This document shows positions 1-64,000 of a DNA stretch of 64,000 nt, one piece after another. Location of the stretch: contig NC_090288.1 of the NCBI RefSeq assembly GCF_037392515.1, forward strand, positions 15,233,969 to 15,297,968, in the 5' to 3' direction. This DNA comes from Haliotis asinina. Its lineage: Eukaryota; Mollusca; Gastropoda; Lepetellida; Haliotidae. Numbering within the stretch: position 1 is the first letter of the stretch; each line of letters opens with the position of its first letter. The notes under the pieces were generated by a model. It had not been told where the DNA came from. It searched no databases and worked only from the letters and a program-made list of their open reading frames with translations. The position numbers and the translations under genes were made by a program.

Positions 1-1385
1 AGTGCACCCATCAAAATCCAGCCTGATATGCAAATTTCTGTCGGATTTTTGCAGCGCCAATGTTACCGAGCGACTTCTCAGGTAAGTGTAATAGGATTTA
101 TGAACACTAGCCGCGAACACTGAGCTCGTCGATCGTGAATCCACTCAACACGATACCAATTTCGTGCCTTTAAGGTAATCTCATTTTAATTCATCTCTTA
201 GTTATTCTGTTTAATTACATAAATCAAAGTTATTACAACATGTTCTAGTGATTTGGCTACTGAATTATTATGTTATAAATGTGGCAGCATAACAAAGTGT
301 CCTGTTGCACAAAATAATGTGATCCTGAAGACACATTTACACAAAACTGATCGTTTTGCAGAGTTTTCAGTCCAAGATATTCAGAAATATTCCTACGGGT
401 TATAAATGTTGCAGTCTCGCATAATTTGGTGAGCTAACGAATCTGATTTTTAATCTTACACGGGGTGTGTTTTGAAACAGTCTGCCCGTGTTTCAGGGGG
501 TAGGGGTTACTGCATCCCTCAGTGGGGTATATTAAGATATAGTGTGACGCTATTTGTGGGAGTATAGTTGGAATAGATGCAGAATTATACCTGTTGATTA
601 AACGCACGAGTACCAAGATGAAGTCTGAATAGCTGGGTGCAAGGACTCTCCTGTATATGTACCTGTATATACTCACCACAGTATTAAAATACAAGTGCTT
701 TGTTCTGTACCTGCTGAACAAATAATGATATTCTCAACCATCAATCTCTACAACATGACAAGAGTGTCCCCTTGCAACCGACCTTTTTTATTAAGGCTAC
801 AACAACGGTCAATTGCAAGGCATACTGTTTGAAGACCCAGAAATTCCCTCAGGTCAGCGAGGACGGTAACCTGATGTCTCGATACTGAACAGTATTAAAA
901 TACAAGTGCTTTGTTCTGTATCATTTGTGTATTAATGTATCACAGTATTAATTAAATCCATGAATCGTCTTGTTGTTCAAACATGAGTTCAAAGGGCTGA
1001 TTAAACCTTCTGGCCTCTGTTTAAGAACATCGTGTCTTTTTCTAACTCTTGTTTTCTGTTACACTTTCCTCCTATGTTACATAATGTCTACACGTATGTA
1101 ATTATTGTGTCCTTATCGCTGGAAATACAGGTACACGCAACGAGATCAACTGTGAGTTGTAAACTAGGGTACACCAAACCGTGTTGTCGTACCACAGGTA
1201 CACGCAACGAGATCAACTTTTATCGGTAATTGGTGTACATACAATGTTCGTTTTGCAAGACACTGTGTACCTGTTGTCGACAGATCATGAACTGCAGTTC
1301 CATGATACACCAGGGTTGACCAATAATGATTAATATTTGTCATGTCCATTCACCCGATAACCAGAAGAAGCGAGTACGTTTGTAA
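1..1385. other. Intergenic, no gene recognised; short direct repeats
   Basis: No coding exon is recognisable. Two short direct repeats are visible. A 31-base block beginning CAGTATTAAAATACAAG occurs near 681 and again near 890. A 21-base block beginning GTACACGCAACGAGATC occurs near 1131 and again near 1198. They may be remnants of local duplication. The short open frames here lack family similarity that I can recognise. Confidence 0.5.
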
Positions 1386-1612
1386 TGTAGTGAGTGTTTG
1401 TGATGTTTTCTTCACATTACTTATCACATAATGTGTGCGTGTGTGCGTGCGTGCGTGCGTGCGTGTGTGTGTAGTCTCACAAGGCTTGACTGAGATGTAG
1501 TGAGTGTTTATGAGGTTTTCTTCACATTATTTATTACATGTGTGCGTGTGCGTGTGCGTGCGTGCGTGCGTGTGTGTGTGTGTGTTTGTAGTGAGTGGTG
1601 TATGATGTTTTA
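1386..1612. repeat. Tandem duplication of about 110 bp carrying (GTGC/GT)n microsatellites
   Basis: Two consecutive copies begin with TGTAGTGAGTGTTT, continue through TTTTCTTCACATTA, and end in a GT/GTGC microsatellite (about 1431-1472 and 1541-1585). The duplication includes unique sequence, so it is more than simple slippage. Confidence 0.8.
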
Positions 1613-1760
1613 TCACTTTGTAGGGTACACTGTCACAATAAGTTTGTTATATAGTGAGTTTACAGTGTTTGGTGAAGTAAGATGTTGGTGGATTGTTAGA
1701 AGAACAGCAGTTCTAGACTTCAGCCAAACAGGAGGGAGGATGGATGAGTTAAGCATTTAA

Positions 1761-1991
1761 GCCGCACTCAGCAATATTCAAGCTATATGGGGACAGTCTG
1801 TAAATAATCAAGTCTGGGCCAGAAAATCCAGTGATCAACAGCATGAGCACCACTTTACACAACTGGGAACCGATGAAATGTGTCAACCAAGTCAGCGAGC
1901 CTTACCGCCGATCCCGTTATTCGCCTCTATCGACACTCTAGGGTTACTGAAGGCCAATATTCATATTGTAACCCGAACTTTCACGGGTCCA
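1761..1991 (-). repeat. SINE family 1 copy
   Basis: Family 1 is about 270 bp in consensus. In sense orientation it starts ACCCGTGAAGGTCC, has a middle reading CGCAGATCGATGCTCATG, then TTTACAGACCGCCGCC, and ends GCGGCGTAAAACTAAAC followed by (ACTC)n. This copy is antisense: it begins with the complement of the tail and ends with TTCACGGGTCC. It is diverged and lacks the ACTC tail. Confidence 0.85.
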
Positions 1992-2784
1992 AACAGGGTG
2001 GACAGACGGACGGATCGACAGACGAACCGTAAGATGTAGATACTGGCCACAACCCAGGCGTGAACAAATCAGTTTCCAGAAGTAAAATAGGACATGCCTG
2101 GCTGTTCAGAATATTCATGTTGGATCCAAATGCTTGAAATCTGTATACTAAATATCTTTACCGAAACGTCTCCATTTTACAGTGAGGAAGTCCATCATTC
2201 AATAAGACTTGTCATTCCTATTGATCCCATTGCTGGTTGACATATAATAATAAAATCCATCAACTGTACTACAGTTCAAAGTTGAAGCCGATTAGCAAGG
2301 GTCTACTTGGAACACTCGTCCCTTCCCTAACCTCCAACGACCTGTTCGCCTTCTCTGTTTCAACAGCACTATCCGGGATAAAGTCACCCGAGTAGACTAA
2401 GGCTTTAGCCCCATTCACATGCACAAAATTTATTCATGTAAGTAAATATGCACATGTGTAGATATACATAAGTAATAGTAATGTAATGGTAAATTTATAG
2501 TTTGCGTTTGCATTAAGTTTATCTACTGTAAGTAAAGTGAATAGTAAATGTATTCCATAGTCCATATAGATGCTATATTATCATTCCCACTAAAGAAGAC
2601 AAACACAGTATCAGATATGTACTTCTCTTGCAATAGGTCAGTCTGTTTAGTGGAACATTATGCATATATCTAAACACGACAAACACTGGTACTAGACTTT
2701 TCGACTGAACAAATGGGTTGTGGATCTTATCTTCACACAACGAAAAAACTAGTGACCAAGATGTTCACCAGCCTTTGAAGTAAA

Positions 2785-2951
2785 GGATAAAACACGACTC
2801 CGAGGTCTTGGTCGAGATTGTAAAACCTGAGAGCAGCAGGGACGGAGCTTGTAAAACCTCGGGCTTCGTTCGCCCGAGGTTTTACAAGCTCCGTCCCTGC
2901 TGCTCTCAGGTTTTACAATCTCGACCAAGACCGAGGGGGAGTGTTTTATCC
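2785..2951. repeat. 167-bp near-perfect palindrome (foldback MITE)
   Basis: The left arm starts GGATAAAACAC and the right arm ends GTGTTTTATCC. The arms are almost perfectly complementary over about 80 bases each, around a 7-base loop TTCGTTC (2865-2871). Transcribed, this would form a very long hairpin. The only clear asymmetry is GACTCCGAGG in the left arm against CCGAGGGGGA in the right. Such foldback elements are usually non-autonomous MITEs; near-perfect arms point to recent formation or gene conversion. Confidence 0.9.
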
Positions 2952-3370
2952 GACTTATGAACCGTAAACATATATTAAATAGTCATCGTTTGCAGATAAA
3001 AGTTGTCTGAAAACACAACATAGTGATAAGATGGAGGAGTTGGTTTTCCCTGTTTTCCAATTGCTACAAAATCCGAGGAGACTTCTACGACTTATTACAC
3101 CTTATGTATGTAGAGCACAAATGTGTATTATTTTCAAATTGTGCAAATGTTTTGTGTATATATACTGAGCAGAACAACATTGATGGAACAGCCCGCAAAT
3201 GATGGAACAGCCGGTGTCAACTCAGATGCCACTGGCATCTATTACATTGTCTTGCACGCGCAATGCACGTGCTACCCGATAATATTAAGAGTTTGCACGT
3301 GGAGTGAGCACGTTTTAAGACCACATGTTAGATCAGACACATTCGTGCTGGTAGAAAGCGTTCGCTCAGG

Positions 3371-5410
3371 ATGTGTGACAAAGAGGACGACGACATCTTC
3401 CTAACCCAAAATACATTTATAGAGAAGCAGATTGACAAGGTTTCACCTGACGAGGGTAGCAACTTGGATATGCTGGATGATTTCAAATTGCGTTTTGGGG
3501 ACCCACTAACTTCCTATGATCTAAACGAAAAGCTGAAACTCCGCATTCCAAAAAGTACACAATACAAAAACACCTGGGCAATGGAGGTTTTTCAGAGGTG
3601 GCAAGAAGAGAGACGTCAGCGGCCCGTTTCTGAAAATCTTGGGTTATGGAGTGTCTGTTTGCGAGAGAATTTGCTAAATATGGACGCTGAGAAACTTAAC
3701 ATGGCGCTCAAGTACTTCGTGTTCGAGGCACGAAAGAAAGATGGCGCCTTCTATCCGTCAACAACACTTTACGGTTTGTTCGCCTCGTTAGCGTCTTCTT
3801 TAAAACTGCATGGGTCGTCGCTCGATATCTTCAATGATGATGAGTTTGAAGACAGCCGTAGAGCATTGGATGCTTCTATGAGGGAGAGATCAGCAGAAGG
3901 GATGGGACCTTCGACAGTAAAACATACAGAAGTAATAACGTTGGCGGAAGAACAACAGTTGTGGGAGAAAGGCGTGCTGGGAGATGACACCCCCCAAAAA
4001 TTATTGGATACTGTGCTGTATTTAACGGGTAAGTTAAAACAATAATTTCCCTTGGTCAGAAAAATACATCTCTAAAGGAAGGCGATATTTCGTAACCAAT
4101 GACTGTTATCATGCCATATTCATTTGCTTGTTTTTTCATGATTTTTCATAGTCTTCATAGAACGTGCCGTTTTAACCTTAAATTTAAGGATATGCATGTT
4201 TGAGATGAAGTAAATTTATTTCATAACTTTTTATTTTTATCCTTAGGCTTACATTTTGCTCTTAGAGGAGGCACAGAACATCGGAGTTTGAGGATGGGTA
4301 ACAATCCACAAATCACCGGACCGCACACAGACTGTCACGGCCGGAGATATATGGAATACACAGAGGATGTATCGAAAACCAACAAAGGCGGATTAAACCA
4401 TAGAAAACTAACTGCAAAGAAGGTCCGTGCCTATGAAAACCTGGAAACCCCATCCCACTGCTATGTCAGAATTGTCCAGAAATACATGTCTTACTGGTGA
4501 GTTATTTTTGTCTATTTGAACCTAACCCATGTTATCAGCAAAAATTAGTGATAAATGACACATTGCATATACGGTGGGTGGCTCTCTTTCTGGGAGTTTC
4601 TATTTCGTTTTGATATCGCTGAAATTTGTGTTTATATATAGTAAGACACTGCTGCGAAAAACATCAATTTCAGCGAGCGTATACTTATGCTGTTTTTCTG
4701 TTCTTTTTTTCCCCCAGTGCGGCACAGTCCCTCAAGAATAAAGATGCGTTCTATTTCACACCCCGGAAAGTCCCTAAGGGAGACGATTGGTTTATGGAAA
4801 CCCCTGTTGGTCACAACAAACTTCAAAACACTGTTGGTAGGATTTGCGGTCAAGCTGGAATACTCGGACGTAAAACGAACCATTCCCTCCGAGCAACGGC
4901 TGCCACCCGGCTCTACGAGGCCAACGTAGATGAACAGATCATTTGCGAACAGACAGGTAATTTTCTGTTTCTTTGAATATACATTGACAAGAATAAAACT
5001 TCAACTATTTATCTACTTGTTTAATATCAACCATAAACAAACAATTTTGAAAGGAAAATACTTTCCCACAGGACTATACATTTTGTTAAAATTTTCCCAT
5101 TTTCATTATATATACGTATTGTGGATATATAGTATATAGTCATGTTTTAAAGTTATGGAATTATAATTAACCTATGTTATTTGCAGGTCATAGAAGTGAT
5201 GTAGTAAGAGTATACAAGAGGACGGCAGATGCCCAGAAGGCAGCTGCGTCAGACATTGTACGTGCGAAAAAGGTGAAAAAGGATATCAAACAAACAGCTA
5301 CCGGCAACAAGTCTCCCGAACATACTGGACCGACAGCTAAGCACCTGGAAACCTCTGTAAACGCGGAAGAGAACAGGAGGAACATTTCTCTAACTATTAA
5401 TTTCAACTAA
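3371..5410 (+). CDS. Crypton-type tyrosine recombinase, KIAA1958/ZMYM-like (DUF3504) protein, 456 aa, four exons
   Basis: Exons are 3371-4028, 4247-4496, 4718-4956 and 5187-5410. All junctions are GT-AG and phases match (1, 2, 1), giving 1371 coding bases. The first part has the helical N-terminal domain typical of the family (NTWAMEVFQRW, then FVFEARKKDG). The catalytic part shows a full tyrosine-recombinase tetrad: Arg in LRGGTEHRSL, His and Arg in TNHSLRATAATRLYE, His in TGHRS, and Tyr in VYKRT. The tail is lysine-rich, possibly a nuclear signal. The start is the ATG opening MCDKEDDD; an upstream frame at 3123-3404 shows no family similarity. AATAAA lies at 5431. The gene is uninterrupted and may be a live Crypton-like transposon or a domesticated copy. 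No reverse transcriptase is adjacent. The family is common in invertebrate genomes (established knowledge). Confidence 0.85.
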
Positions 5411-5527
5411 AACGATCGTTCAGTTTACAGAATAAAAGCTATGTTGCTTGTGTTTTCGTCTTTTATCCTTGTCTGATCGTTTTTGAAGTGCCTCTGTTTC
5501 AAACTCTCTATCGGTATGAATAATGGT

Positions 5528-5681
5528 CATTTCTACACCCAGGTTTTGAAATGGTCCAATTTTAACCCGATTTCAGGTTTTGAAATGTGTACTTCAAAAC
5601 CCGGGTTTTGAAATGGTCGCATTTCAAAACCTGATACGATATTTCAAAACCTGTAGTTCAAAACCTGGGTGTAAGAATGGG
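5528..5681. mobile_element. Small MITE-like inverted repeat
   Basis: The left end reads CTACACCCAGGTTTTGAA and the right end TTCAAAACCTGGGTGTAAG, a near-perfect terminal inverted repeat of about 20 bases. The interior repeats the motif GGTTTTGAAATGG and its complement several times. It sits just 3' of the recombinase gene. No transposase is present. Confidence 0.7.
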
Positions 5682-6265
5682 GTCTACCAGAGCAGGAAGG
5701 AACCTACCGTACTGTAGAGAAAATCGGAGATAGGTTTATAATGACCAGTACGAATGAAAGTCGATGTTGCAATATACTATAGAATGTCTTCATGTTTATC
5801 ATATACACAGAACCTGGAATATGTAACTCTTACCCTGAAAGAAGGTGACGTGACACAGTATACTCACAGTGCGAATTGGCACGTGTCTAAATTTGCTCCT
5901 AGTGTATATTTACATATGTAAGTAAATCCGTTCACATGACACAATTACACTCGTATGTAAAGTTTGCTCATGTGTGTAGTTATACGTATGAGTGCAAACA
6001 GGTGCACGTGAACGGGGCTTAAAAGTCTCTGAATGTATATGATTTTGATAGAAATAAACAAACCCATTTTATTGAACAGTAGGCCCAAAGATGAATCTAC
6101 GGGAATGAAGACATGCCTTATTTATAACCTTTGCTGCACTGCAGATAGGGCTGGGCTGTTGTGAATAAGACGTGGTGCAATGCGTGGACACAGATGGTAT
6201 CGCGGTTGAACGCGCTTACTGCCAACTTACAGTCTTAGCGCCATGTAAAACGCAGCCCTGATATT

Positions 6266-6346
6266 CACCTGATGAAGGAGTAAGCATTAACTCCGAAACG
6301 TATATTTCACCTGATGAAGGAGTAAGCATTAACTCCGAAACGTTGT
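6266..6346 (+). ncRNA. Tandem hammerhead-ribozyme-like motifs, two copies, 42-bp period
   Basis: Each copy contains CTGATGA (6269-6275 and 6311-6317), then A, then a stem GGAGT/ACTCC with loop AAGCATTA, then GAAACGT. CUGAUGA, a stem, and GAAAC followed by GU is the order of a hammerhead core, and ACGT is self-complementary, as expected for a dimeric hammerhead with a very short stem III. Tandem motifs of this sort are known from Penelope-like retroelements and retrozymes. Weak points are an extra A between the core and stem II, and a stem I of only about three pairs (CAC/GTG) in copy 2. No reverse transcriptase was seen beside it. Confidence 0.45.
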
Positions 6347-6589
6347 GTTCTCTCATAAAGAAGTTGATATCCATAAAAATCTTCATTCTTATTTGTATAT
6401 AAGTTTAAGACAATATGAGGTACGAGGTATGTTAACGCTTATTCCCATACAGTAGAAACTGTCAAAACCGGCATCTGTCCAATCTGGCAAGGTGTCAACA
6501 CCAGCATAAAATCTCAGTCATGCCTGTGGCTTGAACATTTATAATCAGCTCTACAATCCGGCACGTTGTCTAAACTATATTATTTCTTC

Positions 6590-6770
6590 AGTCCCGATGA
6601 GTAACGGTTTAGCCAGTTTCCACTGTACTATGGTATGGTCTGTGATCAGATACGGTGCATCTGTATGGAGTAATCGTGATGCATCTACAATTAAGGCAGC
6701 TCAGCACAAACCTATTAGTATTTATGGCCCGGAGTTACAGTTCCGCCATTGCAAAATTTAGATGTGGAAT
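6590..6770 (+). mobile_element. LINE reverse-transcriptase C-terminal fragment (relic)
   Basis: The frame reads VIRYGASVWSNRDAS, then TIKAAQHK. This resembles the region after the reverse transcriptase catalytic domain of CR1/jockey-like non-LTR elements, where patterns such as YGASVWG followed by QHKA are common. Only about 50 residues are recognisable before the frame closes, so this is a decayed scrap. No poly-A tail or 5' part is seen. Confidence 0.45.
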
Positions 6771-7166
6771 TGGACGTTAATAATAATATGTGCATTTATA
6801 CTGCGCCAAACTCCACTCACGAGGTGAATGTTCATAACGCCAACAGTCAAAGAAGGCATATTATTACCCTGGATAACTCGTTAAGAATAGAACACCAATG
6901 ATATATTTAATATCAATGTCCCCAATATTATGAGTTTATGTGAGGCGGAAGAGTCTAAATATAAACTTTGTCAACCAAACGTTGTGTGTCTATATAGTTC
7001 CATCTTACTGTCAAGCATGTTTTTTTTTCCATACAACCACGTAGAACTCATATTGTTTCTGGATAAACCATCGATTTACTCCAGGTACAGCTTTAATAAG
7101 ACAAAAATGTTACGGAGACAACTTCTTTTTATTGTTCACACAACTTCCTTGCCCCTTCGTGAGTGG

Positions 7167-7437
7167 AACCCGTGAAGGTCCCGGGGTAGAATAGGCCTCC
7201 AGCAACCCATGCTTGCCATAAAAGGCGACTATGCTTGTCGTAAGAGGCGACTAACAGGATCGGGTGCTCAGGCTCGCTGACTTGGTTGACACATGTCATG
7301 GATTCCCAGTTGCGTAGATCGATGCTCATGTTGTTAACCACTGGATTGTCTGGTCCAGACTCGATTGTTTACAGACCGCCGCCATATAGCTGGAATATTG
7401 CTGGGTGCGGCGTAAAACTAAACTCACTCACTCACTC
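7167..7437 (+). repeat. SINE family 1 copy, near full length
   Basis: It runs from ACCCGTGAAGGTCCC through GATCGATGCTCATG and TTTACAGACCGCCGCC to GCGGCGTAAAACTAAACTC and three ACTC units. It is one of the best-preserved copies in the window and was used as the local reference. It lacks clear tRNA A and B boxes. Confidence 0.9.
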
Positions 7438-7439
7438 GT

Positions 7440-8845
7440 GAGGTGGATACTAACTATCAGTTATACAGGATATACATACTAGTAGTGTAGTCGCAGATGG
7501 CTTTAGCTCTCCTGGTTGGAGTTGATACAATGGCGTGTTTGATCTGGGGTTGGTGGTTGGAGAGGTAATTGATATACTGGTCAGTGTGGGTGGGTTTCTG
7601 TAGACGGAAATGCCGATGTTGTTGCGGGAGTTCTGCAAGGACAAATGAAGGAATGGCAGATTCTGTCGGTTTTCTATCTCCTTCATGAAATGGATGCGCA
7701 TGTGCTGCCTGTTGAGATGGTTGGTGAGGAGTGTCATGGTTGGGATCTAGGATGGTGAAGGTCTTCCACCTTCTTGTACCAGCAGATCTAGAGTGTTAGG
7801 AAAGGGAATGTATCCAGTGCTGTCTCTTCAAAGCTTGTCCCCGAGATCTTCATGACCTAACCTCAACCCTTTCTGAGCACGATGTGAACAATCCATCACG
7901 TAACTGGCCATCAACAACCACCATAGCATCGAAAATCCATGATTGGCGACAACGCAATATTTCAGAGTCTCTCAGCATCTAACGATTAGCATCATAGATG
8001 GACAGAGATCAGGAGGTTTACCTAAATTAATGAGACCTACATATACTTTTAATGTTGTACAGCGGTCAGCCGTATATAAAATATCTGTCTGTCTGCCAGT
8101 TTCAGATGGCATCCCATGCTGTGCCGATACAGTGTATAGAAAGTGAAGTACCCCTGCCTGCTGTACTGGATGCACCACCCGAGCCGCCAAACAACGTGGC
8201 CAGTCTGCGGGAGGCAACCTCGGTCGCCCACGACATTACCAGACGAAGTGTCCAAGCGGAAGATAGTGGTAAAGCGTCACAGCTGGTGGCGTCATGATCA
8301 CTCATCGAAATGATAAATTGTGAATCAGTTTAAAGGGCTGGACAAAAGCTTTCCACGATGCAAATTACATTTGACACACACCTAATACCAGTATCTATGC
8401 AATGTCGATCCAGAGAAGAATTCGCCATGTTCATATAGGAAAGAGCTTATGTGAATGTTGATTTTATCTTTTAGATATGAATGTACTTGTTGCCTGAATG
8501 AAGATCTGTCTACACTGCACTGATGTCTATAAAATGTTTCAGATCTGTAGTTCTCTGAACAATACATAAGACCTTGTCACCCAGGAGTGGACCGAGCGGC
8601 GTAATGTGGGGGTTTAAATGTTCAAAACATGTTTGTTGAAACATTTGTTCTCAAAAGATGAATGGGGTTCTGAGCAAGTTCACTAACTAAGGACACTTCC
8701 TCCCAGATGTTTACAGCTGAACTACAACGTGTACTACACATCAACTGAACTACAGGAAGGAAATGAACTGGAATGACAAGACTTTTTTTCCTATGGCTAT
8801 TTTTCCTTATTCCTGCTTATATCTGTACACATCTGGAGCCGTCTT
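7440..8845. other. Intergenic, no gene recognised
   Basis: Several overlapping frames of 60-95 codons occur on both strands (for example plus 8052-8297 and minus 7450-7737). None has a recognisable domain, flanking splice pattern or similarity to the genes in the window. The plus frame at 8052-8297 has a proline-rich middle but no further support. Confidence 0.4.
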
Positions 8846-8848
8846 AAT

Positions 8849-8985
8849 GGAGGCGGTAGGGTAGTCGAGTGATTAAACGTTAGTTCGTCCCGCCAAAGTA
8901 CTGGGTTCGACTTTCCACATGGGTACTGTGTGTGAAGCCCGCTCCTGACGTACCCCGACAGACCAACGCCATTTGAACGTCTACC
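8849..8985 (+). repeat. SINE family 2 (tRNA-headed) copy
   Basis: Family 2 starts with a tRNA-like head, consensus GGGGTAGCCTAGTGGTTAAAG (A box), then GGTTCGATTCC (B box), then a body ACATGGGTAC, GTGTGAAGCCC, CCCGCCGTGATATTG, and the same tail as family 1. This copy has the head and body up to CGTACCCCGACAG but no tail. The B box is altered to GGTTCGACTTTCC. Confidence 0.75.
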
Positions 8986-9580
8986 CACCCCAGTCCTGTT
9001 TGATAAAGACAATTCATAATCACTTATTTCCAACTTCATCCCTTTTCGTATTTTGGGTGTCGTTGGTTTTATAATCAAATAATGTGAGTAAGTAGTCCAA
9101 ACGCACTCAGTGAAAAGAAATATAATTTATAGTTAATACGCTTAGGCTGCATACAAAATGCATGTTTCTCGGGCACATGTTATCCCAAAATTGACGAGAT
9201 CAGTAGGACCTTTTTTAAGTTTTGATCGAAACCTGTGACAAGGAAGGAACACATTTTTATTTTTTTACTGTCAGATATACATTTTGGAATGTTTAGCACC
9301 TGCTAATGAGTTGCTGATTCAGTCACATTCGTTCTTACAGACGCTCAGTCAAACTGACGATCGTAATGCGGCCAAATCAAAATTATTATTTTTTAATAGC
9401 ACTAAAAAACTGTTACGCGCACAAATATAAGAAGCCCGTCGATGCTCGAGAAGCTTTTTCTATTTAGCCTTATTGAATTGCACCTTTTTAACCTTTTTAA
9501 CTTCCCCAGTTTCTCTCGGGATGACAAACCGCTACTCGCCCATTCTACTGTGTTATAGTTACATTTCACGAGATTTATAT

Positions 9581-10107
9581 GCACCGTTATTACTAGCTGG
9601 TTCTGTGATACAGAGAATGATAGTGACAATGTAAGCGTACTCACAGGTTTAATTTTGCTAAGAATACTATTGTCCAGACGTATTGGTTTACTTATTAATT
9701 ATTTTATTTTCGTTTTTATTACAGAAACGTGAGTTGTTATAGGATTGAAAATAATGCTTGCAACCACACTAAATTAAATAAATTATATCTAATTCCATAC
9801 AAGTGTTTTTCTTTTACATGCTCTCAGAAGGTGTGAAAAATTCTGGAAGAAAATCATGAATGGAATGAGTGATGAAAGTTGTACCGGTAATGTCAAAGTT
9901 CACGTTTTAGCCATTCAATTCACTGAGAGGTATTATGGCACATATATGTCACAACAGCTTGTTATGAAACCCCATTACGACGTACCACGTGGGTAATAAG
10001 CACCGTTGTTACAAGCTGGTTCTGTGATACAGGCAAGGATAGGTTTTAACGTCTGACAATGTAGGTGTACTCACAGGTTTATTTTCTGAGAATACTATAG
10101 CCCAGAT
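9581..10107. repeat. Pair of diverged about 100-bp direct repeats
   Basis: The block beginning GCACCGTTATTACTAGCTGG (about 9581-9677) recurs as GCACCGTTGTTACAAGCTGG (about 10001-10107). Both continue through TTCTGTGATACAG, TACTCACAGGTTT and GAATACTAT. The second copy has extra bases inside. The 320 bases between show no gene. Confidence 0.7.
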
Positions 10108-10900
10108 ACTGTTCACAACCATGACATTCATTCACAGTTCTTGCTGTAGAAGATGTACAAAAACTGACATGACCATTAGCCATCTGAGAGGACGATCAGT
10201 ATATCCATTGCCAGAAACAGTCTCAGTAGGTCCTTCCTTCAAGTCTTTGATGTGTACAATCCAGTTTACATCGGTATACAGGTTGCACTCTCACTTGCAT
10301 ATGGCGTCGTATGTTATTTCTACTCGAGCCTCGTTTTCGCTGTGGTTATCATAGCGTAGTTGTTAGGTTTAGTAAGGGGTGGTTCAGGCAACATTTTTGG
10401 AGGACGTTTTCTCCTTACAGTTTGTCAACCGATATAAACACTCAGAGATTCTGACAACTTGCTTCCCGGGACATTAAGACTACGTTCTGGGAGTTGCTCC
10501 CTACATGAAAATGGCTCGCCTTTGAGTTTACGTCGGGAGCTTTTGACAGCGTCCTCATTACGTGTGCACATAAATTCCGCAACCAGGGGGCGTTGAGACG
10601 TTCCTGTTTGTAACACGAGAAAATCTGAGGCGTTCTTGTACGAGGTCAAACTCAGAAGAAGTTAACAAACGAAGGTGTCACTATTGATAACACAGAACAG
10701 AGAATTTCTAAAAACTTTCTCGTCAGACCATTAAAGAAACTGCGGAATCGTCGACAAATGTACTCCTCGATGATATTAGCTGGGCATGCAATGATAATAA
10801 TATTGAATGCAGTATACATTCATATACATGTGGGTGATAAGGCAGTAGGCTACATGAATTACTATATGTGCAGTTGCAAGGCGAAATCTACAATATGGAA
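10108..10900. other. Intergenic, no gene recognised
   Basis: Short frames such as plus 10121-10354 and minus 10425-10649 show no recognisable domain. No splice-consistent exon chain was found. Confidence 0.4.
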
Positions 10901-10989
10901 ATCACCCCGTATCAAATGTTGCTAAAATTAAAGGCCTTAGAATCGGTTACATAGAATATATTCTGTCGCAGTTTTTCTGATAACAAGCT

Positions 10990-12750
10990 ACTACTACGCT
11001 AGATTTATCCGAAACATGCCTCTATGCAGTACGGAATGTCTTGCAAATATTTTCTGGTTTAAAGGTGAACGTTGAGAAGCCAAAACGTATTTGCACTGGT
11101 TCAAAAAAGAGATCATGTTACAAACTATGGTAAAGAATACAACTTTGATTGGTCTCAAACAGATTTTAGTCTTCTGGGAATTAAGTTTAATATTGATCTT
11201 GAAACCATGATTGAAGATAATTATAGGGACAAAAATGCAATATTCGAAAAGAAATGAATATTTGGTCAACATGTCCCTTATCTCTTTTGGGTGAGAAATA
11301 CTACAATTTTAAAATCCCTGATACTTTCACTTTCAATAATCTACTCTCAATCCACCAAGACCACTACTTCCGATATTACAAAACGCATGTTTCAGATTCA
11401 TATGGTATAATAAGCCGGATAATGTAAAAATAAACATAACCACTTTAAACCCAGAACATGATGGGATCAAGGTACAAGATGTATAAAACGTAATTTATGC
11501 TCAAAAACTTAAATGGATAAATAAATTTACTACTTCAGGTAATAAACGGGACTATATTCTTCGAAACAAAATACCTACATCATATTCCATATGGTCTGGT
11601 AATTCAAAGCAAATGAAAGAAATGTGTATTCCTAATTTAACCAAACAGATGTTGCAAACATGTTTCTACTGTATGGGAAGTCTTTCTTCAAAAGTATTAT
11701 CAGAAAACAGTTATCGGAATCAAAACTGTTATCAGAAAACCAAATTAAAAGTCAAACTATCTTGGATAACTCCAACAAAAACTATTAGTGGCAAACCGAT
11801 AATGTAAGAAAACTGGAAGACTGAAGGTGTAGGTTTGGTAATGATATTATACATGAGGAATTTTCAAAAAGTATCAAATAAAAAACATTTTTCTAACCTT
11901 TGAAGGAATCAAAGCAGGGGTAAGGCCATATGCACACAAACATAACATTTACGAATTTTCAGAACCGCTGCAAAATCCCACTTTCCATTTAATTTCCAAA
12001 CATTAAATGATTCTGGGGGAAATGAACTTTTATATAAATCTCTTTTGAATTCTTCCTCCATAGCGCTACCATGTTATTCCACATGGGAACGTATTGTAAA
12101 CAGACACTTCACTGACAAAGAACGGATGATTTGCAACATTATCCCGAATAAATAATTATTATACTAAAAGTTCCAAACACAGGTGACTGCAATATAGAAT
12201 TATCCAAAACAATTTACCCACAAAATCTTTTCTTGTAAAATAAAATACATAGAATCACCTCTTTGCTCCTTTGGTCAAACAGATACAGAAACTATGACCA
12301 CTTCTTTTGGAATTGTGAGCATGCAAAGAAAATATGGATCGAAGTTACAAAAGGCTTCATGCTGTTCAACTATCTATGAACTCTACGTTGGAATAGGCCT
12401 AGGTTTTGTTTGGAATTGAAGGTGAAAATGATAATCGTGTAAATGCAATCATTCTTCTAGTCAGACAAAATATATTCAAATGTGCGCCTGGAAACCTGGA
12501 TATACATTTTATTGAAAGGGAAATTATTAAACATTATGATGCTACCAAATATCTCCATTTATCAAATGGTACTGAACAAATGTCTTCTCAATTCTGGTCA
12601 ACGTTACATGTGTTGTTAGGACAGATGTATATCAATCTTTAATTCTGTGTACATGTTTTACATGTTATCTTAATCAGATGAATCGCACCTTAGCCGCCTG
12701 CTTGTAGGATCCTATAATGTATGCCTGTTAAAAATATGATAAATAATGAT
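10990..12750 (+). mobile_element. Decayed non-LTR retrotransposon (LINE) reverse transcriptase 3' half
   Basis: Broken frames follow the order of a LINE reverse transcriptase and its downstream region. At 11072-11257 the stretch FSLLGIKFNIDLE, then YRDKNAIF, resembles the part just after the catalytic domain in L1-like elements of marine invertebrates. Further frames at 11613-11807 and 12406-12642 (ending FWSTLHVLLGQMYINL) look like the C-terminal end of the same ORF. AT-rich sequence with ATGATAAATAATGATAAAAAA follows near 12730, compatible with a simple 3' tail. The ORF has many stops and frame changes, so the copy is old and inactive. The 5' half is absent. Confidence 0.6.
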
Positions 12751-12867
12751 AAAAAACTCCCAAAACTGTTGCATCTCATATATCATTAAAGGGTACGTAG
12801 GCAGGTTTGAAGTAGTTGGTGAGGGGTGACGCGGGCATTACACCCTCCCCACTACTACCACCGCACC

Positions 12868-12930
12868 ACACCCCACCACACACCGCACGCACGCACGCAC
12901 GCACACACACACGCACGCGCACACTCCCCA
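12868..12930. repeat. (CACG/CA)n microsatellite
   Basis: CACG and CACA units run for about 50 bases after a CCACCACACC-rich stretch. The minus-strand frames across it, rich in Val, Cys and Arg, are products of the repeat. Confidence 0.9.
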
Positions 12931-15900
12931 CCCTCTTCCGCTTTGTCCTAAAAGTTTGTAAAATGACCACTGAAACTCGGGTAAAAATGTAATGTGCATT
13001 CGTTTTTCAATGCTTTGCATTCCCTCCATTTTTTTCTCAAACAGCTGTATCTGCCCCTGGTTATACAGAAGCATTAGCGATATTTCAAACATCTTGCAGT
13101 CACTGTCACCATATCAGGTTGTTTTTTCACTATTCTCTCTTAAAACATTGATACAAGGAAAATGAAACTCAAACATTCTTCCGTATGGTGTCCCACTGGG
13201 GTCATCGCTATATCGCCCTGAAAATGTATCGCGACAGAACGATAGGCATGGCTCACTCTTTGGTCCGATCAAATCTGTTGTTCCGACCGCATTGGTATAG
13301 TTAAAGACACACATCAAATGCTAGCAGTTGGACATAGATATCGCGAGTGAGAATGGCATAACTCGAAGACATCGTCTGACCCTGGAAGTAAGTCTTGGAA
13401 AAATCACCATTCGCAACTATTCGTCTCTGTCCGTGACATACAGGATTCGGTTTGCCAGAATCACACAAGTAGTGACGAATGAAAAACTTACCTGAGCACT
13501 CGACCTTCTCATTTGCTCAAATTGGCGCATGCGTCAGGTTGATTGACAGACTGCATCATTCGTCATCGGTCGCCCGTTTCCGTAACCTCCAAGAGTACTC
13601 GTCCAAGAACTCGATGCATGCTGTGTACAAAAATTAGACAAATCTATCAGACCGCGCGTAATGGATGCGGTGCTTTGATAAAAATAATCGTTTATGGCAT
13701 AATGTTATTGTTTAAAAAATCCTGAAAAAAATATGTATCGTCCTACTAAGAAGGTAGCTAACAAAATTATGTTTAATATGAATCATGCGATTTGCGTCGA
13801 GAGTTCCAAATACACTCACGCGTGTGTTTGTTGACATAAAGGCTCTCACAGGTCCAGCCGAGTGTTTTTCTGACAACTTTGCGGGTTTGTTCTGGCGATT
13901 ATACGTGCGCTTCCAACAGGTTTAGCAAATGTAATCTTGAAAGACAAAGCAATAACTTTATGCCTGTATAACTAACCAACTGTAATCTTTAACACTGGGC
14001 ATATATTTCACATCTTTGGGAATATTTCAGTCTGACTTGTATTGGGTCATTCATATATTTTTCAGCAAATTTAGTTAAAATTCCACATGGGGTATCACAG
14101 CAATGCTACAAAAATGTTCTGTGAGAAATATTTTAAAGTCATTTTGGAGTTTCTGCTTTGGAATTCAAAGTAGCGTGCTTTTGAGGGGTTTTCACATTTG
14201 TTTTTTTAAATGTTTGCATATTCAGTACAGCAAATCCAGTTTGTAATTATTATACTCTTTTCGGAGATATAATTGGAGATATAAGGTGACACATGTGGGA
14301 ATAATTACGTCAGATTCAGTCTCTTACTAGTACGTTTTTCGCTTCCTTTCAGAAGTATCAAGGAGGTTTAATTCTTTGAAGAAAATAAGCAAAAACAAAA
14401 ACAGCAATACAATATATAAGTACTTTGGCCACACTGACTACCACAGGAATCAAACAGGAATAGAGGTGTAGTGTCACATTTCATGCCCTTTTATGTATTT
14501 TGGGATGTATTTTGGTAGGGGCGGTCATCATCCTTAAGGTGGGAACATATCTCCCAAACACATCTTTTCATCCCTGTGGAAAACATGCATTTAGCTTTCC
14601 AACTGCTATTTAAGGTCAGAATACTTTAAGTTAATCACAGTTGAATTTCACTATCAAGGGGAATCCTTAGGAAAAGGCCTTTTTCTGAGTATGCTTTTGT
14701 TTCTTTAAAGGAAGTTAAATGAGTAATTTGTCAATTGATGGTGAAGGTATAAGAATAATTGTTTTGTTGTAATGTTTTTTCTCGTACAAGTCTTGAGTTG
14801 CGTCATGGACATTATTTTAAGAAGTTTATTATCTTAGATGTATTGATATGGCATATTGTTGGGTTATCACATGACTAGCGAGTAGGTATTTTGTTATTTA
14901 TTTCAGGCTTAAGAGGAATTACTCTGATTTTATAACTCAAGTAGTAGCTTCCGTGGTTCTGGAAGGTGACAACATATCATGTGTGCATCTACACGCTTGT
15001 GAACTGTTTCTTTGTTTATGGGCCAGTTTCTATCCTTGTGCTTATGGAAACTCAGTGACTTTGAACACTTTTCCTGTGTTTGTGGAACCTTGTGTGGACT
15101 CTTTATAATTGTTAGCCTTGCTATATGAAAGCTTTTGCATATTTATTCTTACATTGATTGTTATTCTTCTCTTTTGAAGAGTGCCTCTCCTTCAAGAACA
15201 ATCCAAAAGGAGGCTTTATCATAATAAATGTATGTAGCCTAAAAGGTTTTGTTTTCGTTTGTGTCAATATGTGCTGATTATCCACAAGGTCTACTTTCGG
15301 TTTGTGACATGTAGTTCCTGGTTGAAATAATTCAGATGCTCCTACACCAAATCATTCGAGAGGGGCGCCATCCGTTTTGTGCCAGAATAACACGAGTTGG
15401 TTACAAACGAGGTTGCATATGTCTATTACATTTGAGCAGGCGGAATGATGCAGTGATAATAAGTAGCATTACTGCCACAAGCTAACATTGTCTAAGACTT
15501 TTCTATTACCGTTATATGACATGGAATACAGTCAGTTATACACCGCTACGAACATACCCCACACAAACGTTTACTTAGTCTTGTTTCTGTGCTGCACACT
15601 TCATGGCAAAAAGAGTATCACTGATGTTTTGGGGGACAAGGGAGACTACTCTTCAGACCTTTGTGGCTAAACATAGTTAAAATATTTACCAGTGAAGGCA
15701 AAAACAACGAGTATTGAAAATTAACATCATCATCATAATGATAAAACTCTAGCAGTACTTTCGTGTTAAATGAGGCGGGTGAAAGAAATCCACAATGAGT
15801 AAGTAATAAGAGAACAAGAATAGTAAATTTTTATATTCAATTTTATACCGTCTTTGTGTGGGTTACAAGATGAAGTTGTCACTCATGACGTATAAATATA

Positions 15901-16620
15901 TATTTCACCCATCTCAATTTCCTTCATAGTATTAAAAATCTGGATCTGTTAAACAGAATCTTTTCTCTGCAAAGAATAGCTTTGATATGCAAGAAAAGAT
16001 TTTACCGTGCATCTTAATTAGACATCAAGTTAATTTATTTGACATTACTTTAAAATGCATAAAAACAACCTGTACCAAAAGAAACGAAAATATTTGTACA
16101 TTTTTTGGGCATTGCTCAGTATTATGTGGCTATTTCTCTTACATAACATACAACAAAGAATGCAAAGACGTTCCTTTTGCGTGACTGGTCGGTCGGTTGG
16201 TCAGTTGGTCGTTTGGTTAGTTGATTGGTCGGTTGGTTGTCTTACGTTGTTGCCTTGGCATGCAGCTTTGTCGATATTGGTGAGAGGTATCATAAAGGTA
16301 TATAGGATGGATTATATCTATTTTATGTTTTGTTACAGAAATGTAAGTAACAGTTATTACAATATTGTTATAAATTTATTTAAATGGTTTCAACGATACA
16401 CATCGAGATGAGTAAATCGTAAAATGTTTGAGACTAAAACGCGCCTAACGAATTATTCGACGTCACTGTTCTTTCGATAAACCGACATACGACACAATGC
16501 CCGTGACAATACCTTAAAACCACATGCAGAATTACATGATTCTAAAAAAACTGAACGTTTTCTCAATAGAACTATGGTCAGAATTGCACTAAATGACAGT
16601 AAGCAATGTTTTACACTGCT
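12931..16620. other. Gene-poor AT-rich intergenic stretch
   Basis: I see no coding exon. Open frames are all shorter than 120 codons and unsupported (for example plus 16055-16411, which runs through a GGTC/GGTT repeat at about 16184-16240). No SINE or TIR element stands out between 13100 and 16180. Confidence 0.5.
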
Positions 16621-16624
16621 TTTA

Positions 16625-16735
16625 GCAATATTCTACTACAACAGAAATAGGCTTCACACATCGCAACCACGTGGAGAATCGAACCCGGCTCCTCCAAGTG
16701 ACGATTTTAACTACTCGGCTATCTGAGCACCCAGA
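16625..16735 (-). repeat. SINE family 2 fragment
   Basis: The antisense body and head are visible: TAGCAATATTCTACTA, then GGCTTCACACAT, then GAATCGAACCCGG (B-box complement), then CTCGGCTATCTGAGC. It is strongly diverged. Confidence 0.6.
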
Positions 16736-16739
16736 ACTC

Positions 16740-17779
16740 GGAAAGGACAGACATGTCGTTCGGTCATCCAGGGTGTCAACCAATGATGTTTGCATGAGTG
16801 CTCATGCACGTTGTATGGCTTCGGTTAATTCTAACCCTACAGCTAGTTTACTACTACTACTCATCAAAAGTTCAGCATCATTCAAAACACTCACTAAATG
16901 TCATGTGTCATATATATACATCGAAAATGAATTTCTCCCCTAACTTGGGGAAACCAACTGGAAACTTTATGTAGATGAATTAAACGAAGATCATACATCA
17001 AATTGCTGAAAGGCATGTGCAAATATCATGCACGTGAACAGCTACATTTTGGTGTACACTTTTGTTAAGAATTTGCCAAGTTTCACTGATGTTCATCATT
17101 TGCTGAACTCATGACAATGATCCTTTCAATGTTAAGCTTTTTTTTCCAAACCATCAGCCCACATGTAAACAGTACCTTCAGACAGAATGGAATATTTTGC
17201 AAAAACCTAGTTTACAACAGTTGACTGAAGTAAGAGGCTGTATTTACACGAATGAGTCTAAACTTTTCATGGGTGGTATACACTGACACCCATGTCGAGA
17301 AACTGTTAACTTGCAACCATTGTTAAAAAATGTAGACAGATATTACATTTGGTATTACATGTTGCATACAAATGTTCCTACACAAAAAATACTTGCTGAA
17401 TATAACGACAGTGTATAAATAATATAGATATATGTTTAGATTTTGTTGAGCCCTGGATTCCAAATGACTTCAGAGTGAAGCATACTGATATTGTGATGCT
17501 AATGAAATTTCGTCATCTTCCTTGGATAACTTACTGTTTAAATTTCAGTCGGAATGCCAACACGTAACAATAAACCAATTCAAAGCTTCGGGGTCGTATG
17601 CGGTGTATACAGGTTTATGATATCAGTGCACTCAAATTTCCCATGCTGACCTGACATGGATATAATTTTTTGTTTGTTGTCAGCATCTGTTGCTTTAGCG
17701 TTTATTATTCCCCCTTTTATGCAAAATATTTCTACAATAAAATTATTAATCTATATCATCCCTTGTTGATTGTTGTTTT
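16740..17779. other. Intergenic, no gene recognised
   Basis: AT-rich sequence without a supported exon, structural RNA or element. Confidence 0.5.
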
Positions 17780-17988
17780 ATGCCGCACTCAATATTTCAG
17801 TTATATGACGACGGTCTGTAAATAATCAAGTCTGGACCAGATAATCCAGTGATCAGCATCATGAACATCTATCTGCGCATTTGGGAACCAATGACTTGTG
17901 GCAACCAAGTCAATAAGTCTGACCACCCGATCCCGTTGGTCACCTCTTACGACAAGCATGGGTTACTGACCCACATCTTCACGTGTCG
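17780..17988 (-). repeat. SINE family 1 copy
   Basis: An antisense copy from TGCCGCACTCAATATTTCAG through GTCTGGACCAGATAATCCAG to CATCTTCACGTGTCG. The ACTC tail is missing. Confidence 0.8.
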
Positions 17989-17989
17989 A

Positions 17990-18770
17990 ATTCTTTTGTG
18001 AGTAGATTTCTAGGTGAACTTATGCTTCCACTTGCGAGTTGACGCGTAATCTATGACCACATGTTTCATAATACTATTTAAGTAGACCCGCGTGGGTAAA
18101 AAATTGTCAGAGCTACGACTTTGACGTTCATACGTGACAAAGACGTTGGCATTGTGCCACTGTTATTTTTTAATATTGAAGCGCGAGGGTCACTGCGTAA
18201 TATACTTGTACACCCTGCAGGCTTCCTCATAACTGTGAGGAGTATTTGAGGAGTATTTCTGAGAAGAATGTATGTGATTCCAACGGACAGGTAAACGCTA
18301 GAGGATTGGTCAGCTTGATCAGATAATATGTTGAAAGTGACAGAGACACCCATGGGAAAACAATTATTAGCTTTAACTCGTGAACGCTTGGATTCTGCAC
18401 GGCACCCCATTCCTAGGTAATGGTTGTTTTTGAGTAGCTTGGGTTCAAAAGGACTGTGTCGCAATAACACCAGTATGTATTTACTCTAATTCTACTTCAT
18501 ATCATTTTTGAGCATACTGCAGTTGGTTTCTTCAAGATATCTGTTGACACATGGATATCGATTTCTGCATTTTTAAGACCACTTGGTTGTTCAGTCGGTA
18601 AACTACCTCACCTACATTGTTCTTGTTTGTTTTGTGTACACAAGGAGAAGGGATATGTTGCTTGTATCCGTGAACCGTTACATGCTGGGTTTTATTTTAC
18701 CGTAATGTATCATCAAAGTTGTATGGAACAACAAGGCTGGTTGGTTAACAAGCCATATTGAGGTGGCGGG
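17990..18770. other. Intergenic, no gene recognised
   Basis: A 130-codon minus-strand frame lies at 18078-18470 but has no recognisable domain, no splice context and an unremarkable composition. I do not call it a gene. Confidence 0.4.
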
Positions 18771-18774
18771 TCAC

Positions 18775-19790
18775 ATGCTATCAAATGATACAAAGTGAAC
18801 ATGGACACCGTCTGTTTCTCTATGAAGTGTATTGAATGATACAAATGAAACATGGACACAGCCTGTTTCTCTATGGGGTCTATTGAATGATACAAAGTAA
18901 ACGTGGACAGAGTCTGTTTCTCTATGGAGCCTATTGAATGACACACAGTAAACATGGATACAGTCTATTTCTCAATGGAGTCTATTGAATGATACAAAGT
19001 GAACATGGGTACAGTCTATTTCTCTATGGAGTGTATTGAATGATACAAAGTGAACATGGATACAGTCTATTACTCTATGGAGTCTATTGAATGATACAGA
19101 ATAAAAATGGACACAGTCTATTTCTCTATGGAATCTATTGAATGATACAGAATAAGCATGGACACAGTCTATTTCTCTATGGAGTGTATTGAATGATACA
19201 AATGAAACATGGACACAGCCTGTTTCTCTATGGGGTCTATTGAATGATACAAAGTAAACGTGGACAGAGTCTGTTTCTCTATGGAGCCTATTGAATGACA
19301 CACAGTAAACATGGATACAGTCTATTTCTCTATGGAGTGTATTGAATGATACAAAGTGAACATGGATACAGTCTATTTCTCTATGGAGTCTATTGAATGA
19401 TACAGAATAAGCATGGACACAGTCTATTTCTCTATGGAGTCTTTTGAATGATACAAAGTAAACATGGACACAGTCTATTTCTCTATGGAGTGTATTGAAT
19501 GATACAGAATAAAAATGGATACAGTCTATTTCTCAATGGAGTGTGTTGAATGATACAAAGTAAACATGGATGCAGTCCATTTCTCTATGGAGAGTATTGA
19601 ATGATACAATGTAAACATGGACGCAGTCTATTTCTCTATGGAATCTATTGAATGATACAATGTAAACATGGACACAGTCTATTTCTCTATGGAATCTATT
19701 CAATGATACAAAGTAAACATGGACACAGTCTATGTCTCTATGGAATCTATTCAATGATAGAAAGTAAACATGGACACAGTCCATTTCTCT
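18775..19790. repeat. 51-bp minisatellite, about 20 copies
   Basis: The repeat unit contains GGACACAGTCTATTTCTC, then TATGGAGTCTATTGAATGAT, then ACAAAGTAAACAT, with a period of about 51 bases. Copies differ at many sites, and subtypes (TACAGAATAAGCAT, TACAAAGTGAACAT) recur in blocks, indicating block duplication. Because 51 is a multiple of three, long minus-strand frames appear (17-residue HREIDCVHVYFVSFNRF-type repeats); these are by-products. The array ends less than 160 bases before the first coding exon of kinase gene A. Confidence 0.95.
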
Positions 19791-19792
19791 GC

Positions 19793-19925
19793 AGGGGTGT
19801 TGGGGTAGTCTGGTGGTTAAAGCGATCAGCTGTCACGCGATAGACCAGTGTGCGATTCCCCACTTGGATACAATGTATGCAGCCTATGTCTGGGCTTGTT
19901 GCTTAGAAATGGCGTAAAACTAAAC
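19793..19925 (+). repeat. SINE family 2 copy just upstream of gene A coding start
   Basis: A-box-like GGGGTAGTCTGGTGGTTAAAG and B-box-like GTGCGATTCCCCACTTGG are present, and the copy ends GGCGTAAAACTAAAC. The ACTC tail has been replaced by TTTCTTTCCACAG, which looks like a splice acceptor directly 5' of the start codon of gene A. Confidence 0.8.
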
Positions 19926-19946
19926 TTTCTTTCCACAGGGCCTAGA

Positions 19947-22900
19947 ATGTCCTCTAGCGGGCAACGTCCGACTCTAAGAACTGCAGTCTTGCAGTTCGTG
20001 TGTCCTTCACGGCTGCTTGGAACTGGATGCTTCGGGAATGTGTACAAGGCAGGTCACAACAAATCACAGGTAAGACTTTGCACACGTAATGAAACTTTTT
20101 GTAGTATTGTAAGTCTGACACACATCTTGAACTAACTGGAATACTGTTCACAGCGAAAGGTAAACGAACCTCGATAATTAGAACCTCTGGGTCATGTGTG
20201 GTTAGCTATGTTCCTCTAAAAATAGCATATCTGTTCGGGTGTAAAATTTACTGCACAGAACACACCGAGGGATTACGAGTATCCTAGTACGCTTGGTTCA
20301 AATGCATAACAGGGCGTTAGGGTAGCCTAGTGATTAAAGCATTTGGTCGTCACACCAAAGATCCAGGTTCGATTCCATTTCTGTATTTCACCAGTACATG
20401 TACTCTGGCGTTGAATGATTAACCAATTTCCACTTTCGCCTTGGCAGTATGCAGTGAAGGTGTCGCCACTGTCTAACCTCTCGGATACAAATGCCCAATG
20501 CATTCTGAAAGAAGCGGTCACTCTGTCACAGTTTGCACACATGCACGTCGTCAAATACCTTGACTGCTGGGAGGAAAGAGACCGGCAGGAGGCGTGGCAA
20601 CTGTACCTCGTCATGGAGTACTGTCAAGGTCGTGACCTCCGGCACTTTCTGGAAAACACTCTCCAGCATCCGCCGGAAGAGGAAGTGTTCGGGTGTTGGC
20701 TAGCTCAGATAGCTTCCGGTTTAGAGGTCAGTGGAGAAACTGGATACATAATTCACATTCAAGCAATTAAACTGTCACCAAATTTCTATCGAATATTTAA
20801 CTCATTTCAAACAGGAACGCGTAGACTGAAGACGTGAAGGAAGCATGCTTGTGTTTCTAGTGTTGGTCTGGGCAGGTGATGTGAAAAAATAATGGTACTG
20901 TGACTTGTACAATGTAGGTTCGGTCGTTAGGTATAGAGAACATCTTCTGTTGCAGCATATTCACAGCCATAACGTCATACACAGGAACCTGAAGACGTCC
21001 AACATCCTCGTGTGGTGCTACAGCGAACAAGTAGTTTTGAAGATCGGAGGCTTTGGATTGTCAAAGTAACCAGTGTTAAAACATGTCATCCCCAAAGAGC
21101 CACCAATTCCATAAACATGTTCAGTTCTCCCTGTCATCATCGCAGATGTCATCAATGTTGTAAATGCTCAAAGCCTGTCCTCCACAACGAAACTGAGAAA
21201 ATCATAAAATCAGTACCATTTGACGAGATTTTAAACACAACTCACTGATGAAATATTATTTAAAGTGGCTTTAAACACCACTCATTCACACACTCACTCA
21301 CTCACAAATCAAGAAACAATACCAAGATGAATTCCAACATAAAGCCCAACTATTTTGGCCCATGGAATGTAACTCTCCTCAGCGAATCTCGGTGCCTTCG
21401 GAGACTCAACCCTCTCGCCATGTTGATCACATCACGTCCACTTATAAACCAAATACTGTTTGAAGTTTAAAACAACGTTGGAATTCCAGGAAGCTAATGA
21501 GTATGGGTTTACGTCGCTTTTTTGCACAATTTTCTCATGTGGGGTATTTAACCCGGGACTTTGGCGTGACGAGCGTTAACCATTAGGCTACCCCAACGTC
21601 CCTACACAATGTAATGAATGTTCACACTTGTAACTGAATGTTTAACATTGAACTACAACGTTCGGTAGTTGAACTCCAGATGACTTCAGTCTACACTCTC
21701 ATTACCATTAAGCATGCGTAATTTTAAGGATTTATTTCCTTCTTTCTCTCAGGGGTCTGAAACATTTCAACGATGTGGCGAGGTCAATAGTTGGAACAGC
21801 CAACTTCATGAGTCCAGAACTGGTTGTAGGCAAGGAATATGACAGAAAGGTATATCACCGTCATTAAAAATAAAGCCGATAGTGATTCTTCAGTTCTCAT
21901 ACTTTAGATCAGTGGCAGGTTTTATGACGAAGGTATTGTTTTGCACCAGTGGTATCAATATTCACCCAGAATCACACCGGGGACGCCCAAATTAGGTGAA
22001 CACGACGTGCAGAAGAGAACACGGCCCTTAGTCGAAACGAACGAAAGGTCTGGCCACGGTTTAGCTATAGCTGCCAAACCACTTGTTTTAATAGCATTTG
22101 TTTCGCACACTTGTACCATGGCGGTTATTCGGATAAAAGATAACTGCATTATGAAGGAATGTTGTCAAGTGAACACTGGACTTAAGACATGTGTCATTTC
22201 TCGGATTTTTGTTTGTATATATTCCAGACAGACATTTGGAGTTTTGGATGTACAGCCTTTGAAATAGCAACACTGAGGTCACCAAAACCAAATCTGGTAA
22301 GTGTGACATTTTCTATATGACCAGGCAGACCAGAAGAATTGTTGAGCCGATGTTAATTATTGGATTGTCTGCTCTAAGTGCGGTGTTAAGCAACAAGGAA
22401 ATGGTATATCTTAACCGTTTGTTATACATGACAGATTGTAATTGTTTGAGTAACAACTTAGCATACACCATCAGTGGATATCATCCATATCTGGAACTTA
22501 AACGACCTTTTGAATCGAATGAAATATTACCTTTGCAAATAATGCAATGTATACATCGTACATGAGCAAACCTTCAGCGTTCTTCTCCATGCATAACGAA
22601 TCTAAAATTTGTGTAATGCTTGTGACACCTTCATGCATACTGGCTTGTCACTGGTGATGATTCTGTTTATGAATTGCAGGCCTCCTATCTCGAGACTTAT
22701 GTCAAATACAGTTCTTTCTTCAAGGACTTAATCAGGAGGATGCTTATGATTGATGCTGACTGCCGTCCAGGTGCAAATATGATCCTCAAACTTCTCGTAG
22801 AGAGAGGTTACAGACCACATGATGGAATAACTCCTACCTCCTCAGTGTCGACAGTATCCTCAGAACCACCATCTAGTCTTCACCAAAACTGTGATATGAC

Positions 22901-25840
22901 CCCTGTTCTTGAGAGCAGAGGAAGGCACTGCATCAACTCATGTGCAAACACTACTACCAAACGAAGTGGCCAAGGTATTGATGTTGCATTGAATACACTT
23001 AAACATGTTAGACGAGCGGAACGTGACAAGAAGGTCAAAAGCAGAGATAGGAACGGCACCAATTCCTGTGAAGGCACCACTTCTGCTGAACTATCTAACC
23101 AAGGTATTGATGTTGCATTGAATACGCTTACACATGTTAGGCGAGCGGAACGTGACAAGAAGGTCAAAAGCAGGGATAGGAACGGCACCAATTCCTGTGA
23201 AGGCACAACTTCTGCTGAACTATCTAACCAAGGTGTTGATGTTGCATTGAATACGCTTACACATGTTAGGCGAGCGGAACGTGACAAGAAGGTCAAAAGC
23301 AGAGATAGGAACGGCACCAATTCCTGTGAAGGCACAACTTCTGCTGAACTATCTAACCAAGGTGTTGATGTTGCATTGAATACGCTTACACATGTTAGGC
23401 GAGCGGAACGTGACAAGAAGGTCAAAAGCAGAGATAGGAACGGCACGAGTTCCTGTGAAGGCACAACTTCTGCTGAACTATCTAACCAAGGTATTGATGT
23501 TGCATTGAATACGCTTACACATGTTAGGCGAGCGGAACGTGACAAGAAGGTCAAAAGCAGGGATAGGAACGGCACCAGTTCCTGTGAAGGCACAACTTCT
23601 GCCAAACCATCTAGTCATGATGTTGCTGTGAAAACGGATATACTGTCTAGACGAGCAAAGCACGAGCAGCAGATGAAAAAGACTGTAACCTTCGCTCCTT
23701 CAACATCACTTTCTTATTGTTCATCCGGCAGTGGTTATGAAACGGACATCGGTTCTTTCGGGATGTCTGGGAGTTTCACCTCATCGCCGGGAGGTCTCTT
23801 CAACACTTCGGAACACGGCAGACACTCCAACACGGAAATGAGCAGAGGCACCAGCAGGAACCCGGAAACTGAGATTCCCGAAAGTCCAACTCCATACGAG
23901 ACAGGAGGATGCAGCACCAACAGAAGTATAGAAACCGGAAGATGCGCAGACATCAGCAGTAACGCAGACATCATCAGTAACCATGGGGACAGATTGAACA
24001 ACACTGCTAGCTGTGGCAGTGGCTACGAGCCTGGTAATATAGCGTAAGAACTTACTGTTATGGTCATATTTTGTTTTCTCCTCAGTGCCGCACTTAGCTG
24101 CATGACGGCGATCTGTAATCAACACTATGAGTGTGACCACCCCATCGCTTTAGTCGTATCTTCCGACAACACACTCTGCTAAAAGACACTGAAGATAATA
24201 TCGTAATTTCGAAAGCATAACCAAACGATAATGATAATCTCGGTAATGATAATTTATCATACCACTCAAAAGTGGCACCATTAGCTTTCGTAGGATTTAC
24301 TTTCTAGGAATCCTTACACAAACCGGGTGTTTTGGGGGGCTCAGTGTTTCTAACTGTAAATGCTTTGAAATATATTCCTTATAAGAAATGGTGCTTATAT
24401 CAATCCAATTGTATGTGATTGTTTAAATATTTTATTTTCTAAAGACAACGACGCGGACCGCGACATGTGGATAAATGACCAAATTGCAACATTACAGCCG
24501 TAAGTATTCTACAGTGTCGACAGCGTACTCACAACAAGCATCGTGTCTTAAAGAACAAGCAACACGACCTATGTTCCCCATATAGATGTGTGGATAAATG
24601 AACAAATAGCTACAGTCGTGAGTATGACATATAACTGTGCATAATGCACACAGTAAAGACCCAAGAACGCCAGATAGAAAAGTTGCATCTATCATTTCAC
24701 TTCATAGTTTATTCAGAATATATGATGAAGACTATTTTTACAAAATAAGTGTCACTATATCTAAGGTTCTGATTCTAAGCTCTTTGATTTTTTTCAGGGA
24801 CGTCGCCCGCTCGATCGGACGGGAGGTGTTTGTTGCGCTGTACCCTACCTTAAACATCCAAGATGAAGCCTTGTTTACTGTGAGGAATTCCTTTTTTAAT
24901 GCAAATACAGTATTTAACTAAATGATTTGAAACTATCAAAATTATAACTTCATTATCTGAATTGATTCTAGTGAAATTGATCAAAGATAAAATGATATTT
25001 ACTGTTCCATTGGAATACAAATACATTATTTCACTAGTTGTTTTGACATTATCACTTATAACTTCATTATATGAATTGATAATAGTGACATTGATCAAAG
25101 ATAAAATTTATGTTTACTGTTAGGAACTGTTCCAGTTTTAACGCAAAAACATTATTCAATTATATGTTTGAAAACTATCAATTATGACTACTTTATGTAA
25201 ATTGATTATTGTGAAATTGATCAAAGGTGATGTGATGTTTACTGTAAGAAACTGTTCCATTTTTAACGCAGTTATATTATTTGAATGTAATGTTTTTGAA
25301 ACTACCAATTATAATGACAACATTATTTGAATTAATTATGATGAAATTGATCCAAGATTGAATGAGGTTTACTGTTAGGAAATCAAAGATTAAATCATGT
25401 TCATTGTCTGGAACTGTTCCATTTTTAATGCAAATACATTATTTACGACATGTTTTGAAACTTGAAACCAATTACAGCTACATTGTTTGAATTTATTGTG
25501 CTTCAAATTATCAGTTTCATTAACTGTAGGAATTTGTTTCCTTTCTGCTAGAAACAAATCACGTTGCGGCCTACAGCTTCAGTTTCAATATAATTTCAAT
25601 TACTATCTCATATAATCTTTGGGTATCACTTTTCTACTTACGTTTGGCAGTTATCTCCAGATATAAATAAACTGTATGAGACGGAATCCGAGATGGGTGC
25701 ACGTCCACGTGCACTTTTGTAGAAATTATTTTTTTTTTTATGCTAACTTAAAGTATCATGGTGTCATATTGGAAAGACAGAATATGTCATTCACTATTAA
25801 AAATAAAATGGGAAGAAACATGTGGTATTTCCATCATCAC

Positions 25841-25886
<46 letters not shown>

Positions 25887-26016
25887 TTTCTCTCTCACAC
25901 ACATACTCTCTCTCTCTCTCTCTCTCACCTTATCATAAACAAGCACACTCGCACACAGACTCATTTACATCCGATCTAATTCCATAAACACGTTCTCACA
26001 CCTACATATTCAGTGC

Positions 26017-26048
<32 letters not shown>

Positions 26049-26405
26049 CACTGGATGAGCAATCTACGAGAAGATTCTCCTAAAGAAGGCAGCCACTCTC
26101 CTCAGCGCCTTGCTCACAGGATGAACCTCTCCTCCACGAAACTGTCTTCCTCATCCTCATAGATCCAGTAGTCACTGTCGTCGTCTCCCTCTGTGTGTGT
26201 GTGTGTGCGCGCGTGCGTGTGTGACATGGCCTGCGTGGGTGCCGTAGGTCTCTTTTGTGATATCACTTACATGAACGATCCGTCTTGTCAACAGCTACAT
26301 CTCATGGACCAGTTGGAGGACGAGGATGTGTGTGAAAAGATCAAACGTCTGTGGCGATTAGAAAAGGAGAAACGAGAACGCGATGGTGAAAGACGATCTT
26401 CATAA
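19947..26405 (+). CDS. NEK-like pseudokinase, gene A, 759 aa, nine coding exons
   Basis: Exons: 19947-20069, 20448-20726, 20956-21065, 21753-21849, 22228-22296, 22680-24033, 24445-24499, 24798-24879, 26295-26405. All are GT-AG with matching phases; the sum is 2280 bases. Kinase domain, residues about 18-275: glycine loop LGTGCFGNVYK, Lys45 in YAVK, Glu63 in helix C, activation-segment GTANFMSPE, TDIWSFGCTAFE, and CRPG near the end. The catalytic loop is HRNLKTSN, with Asn145 for the catalytic Asp, and DFG is GFG (Gly166), so phosphotransfer is unlikely. Exon 5 lacks 13 residues that gene B has after ATL. Residues about 325-535 hold five 43-residue repeats, then KTVTF (560-564), a PP1-docking-like motif. 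The last 82 residues form a helical module shared with gene B. NEK resemblance is from family memory; the role is unknown. An acceptor at 19938 suggests an upstream untranslated exon. Confidence 0.85.
20308..20405 (+). repeat. SINE family 2 head fragment in intron 1 of gene A
   Basis: GGGCGTTAGGGTAGCCTAGTG, GATTAAAGC and GGTTCGATTCC mark the tRNA-like A and B boxes. The body stops soon after the B box, about 40 bases before exon 2. Confidence 0.75.
21491..21602 (-). repeat. SINE family 2 fragment in intron 3 of gene A
   Basis: Antisense copy from GAGTATGGGTTTACGTCGC to CCATTAGGCTACCCCAACG, with a diverged B-box complement (TTTAACCCGGGACTT). A short run of ACTC units near 21290-21303 may be the tail of another fragment. 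Confidence 0.7.
22974..23620 (+). repeat. 129-bp in-frame coding tandem repeat (five copies) in gene A exon 6
   Basis: Five copies of a 43-codon unit (GIDVALNTLTHVRRAERDKK, then VKSRDRNGT and SCEGTTSAELSNQ) lie head to tail. Copies 2-5 differ at only a few bases; copy 1 has a diverged N-terminal flank and the last unit ends in a divergent sixth start (DVAVKTDILSRRAK). The unit is rich in Arg, Lys, Asp and Ser and is probably a charged helix plus a disordered linker. High identity indicates recent expansion or homogenisation, and copy number may vary between individuals. Gene B has no such array. Confidence 0.95.
24880..25470. repeat. Diverged about 120-bp tandem repeats in intron 8 of gene A
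   Basis: Units contain TTTACTGT, AGGAACTGTTCC, TTTTTAATGCAAATACATTA, GAAACTATCAATTATAAC and GTGAAATTGATCAAAG. About five units are visible, with starts near 24874, 24998, 25112, 25236 and 25366. The first unit begins inside exon 8 and includes its real donor site, TTTACT|GTGAGG. Confidence 0.75.
25830..25928. repeat. (ATC)n followed by (TC)n microsatellite
   Basis: About 18 ATC/CAT units are followed by CT-rich repeats. The poly-histidine frame across it is a repeat artefact in intron 8 of gene A. Confidence 0.95.
26017..26049. repeat. (CACG)n microsatellite
   Basis: Eight or so CACG units in intron 8 of gene A, with a second GTGTGCGC-type run near 26191-26221 shortly before exon 9. Confidence 0.9.
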
Positions 26406-27164
26406 CCACAACAAGTTGCATTATCATGAAACAAGACGTGTTAGATGACTGCTTTCTGCAACGCTGCAAGGACTGGTTAATTTGCCGAAAAAAAAGAAGA
26501 AAATTAACTGATTAGTAACGAACTTTGCAACTTCCATTCAACCAACGCTCCTGCTATCTAATAACCCTCCATCCTCCGATAAAGACATATGGCAAAGGAC
26601 AAAGAGCATTTGCGTTGACATTGAAATTTGAATGTCCGAGAGCAAGCTGCTAGTGAACATACGTCGAGATCTCTCTGCATTTAAGTGTATTCCGGTTGTT
26701 CATATCATTATGAAAATCACTCGTTTAGCATCCATATGGTTGTAAGGAACATGTTAGTTTGAGACTTGATGGAACCAACAGTGCTTTGCAACTGTCTAAA
26801 TGATACAAATAACAACAGTAATTTCGAAATTCAAGATTTTTTGATATCTCAAAATATGCCGATGTCTACAAATTGATATTTATAGCAGAGTGTATGTGCA
26901 CAAATTGCACATCCTATTTGATCAAATACACAGCTCTCTAAAATATGAATTATATTGTTTTGTTTGACCAAAATATTGATATCTAGAACTGGTGAACACA
27001 GTCGCCAGCAGTCTCATAAGAAACCAACATCACGCCATCCACGATGGGTCGTCAACCCAGTAACCGTCATGTGACACACGTGTGCACAATGTCATATATT
27101 TCCAGTCGTAAATGTAGAAGTTAACAGGCAAAACATTCCTGTACATTATATTACGTATTTTTGA
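26406..27164. other. Region 3' of gene A, probable 3' UTR then intergenic
   Basis: No further coding exon is seen. A 3' untranslated region must begin at 26406, but no classic AATAAA is close, so its end cannot be placed. Confidence 0.4.
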
Positions 27165-27310
27165 GTGAGGAAGTATGGGTTTACGCCGATTTTAGCATTG
27201 CCTCAGCAGACAATAGGCTTCACGCTTCACTTGTACCCATGTGGTGCATCGAACCCGGATCTTCGCCTCGACGAACGAACGTTCGTCAACTAGGCTACCC
27301 CACCGCCCTG
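27165..27310 (-). repeat. SINE family 2 copy
   Basis: Antisense, from GAGTGAGGAAGTATGGGTTT through GGCTTCACGCTTCAC and ATCGAACCCGG (B-box complement) to AGGCTACCCCACCGCCC. It covers body and head, with a short GAGTGA tail remnant. Confidence 0.85.
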
Positions 27311-28151
27311 TATTTGTAGTGTGTGTACAATAGTGTAATCGTAATCCCCGGTGTGTTATGTACAGTATTTTACACCTGAACAGAATGATGGGCTTTGTTT
27401 AGGGGAACAAAGCTCAACAACACACGACCTGTTTTTTATTTTAATCGAGTAGTGGGTCAGTAGCTGTATATACGTGCGAGCGCGCATGGGGTGGCGGGAT
27501 CGGATATGGAGGGGGCGTGGGGCAGGGGGAGAGGTGTGTGTGTCGCCAGTTGCAAGAATGCTGACATTGTGTAGCCATTGTCAGGTAAGTGAAATCAAGG
27601 TTTGTATTAACGGCCCAAGTGATTTTGAGACGCCAACCTAATGGCACAGCTCAATACAAGAACATGTTGTCAGAAACGTGCAGCACGCAAATAAAGTTGT
27701 CAATATAATACAACAGACAAACAAGCTCCCAGACAAGTACAACGCACAAACACAAGTTACAAGATACCAGGCACGTGCAACGCACAAACACAGGCACACA
27801 CAAAAAATACATTTTCTCATTCGCGTACAACACAAACACAAATTGTCAGACACGGACAAAACACAACATATATGTGAACGCAATATCTTTTGCAGTTTGA
27901 CCCAGACATGACCCTGTGTTTATCACATACTTTATCATACCCTACAACTAGGATACAACAAATATGATGTCCTACAACTAGGATATATCTCGTACTGGGT
28001 ACTCAACGGTCAAATCTCTACATATGACATAGTAGGCAGTACGGGTGTTCAAATTTGAATATATACGGTATGGGCAACCGGCACTCAGCCAGACACTAGA
28101 TACACAGATCCACTCACAACACAGAAGTGAAGCCGATCGGGAGCTGTCTAC
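27311..28151. other. Intergenic, CA-rich
   Basis: The stretch 27670-27870 repeats CAACGCACAAACACA and related CA-rich strings. Frames on both strands here reflect this composition. No gene is supported. Confidence 0.45.
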
Positions 28152-28376
28152 ATGTGCAGAGAGGTGAATCGGGATTACCTTCCGCACAAATATACTGTGT
28201 TAAGAGTGGAAAATATATACTCCGATAATCCTATGCATAAATCATACTTTCTTTTGAAGGCACGGGAAAGTGAAAGCGAAAGTAAGGATCATTGGATAGT
28301 GAACATCAAGGACGTATCTCTAGTGATGTACACGTGTGTAAACACTGGACTGGCGGGCGATGCCAGTGATCGTTGG
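28152..28376 (+). other. Possible isolated exon, 75 codons, ending at a donor site
   Basis: A 75-codon frame starts MCREVNRDYLPHKY, contains FLLKARESESESKDHWIVNI, and ends ...ASDR at TG|GTAAGT, a strong donor. It lies 4.5 kb upstream of gene B. Joining it to the likely acceptor before gene B (CCATAG at about 32910) does not keep the frame open, so it is not obviously a gene B coding exon. It could be an untranslated leader exon, part of an unseen gene, or chance. Confidence 0.25.
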
Positions 28377-28379
28377 TAA

Positions 28380-29243
28380 GTGTAATGTACGTATAATGCA
28401 TATATATCATTTGTTTCATAACATCCCACTCAGCGTTAGACGGAGCACGGTGTTTTGGTGCACATATGAACGATAATGCTTGCCTAAAGCTTGTCCTATT
28501 CTAGTGCATGTATTGTATATTTCCGTTAAGATCCCCCAAATTTTGTTCGAAACCATCAAAATGCATAAGCACTTTATGTTCTGTTCAGTAGTGCCTATTT
28601 AGATATGACTCACCACATGTTTTTCTGTCCATATACGAGGAACGTTTCAGAGTGATTGTCTTGCCGACTGAAATATTTCTATCTCTTCTTTATTGTGGTA
28701 CTGGTTCGATACGCAAACGAGGACAAACGTCTGTACGCCTTGTGACACCCTCTAAACAAATACAAACGTGTTCGTCTTGTCACATGCTGTAAATTATGAA
28801 AGCTGTCTGTATGCCTCGTGACATGCTGTAAAGTTGGACAAATCTCTGTAGGCCTCGTGCCACATTGTCAACAAGGATAAGCATGTTTATCATGTCAGAA
28901 AGACGCCCAGGCGTTTGATTCATATTGACGTACCATACCATTTCGAATACTCCCTTTTTGTCAAACTCCATCCAAGTGAAATATTGATGAAATGAAAAAT
29001 AACTACTTCACAGACCGCTTGGTTAGACCGCCATACGAAATCAGTGACTGTTCTTGACAAAAATATACGAAACACAATTTCCCGCCGGAACGTATAACCA
29101 GTAGATATTGAGGATACTCTATTTTGTGTTACTCAGGATAAGGAAGACCGCTTGTGCCGATGGATGTTTTCAGGTTCAAGGAAGCTGAATGTTATTTGGC
29201 AATGTAGTTTATTGGTAAACAACGAAACGATGGCATTATGTTG
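28380..29243. other. Intergenic, no gene recognised
   Basis: Short diverged repeats of the phrase CTGTATGCCTCGTGACATGC occur near 28730-28860. No exon or element boundary is supported. Confidence 0.4.
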
Positions 29244-29488
29244 TTACCCGTGAAGATCCGGGTTAGAATATTGATCTTAAATAACCCAAGCTTGTCGTAA
29301 GAGGTGACTAAGGGGATCGGGTGGTTCGGCTTGCTGACTTGGTTGACACTTGTCATCGGTTTCCAATTGCGCAGATCGATGGTCATGGTGTCGATCTGTG
29401 GATTGTCTGGTCCAGACTCGATTATTTGCAGACCGCCGCCATATAGCTGGAATATTGCTTGGTGGGACGTAAAACTAAACTCACTCAC
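29244..29488 (+). repeat. SINE family 1 copy
   Basis: Runs from ACCCGTGAAGATCCGGG to GACGTAAAACTAAACTCACT. The CCATAAAAGGCG block near the 5' end is deleted relative to the copy at 7167-7437. Confidence 0.85.
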
Positions 29489-29489
29489 A

Positions 29490-31140
29490 TTGCGTTGCTT
29501 CTGTTATATAGATTTAGTCGCGATTAGGTCTCAGGAGCGTATTCTGTATACTGTAAAACTTAGCGTGGTAGTTACAGTACTCTTGCGCCGTTTGAGTCAA
29601 GTCCTGGCTATGTAGTATCTTCTAGAACAACTACAGACTTATCAGTCTGCCAAACATTGAACCGTAGTATATTTATTGTTTTATATGCAATGGCTAAATC
29701 TCAGTACAATCGTCAGTGGCTAAAGGGATTTATAAATCCAGCTAGGATCCGTGCAGGTAGCAAAGGTACTTATATCAACTTCCAACTTACTTATAACTGT
29801 GAAAATCTAGTTATTTTACTGCCCATCGATGGCAGGTTTCTATTCTTTATGTATTTAGCTTTAAGATTCAAATTCTCGTCTCGATATAGCTGAAATATTT
29901 CCGATGTGACGCTAATTTGCAACTCATTCACTCACTCACAGGCTTAATAGGTGTGGTAGAAATTCGAACTTTCTGCATTTAGATTAAGATAATACCAGCG
30001 ACTGTATAGAGATACTATTTCCATCCATGCCATCCGTCATCGGATTGTATGGCAAACTTAACGGAAACGATGATACTGAACACCTTTGCGCTCTGATATG
30101 TAGGTGAACCCATTCTTTCAACTTGGCAGTCGACACGCTGAAGTTTGGAGTTTTAATATGACATGCGACATTAATGTTCAATATTATCATTACAACTGTA
30201 ATAGTTTGTTAATCTAACTCTACACAACAAATCCCTGACATACTGTTAATGAGACTAATTGAGACTAATAGAATTTGCTGTTTTCAAGGCTTGCATTGGT
30301 TCCAAATTTTCGCCATTGCCATTGTTTACGGGGCTTTTAGGGATGTAACGACGATGTAACGACGATGTAACGGCTGTCGAAGTGGCTAAAATCATTAAAC
30401 CAATTTATTGGGTTAGTTTTCGCTGTCTTGGGTGATCCATGTTTTTTGCGTGGAATTGCGGAGGTAGCTGTTTTCGATGAGTCGTGGCATATAACGTTTG
30501 AAATGACGATTCGATTGTGACCTCTTATAGCTCATTTTGTAGAGAAATCATCTGGCTTTCGATCCGTAGACATCAATCTATGTGTATTTGTAACACCGTT
30601 TCTAAGCGGTAGACGCCCCTGTGGGGGCGAACTTTTAACATTTTACGGTAATAGAAATACGAGCACGCTATCGACGTTGACGCCAGAAGTCTATCTTTGT
30701 GACCTAATGTGACAACTGGCGCACAGGACAGTTGGCCCTGAAATTGTAAGTATTTCCACGAATAACCATGAATTAAATATCGACACCATTTTACTCCTGA
30801 AATATGACGAAAGTCTCCTCTCATAACGCCATTTGAACACCCCAACATGGCATTTTTAAATAGGCTTACTTATATCTCTAACCCTCACCTGATTTGCATG
30901 CATGAAATTCCACACAGTTGTAAAATCGATCAGTCGTTAAATCCATAAACCTGTTTGCCGGCGAAGAATGTCCCTTTTATAAAAGACAAACTGGCTGACA
31001 TATCTACGCTCTTATTACGGGGTATTTCAGCCTGAAGTAACACTCTGGTAGTTTATCTACCCGGAACGTTTCTTCAGGTAACAAAATACCAACACTTTTT
31101 CATGTGTTCCTCCCCTCCACCATATGCCAAAAATGCATGT
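29490..31140. other. Intergenic, no gene recognised
   Basis: Contains a small tandem repeat GATGTAACGAC (three units near 30343-30372). Frames are short and unsupported. Confidence 0.4.
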
Positions 31141-31147
31141 GCATGAC

Positions 31148-31605
31148 ATTAATGAATATTTTAAAAAACGATGTAAAAATGCTTTTTTTGGACTGATTTC
31201 TGAATTGTTTTTACGTATTGTTATAAAGTAAGTCCTTTGGTGCTAAGTTTGATCGAGTCGCCTAGCTTTGGAAACATTGTTTAACTTATGTTTTGCGGAA
31301 CGATCAAGCTACCGTGGCTTGACATGGATAAATATGGATATAATCCGCAACGTGAGTATTCCCTTTTGCTCTACAACTAAGGCTCACCTTCATAAAAAAC
31401 TATTATTTTGCCTTATTACGCCGTTTTGACCGCTTGTTGACCGGTATCGCATTTCTGTAAGACGGACCATACGTTAAACAATGTTTCCAAAGATAGGCGA
31501 CTCGGCAAAACGACTTACTTTATAACATTTCGTGAAAAAAAACAATGCACAAATCAGTAAAAACACATTTTTACATCGTTTTTTTTAAATATTTAAAAAT
31601 GCCAA
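31148..31605. repeat. Foldback repeat, arms of about 140 bp
   Basis: The left arm (31148-31295) reads ATATTTTAAAAAACGATG, GTTATAAAGTAAGTC, GAGTCGCCTAGC, then TTTGGAAACATTGTTTAAC. The right arm (31460-31605) is its reverse complement with scattered differences. The centre of about 165 bases is unique. There is no coding capacity, so this is a MITE-like foldback. Confidence 0.8.
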
Positions 31606-31609
31606 CTTT

Positions 31610-32947
31610 TTCGTTACTTCGTGGTAGTATTTCTTTATCTTGATTGATATTGAATCACGCTTGATGCACGGAAATTACCGATGTTTTGCGAATGCAAATC
31701 GATGGAAGGGAGATAACTCTAAATTTGTTTTCTTGTGTCGTCTGCAAAGTCTAGCGATGGCTATAGAAAACTTTCAAATGTAGTCCCTGTGGATATTAAG
31801 AAGGGGAATAACACGGCGGCGATGTTACAAGGACAATACCTGCGGAAAAATGATCAAGATGCAAGATTCGAATTGTTTGATTCACACAGGTTGGCTGAAG
31901 AGTACGATCCGATACTCATGCTTCGAACAATTCAAAATTAACACTGAGGTGTTCGGAAAGATGAAAACGTACGCGTTCACTGGTCCCATGTGACCAGTAA
32001 ACAAAATATAATGTCCCTTACAGGGATCAGGGATGTCGCATTCATGCTGTAGTTGGATTCAGCGTTTGTATAATGGTATTGTGCGAATGTTATATTGGAA
32101 ATGTAATTTCAGTTCGGCAAATCAAGTACGCGATTGCGCATGTACATTGTCAGTGTGTTAAAATCAGGTGTAACATGACGCTAGTAGGTAATCAGTTCTT
32201 GTCTGAACCCATCGAAGCGTCGTTAAGTGAGTAATGATGTTATGCTGTCTCAACGTCGATAGTCGACTATAAAAGAAAAGGTCGCCCGAATAAGGAAATA
32301 CTGAACAATGACCATTCAGTGAATATGTGTAAACACGAGAGTTGTCATCTAATGTTTTTTCGTTTATGAGGAGCAGTTAGTTACATTTGGGCGCATGTGT
32401 GTGTTTGTGCGTGCGCGCGCGCGTGCGTGTGTGTGTGTTAGATATATATAGATAGATAGATATAGATAGATAGTGTGTGTGTGGTTGTGCAGGTTGTTAA
32501 GAACAGAATACTTCATTGTATTATTCAGTGTACAATATGCGCTAACGCTTTAAAAGTATGTTCTGGAACACATTATTTTTAAGAATGTAAAACAATATAA
32601 AGCCTTTTTATAGTTTTGTATTTGCGTCGCCCAGAGAAAGCCCACCATACGTGAAATCTTCGAAAAAGGATAGCGTTTTATACTCACAAAATATCAGAAG
32701 TAATACAAACATGCTTTGTGTACACGCGACTGTTGCAATGTGTGATGTGTGGATGCTTCTGACTGAACGACACGGGTATAAATATATTTATGGCAGAGTT
32801 AGGTTATGAAATAAGAAACTATTTCATTTAATTCAGACCAAGTGATTTCTTGACCGATTCCATAACAAATTTTAATTACCTTCGTGATCAAGCACTTTGG
32901 TTTTCCATAGGAAATGAGGACCAAGAGTTCTTGTGGTAGCATCCAAG
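31610..32947. other. Region upstream of gene B; microsatellite at 32398-32482
   Basis: GTGC/GT and GATA repeats run at 32398-32482. CCATAG at about 32905-32910 could be an acceptor of a 5' untranslated intron of gene B. A 68-codon frame at 31735-31941 has no recognisable domain. No promoter element can be named with confidence. Confidence 0.4.
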
Positions 32948-33121
32948 ATGGCGTCTAAATCTCGCGAGAACTTACGAGAGCACGTGTTGAAACAGTTGCG
33001 GACCAGCAGTTCAGTTGGAAAGGGCAAGTTGGGGAATGTGTACAAAGTCAAAGGATTTAATGGCGAACAGGTATAAAGTGTACATTTACGTTCTCATAAC
33101 TTGGCGAAAAAGGCAAAAGAA

Positions 33122-33177
<56 letters not shown>

Positions 33178-36100
33178 TGTGATGAATATTGATTTGGCGA
33201 TCACCATTCATGACAACCCAATATAGCAGCATCATTTACACGAACGAATAAAAGTTTCGCAGAGATTTCTTATGGACATGGAAAGATGTTTGTCGCTGTT
33301 TTACCCACAAGGCATGTCATATTTGTAGGAGGATATGCAAAAATATATAGTTTTCAGACTGGACGAAGAGACAACCGGTGCATACAAACACACGGTTAAA
33401 AAGTTGTTCTTTGAAACAACTGCACTGTCCAGTCTCTCTCAAATAGAAGCCAGCCTATGTTAGACCAGAAATCCGAAGTCTTTCTCGAAATCAACTGAAT
33501 ATATTCACATGAATTTTAAGCAGAATGTTTCATGACCTAATAATGATAATAAAAGAACACTTGTAATGCGCACATATCCATGACTGACCGCAAGCTCACA
33601 GCGCATCGTGAAAACAAGCTTGAGAGAAGAAATAGGTTAAGTTGTGACCTGAAAAGGGTCAAGTCTACAGTATGTCAGGTATTGTGGCAGCCTGTTCCAT
33701 AGGATTGGTGCTGCAAAAGACTCGCACGTGTTAAACATGCAGCCAAGTAAAATTGCCGATGGACTTTCATCCATTTCTTTGAAATTTAATAAAAATCTGA
33801 TTAACAAAATATTGAAGATGATGAAATCTGATTGACAAAATATTGAAGATGCTGGTGGACACGAAAGCCCTCGTCATGTTTTCCAGTTTAATTCTGATAC
33901 TAACAGTGCAGGAAAACTATGCGTCTAACACTTTCAGTATTATACGGTTCGTCAGCGTAAATAATTATCTTGTCTGTTTGTCAGTTCGCCTTAAAAGTAT
34001 CTGGATACCTGGATGCCACGAGGAAGGAGGAGAAGTACCTCCTGGGTGAGGTGGATGCCCTGTCTCGGTTTCAGCACCCCCACATCGTCCAGTATATAGA
34101 CGGGTGGGACACACGTGACAGCCATGGCCAGCTTCGTGTCTATATCCTCACGGAGTACTGCTCGGGGGGTGATCTGAGAAGTTACCTGAACAATACTCTG
34201 GGTCGACCGCCACCGGAAGCTGACTTTGGCGCATGGCTGGCACAAATCGCTTCCGGTCTGGATGTAAGTTTGACATAGGCAGGACCCCGTTCACAATGCT
34301 GTCTTAGCGCTTCGACTTTCATAAGTATGTGTCCAAATGTGTATTTTATGACCACTAGGCGCTAAGGCAGTTGTGTACAACAGGGTCCCGGAATATTTAG
34401 TACTGCACTATCTATTTGATTTTATGATTCTCATGGTGAGGTAGTTAATAGTGAGGTTATAGGAATGGTCGCATCGGTGTTGCTACACTTCTAGACTGAT
34501 TGAATTGGGACCCGTGAAGGTCCGAGGTTGAATAGGCCTTCAGCAACCCATGCTTGCCATAAAAGACCACTGTGCTTGTCGTAAGAGGCGACTAATGGGA
34601 TTAGGTGGTCAGGCTCGCTGACTTGGTTGACACACGTCATCGGTTCCCAAATGCGCAGATCGATGCTCATGTTGTTGATAACTTGATTGTCTGGTCCAGA
34701 CTTGATTGTTTACAGACCGCCGCCATATATACATATGGAAATTAATTAAGCAACACCAAATTCAAAGACACATAAAAACTTAACAAAGTTTAACGAAGTA
34801 ATTTTGATGATTGATTATTCAATTTTGATGTATTGACATACAGCATGAGCTTTTCATGGGTTGATATGACGCGCGTGAAGCTTGCACAGCGCACGTGCAT
34901 TGCTTTAACCTCAACTTTCGAAAAATGCACTTTTTCCCTGGGGTGTTTACAAGCGCAGGTTGTCGATTGCATTCGGTTTTTCATTCATTTCAATGTCATG
35001 GCACGTAGGAAATTATCAGAGGCCACTCGTTGGCAAATAATCGGCATGAGGAATGCTGGTATGTCTCTAAGACAAATCGGGACTCAAATCGGACGACATC
35101 ATTCCATAATTTCAAAACTTTTGAAAAAATACCGGGCCACTAATGAAGTTAAAGACCTGCCTAGACCAGGAAGACCCAGGAAGACCACAGTCCGGGAGGA
35201 CAGAGCTTTACTGAGACTTGTACGGCGCAGGTCCTTCGACTCGAGCTCTCGGTTGAGACAGGAGTGGCTTCCAGGGAGACCCATCTCGAACAGGACTGTT
35301 CGGAATCGTCTGAAAGCTGCAGGATACCGGGCAAGGAGGCCAATCAAGCGACCCAGACTGTCTCCAGCCCATAAGGCAGCCCGACTGGCCTGGTGTAATG
35401 ACCGTTTGCACTGGAACATTGCCTCTTGGAGGAAGGTCCATTTCTCAGATGAGAGCCGGTTCTTGCTGCACATGGTGGACGGTCGTACTCGGGTCTGGAG
35501 GCAGAGGAACACAGCAATGGCTCCACGGAACATCCAGGAGACTGTGGCCTTTGGGGGAGGTTCCGTTATGGTATGGGGGTGCATTTCCATGAACTGCAAG
35601 TTGGATATCATTACCATCCGTGGCAACCTTAACGGTGTTCGTTACCAACAGGAGGTTCTTGACAAGGCTGTGGTACCTCATTTTGAGAACCATCCTCTGG
35701 CAACGAGACCCATATTTATGGACGACAATGCTAGACCTCACAGGGCGCATGCTGTAAATGATTTTTTGCGGCAAAATGCAATTGACAGAATTTCATGGCC
35801 TGCCATGAGCCCTGACCTCAACCCCATTGAACATTTGTGGGACTTTATTGGCCGTCGTGTGAGGCAGAGAGACCCACCAGTCCATAATCTCAACGAATTG
35901 ACGGCTGCCCTGCATGAGGAGTGGAACAGGATCCCCCAGAATCAGATCCGGAGACTCATCCAAGGAATGAGGAGGCGTCTGGAATCGGTGGTGCGTGCGC
36001 AGGGAGGACACACTAGATATTGATGAAAGTCGGTGTGCAGACTCTCAGATGACTGTTCTTTCTTTCCATGTGACATTTGTGTTAATACACCTGACAACAA

Positions 36101-38014
36101 CGTCTGTGGATGAATAGTAAATTGTGTCCATTTTTTCATGAATTTAAGACAGTTTTAAGAATTTGGATTTCGTTGCAATAAAGCAAAGTCTTGATACTTT
36201 TTCCCTTTAAGTTGTTTGTCAGAGATCGTCTGTTGAATAAAAAAGTGTCAAACTATATCAACCCGGCATATTTTGATTGTCAGAACACTTCAAAGTTGCT
36301 CCAATAGAAAAAATTGGGGTGTTGCTTGATTAATTTCCAGGTGTATAGTTGGAATATTGCTGAGAGCGGCGTAAAACTCAACTTACTCAACTGGTTTCTC
36401 TGACGCTTTTCAACAGTTGTTCAGTTACACCATAACGTGCTAGCTTAACCCGAAATTAGACAGGTGAAGCCTTTCACCACCTCTGAGAAACGAACGACCA
36501 CGGGCATTGTACTTACAAACCGGGAAAATAGATCAGTGAACACTTTTGAAACCATTCGCAGTGTGCCAAGTGAATGTTTGGCAAATAGTAATGATTACTG
36601 TTGATTCACGTTAGTGTTGAAATTTTGAAACCCTATCCCAATCTTCCTACAATATCTTTAGCGGTAATACCATTTGATGTTGTACTACACACCCGGGTGT
36701 AGTGAGTTCCCTTCCTTATTGTTTCCACACAGTCAGTACTAGAAATAAACCTGTTTTCCAAGTATTCCTTATCTTTTCATGAGAGTATATGACGCCCAAC
36801 ACTGTAAACATTGATCTGTAAAACAACAAATCATTTAGTTACAACTAAAAGCTGTCCGTAGGTTGTCGGTGTTTCCCATTTATCTCCCTCCATTAACTAT
36901 GTAAAATTATTAAAAGATTTCTCAGAGAGGACGCCTTAATCACAAGGCCCATCCCAACCCTTGATGTGTAAATATTATTAATCACACACACCATGTCAAA
37001 AATGGGGATGGGATGACCATTTTTACCTACCCTACCTTTTACATTCATTAGTAAATGAGGACGTCCAACATAAATCTATATGTATCAACTGAAAACTTTC
37101 CAAAGCAAAGCGATTCGACTGACATCATGAATAAATTTTAATCCTAGTGCCAAGTGATCTAAATTTTACAATTTCATAAAGTCGCTTGGTTATATGTAAT
37201 TAGTGAAAACCCCTTTATATTGTTTTGTTCCGCTTACAATAAGTGAATACATCGTTATATTGTTTTGTTCCACCTACAGTTCGTGAATATACCTTTATAT
37301 TGTTTTTCCTCCCTATCTATACCTTATCTTAACATCCCCCACTCTCTTGTTGGATGAAATTGGGGATGTGAAACATATAATAACAGGAATGAACTTGAAA
37401 CGATCCACGTCAAGGATAATTCATTGGAATATGTTACGCACTGTTATTTAACGTGTCAGTTATGAGTGAGTTCCCACTCACAAAGAGTCCATGCGTTCAA
37501 TACTCCTATAAATCACACACTCGGAACACCTCAGCGAGCGGAATACCGGAATACGATGAATACACAGTCTGACGCGAACAAAGAGTAGTAACGAAATACC
37601 CAGAGATTAAAACATACTGTAAAGCTCTATGTGGACCTGCACCACAATAAAGTGGTACCATATAAACATGATTTTGTGATTCTGTATTGTATGGTTTAAA
37701 ATGTGAGGTATGTATAATCCTTTATTCGTATCGACGACAAATTATTTGACAAGTACTCGTATTGTCATCCACTCAAGTAAAACTGTTTAAGCAACGCGAT
37801 CATGTGTACTTGGAAGCTCTTATTTGGTTGATAGAAGATATATCCATACTGTTGCGCAATAATATTCGCGTTCCCTCTCAACACCCTGCATTCCTTCGTA
37901 AAGGTGTCTTTTTCATCCCTTCGCCTAGCACCATAACCACCCCCCACCCCAACACACACACGTTTTATGCCAATTATAGGTATGGTATATGTAGTCGTTG
38001 TGTGCCTTTGGTTG

Positions 38015-38049
<35 letters not shown>

Positions 38050-41000
38050 CACACACACACACACACACACACATTGCAAAAAGTCTCTAAATGCTATCAA
38101 GTGCCACTAGAAAATGTGTCTGATATTAAAGGGTGTTATAGAGTTGAACCAAAGTGTTCCCTTATTTGTTTCCAGGTTTCTTCACAAGGTATGCGATACA
38201 GAGCTTGTGATAAACCTTGGAAAAAATAAGAGAACAGAATTTAATGGATAACAAGACGAAAGGTCGTCGTAATCTAAGATCACATGAATGACACTGGGGT
38301 GTATTACCCTGTATTCGATCACCAATGCCGAATCGACTGCGAGCTTTTACAACTGTCTGCCAAAACATTCCTTGTCAATGGCTGATTTCGGTGTCTCCCA
38401 TTACGACGTCCCAGTTATTCCCAAAGGTGCTCAATTGGGGACAGATCTTGAAGAGATGGAACTTGCTTTCGTCACCAAAGTTCACTCTTCGTGAGATTCG
38501 CTTCTGCCTGTGTGGCACAGTCCTGGTTCATCTAAGTCTGGCACGTCGGTGTTGGCACGTCAACGTCATGCCCTTGAAAGGTCGATCGGCACAGAGACCA
38601 TGACTGGTCACACTGTGTCTGCTGACTGAAAGTCCAGTACTGTTGGCGCTTGATGACGTCACAGTGACGTGTCGGTTCCTGAAACGCAACACATGTAATC
38701 ACCGGTCTTAATGTTGGGTAGAGATATATCACTCTTTGGCCTAACTGCAATACTGCCGTACAATAATACTTGTGACAAGCCTTCCGATGGTAGATTTGCA
38801 GCATCCCATGGTCCTAACCACATGCTTTTGTGCCTATTCCATCTGTAACATACCTATTGCTCTCTCCCTCTGCTCCGGTGGTGAACGAGGCATGTTCCCG
38901 ATTGTCAATCGACTAAAATGATGTAAGAGAATAAACCTAGTTAACTTTTATGCACTAATTTGATGCTGGTAACTTTGTGCAAAGTTTCCGTTTAATTCGT
39001 GTAGATTCGCTTTTTTCACAATATACGAAATGCAAGTGCAAATGTTCACTGGGAATCGACATGTTGTACTCGAGATTTATGCTTTTAGCTATTTTCAAAC
39101 AGACTCACAATTATTTTGACAATTTACAATCGTTTTTATTTTGGTGGCGTTTCTTTTGGTCGCCAGTTTATTACGAACTCTGTTACTAACTAGAAGTAGT
39201 AATTCCTGTGTATTCGTTAAAGCCATAATTGACGGTATCTAGTGTCAACTAGGAAGGAAAAGTGTGCTATTGTTGACTCAAACAAAGAGGATATATACTG
39301 ATTTAACATCCGTGTTTCAAAACGACCATGTTTTTTTTAAAAATATGTATCAGTGAAGCCATGTGAATACGGAAAAATTGTCTTGCCAAAAGAAATTAGT
39401 TCGATTTGTATATTTTGTAATTTCATATTTCAGTTTATACACTCTATGGGTATCCTGCATCGTAACGTGAAGACACCTAACATCATGGTTGATCACCTGG
39501 GCGGTTACGTGACGCTCAAGATTGGTGACTTTGGGATGTCAAAGTACGGGGCATGTTTGTTACAGTTGTTTTCTTATTACATGTAGTTGGAGTTTTTCAG
39601 TCGAGGCTCCAAATTACGATTCATATGTATTCTTATGAATTTTGAAATTAATATATTTCTTAATGACCAACTATGGGATCTGAGAAGGGACATTGTCGCG
39701 TTGTCGCATTGTCGCCCTCTCAAAAACAAGCAAAATGAGGCAAAAATGAACCAAAGCGCGACAACGCGACATTTCGCAGATCTCTGCCTCTGTTCAGCCA
39801 GCAGTGGATGGATACCAAGTAGAATGAGATATCACGTAACCACCCGACAAAGACAGTTTAGGTCGGCTTTGAACGTGATAATGGGAAAACGCCATACAAA
39901 TGGACTGTTATCATTGTGATATACTATCCCAAGAAATAAACGCATAGACGAGAAATCTGTTGAGAAATAGACTTTAGTGCATGAATTTTACATCAGTAAT
40001 GAGTGCGTGTGCTTTAGAAGAAGGTAATGTCTATAAAACAAATAATATACTTCTAGACAGCAAAGACGTTGATGACGACGTAGCACGACCCTGACGTCGG
40101 GTTTTCTGGTTCTCAAACGAATCTCTTTCAGCCTGTTCCGTACAGTTTGACCTGACATCCTCTGAAGCCCAGGTGCCCTGGCTGTTGTGCTCTCACCCGT
40201 GGGAGTACCATCATGCAACTGTAGTACCCGCATGTACCTATTTGAGCTGCAGTGGTAACTATAGGTCTGCCTGAAAAGGGGCGGTGATTTCTTATATCTG
40301 TTTGGCTGCAACGAGCTGCAAGTCATTATATCTTGCTCAGACTAACATTCAGACGCCTGGCAACAGAAGAGTTGTAACAATACAAATCGCCTATGCGTTT
40401 CTTTTGGATGGATGGTTTATTAGAAACAATGAAATAGCTTGGTAGTGTTGCGTACCCTTGAAGTGCCAGAAACCAAGTCTCCCTCCCTCCCTCCTCCTAC
40501 TCTGCGACGCTCCAATCCATTCCACACCATACCTCTCCTCTCCCCTCCTCCTCCTTCACTCCTCCGGCGCTCCGTTCTACTCCACTCCACCCTAGCCCAC
40601 TCCTCTCCGCTTCGCTCCACACCACTCCTCACTCCTCCGCAGCTGCACTCTCTCAAGGTTTGGGAAGCTTCGCAAATTAGCAAGGTATTTCAATACAATA
40701 ATGTTTTGTCAAGTCTGTTTTAGTTCTATTTGAATCCTGTCTTATTAACCCTGCATATGAGATAATTCACAATATATCTCATACTTTTCTCATATGGATA
40801 CTTGATCAAGCGATACTTATGTACTTGTATCGTTTCAAACATGCACCCACTGAATCATAATATTCTTCAGCAAAATGGACAGTTTGAATACGTCATTCCA
40901 TTAACCACGCACCCTTAACCCACACATTAACACGGCAACATGGATGTTCATTTCTCATCGTTCTGAGCTCGAATCACGGGTATCTCAGCTCTTAAAAAGC

Positions 41001-44000
41001 ATATAAAAATATTCATGCTTGTGATAGTTTTTGGATTCCGCCGTAACTAATAAAACGCGACACGCGACAATGCGACATTTTCACGAAATGTCGCGTTGTC
41101 GCATTGTCGCGTTTTGTTAAAATATTGATCACAGTATGGATTATAACATATTGACTAAAACGCGACACGCGAGAACGCGACATTTTGACGAAATGTCGCA
41201 TTGTCGCGCTTTGTTAAAAGTTTGACCAATGTATGTATTGTAGCTTAATGACTAAAACGCGACAATGCGACAACGTGACATTTCGTCAAAATGTCGCGTT
41301 GTCGCATTGTCGCATGTCGCGTTTTAGTTAGACTAACAACTAGTCTCTGCAATGAACATATTTTACTGAAAAACGTTCATAGGGGGAAAAAATAATATAA
41401 TGAAATGGAATCCTGAGACTTTCTTCATTTTCAGGACTTTTTATTGCCCCCAACATCACCCTACCCACCCGGCCCCCTACTCCCTCTCAGTGTGGTGTTT
41501 GGGCAGCTCCGGGGAAGTATCAACTGTAGCAAACACAGAGCTCAGGGTTAGCATCTCTTGAGACTAATGCTATGGCTGGAAAACTGGATGTATCCAAAAC
41601 TCCAACAAAGATATCAACTATATTTTTTTCTGTCAAATCAAAATATTCTGTCTGCATTATATACGACAGTTTGATTGAAATCACATGGTACAGGAGAAAA
41701 CTGTTTATTGGAAGTAGTAAGACAGAGCCATCCATGTCTTTGATTGAAATGTTTTACAAGTAACAGTTAACAGAAAAAAACACACACAGCGTGTAGTAAA
41801 TGTTCACGAGGCCACTCATACCGACAATACTTTGTGCCGTCTTGTAAAACCCTTTGAAAAGACTGCCATCGATTTGTACCAGTCCTGTGGAACTGAAGAA
41901 CTGAGATAAAAAAAACAGTCTGTTGTACAGATGCTGAAGCAAATATATCCAAGAAAGCCCATGCAAGTCTAGAAAATGTGGCAAGACTAGATTCCCTTAG
42001 CTTCTGAAAGTGAAGAAAGGTCTCAGTCTCCATTTTATTATGTTATTCTTATTTTGAAACTATGACCTTTTCCCAGTAAAATATGTTCATTTGAGAGAGT
42101 ACTTCTTAGTCTACCGAAGACATTGTGAGTTGAGGGACTCGCTCAGAATGTCAGTATTCCAGGAAGGAAGATCAGGAATCTTGATTAAAACCCGACACAT
42201 GTTGCCTCGCGGTGAGAGGACAGGGCAGGAGGTCTTAGCCAAGTGTGGGGCCATGGGGGAGCTGTGGGGGGAGCCTCCCCATGAATTTATACTAAACACC
42301 AGTGACAGCTGGAGATCAACTGGTAATTACTAGCCATATACTGGCTATGAATTCAGCAGATTGGTACAGACCCTGAAGCTATGAAAATCTAGACTTGCCA
42401 CATTTTCTAGACTTGATTGGGCTCTCTTGGATATGTATACTTCAGGGTCTGTATGACAGACTACGTTTTAGTTAATATCTTATAATTCACACTGTAGTCA
42501 ATATTTTAACAAAACGCGACGCGCGACAATGCGACATTTCATCAAAATCAGAACAATGATAAATGAACGTATATCTAGTCGTGACGTCCAGAGTGGTTGA
42601 GTGTCGTTGCTTAACGGAATGGTTCTATTCAGATTGACCCTTTTGCTGATTTTTTTTTTGATATAACAGCCGTTGGTTTGAAACGATACAAGTACATGTA
42701 TATCGCTGGATCTAGTATCCGTATGAAAAAAATATGAGGCATATTGTGAATCAGGCTGTGTGCAGGATTAATAATATAGGATTCAAACAGAAATGAAAAC
42801 GGGCATCACAATACATCATTGTAATGAAATACCGTGCTATTTATACCAATAAACCTTGGGTGAGTGGAGTGGAGCGGCGAGAGGAGTGAGGGAGGGAAAG
42901 CTGGTTTCTCGCACTGCAAGTGTACGCAACTCTACCAAGTGATGTCATTGTTTCTAATATCCTACTGCTAACAGTCCGTTCTTAAGGCGTTTTCCCATCA
43001 TCACGTTCAAAGTCGACCAAAACTATCATTGAGGTGACGGATGGTTAAGTGATATCTAATTCTACTTGGTGTCCATCCACTGCTGGCTGAACAGAGGCAG
43101 ATCTCTGACAAATTCATCAGCGTTGGACAGGACTTTACCACGAAACTGTCAGGAGAAACATTATGGAACATAGTGACCCATTCGAGGACATCACCTGATG
43201 AATTTGCCGATGTGGCTTGAATTTTAACAATATTTTAGTTTTTCACAACCTGTAATCACAACCTGTCATCGAAATCTCCAAAGTGATTAATGTGTATGGT
43301 GCTGGTATTCGAACGTATGGTAATAACTATCTGGTGTGACTATGAGACTAACTCTGCTCAGCAAATTGCCCCGCCTTGTGCGCCGTGATTACAATGAATA
43401 GTTGCGCTACTAATTCGATTTGCTGCAAGAACACACTTGACTGGCTAAATACATTTGCAATATGTAAAACAATAAAGAAAGATTTGCATTAAGTTCAAGA
43501 AGAGAAGGCCCATTGCCATTTCGAGCACTACTTCATTTTAAAAACCTTTGGAGGTAACGAAAGACCAGTGAAGTCTGGAATAGAGTATAACATTTTCTGC
43601 GCATGCGTAGATTAACTGACCCTCTACACATGCGCACCGGTAACAAAAAGGGCGACAACGCGACAATGCGACATACATTTTGTCGCATTGTCGCGTGTCG
43701 CGTGTCGCGTGTCGCGTGTCGCGTTTCAGTCAATTTGTTAAATGCATACTATGGTCAATATTTTAACAAAGCGCGAAGTGTCGCTATGTCGCGTGTCGCA
43801 CTTTGGAGGAACAGAGAAAATGTTATTCGAAACGCGACACGCGACATCGCGACAGTGCGACAAATAGGCGAATTGTCGCATTGTCGCGCTTTGGTTAATT
43901 TTGCCTCATTTTGCTTGTTTTTGAGAGGGCGACAACGCTACATCGCCACAATGTCCCTTCTCGGATTCCATAATGTCCCGTGTCGCACTTTGGAGGAACA

Positions 44001-47000
44001 GAGAAAATGTTATTCGAAACGCGACAATGCGACACACAGGCGAAATGTCGCGTTGTCGCATTGTCGCATTGTCGCGCTTTCGTTAATTTTTGCCTCATTT
44101 TGCTTGTTTTTGAGAGGGCGACAACGCGACAATGCGACAACGCGACAATGTCCCTTCTCGGATTCCATACATAACACAACAAAAACACCAAAGTGTTTAC
44201 AAGGACTCTCGTATTCTAAATATTCAAAATGTTGTAAATAAAACGTTTCATGTGTTTGTTGTCACTCAGTAATGTTTACGTGTAAGTAAAGAAACCAAAG
44301 GGTTATTAACGAAACCACTAAGTTATGGGTTATCTCCTCTTTGCGATGACGTAAGTGATGACATCATTCATATTTATCTCTGCAATATGTTATCAGTCAT
44401 TGCACGGCACATTTAACAAACATTTTGGCATAAGCATGGACGAAGTTTTGTGACGATTAACTATTTACTCAATGTACTTTTTTCTTTTTCTTTTTAAAAT
44501 TGTGTATTGTTTTGCGAGATTCGCTTAAATAGATGCTCTGCTCGGATCTTGAGTATTTATCCACTGTAATCTTATGCCCTTTCAGAAAGAATCAGTGACT
44601 ACTTTTAAGACATGTACAACATTGTCCACGCTGTCACATTTTCAGGATGTTGCTGCAGCCAGACGCCATGGCCATGTCTCAGGTTGGAACTCCGTATTTC
44701 ATGAGCCCCGAGATCCTGAACGGGCGAAAGTACAACATGAAGGTATGGCAATTCCTCCGACAATGGACTCGTGAAAACAGAATTGATCTTCAGCATCCCA
44801 TACATGGACGGCTGATAGAGTCGAGTGGTCTGATGTGACTTGGTTGATGCATGGCATCGTATCCCAGATGCGTGGTAACCATGAAGATCTGGATTAAAAT
44901 CGATCTTCACCAATCCATGCTTGTCGTAAGAGGCGACTAACGGGGTCGGATGGTCAAGAATAGTGGACATATGTGATATTATCCCAGTTCCGTAGAACGA
45001 TGCTCATGATGTTAATCACTGTATTGTCTGTTCGAACACTGCGTGTCAAACTGACCAAAGGAATTTTTTGTGGTGATAAACCAAAGTGACTCCTGGCACA
45101 ACGATGCTGTTGGTGCGAATGAAAAGTGTGCGTAGTCCTAGTGTGCTTTTAACAACTGACCAGCAGTGCCTTGTACATGTTTTGACGAACAATAGCTTGA
45201 ACCGATTGCCTGACATGTTTCTCTGTCTGTAGACCGACATTTGGAGTTTCGGGTGCACAGCCTACGAAATGGCGACGCTGACGACGATATTTCATGCTAA
45301 AACCATCACAACGCTACTCTCGGGGATCAATAAACACAAGGTATTCCGACATCTTGGCATCATATCATGTCTTATAATCGAGCTTGTAATTGAACATATG
45401 ATCAAACATGTATATATTTACATAAGCCTATTGTCTTGTCACGGACCGGGGTGGGGCATAGCTACCCCGTGAGTCAAGAAAACCTGACTACTCTTTATTA
45501 AATGTCAGCCGAGGACGCAGAATGTGCGCCTGAGTAGGGTTTAGTGGGGAATGAGTAGGAATCATTTAGGAATATCTTGATTATAAAGAAATAGATAGTC
45601 AGAGAGCGTTGACTGTGGTTAAAAATACAAGACACATGATTCGCTAGAGTAAATTTATATACGTGTAGTTATGCAAATGACAGTTTTCATGTAGATATAA
45701 CTTGGAATGAATCGTTTGATTTTTAATTGCTATTTCTCTAAGAACTTACTGTTTTAGTACCTTCAGTATTCAGTGTGGGTGTTAATTATTATAAGAGCAC
45801 AATTCCAGACAGAAATATCCATAAAATACGAAGTTATTGTAATAATGTTGTTTAATATGACACACAACAAAATTTATGCTTTATACTGACAGGCAACTCA
45901 GGTCACCAAGCATCTTCAGTACAGCATTTTTTTCCAAACACTGATAGGCGATATGCTGCAACGGGACCCTTCAGATCGCCCTGATGCTGGGGAAATACTA
46001 ACACGTCTCATTCGCGAAGGCTACAAAACGACGCACCATGACATGACTGCGAGCGCCACATTAACGTCAACCATGTCCTCAACAAGCTCGAGGACGCGTT
46101 CCTACCAAATTCAAGGACAACTGGATTCAAAGGCCGTGTTATGGTCTGGGATGGACTCCGACACTTCCGGTATTGTGTCCGGCGCTAGTTCGATGGTGAT
46201 TCACGACAACGTCTCGAACCCTCCCTGGCGCGACATCGACAAGGACGGTAAAGCTCGGTCAGCTGGAGTAGCAGTCATTCCGCCTGTCATACCCAATCGT
46301 GGTGGAAGACCCAGAACCAAAAGCGAAGGATGCATGCCTGATATAGAACTCGGTTTGCTCGAGTTCACCAAACTTCGGAGAGAGAAGAAGCAATCAGAAC
46401 TCAAACCTGTGACTGAGCAGGAAGTGACAGAAGGAAAAGAAAAGGAAGAAGGTGATTATTCAAATGACCCGACCCGAATCACAGTAATACACTAAGGTCG
46501 GTTGTATCTATGAACCATTATTCTAAATTCGGTAGCGCCAAATCAAGAACTTATAAAATACTATCAAGCCATATTCAGTGCTCGTCAATATGGGATACAT
46601 ATATACTGAACAGCAAAAGAAAAGCGTATATGGATTTTTGCCAAGATATGGAAGACATAACCATTAACGCTTGTTTTAATGAGATTTCGTTTTTGTCCAA
46701 ACTTGCGTTTCTTTTGTTGTTCAGTAAATTCTATATTTCAAGATATATGTTCAATGAGAAAATATAAACGTTGATAAAATAAACATTTTTCATGCAACCC
46801 GCGACTTTCAGCTGAAGAACTGATGTCCGCAGAAGACAGGGGGAAAATTCTTCGTCAAATAGAAGAACAACAAAGGTTGGTCTGTAAACAGCGAGAACAG
46901 AATGTATTCTGACGGAATATGCCAGCATGTTGACCTTCGTGTGGGATGAAGCTGTGGCATTGTCTCTGAAATAGAAACGACTGAAATCTGGAAATCTGCT

Positions 47001-50000
47001 GACCGTGGTCTGAATCGCTTAAACTTAAATTATATAAAAGTCACCTCCAGCAAACATTGTTTTCTTTACTCAGCCCAGAGCAAAGTATTTATTTGTATTT
47101 CAGGAACAAACACTGTATATAAAAACAAAGTTCTTTTCCAACATAACAACTTTGGGATTACATTTTCTCAGTAAGGTACCCTTTGGGTTTGTTTAGTAGG
47201 CTTGCAATATTAAAGCTATAAATATAGATATAAAGTTCATAATTTCTTTGGGTCTTTTATAAACAGGAAATGGGACATTTGTTTATTAATAATCAAGCCT
47301 TGATAAAAATACATTTATGCACCCAAGTCTGTGAGTCCGATGGTTGGATGATTTGTTTTGAACGTTATAGCACTCACGCTACATGGCGTTATTCTGAAAA
47401 AAAAATCGAGTCTGGACCAGACAATCCGGTGATTAACAGCGTAAGCATTGATCTACTCAAATGAGATACGATGACCTGTGTCCACCAAGTTCACACAATC
47501 CTGTTAGTTAACGATCATGGCTTTCAGAAGACCAAGTCTCACGTGGATCTTCAGAACCTGATGGTTCTCAACCTGATAATAGTAATTTGCTGAGATTACT
47601 CGGTACTTTACTAAAAAATGTAATCCCAGATATAACACGTGTTAAATTTGTCCAGTTTCTGAATGACTTTGTGTATTCATAACCCCGTATAGATATGTAA
47701 TGATGGTGAGATATGTCATTTAGACAGAACACTGTATATTGTCATACCGCTGACTCTCTAAATTTGAAACCCGTGAAGGTCCGCGTTAGAATAGGCCTTC
47801 AGCAACCCATGTTTGCCATATAAGGCGACTATGCATGTTGTAAGAGGCGACTAACGAGATCGATGGTCAGGCTCGCTGACTTGTTTGACACATGCCATCG
47901 GTTCCCAGTTACGCAGATCGATGCTCATGTTGTTGATCACTGGATTGTCTGGTCCAGACTTGGTTATTTACAGACCACCGAAATATAGTTGGGATACTGC
48001 TGAGTGCGGCGTAAAACTAAACTCACTCACTATAAATTTGATGTTAACATTTGACACCATTATATATTTCCCGCTGTTGTTGTTTCCCACAGTTACTCGA
48101 TATGAATAGGCATCCTTTTGTTTGATGATTTGGTACCTATCTGGGTGGCCTGTCTAATCAAATTCAAGACTGGCCCCTAAATAAGGTACACTACAGTGGT
48201 ACCGGGCCGTATATTCCGTTAACGAGGAAGTATGATACTTCATTACATGGATGTCATACAAGCTTACTAAATTTGACCTCTGTAGCCATGTATATCAGGT
48301 CATTCACCTTAAATCAGGAGGATGTTGTTCGAGCCTTGAATTTTTTCTCCTTCATGTTTTCACTGTGCGTAAAGATCGGGATAAGAATTGATCTTCATCA
48401 ACCCATGCTTGTTGTAGCAGGCGATTAACGGGATCGGGTGGTCTGGCGTGTATCACTTGGCTGACACGTCATGGTATCAGAATTGCTTAGGTCGATGCTC
48501 ATGGTGTTGATCACTGAACTGTCTGGCCCAGACTCGATTATTTACAGACTACCGCCATAGAGTTTGAATACTTCTGAATGCGATGTTAAAGAACAAAACC
48601 AACGAGCCAAGCTTCACTGTGGAAGAGTGTTGGACGTGTTTCAGGTCCCTGGCTCAGACCCTGGGGGATGGAGTATTTACCGCTGCCTTCTCTACACTGA
48701 ACATACACACGGACACCAAGATGGAGGTGAGTATCCAGACCAGTCCATATAACCCTATCACACATGTAGGAATCATAAGTTTTGCACTTGTATACATTAC
48801 TCTCAATATTTAGCTCCATTCGGTATTACATTACATTACATTACATTACATTACATTACATTACATTACATTACATTATATACAGTTTATTTGATTGTCT
48901 CAGTCACTCCTGCCAAATACTTACATTGAACGATCGAAGTAGTTAGCAGATTTTAAAAGCAGCCAAAACGTGATTGCAAACAGAGATTAACTACTTTTTA
49001 TTTGTCACTGTATGACAGTTTAAAAACTTGCACGGTAATAAACTAACACAAGTAAACTATGTGATACATATATTACACAACGAGATATTGGGTAGCCCCA
49101 GTGACTGAGGCGTTCACTCGTTACGCGGAAGACCCTTGTTTGGTTGGCCACATGGGTAGGACGTGTGAAGCCCACTTCCAGTGTACCCCGCCGTGATATT
49201 GCGGGAATATTGCCACTAGTACGTGAAACTAGACTCCCATATGACACTAGAAACATAGTGTCAGCTATTTCTAGACTTTCATATGCCACTAGAAACATAG
49301 TGTCAGCTATTTCTAGACTTCCATATGCCACTAGAAACATAGTGTCAGCTATTTCTTTATCTGTGGTCGCATTTCCCTTTACATTATAATTGACAGTCCT
49401 TTTGTTCGTGACTGAATGAAATGACTCTACACAGCATTACCCTGCCATGCGAAAGAAAACTAACTGATCGGTCGACTAGAAAATCCAAAGACATGATAGG
49501 GCGTGTACTGATATTATTGAGACAAAGTGCAGTTTGACAAGAAGTTGAAGAGACCAGCTTGACTACTTCGAGTTACCCATGTTTTGACAAAAACGCGAAA
49601 TGATAATTAAAAAAACTACCAAACTGCTTTGAGAAATCCGTAAATTTGATTCCAAGTTGTTTGTCCGTTCTTCGGGTTATCCTAGCTTCGACACTAAATG
49701 GTGGTTCAAACCGAAATGCTGGGAGCAAGCGTTCGAGGAAACCGACACAACGCAGTTTGACCGAATATGCATTTCGTGACGCAGTGAGGGACAGTTTACG
49801 GAACATTTCTCTTTTTGTGCGAAATTTAATCTATTTTACAATATGGTTAATATAAATCTATCCTAAGTGATATCCTGCTTTTTTTCAGAGAGAACTGGCG
49901 AGTGTTCTTGGTGATAAGTATGAAGAATTTTGGCCAAGATTCGTGGTGCTTCGAGCTCTTGAGATAGAGTTCACTGAACAAAGGGACGATAGAGACGACA

Positions 50001-50026
50001 GGAAACCGTTGAACAAGACTATATAA
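32948..50026 (+). CDS. NEK-like probable pseudokinase, gene B, 519 aa, nine coding exons
   Basis: Exons: 32948-33070, 33985-34263, 39434-39543, 44646-44742, 45233-45340, 45893-46451, 46812-46875, 48645-48726, 49889-50026. All are GT-AG with consistent phases; the sum is 1560 bases. Exons 1-4 and 8 have exactly the lengths of gene A (123, 279, 110, 97, 82), which proves common descent. Kinase domain: GKGKLGNVYK, Lys45 in FALK, Glu63, HRNVKTPN with Asn145 replacing the catalytic Asp, intact DFG at 166-168, GTPYFMSPE, TDIWSFGCTAYE, DRPDAG. It keeps more metal- and ATP-binding residues than gene A, so nucleotide binding or weak activity is possible (compare HRN in ERBB3). KAVLW (319-323) is RVxF-like. 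Residues 426-519 form the C-terminal helical module. Introns 2 and 3 exceed 5 kb because of transposons. Without splicing at 46451 the exon would read on only to a stop at 46495. Confidence 0.85.
33126..33176. repeat. (CA)n microsatellite in intron 1 of gene B
   Basis: About 25 uninterrupted CA units, long enough to be polymorphic. Confidence 0.98.
34730..36345 (+). mobile_element. Complete Tc1-like DNA transposon, about 1.6 kb, in intron 2 of gene B
   Basis: Left end TACATATGGAAATTAATTAA, then GCAACACC. Right end GGTGTTGCTTGATTAATTTC, then CAGGTGTA. The 28-base inverted ends match at about 25 positions. The insertion is flanked by TA and splits a SINE, whose sequence continues cleanly on both sides. 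The transposase gene inside is uninterrupted, so the copy is young and possibly competent. Confidence 0.92.
34998..36023 (+). CDS. Tc1-like transposase, 341 aa, DD34E
   Basis: The start at MARRKLSE gives the usual Tc1 length; an upstream in-frame ATG at 34833 would add 55 unlikely residues. Order: N-terminal helix-turn-helix (RWQIIGMRNAGMSLRQIG, then HHSIISKLLKKY), a GRPRK AT-hook-like motif, a second DNA-binding helix (ISNRTVRNRLKAAGY), then the catalytic domain with Asp in VHFSDESRF, Asp in FMDDNARPH and Glu in DLNPIEHLWD. Thirty-four residues separate the second Asp from the Glu, giving DD34E. The reading frame is intact to GGHTRY. It catalyses cut-and-paste transposition of its own element (family knowledge). 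It has no functional link to gene B, whose intron it occupies. Confidence 0.95.
   Translation: MARRKLSEATRWQIIGMRNAGMSLRQIGTQIGRHHSIISKLLKKYRATNEVKDLPRPGRPRKTTVREDRALLRLVRRRSFDSSSRLRQEWLPGRPISNRTVRNRLKAAGYRARRPIKRPRLSPAHKAARLAWCNDRLHWNIASWRKVHFSDESRFLLHMVDGRTRVWRQRNTAMAPRNIQETVAFGGGSVMVWGCISMNCKLDIITIRGNLNGVRYQQEVLDKAVVPHFENHPLATRPIFMDDNARPHRAHAVNDFLRQNAIDRISWPAMSPDLNPIEHLWDFIGRRVRQRDPPVHNLNELTAALHEEWNRIPQNQIRRLIQGMRRRLESVVRAQGGHTRY
36400..37198. other. Intron 2 of gene B, no feature recognised
   Basis: AT-rich intronic sequence with no exon similarity to gene A and no element boundary seen. Confidence 0.5.
37199..37312. repeat. Short tandem repeat, about three 53-bp units
   Basis: Units contain GTGAATA, CCTTTATATTGTTTTGTTCC and CCTACA. 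They are diverged, in intron 2 of gene B. Confidence 0.7.
38018..38072. repeat. (CA)n microsatellite, interrupted once
   Basis: CA units are interrupted by CATAGACA near 38044. The frames across it on both strands are artefacts. Confidence 0.95.
38270..38893 (-). mobile_element. Decayed Tc1-like transposase relic in intron 2 of gene B
   Basis: On the minus strand the sequence opens with MPRSPPEQRERAIGM, a typical start of one Tc1/IS630-type transposase group. It then shows RHVTVTSS, SVSRHSVTS and NFGDESKFHLF (first catalytic Asp region), and ends without the second Asp and Glu in order. Several stops and frame changes separate these blocks, so it is an old dead copy. It is distinct from the intact Tc1 at 34730-36345 and lies on the opposite strand. 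Confidence 0.65.
39990..40200 (-). mobile_element. Tc1-like transposase scrap inside the left arm
   Basis: A minus-strand frame reads TARAPGLQRMSGQTVRNRLK and then LRTRKPDVR, matching the second DNA-binding helix of Tc1-type transposases (SGQTVRNRL). About 50 residues are recognisable and the catalytic part is missing. It has no partner in the right arm, so it arrived after the arms formed or was lost on the right. Confidence 0.6.
41050..41335. repeat. Three GCGAC hairpin units separated by AT-rich spacers
   Basis: Each unit opens with CTAAAACGCGAC or TAATAAAACGCGAC, runs through GCGACAATGCGACA to an ACATTTT-type centre, and closes with the complement ending GTCGCGTTTTG or GTCGCGTTTTAG. Units lie near 41050-41118, 41157-41214 and 41253-41331. 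The spacers share TATTGAC/TTGACCA and GTATG, so hairpin plus spacer is itself a repeat of about 105 bases. Confidence 0.85.
43650..44165. repeat. GCGAC-rich right arm with a direct duplication of about 185 bp
   Basis: The block starting GTGTCGCACTTTGGAGGAAC occurs at about 43794 and again at 43980. Each copy continues through GAGAAAATGTTATTCGAAAC, a GCGAC run, TTTTGCCTCATTTTGC and GAGAGGGCGACAACGC to CTTCTCGGATTCCATA. The terminal inverted repeat of the element is therefore present twice at this end. Confidence 0.85.
44878..45036 (+). repeat. SINE family 1 fragment in intron 4 of gene B
   Basis: Visible blocks are GAAGATCTGGATTAAAATCG, CATGCTTGTCGTAAGAGGCG and CGATGCTCATGATGTTAATC. The 3' tail is missing. 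Confidence 0.75.
45345..45890. other. Intron 5 of gene B, no feature recognised
   Basis: AT-rich intron. I see no SINE, TIR or extra exon. Confidence 0.5.
47399..47565 (-). repeat. SINE family 1 fragment in intron 7 of gene B
   Basis: Antisense blocks GAGTCTGGACCAGACAATCC, GTGATTAACAGCGTAAGCAT and CACGTGGATCTTCAG are visible; the tail end is missing. Confidence 0.75.
47769..48030 (+). repeat. SINE family 1 copy, near full length, in intron 7 of gene B
   Basis: From ACCCGTGAAGGTCCGCG to GTGCGGCGTAAAACTAAACT and two ACTC units, matching the copy at 7167-7437 throughout. Confidence 0.9.
48366..48598 (+). repeat. SINE family 1 copy adjoining exon 8 of gene B
   Basis: Blocks GATCGGGATAAGAATTGATC, GGTCGATGCTCATGGTG and TTTACAGACTACCGCCATAG are present; the copy ends near GCGATGTTAAAG. 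It lies about 46 bases upstream of exon 8, inside the likely branch-point region. Confidence 0.8.
48825..48882. repeat. (ATTAC)n microsatellite in intron 8 of gene B
   Basis: About eleven ATTAC units in a row. Confidence 0.97.
49085..49235 (+). repeat. SINE family 2 copy in intron 8 of gene B
   Basis: TTGGGTAGCCCCAGTGACTG head, GTGTGAAGCCC body and CCGTGATATTGCGGGAATAT tail are visible. The B box is decayed. Confidence 0.75.
49232..49358. repeat. 42-bp tandem repeat, three copies
   Basis: Units read CATATGCCACTAGAAACATA, then GTGTCAGCTATTTCTAGACT. The array starts at the 3' end of the adjoining SINE copy and seems to have expanded from its last bases. Confidence 0.9.
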
Positions 50027-50765
50027 GGCCACACCAGATTGTGTGGACGTGTTCCCGAACTGACTACTGAACTGAATATTGTTTATTATGTCTGAGCAAC
50101 GGACTATTTACTCTTACTTCGAGACAACTAAGCAGTTTCCGTATAACAATGTCCCGATGCAACTAGTTTAGAAAACTGTATCTTGATGTTAATTCTTTAA
50201 CAATATATTCTTGTAGATGTTTAGAGAAAACATAATCTACGTATAGATGACCGAATGACTGTCAAGAGTTGCGTTCCTTGAGCATGCCGGGAACCCGTGA
50301 TCGTGTGAAGTCGTTCCTTGGTTTGACCTTGGCTCTATACCTCGTCCAGGTCGATTGTGTCGCTAAGGCGAGTTTTCCAACCACGTCGTGACAGTGTTGA
50401 TACGACAGTGTTCGATGTGTCGTTAAGTGAAGATCTCTTAATGTAACTATAATGAACAGCCAAAGAAACGCAACTCTGTGGGGGTTTTTTTTGGTTTTTT
50501 TTTTTAGGGGTGAGGTTTTTAAATAACCAAACATGAACGCTTACTTTACTGAGGTTTTGTTTTTTCGAAACTTGCGCTTCTTTGGTTGCTCAGTATAATA
50601 TTCACGTATGTTTAGAGTATTCTTATGCAATAACACTGAAATTAGATTTCAATATACCAGTTTGTAAGAGATTATCAGCATAGAACAGTGTACTGTTATC
50701 CAAACGACGATGGTCTGGTTACTGAAATTCGTGGAATCCCAACTTTCAAATTCAAAAGCGAATTT
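50027..50765. other. Region 3' of gene B, probable 3' UTR then intergenic
   Basis: The 3' UTR begins after the stop at 50026. No canonical AATAAA is close, so its end is not placed. Confidence 0.4.
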
Positions 50766-50932
50766 GTTTGTGAAAACCAGGGTTAAAAGTGGTCTTCTGC
50801 ATGCTTGTCATTGGTTCCCAATTGCGTAGATCGACATTAATGCTGTCGATCACTTGACTGTCTGGTACCGACTCGATTATTTCATACATCCGCTATATAG
50901 CTGTGATATTGCAGAGCATGGCATTATTTGAC
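50766..50932 (+). repeat. SINE family 1 fragment
   Basis: Blocks CATTGGTTCCCAATTGCGTA, GTCTGGTACCGACTCGATTA and CGCTATATAGCTGTGATATT are present. The 5' third is mostly deleted. Confidence 0.75.
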
Positions 50933-51332
50933 AAACCAGTCAACCAATGGACCCAAAGACGCGGGTGACAAAGGAATTTATGTCCAGACTTGTTTATTTA
51001 TACACCTCTGTCTCACAGCCGGTATATTGCTGTTTACTACGTACAAAAGACCCAAAGCAATAAACAGAGAGACATGAACTGCTACAGGAAATTAGGACGA
51101 AAATGTTCAGAGAAACTACGTAGATGCTCTGTAGTCGACATTTCCGTCTCTGGACCACATTATTTTCCCATCCGAAATACAGTGGCACTCTTCGGGACTG
51201 AAGAAGTTATCTGGTTTAGAGAATGTGCCGGTGTTGACAACTTGTCGGATTGGACAGATGACGGTTTTGACAGCTCCACTGTACTAAAAGTCTTAAATGT
51301 TTTGAGTCACACGAAATTTCATTCCGTTTCAG

Positions 51333-51472
51333 CGGGCGTAGGGGTTCGCTTGTCGCACCGAAGACTCTGGATCGATTCCCCGAATATGTACAGTGTGTGA
51401 AACCTATTTCTGGTGTCCGTGATATTGATGGAATATTGCTACATGTGGCGTAAAATCATACTCACTCATGTT
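51333..51472 (+). repeat. SINE family 2 copy
   Basis: GCGGGCGTAGGGGTTCGCTTG, a B-box-like GGATCGATTCCCCG, GTGTGTGAAACC and a tail GTGGCGTAAAATCATACTCA are visible. Part of the A box is missing. Confidence 0.75.
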
Positions 51473-52856
51473 CACAAATGTTCTGTCTCAGTTGGGCTGT
51501 ATTCCAATTTTAATTTATTTCAACTGTTTCAGTGTGTATGGTGTCAAGCAATGTTGCTTAGTGACTGATTTTTGCTTCTGCATACAGTGTACCATTTAAT
51601 GTTGTAACTGAAGTATGCATTATTATATAAACTGCCAGGTAAAGGAAAGTAAACCTAGTGTTTGACTGCGACTAAAACAAATAAGAACCGTATATTCAAC
51701 CTCGACGATGGTCCAAATTTAACACAGTAATTTTTCACGCTTTTGGTTTTATTTTCAGCCGAGTAACAGTTTAGATAAAGTTTGTGTATTATTTGTCAGA
51801 ACCACTTTACATGTGTGAACTTTCTTTTTCTTTGACATGTTACATGGAATTAAGTACTGCATTGTGTTTTTACATCAACAACGTAAAACGTCTTAGTTCC
51901 AGAATTACTTCTATTAGGCCTCAGTGCTATATCATATTTGAAGAAGATTGTAAAGATCAGTAAATACATCCATAACGAACAGAACATTTGTCTTTTCTGT
52001 CGACATAATAGCATTCATGTCATCTCGTGATGTACAAAGTATGGTAGCTAGAACTTTCCATTAACGTATAAAACATCGATCACTATACCTACTTTACTTT
52101 TTTGTGTTGTTGATATCGTTTCCAGATGCATTATTGCTCATGGCCATGCAATACAGTAGATTTCCAGCATAAAGAAATCAACTGGTTTAAGATTTAAGTC
52201 TTGCTCTGTATGTCTCCATCTGCCTCAAGCAAGGACCATCTCCATTTGGTTTAATGTTAATATCTTGCTCACTAAGTAACCAACTACCTTAAGAAAGAGG
52301 CTACTCCGTTTGGTTTAAGATTACGCCATGTTCGTCCGTATATTTAACGGCATTCACGTGCAAGGCAATATGAACATTAAATGATAGTTGTATGCAATAC
52401 TTGTCCTGGTTGGCTTAATGTTCGCATTTGGCTAAAGTCCAGGTCACCACACTATTGTGCAAACACATGCTTTGTGTTGAAGTAGGGTTTTACATGCTTG
52501 GAGCCGTAGATATGTTTTAGGTACAAGTGAATATAAAATTACATCTTATCATAGTTGGTTCTGGAGGTGTAAACAATCCGAGGGACAAGTAAATACCATC
52601 ACACCCTATCGGATACCCACATACTTACCCAAACAAGCTCATGCTCTGAACTGATGGTTTTACTTTAAATATGTCTAAATAACTAGATCACCTATATGGG
52701 AAAGAATGCGGATTTATTTGGATATAAATAGCTTCCGAAATACTGTACCTGTATGTAATGTAACTGTAACATTTAAAGCTTAAGATATGTAAAAATGACA
52801 AAAGTATGCAAATTAGAAAGACGGAAACTGGAATTTTCGACACACCAACACATGCA
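51473..52856. other. Intergenic, no gene recognised
   Basis: Loose repeats of TGGTTTAAGATTA/TTGCTC (near 52187-52325) are the only pattern noticed. No exon is supported. Confidence 0.4.
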
Positions 52857-53092
52857 CTCGTGAAGTTCCGGGTTAGAACTGATCTTAGTAACCCATGCAT
52901 GTCGTGAGTGGCCGCTAACGGGATCGGAGGGTCAGGCTCGCTGACACACGTCATCGCATCCCAGTTGAGTAGATCGATGCTCATGCATTTGATCACCGGA
53001 TTGTTTGTTCCAGACACGATTATTTACAGACCACCGCCATATAGCTGAAATGTTGCTGAATGCGATGTAAATCTAATCTCACTCACTCACCA
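52857..53092 (+). repeat. SINE family 1 copy
   Basis: From CTCGTGAAGTTCCGGG to GCGATGTAAATCTAATCTCA and ACTC units. Confidence 0.85.
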
Positions 53093-53559
53093 ACACATAC
53101 ACTCAATCGGCGACTTATCCTGTTTTGTCACTGTCAGTGATGAGCGTTAGGCCAAGCAATCGAGGATGCGTTGTGACAAAACACAGGACACAGGAATGTG
53201 TTAAGTGGATCACGACGCCAATTGACAACATACTTCCTGGTTCAAAAGTGGGTTGGATACGTGTCAGTATGGATCACGTGACTCGCGATCGGCTCGGCTG
53301 CCTCTTCAATACCATTCAATCATTAAACAAACACAATACGAGGCCCTTACACAACAGTATGCAAGGACAGTGGCTTGACACGTACCGTAATACCTGACAT
53401 GAACGAAAACATGGACATTCTATATCTTATTTCTTGCATATACTTTAAAAAGTAGCGGTTACATGTTGAAGTTCATGTCCTAAAGAGGAACTTCGCAAGT
53501 GTGTAGTTTCATTATTATACTGAATCCCATCTTTGACAGATAAAAACAGCATCTTAGAG

Positions 53560-53692
53560 TGAATGAATTTAAACCACTTTCAGCAATATTCCAGTTTCAT
53601 GAAGGCGCTGAACCATAGACATGGGCGTCATACACGGCAAGAGAATCGAACCCGGACCTTTAGTGTGACGAACGTTTTTAACGCTCACTTTA
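53560..53692 (-). repeat. SINE family 2 copy
   Basis: Antisense blocks CAGCAATATTCCAGTTTCAT, GAATCGAACCCGG (B-box complement) and GTGTGACGAACG are visible. Confidence 0.75.
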
Positions 53693-53945
53693 CACATGCG
53701 GAAAAAAATCATATAGTATTGCCAACATTGGTCGCATTGAGTTTGTATTCCAGTTATGTTCCATAGCATTTATTTGGCTGAAGAAGAAATAAGTCGCGCT
53801 GGTTATTGTACTCTATGTCTCTAGTCTCCCAGACCAAAGAAAATAACTTAAATAGAAGCCCTGCTCAAATCTAGAACAAAATGGCAAGTGAAGATTGCCT
53901 CGCGATCAGTTTCAAACATTAACGATTGTTCTTAAACTCCATTTA

Positions 53946-54178
53946 TCCGGGGAAGAATTGATATTCAGCAACCCATGTTTGTCGTAAGGGAGCGATTAAT
54001 GGGATCTGGTGTTCTGGCTCGCTGACGTGGTTGACATATGTCGTCGTCTCCCAGTTGCGTAGATAGATGCTCATGCTGTTGATCACCGGATTGTCTTATT
54101 CAGATTCGATTCTTTACAGACCGCTGTCATAGAGGTGGAAAGCTGCTGGGTGCGGCGGAAAACTAAACTCACTCACTC
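53946..54178 (+). repeat. SINE family 1 copy
   Basis: From TATCCGGGGAAGAATTGAT to GTGCGGCGGAAAACTAAACT and ACTC units; the first 20 bases of the family are missing. Confidence 0.85.
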
Positions 54179-54179
54179 A

Positions 54180-55548
54180 TTTTATGTATGATACATGTAT
54201 GCGATGGTGATTATGTGAAAAGCAATGTTTACGTCACACAAAATCCCCATGATCTGCAATTACTCTTGAATACTGATGGTTTGGAAGTAGTTAATGCTTT
54301 TGGAAGCCGTGTGAAAACATACCAAACAAATCTTTACTTTCGTCAGTTTTAGATCAAAACTGAATGCAATACAATCAGTTGCAATTGCCAAGACATCAGA
54401 TGGCAGACAAAATGATGGCACTGAAAGACTGTTGAGTGTTTTTTGGATGTACTGAATATCTTATCTAAAACTAGTTACTGGATGTTGTTCATAGTTGTCG
54501 TGACAGTATATAGTTATGGTTCCACGAAAGTGTGTCGGGTGTGTCTGGAATTTGTCGAGCCATGAAATCATATCACCTTTTCGACTGTTCGATGTCGGGG
54601 CTTTATTGTCGGGGTCCTTCATGCTATGGCATTGTCCATTACGATAAAAGACATCTCTGATAGAGCTGGTACCATCTTGTTTTTTTAACCCAACAGAGGA
54701 AAACCGCACCATTCATCTCGGAATGGTAGGCTCTGATATCTGTGGACTTTGCCCTGAATACCAAGTCGCAGACTGGGAAAAAGCCTTTGCTGGAGCAACA
54801 AGCATGGAGAATGACTAGCCTCTCTCCTTTCCTTAGAGGCAGCGTTCCACATGACCCCTTATCATCCCCATCGGGTACCCACTGACTGCCGAAATTTTGT
54901 TATAACGATGCCCGGAAGAGTCGCCATAGTTTGTACTTTGATACACTGGGGTTGATTCAAATGCTTTTTTAAAAATGTATTTTTTTTTCAGGATAGAGCT
55001 TGTTGATAGACTGCCTTACAAAGTTCTTATGAAAGTTGTCCAAATGTTTTAATTTGTGTGATTATGACACGACCCCTACCTACTTCGCATCACCCTCACA
55101 ATGTTTGTGTTCCAGAACATTTGTCAGTACCCTTGCTGATAATCCTAAAGCGCTTCATGCCCGCTTACGGCATTTGATTATGGCATAAAACGGTTTGCCC
55201 TTTCGGCCTCAGCACGGGAAAAAATCGTACACTTTAATCATCAACTGTTTCACGTCAGCATTCACCTTAATTTTTCATCAGGCATGTATATCCCGTGCAC
55301 GACGAGATATATATTGGCTGTTCCGTTTCTGCGGTTTCACCCCGCCGCGACATACGAACAACATTTGCGTTTTCAAAGACGATAGTTTCTTAAACAACTT
55401 TTTGAGTGGAGTCCGGAAAATGTTCAAATATAAGAAAGCTGTTGGTTATTAGTAAATGATAAACATGTGTACTATCGATCTATATTTATGTACCAATTTT
55501 GTACAATGATAAAACTGGCAATTCTTACTCAAATGGACTGTACGTCTA
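54180..55548. other. Intergenic, no gene recognised
   Basis: A minus-strand 83-codon frame (54461-54712) and a plus frame (55195-55452) have no recognisable domain. No SINE is present, which is unusual for this window. Confidence 0.4.
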
Positions 55549-55549
55549 C

Positions 55550-56868
55550 AGTTTGGCATGAAATGCATGTGGACCCTTCATCCAATGATCCAGTCGATCT
55601 CAAACTTTGCAAATGGATGTTTTGTCAGACAACCTTATCACATTGTAAATCACCGATTTCATGCATTTGTATGAATTAATCTGTCTATGTAACTGTCAAC
55701 AAATATAAACAGCAGAACGCAGACTGCTTGCAGAGGGACCGAGCCAGTGACCTGTAACAGCTGCAGTGTTGGGTCAGAAAGGTAAATGCACGTGCAGTTC
55801 ATGATAGTTAGCTGCTCACTGCTCAGTGATAGACCGTTTGGATCATACACATTGACTGCTTCTAGCTGCCATCATGAAAGCTTATTCATAGGATACTACA
55901 CGTTTAATTAGAAAGGTGTCGGATTGCATGAAATGTACAACTTTTGCTCTTGCCATGAAAAAGAACATCGTGTTAAAATTGTGAGAAATAAACCAACAAC
56001 CAATAAACAAAATCTTGTACAAAGAGCTCGTAGGTATCCAAAGTTAGATTCTTTTGACATCAGGATCATCAGAGCTGTCATTCACCTGGGTCAATGCAAA
56101 CCACACTGCTGCCAGACAGTGGCTACCCACTGATCCCAGTGATGGTAGGAAAATACCAACAGGCAAAGGCAAGTCTAAGTAAACTTAGTCTCAGCGTATT
56201 TCGTTACACTCCACCACTGAGACTCGGTAGTGGAGTGTAACGAAAAGTACTGAGGATAAGTTTACTTAGACTTAGGCAAAGGTGAACGCTTAATCGTTCT
56301 TCATGCTGGTTCCCACCGTAGGACAATGCTCCATATCACAGTGTTCGAGATCCAAACAATATGTGCCCAACTGCCAAAACAAAGAACTCAGATATGCAGC
56401 AGTGGCTAACAAATAACAATATACAGTTTTCAATGAAGGCCACTAAACCACAGTTGTACTCTTCGATGTAAACTAACAAACCTCCACCCACATTTATCAT
56501 TGACAACATGCCAACACGGCCATAAGGTCTTGAGATTACCACCGTACCACTGAAATCTCAGCCCAGTCGAACTTATCTGGGAGACCTCATAAGTACAGTT
56601 GCCCGGAAAAAAAATCGCTGTTACAGGTCATTGGCTCCCCCCCTCTGCAAGTAGTCTGCGTTCTCCTGGTTTTATTTGGGTTTTTTTGTGAACAGTTACA
56701 TAGACAGATTCATATATGCATAAAATCGCTGATTTACAATGTGATTAGGTTGTTTGACAAAACATCCATTTGCAAAGTTTGAGATCGACTGGATCAATGA
56801 ATGAAGAGTTATTTACAAGAGAGAAAAAAAAACCCCGGGTCCACATGCATTTCATGCCAAACTTTACA
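55550..56868 (+). mobile_element. Decayed DDE transposon (IS630/Tc1-mariner superfamily, DDE_3-like) with long inverted ends
   Basis: The left end (55550-55762) starts AGTTTGGCATGAAATGCATG. The right end (56616-56868) is its complement, ending CATGCATTTCATGCCAAACT. Arms are about 215 bases with a few indels. Between them a plus-strand frame reads ARRYPKLDSFDIRIIR, then GRKIPTGKGERLIVLHAG across the site of a MITE insertion, and VLRLPPYH near the end. The GKG-RLIVLHAGS and RLPPYHPELNP-type patterns are those of invertebrate DDE_3 transposases as I remember them. Much of the catalytic domain is deleted and stops are present, so the copy is dead. Confidence 0.65.
56161..56282. mobile_element. 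104-bp MITE with a 9-bp target-site duplication, inside the DDE transposase relic
   Basis: The MITE (56170-56273) is flanked on both sides by AGGCAAAGG. Its ends are CAAGTCTAAGTAAACTTA and TAAGTTTACTTAGACTT, and the interior contains a second inverted pair, TTTCGTTACACTCCAC/GTGGAGTGTAACGAAA. A 9-bp duplication suggests mobilisation by a Mutator-like transposase (8 bp would suggest hAT). Without it and one repeat copy, the host transposase frame reads straight through. Confidence 0.9.
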
Positions 56869-56869
56869 T

Positions 56870-59200
56870 GAAAGAATAATGACAATAAACTTGCAGCGCA
56901 TTTCAAGGTGAAATTACAAAAGCTCTTACACAGCGCGTGCTACCGAAATCGCTGTTCGGAGTCTACAGAGGTGAAATTTAAAACGAATTACGTCTTAAAT
57001 ATATACTATGGAGATATGTATTTTTCTTATGTGGGTACTGAGATACATTCATTATTACTTTATATAGATGCAATGTTTGCTACATCTCAATAAAAGTTGA
57101 TAACGTAGAACAATCCGCTTCCGCATTACAATCCTCTATTTCATAACGTTATACGCGAGCTCCTAATTAGTAAACAGACTGCTCGCAATAGCAGAACGGT
57201 TTGGAGTATTCTCTGGTAAATAGGTGAATTTTGTTTTGCCATTCTTGATGTCAGCAGCTGATCACTTGAGCAGAGTCATCCTGTGCATGACATGTCAACT
57301 ATTTGTAGGCCAAAGGCAAATCATTCCATGTTTTAGTGTAGGTTAAACAACACTGGGTGTATCACCCATATACTAAGTAGTACTGTCTCAGTGTCTGGAA
57401 GTAGAATCTATATCAGTTGTTCATTGACAAAGCCAGCGTGTTCGCATGTGCTTCTCCGCCAAGATCTACCATGTATCGTTCTGATAACTGTTGAACTTGT
57501 GGATGGTACTAGCTGCAGCTGTCACTGACTGATAGAACGTTTCAGGCTGGTCAAAACATTGGGAACATTAATGATCAGATTTTCCACCATCAAGTATATT
57601 TAACAATGTGAAAAAGATAGTGTGGAATAAGATGTGTCATCGCTGACCTTATACAATGTGGATTTGTGCAAAATTATGGACTGTAAATCTCCTATGATAA
57701 TTTGTTGAATAGATTGTCATTACAGACTGAAAGAATGATGCTATAATAATATGGAGAGTTGCTCCTTTGTTATAGCGGCTCAGTCAACAAATAGCATTAT
57801 GGGTTTTTTTGCACTGTGCTGAGCCAGTATTAGTATGAGTCTACTCATTACCATGATCACTTGTCATTATTTTCAGGAAATGACAGGTTTAACATTTATG
57901 CTTTTGTGAACAAATCTTATTTGACTGAATGAAATTTACCAGAATATCTGCTTATGGTATGCCCACTGGTACATTGGTATTAGGCACCCAGGACTTCAGA
58001 TAATTCTTCAACATCAGGAGTATGTACTTCTTATTTTTTCAATTTAGAAGTACAGGGGTAACTCAAGAGTACATTGAGAGTACTGAATGAAATTTAATGG
58101 AGTATCAGTAATCTTGTGTTCCATTTCACATACACCACTGCGTTGCTAGTATGCTACTTGTGTGTAAACAGGTCAATAAACAAGAAAACAATACTTTTTC
58201 AGATGAATACATCAGTAAATGATTCTGAGACTGTACACCACCATTGCTGTGGTATGTATCAGCTACGTTTTGTAAATTATTTCCTACAGTGCATGTGTTT
58301 TATCCGTACATTCACCAAACAGCCTTTATCTGGAGCCCTAGGGTCCTTTAATAACTGCTGTTTCTCTCTCTCTCTCTGCCCCATCTCTTTCTCTCTGTGA
58401 GCAAGTTTGTACAAAACGTTAAGGGATGTCATTCACATTGTACATGAGTCTATAATAATTACCATCACCGCTACTAAATATGAAATTCTGAAGGGGTATA
58501 TAACATTTAGCCACAGAGACAAGGATTAAACACACAATGGTTTTCTTGCAGAATCAACAGCATTTCACTCACAGGGATGCTCTGGGCAGACGTCATAGCA
58601 TGGAAAGACATGCACAACTGTTCACATTGTAATTTTCTCATTTTGAAACCAAAATAAAAGAAATGCTCTGAGATTTGCAATAAACATTCACAAGTTTCAG
58701 ACATGTTTACAATGATGGTATCTTACATGGGTTACCATAAGAAAACATGCATATTTTGAAGTTGCCAAGTGGGAACAATAAATGTTGACTTGCCATGACA
58801 ACATCTGTTCCAACGCAAATGTTTATCCCTTTTTGTTGTATTGTTATTTATGATGTTAATGATGTTTTTGGGGTTTTTTTCACAGTAAAATACTTCAGAA
58901 TGTCTGATGCAACATCAAACAGTGGTTAAGACTCCATCATCACTGAAAACTCTTCATCTTCTTGGTAAGTGCAGCCTGAGCCCATGATAAGCACTGTAAA
59001 AGCATTGAGGATAGCACAAAGACTTTGCTTTGTCACTAATAAAATACCCAGAGTAGATCTAGAGAGAGGAAAGGGTAGACGTTGATTGCCAACTTGTCAA
59101 AGTTGGTGCAGAGTTTCTGCCCTTGGGGATTCCAGGAGCCTATGAATTTCATTTCAAATTCAGGTTACCTGTGATGAGAAAGGTGGTTTGTCATCTCCAT
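56870..59200. other. Upstream of Artemis, no coding gene recognised
   Basis: Exon-like stretches with good acceptor and donor sites occur at 58202-58250 (CAG before, GTATGT after) and 58886-58964 (TTTTTTTCACAG before, GTAAGT after). They join in frame for about 30 codons and then stop. They could be untranslated exons of a neighbouring transcript, but nothing else supports them. Confidence 0.35.
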
Positions 59201-59204
59201 AGCC

Positions 59205-59400
59205 TGTCCTAGACTGGTCAGGCTTTGTGACTTGTGTTTGTGTCATTATCTCCTGGTTGTATTGGACACTGTTCTGTCAGGTCATGCTCTGTGGCTTTGT
59301 GTCATTGTCCAAGTTGTATTGGACACTGTTTTGGCTGATCAGGCTTTGTGACTTGTGTTTGTGTCATTTTAACTCCTAGTTGTCTTGGACACTGTTCTCA
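59205..59400. repeat. Short tandem repeat, about three 65-bp units
   Basis: Units contain CAGGCTTTGTGACTTGTG, TTTGTGTCATT, CTCCTGGTTGTATTGGACAC and TGTTCTG. They are diverged. Confidence 0.75.
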
Positions 59401-59934
59401 ATATGAATGAATGTTTGTCTGTATTAGGCTTCATTATTTACAAGCTGTTATCACAATTCTGGAATGGTACTGAGTGTGACTTTCAAAATGCAAGCACATA
59501 TCAACATTCCTCCTGCAACATACATGTACTACAGTTAGTAGTAATAGCATGTTCAGTTTGTCAGACCTCTGTTTACCATGTTCACATGTGTTTCCATCAT
59601 TGGAGATACATCTTTGAAGCCTTGTATCACAGGATGTGTTAAAGAGAAGCACCAGTGATATGGTTGCAGTATTAGACAAATTGAAAGTGATGAACATGGA
59701 ACAAACAGAACAGAACGTTTGTTTTTGAATACCTTTGAAAGAATGAATACAATTTTATGAAACAATTTCTCAAGGATTGGTTGAAAGATTAAGTTATCCA
59801 CAGCAAATGGTTGTACACTGTTAAACTGGAAAAAATATATTGTGATGGCTATGGTGTCAGTATGTAAGAATTCATCATAATCAGTAATATTGTTCATGAA
59901 GTCCATCATCTTTTACTTAGTGTATCATAAATAG

Positions 59935-60085
59935 AGGATATTATATTCGTGCCCGTGTCATACTATGTTTACGACGTGTGCCTAAATGTCGGTATTTCGC
60001 GAGCGATAGTGAGGGATATACTGACATTTAGGCATGAATGTCATAAATGTAGCATGTCATAGGCACAAATATAACATTGTGTTTA
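59935..60085. repeat. Foldback MITE-like hairpin of about 150 bp
   Basis: The left arm has TTCGTGCC, GTTTACGAC and GTGCCTAAATGTCGGTAT. The right arm has the complement ATACTGACATTTAGGCA, GTCATAAATG and AGGCACAAATATAA. The loop contains TTTCGCGAGCGATAG. Confidence 0.65.
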
Positions 60086-60377
60086 TTACCAAAGTTGTTA
60101 AATTAATGAAAATAAACCCAAATCTACATTCAAACATGGGCTCAATTCCTGTCGTTGCTGCATGTAGAACTTAACGTCACAGAGGAACCCTGACATCATG
60201 GCATTGTTCATGACGTCACGTTACCATGACAAAGCGATATTTTGCCCTAGGGTCATTGTATGAAAAATATAAACCCTGATATGTTCACCCTTGTAGGTAA
60301 TAAAAGTATTTTCCAGGAGTAATAGCTTGATACTGTTTCCAGTTGCCACAGAAGGAAAGAGAGGCTGAGCATTCACG

Positions 60378-63300
60378 ATGAGCTGCTTCCAAGGTCTAAT
60401 GCGGGAGTACACCAGTGTGTCTCTGGACCGCTTTGATGGCCGTAACCTGTCCTCCACTGTCTTCTTTCTCTCCCACTGTCATAAAGGTGAGTTTGCATAT
60501 GGTTAAGGATGGTTTGATGTGTGGTCTTGTAACTCTACTTTTGATGGACACAGTGGATATGTATTTTCTTACATTGCTCAAAGAGTATATGTGTTTATTG
60601 ACCCAACTGTGTTCCACAGGAGAAATTGCTTGTGTGAGATCATACGATATCTCCCAGGAGATATCTTTTTGACAGTAGATTTTGTACTATGCTATGATGT
60701 CATGAACTTGATGACATCACAATGCTGTGACATTGCTGCACTGAAACCTATGGTTGTACAGTGTTCAGAAATGTACATTTTTCATTGAAAACTATGGAAG
60801 AGTATTTTTTTATGATAAATAGAATCTCGCCCTTGTGTCTAATGATATCATATATATCACCACTCGATACAATGAAATATATCCTTGGCAAGCCTCTGAT
60901 ATTTGTAACTTTATCAACTTGTGTTGATATAATTGATATTAGTAGACACTTGGGTGAGATACTCTATATATCAAAATCCTGTATCCTGTATGTATCCCCT
61001 GAAGAAGACCCGTGAAGGCCTTCAGCAACCCATGCTTGCCATAAAAGGCGACTATGCTTTTTGTAAGAGGCGACTAATGGGATCAGGTGGTCAGACTCAC
61101 TGACTTGGTTGACATGTCATTGGTTCCCAGTTGCGCAGATCAATGCTCATGTTGTTGGTCACTGGATTGTCTGGTTCAGACTCGATTATTTACAGATCAC
61201 CGCCATATGGCTGGAATATTGCTGAGTGCAGCGTAAAATTAACCTCAAACTCACTCACCTGAAGAGGAAGTAAGTTCCAACTTTGAAACTTCAAGTTAAC
61301 AAATTGGAGAAGCTGATGTCCATCTTTGACTAATGGTCTCAGAGCAGCCTTGCCTCACTGATGATACTGGATTGCATTCAGTGTCTGACATCTCACTGGT
61401 GCAGTGAATATGGTATAATTCTGGTGGTAGCACTTAAATTGCTAGCTGAGTCCCTTTGGTCCACAAAATAAATATCCTCTTGTGTGGAGATCTGGTAATT
61501 AAGTACTGATTCATTCATCTGACATGTTTCTGTGTCTTCATTTAGATCACATGGTGGGTTTGCACTCTTCAAGATTTCATGAAAAGTTAAAGTCAAGGTG
61601 AGTCATGTCTTAATGTGCTCACTGCATCTTTCACCCTGACTAGATACTCCTCTGCTCACAGGATTGTCTGATCCAGGCTCACTTATTTGCAGACCACTAC
61701 CTAGAATATTCTGGGTACAGTGACATGTAACCATGGTGTCTGTGACATGTATCTGTGACTGTGTTTCAGGATGGACATCTTCTTGTACTGCTCTGCAGTC
61801 ACACAAACTTTGCTGCTGTCAGACCCTCAGTACATGCACCTCCGCAAGTTCATCGTGAGTCTCTTCACTTGTCAGCAATGTTTGCCCTTTTTGACCCTGA
61901 AAACTAAAGAAAAGGTTATGGGTCCTGATCAGAATGTGTAGGCCCTTAATTGTGATAAGGAATAATACTCTTATTCATTGGGGATGAAAAGGCAGTCGGT
62001 CAAAACAACCTGCAAAAACAAAAGCTGAAGGTCCAAGGGGTTTTCAGTCAACTTTGGGCCTAAGGCCCTATGTTAATTTTGAATTAGGGGTTTTCCTTGG
62101 GGGAGTATCAGTTGTGTCAATGGTACTCATGGCTAAACTATTTAAGTGTTCCATGTCTGTTTTGGATAGCTTGCTTCATGAGAATTTCAGCATGGAGATG
62201 TACTCGCTAATTTTGCCAATTTCAGAAAGTTTTGGATGTTGGTGTTCCGACTACAGTCACCATTCCTGACAAAGGTGGGGATGTCAAGAAGGTAGGACTT
62301 GTCAGAGTTGTAACTGTGTGTACATTTAACATCTTAGGTTAATTGTATTAATTGATAGGTCTATGCTTCGTTGGCTTGGATGTTTGGGTACTTCAAATAA
62401 GTAGTGTCAGACCTTACTCACTCCTTAACCTTGTGTATTTACTTTCTGCTTGTTTGGCATTTTGTAATAGGTATGGTTATTTCTGTGATATGAGGCTGTA
62501 CTCGCATATTCTGTGAATCGAACCTGGCCCTTCATGAATTCAATTTGTTTTTTGTGGTCACCAGAACCGAATATTCATGAATATTTGTAATTTTTTTAAG
62601 GGAGCATGTTTTGAACCTTTATGTCCCTTTTCAAAATGAGATATAGCCTTGAAGTAACAGGAGTCATATTAGTTTGCCAGCGCCACGCATAGTAGTGTCG
62701 ACCAATACTATCTGATACTATTACAAGCCATGTTATGAGATCACTTGTTATTGCTGTGACATATTGTCAACACTGGTATTCCATATAATATTGTCCATCA
62801 ATCACTTAACGACAATATTGTGTTTATTATTTATTATTATTGATTATTTATTCATATTCAGTATCCAGTTTTCAAGATACGTATAGGGCAGTGGGGTAGC
62901 CTAGTTGTTAAAGCGGGGAAGACCCGGGTTCGATTCCCCACATGGATACAATGTGTGAAGCCCATTTTCTGGTGTCCCCCACCGTGATATTGCTGGAATA
63001 TTGTTAAAAAGTGGCGTCAAACTAAACTCACTCACTCACTCAAGATACCTATCATATTCGTCATACAGTGTATTCAGTGCAGCCCTAGTAGGCTGTACTA
63101 TAGCTTTCTTCATTTTATGCTAGTAAATATTTATAATCTTAATCTTATTTCATAATTTGAGTGAGTGAGTAAATTTAGTTTTAGGTTACTGTCAGCAATA
63201 TTCCAGCTGTATGGCAGCAGTCACGCAGAATTCAACATGCTTCTTTCTTCATTTTCATAATTCAAAGAGTAAACTTTGTTTATCGGTCTAGTTGTCATCA

Positions 63301-64000
63301 CCTGCTGCATCACTAACCATAGTAACTGTCATTGTTTTATTTTTGTTTTTTTTTATTTCAGGTGTCCACAGTGCTGGTCACCCCACTGGGGGCTGGACAT
63401 TGTCCTGGCTCACTCATGTAAGATGAATACACATTGGAGATCATTTAGAAGAAAGAAGTATAATAATAGACTCATGGTCCTGCCATATTTTTGAGTTTAT
63501 ATATGTGAGCAGCTAACAGGGTGATGTGTGAAACAGTGTTGGTCACAGCTCTAGGGGCTATTCACTGTCCAGACTCACTCACTCACTCACTCACCTTCTC
63601 ACTCACTCACTCACCTTCTCACTCACTCACTCACTCACTCATCTGGAGTCCCCACCATGACATTGCTAGAATATTGCTAAAAGCAGTGTAAAACTCACTC
63701 ACTCACTCACTCACTCAATCACTCACTAATCCCATTTCTGGTGTCCTCACCATGACATAGCTGGAATTTACTAAAGCCAGTGTAAAACTCACTCACTCAC
63801 TCGCTCACTCATAAGCTGAAAGGACATTGATGGTCAGTTTGGAATAAAAAAATAATAATGATATAATCTCAGTTATGTTTTTGTGGGTGTATATTTGTGA
63901 GTAGCTAAGACAGATGTGTGTTCACAGGTTCCTGTTTGAAGGAAAGGAAGGGACGTGCTTGTATACAGGAGATTTCCGCTGGGAGACCAACCATGCACAG
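60378..64000 (+). CDS. DCLRE1C: Artemis nuclease, N-terminal part (first six coding exons; continues past window end)
   Basis: Exons: 60378-60486, 61546-61597, 61770-61854, 62226-62291, 63362-63417 and 63928-64000 (open at the window end). Phases match throughout and give 147 residues. The protein aligns with the start of human Artemis: MSCFQGLMREYTSVSLDRFD and SHCHKDHMVGL, holding the metallo-beta-lactamase motif HxHxDH; then FLYCSAVTQTLLLSDPQY; then LGAGHCPGSLMFLFEG with the third-motif His; then YTGDFRWE with the fourth-motif Asp. Artemis is the DNA-PK-activated nuclease that opens hairpins and trims ends in non-homologous end joining (family knowledge). All metal ligands expected in this part are present, so the gene looks functional. 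A SINE copy lies in intron 1. The beta-CASP domain and C-terminus lie outside the window. Confidence 0.95.
61009..61259 (+). repeat. SINE family 1 copy in Artemis intron 1
   Basis: From ACCCGTGAAGGCCTTCAGC, with about 20 bases of the 5' region deleted, to GTGCAGCGTAAAATTAACCTC and an ACTC tail. A further 3' scrap of the same family (GGATTGTCTGATCCAGGCTC) lies near 61663-61720 in intron 2. Confidence 0.88.
62886..63042 (+). repeat. SINE family 2 copy, best preserved, in Artemis intron 4
   Basis: Head GTGGGGTAGCCTAGTTGTTA, B box GGGTTCGATTCCCC, body GTGTGAAGCCCATTTTCTGG, then CCACCGTGATATTGCTGGAA and the tail GGCGTCAAACTAAACTCACT with ACTC units. A short antisense SINE 3' scrap follows at about 63160-63225. 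Confidence 0.9.
63575..63812. repeat. (ACTC)n arrays with two SINE 3' ends in Artemis intron 5
   Basis: Long ACTC runs at 63575-63641, 63691-63724 and 63789-63809 surround two copies of a SINE 3' part (CCCCACCATGACATTGCTAG and CCTCACCATGACATAGCTGG). The arrangement suggests tandem SINE ends or unequal exchange between tails. Confidence 0.85.

Follow-up and report, generated by a model that had tools for sequence, protein, structure and literature searches.

Two sister NEK-like genes of one animal genome with HRN in place of the catalytic HRD motif

The window analysed here is the whole stretch of 64,000 nucleotides at positions 15,233,969-15,297,968 of contig C9, in a genome of 1.14 Gb in 159 contigs. 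Two genes, designated gene A and gene B, were rebuilt from splice sites within it and then checked for frame. Their features, in window positions, are as follows.

19947..24047, forward strand: gene A, 6 exons, 681 aa; NEK-like kinase domain at residues ~22-263, and a repeat tail
19947-20069, 20448-20726, 20956-21065, 21753-21849, 22228-22296, 22680-24047 (with stop), forward strand: gene A exons
20956..21065, forward strand: gene A exon 3, catalytic loop HRNLKTSN; GFG where DFG is expected
20986..20988, forward strand: gene A Asn145 codon AAC, which replaces the catalytic Asp
22228..22296, forward strand: gene A exon 5, 69 bases versus 108 in gene B; 13 residues absent after DIWSFG
22970..23613, forward strand: gene A tail repeats, five in-frame 129-base units of 43 aa each, 97% matching
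32948..50026, forward strand: gene B, 9 exons, 519 aa; NEK-like kinase domain and a tail
32948-33070, 33985-34263, 39434-39543, 44646-44742, 45233-45340, forward strand: gene B exons 1-5
45893-46451, 46812-46875, 48645-48726, 49889-50026, forward strand: gene B exons 6-9
39434..39543, forward strand: gene B exon 3, catalytic loop HRNVKTPN; DFG retained
39464..39466, forward strand: gene B Asn145 codon AAC

All 13 introns are of the GT-AG type (5/5 in gene A, 8/8 in gene B), the reading frames of both genes are open with no stop and no frameshift, and the lengths (123, 279, 110 and 97) and phases of exons 1-4 are identical between the two. A previous reading of the sequence only (hereafter, the sequence-only reading) had placed the pair at 20956..39543; exon 3 of gene A begins and exon 3 of gene B ends at these positions, but gene B extends to 50026. 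The 13 residues missing from gene A fall in the helix F to G region. Its five 129-base repeats look like a recent expansion. No Pfam domain was above the cut-off in the tail of either gene (the gene B tail was searched less its last 8 residues); the Pfam entry MGS scored 20 bits against a cut-off of 24.1 in the tail of gene A and, since it is below the cut-off and falls on the repeats, was dismissed. The gene B tail resembles a piece located close to the NEK pair upstream (see below), but not significantly, as 7.8% of 5000 shuffles reached the same score. The Rfam search over the whole window gave nothing, and a pattern search for relatives in viral contigs gave one match with none confirmed, as expected for an animal gene.

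The spliced proteins of both genes have H143-R144-N145, with the codon AAC for Asn145 in each, as the sequence-only reading had stated. Lys45, Glu63 and Asn150, also correctly read there as kept, are present in the motif rows of both, together with Lys147. Both genes likewise retain the Gly-rich loop, the Asp of helix F, the late Arg and the Pro-Glu of the APE motif, which here reads SPE. Residues 166-168 of gene A are GFG, the DFG Asp having been changed to Gly. Under the sequence definition of a pseudokinase (at least one lost among the VAIK Lys, the HRD Asp and the DFG Asp), gene A is without two of the three residues and gene B without one. The pair is thus graded, with HRN only in gene B and a doubly degraded domain in gene A; the pair of HRN pseudokinases proposed previously holds for the HRN common to both, but the pair is not uniform, the GFG and the exon 5 loss of gene A having been missed. 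The pattern seen in HER3 and PSKH2 (Gly-rich loop, Lys, Asn150 and DFG Asp present, with the base lost) is fitted by gene B, which may still bind nucleotide; gene A fails it because of the GFG. The HRD loop of active NEKs is absent from both genes, which are therefore classed, with their HRN, as NEK-derived genes and not as NEK enzymes. Since the residue that drives catalysis is lacking in both, their products would probably signal without phosphorylating.

Both proteins matched Pfam PF00069 (E = 7.8e-48 for gene A; E = 1.5e-53 for gene B, as a 458-residue version), and the best solved structure for both was the human NEK1 kinase domain 4apc (E = 2.5e-30 for gene A; E = 2.4e-42 for gene B). 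Gene B scored 148.8 bits with NEK1, a clear lead, followed by NEK2 and NEK7, and its top non-NEK match was GCN2 (108.3 bits). For gene A, NEK1 reached 109.1 bits versus 99.5 bits for PLK2, and both PLK2 and PLK3 outranked NEK2; the lead of NEK1 is slight, and the NEK match of gene A alone is modest. Additional NEK-like loci are found in the genome: a tandem pair (genes C1 and C2, 86% identical to each other) lies ~220 kb upstream, and others were found on contig C9 at 3.63 Mb, on contig C7 and on contig C14. Two of the same-genome rows are called NEK4-like and NEK8-like below, labels that are our own. The same-genome NEK rows were assembled manually out of open reading frame pieces, with some joints assumed (gene C2 and NEK8-like are without exon 1), and the outgroup rows were open frames cut around the catalytic loop, some of them incomplete. 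The NEK fragment of contig C14 (incomplete) and two of the 14 non-NEK loops (L031 and L036) were left out of the trees. In the tree of 20 kinases (eight NEK rows including A and B, and 12 other kinases), A and B were grouped with support of 100/100 within a NEK group of 98/97, and the tree of 10 rows with two outgroups agreed (A+B 100/100; NEK clade 99/98). These trees support the membership of A and B in the NEK family, not their placement to one NEK subfamily, and bear out the duplicated NEK-like pair of the sequence-only reading.

Known systems compare with A and B as follows. NEKs of the NEK1/NEK4 type are like A and B in the best structure match (human NEK1, 4apc) and in the clade, but unlike them in the catalytic loop, as A and B have HRN for HRD and shared extra residues, and gene A further has GFG and an exon 5 shorter by 13 residues. 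Human PSKH2 has HRNLKPEN with DFG kept and stands beside a close HRD relative, PSKH1 (PMC7586955), as gene B stands beside HRD NEKs. It is described as set apart from an active kinase essentially by the HRN and is predicted still to bind nucleotide; it differs in that it belongs to the CAMK family and in that its HRN is given as found only in primates (PMC9988210), whereas the loss here is common to two paralogues. HER3 (ERBB3), with Asn at the base site and Lys, Asn and the DFG Asp kept, is described as binding ATP with one cation and as allosterically activating its partners (PMC4718504). ERBB3 had been named as a parallel in the sequence-only reading; because gene A is without the DFG Asp and the 13 residues of exon 5, gene B alone resembles ERBB3, which itself differs from gene B in being of the receptor tyrosine kinase family and in being without the helix C Glu that gene B keeps. 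Gene A resembles NRP1 of trypanosomes, which has HRN and a DFG loss and is reported to act in endocytosis (PMC9633767). HRN is also reported for AAK1L1 in salivarian trypanosomes, with DFN, not GFG, in place of DFG (PMC10952953); the family in these cases is NAK, not NEK. EphA10 also has GFG for DFG with the HRD Asp lost (PMC7586955), but is an Eph receptor with HRG, not HRN. Within the NEK family, 139 of the 195 Giardia Neks are without a key residue and are predicted to be inactive (PMC3218828), which are a protist expansion, unlike A and B, and NEK7 is described as switched on through dimerisation, with a kinase-independent role in the inflammasome mentioned (PMC5716973). The same paper puts kinases without a key residue at ~10% in most kinomes (PMC3218828).

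The explanation that we prefer, with a probability of about 0.6, is that one NEK-family gene exchanged the Asp of its catalytic base for Asn and was later duplicated to give A and B, both of which would be non-catalytic. Gene B would most likely bind ATP-Mg as HER3 or PSKH2 do, with phosphate transfer poor or nil, and would work through its shape, serving another protein, perhaps an active HRD-bearing NEK, as a scaffold or allosteric partner. Gene A has gone beyond this in its loss of the DFG Asp and of 13 exon 5 residues, and has the tail of five 43-residue repeats; its binding of nucleotide-Mg would be weak or nil, and, if working, it would be a pure binding domain. The parallels with HER3, PSKH2, NRP1, EphA10 and non-catalytic NEKs argue for such a non-catalytic partner role. 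HRN alone does not prove inactivity, as HER3 and JAK2 are both reported to have some low activity (PMC7586955, PMC4718504 and PMC9988210).

In a rival view, gene B would be an active, if unusual, kinase, in which Asn145, Lys147 and Asn150 would give slow phosphotransfer, and only gene A would be dead. The other catalytic residues are kept in gene B, and a precedent is the low activity reported for the domains with HRN in HER3 and JAK2 (PMC7586955 and PMC9988210). However, the HRN change is stated usually to abolish catalysis (PMC7586955), and human PSKH2 is reported as inactive under the assay conditions used both with HRN and with the Asp put back, although naturally HRD versions were also inactive there (PMC9988210). 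In addition, no other internal branch among the NEK rows is as long as the one leading to A+B (1.82 in the 10-row tree and 0.93 in the 20-row tree), though human NEK2 has a terminal branch of similar length. An active gene B is considered unlikely.

The timing of the Asp loss was examined with the other NEKs. HRD is found in 6/6 of the other NEK rows (upstream genes C1 and C2, NEK4-like, NEK8-like, human NEK1 and human NEK2), HRD is likewise read in all 18 other distinct catalytic loops that a motif search could read among the loci collected (a count of the loci matching the motif only), and the loop of the contig C14 fragment, FRDLKTEN, retains it as well. An alignment against other NEKs, as proposed in the sequence-only reading, separates A and B (HRN) from the six rows with HRD. 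Among the NEK rows, A and B alone have 3-5 additional residues between strands 4 and 5, as well as three extra residues after the catalytic loop; the latter length is also found in the kinase L022, which was aligned with them as an outgroup along with one other, and the feature is therefore not unique among kinases. A genome-wide search with a 24-base HRN pattern gave 219 matches versus 150 for the reversed control, which is too noisy for a census; among the matches listed (contigs C1 to part of C5), 12 places picked by their residues (451-501 bases each) had no kinase sequence around them (0/12).

A convergent origin, in which catalysis had already become unnecessary through an earlier change and the duplicated genes A and B then lost the Asp separately, draws on the fact that gene A alone has lost more (GFG and the 13 residues of exon 5), so that decay after the duplication does occur in this pair. 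Against it stand the same AAC codon in both genes, one identical replacement and the shared extra residues near the loop, and a single event suffices on the tree. We consider separate losses to be quite unlikely. One Asp loss before the duplication, as the sequence-only reading had proposed, remains the simplest reading by parsimony, given the monophyly of A and B, the shared codon, the shared extra residues and the HRD of the six other rows. A sequencing error, the other explanation named there, would have to be made twice independently at one codon in genes 47% identical, which appears implausible.

The state of the genes bears on whether gene A, or both genes, could be functionless, decaying leftovers. 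In the 273 aligned codons of A and B, the residue is the same in 128 (47%), and the differences number 120 at the first, 89 at the second and 176 at the third codon position. This divergence, rich in third positions, shows constraint at the protein level through most of the A/B history as an average over both genes; gene A alone could be relaxing. At residues 140-152, 7/13 are identical between A and B, no better than the domain (128/273), which gives no sign of ongoing selection on the loop in particular. For decay of gene A speak its two losses beyond the HRN, its near-identical tail repeats and a branch longer than that of gene B in both trees (1.15 versus 0.66 in the 10-row tree; 0.73 versus 0.60 in the 20-row tree), and its decay could be under way. 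However, both genes are without stop or frameshift and have GT-AG splice sites, the third-position bias holds as averaged over the two, and the five repeats of gene A stay in frame. That gene A, or both genes, are leftovers without function is, in our judgement, very unlikely.

It is extremely improbable that A-to-I editing at the first A of the gene B AAC restores the Asp and makes the kinase active where edited, even though the resulting IAC would be read as Asp and a U 5' of the edited A, as at the gene B site, is favoured by ADAR enzymes. Coleoid cephalopods provide documented cases of restorative recoding, but the gastropod Aplysia is named in the same source as without extensive recoding (PMC8382921), a long complementary partner for exon 3 was not found in either gene (best, 15 bases at 87% in gene B and 12 bases at 92% in gene A), the folds are not clearly more stable than those of shuffles (z = -0.76 with 16/100 as good in gene B; z = +2.24 with 100/100 as good in gene A), and the GFG of gene A is beyond repair by editing.

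Returning to the duplicated HRN gene of NEK origin, a bolder form would make A and B an animal-specific module of two NEK pseudokinases kept across relatives, with gene B a nucleotide-responsive switch and gene A a nucleotide-blind partner, acting jointly on active NEKs (e.g., the upstream HRD pair); we regard this as a quite unlikely extension. The sequence-only reading had thought such a pair undescribed. No animal NEK with HRN was found in the literature searched, in which subscription journals are thinly covered, so that this is weak evidence of absence; HRN pseudokinases of other families and many inactive Neks of Giardia, on the other hand, have been described. The pseudokinase principle is already established, and A and B are a fairly ordinary example of it. 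They form a natural series in one genome and on one chromosome, from an HRD NEK to HRN with DFG (gene B) and to HRN with GFG in a shortened domain (gene A), whose steps from kinase to pseudokinase are open to testing in close relatives. The series suggests that non-catalytic NEKs, numerous in Giardia, may exist in an animal as well.

The following features were assigned in the window and, for the kinase genes, on the contig that carries it (C9).

3332-4045 and 4623-4976, two frames with QRICH1 and DUF3504 matches
34737-36338, Tc1/mariner-type element, apparently full-length, in intron 2 of gene B (transposase frame to 36023)
C9:15.016-15.037 Mb, NEK-like tandem gene pair (loci L039, L040 and L041)

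The NEK-like tandem pair has the motifs HRD and DLG, and the identity between the copies was 86%; it lies upstream of the two pseudokinase genes (A and B), at a distance of about 220 kb. On another contig of the same genome, a tandem array of seven kinase copies with nearly equal scores was found (G000:C5:13406869-13423781); each copy matched the whole Pkinase profile within a single open frame, and the catalytic loops were HRDLKLENV.

Gene A contains five nearly identical 129-base repeats in its last coding exon, and these keep the exon in frame (22970-23613). Directly upstream of this gene, the minus-strand frames at 18713-19832 contain a tandem repeat that is protein-like but degenerate, with REIDCVHVYFVSFNRLH as an example of its units; it is probably a minisatellite. 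As for the frames with QRICH1 and DUF3504 matches, the combination resembles that of Crypton-type elements; in the frame at 4623-4976, the DUF3504 and Phage_integrase scores were slightly under their cut-offs.

In gene B, short palindromes made from GTCGCATTGTCGCGTTTT-like units were noted by eye in intron 3 (41050-41330 and about 42500). In intron 2, the Tc1/mariner-type element is apparently full-length, its transposase frame is unbroken, and its inverted ends match on inspection by eye; these features suggest a recent insertion.
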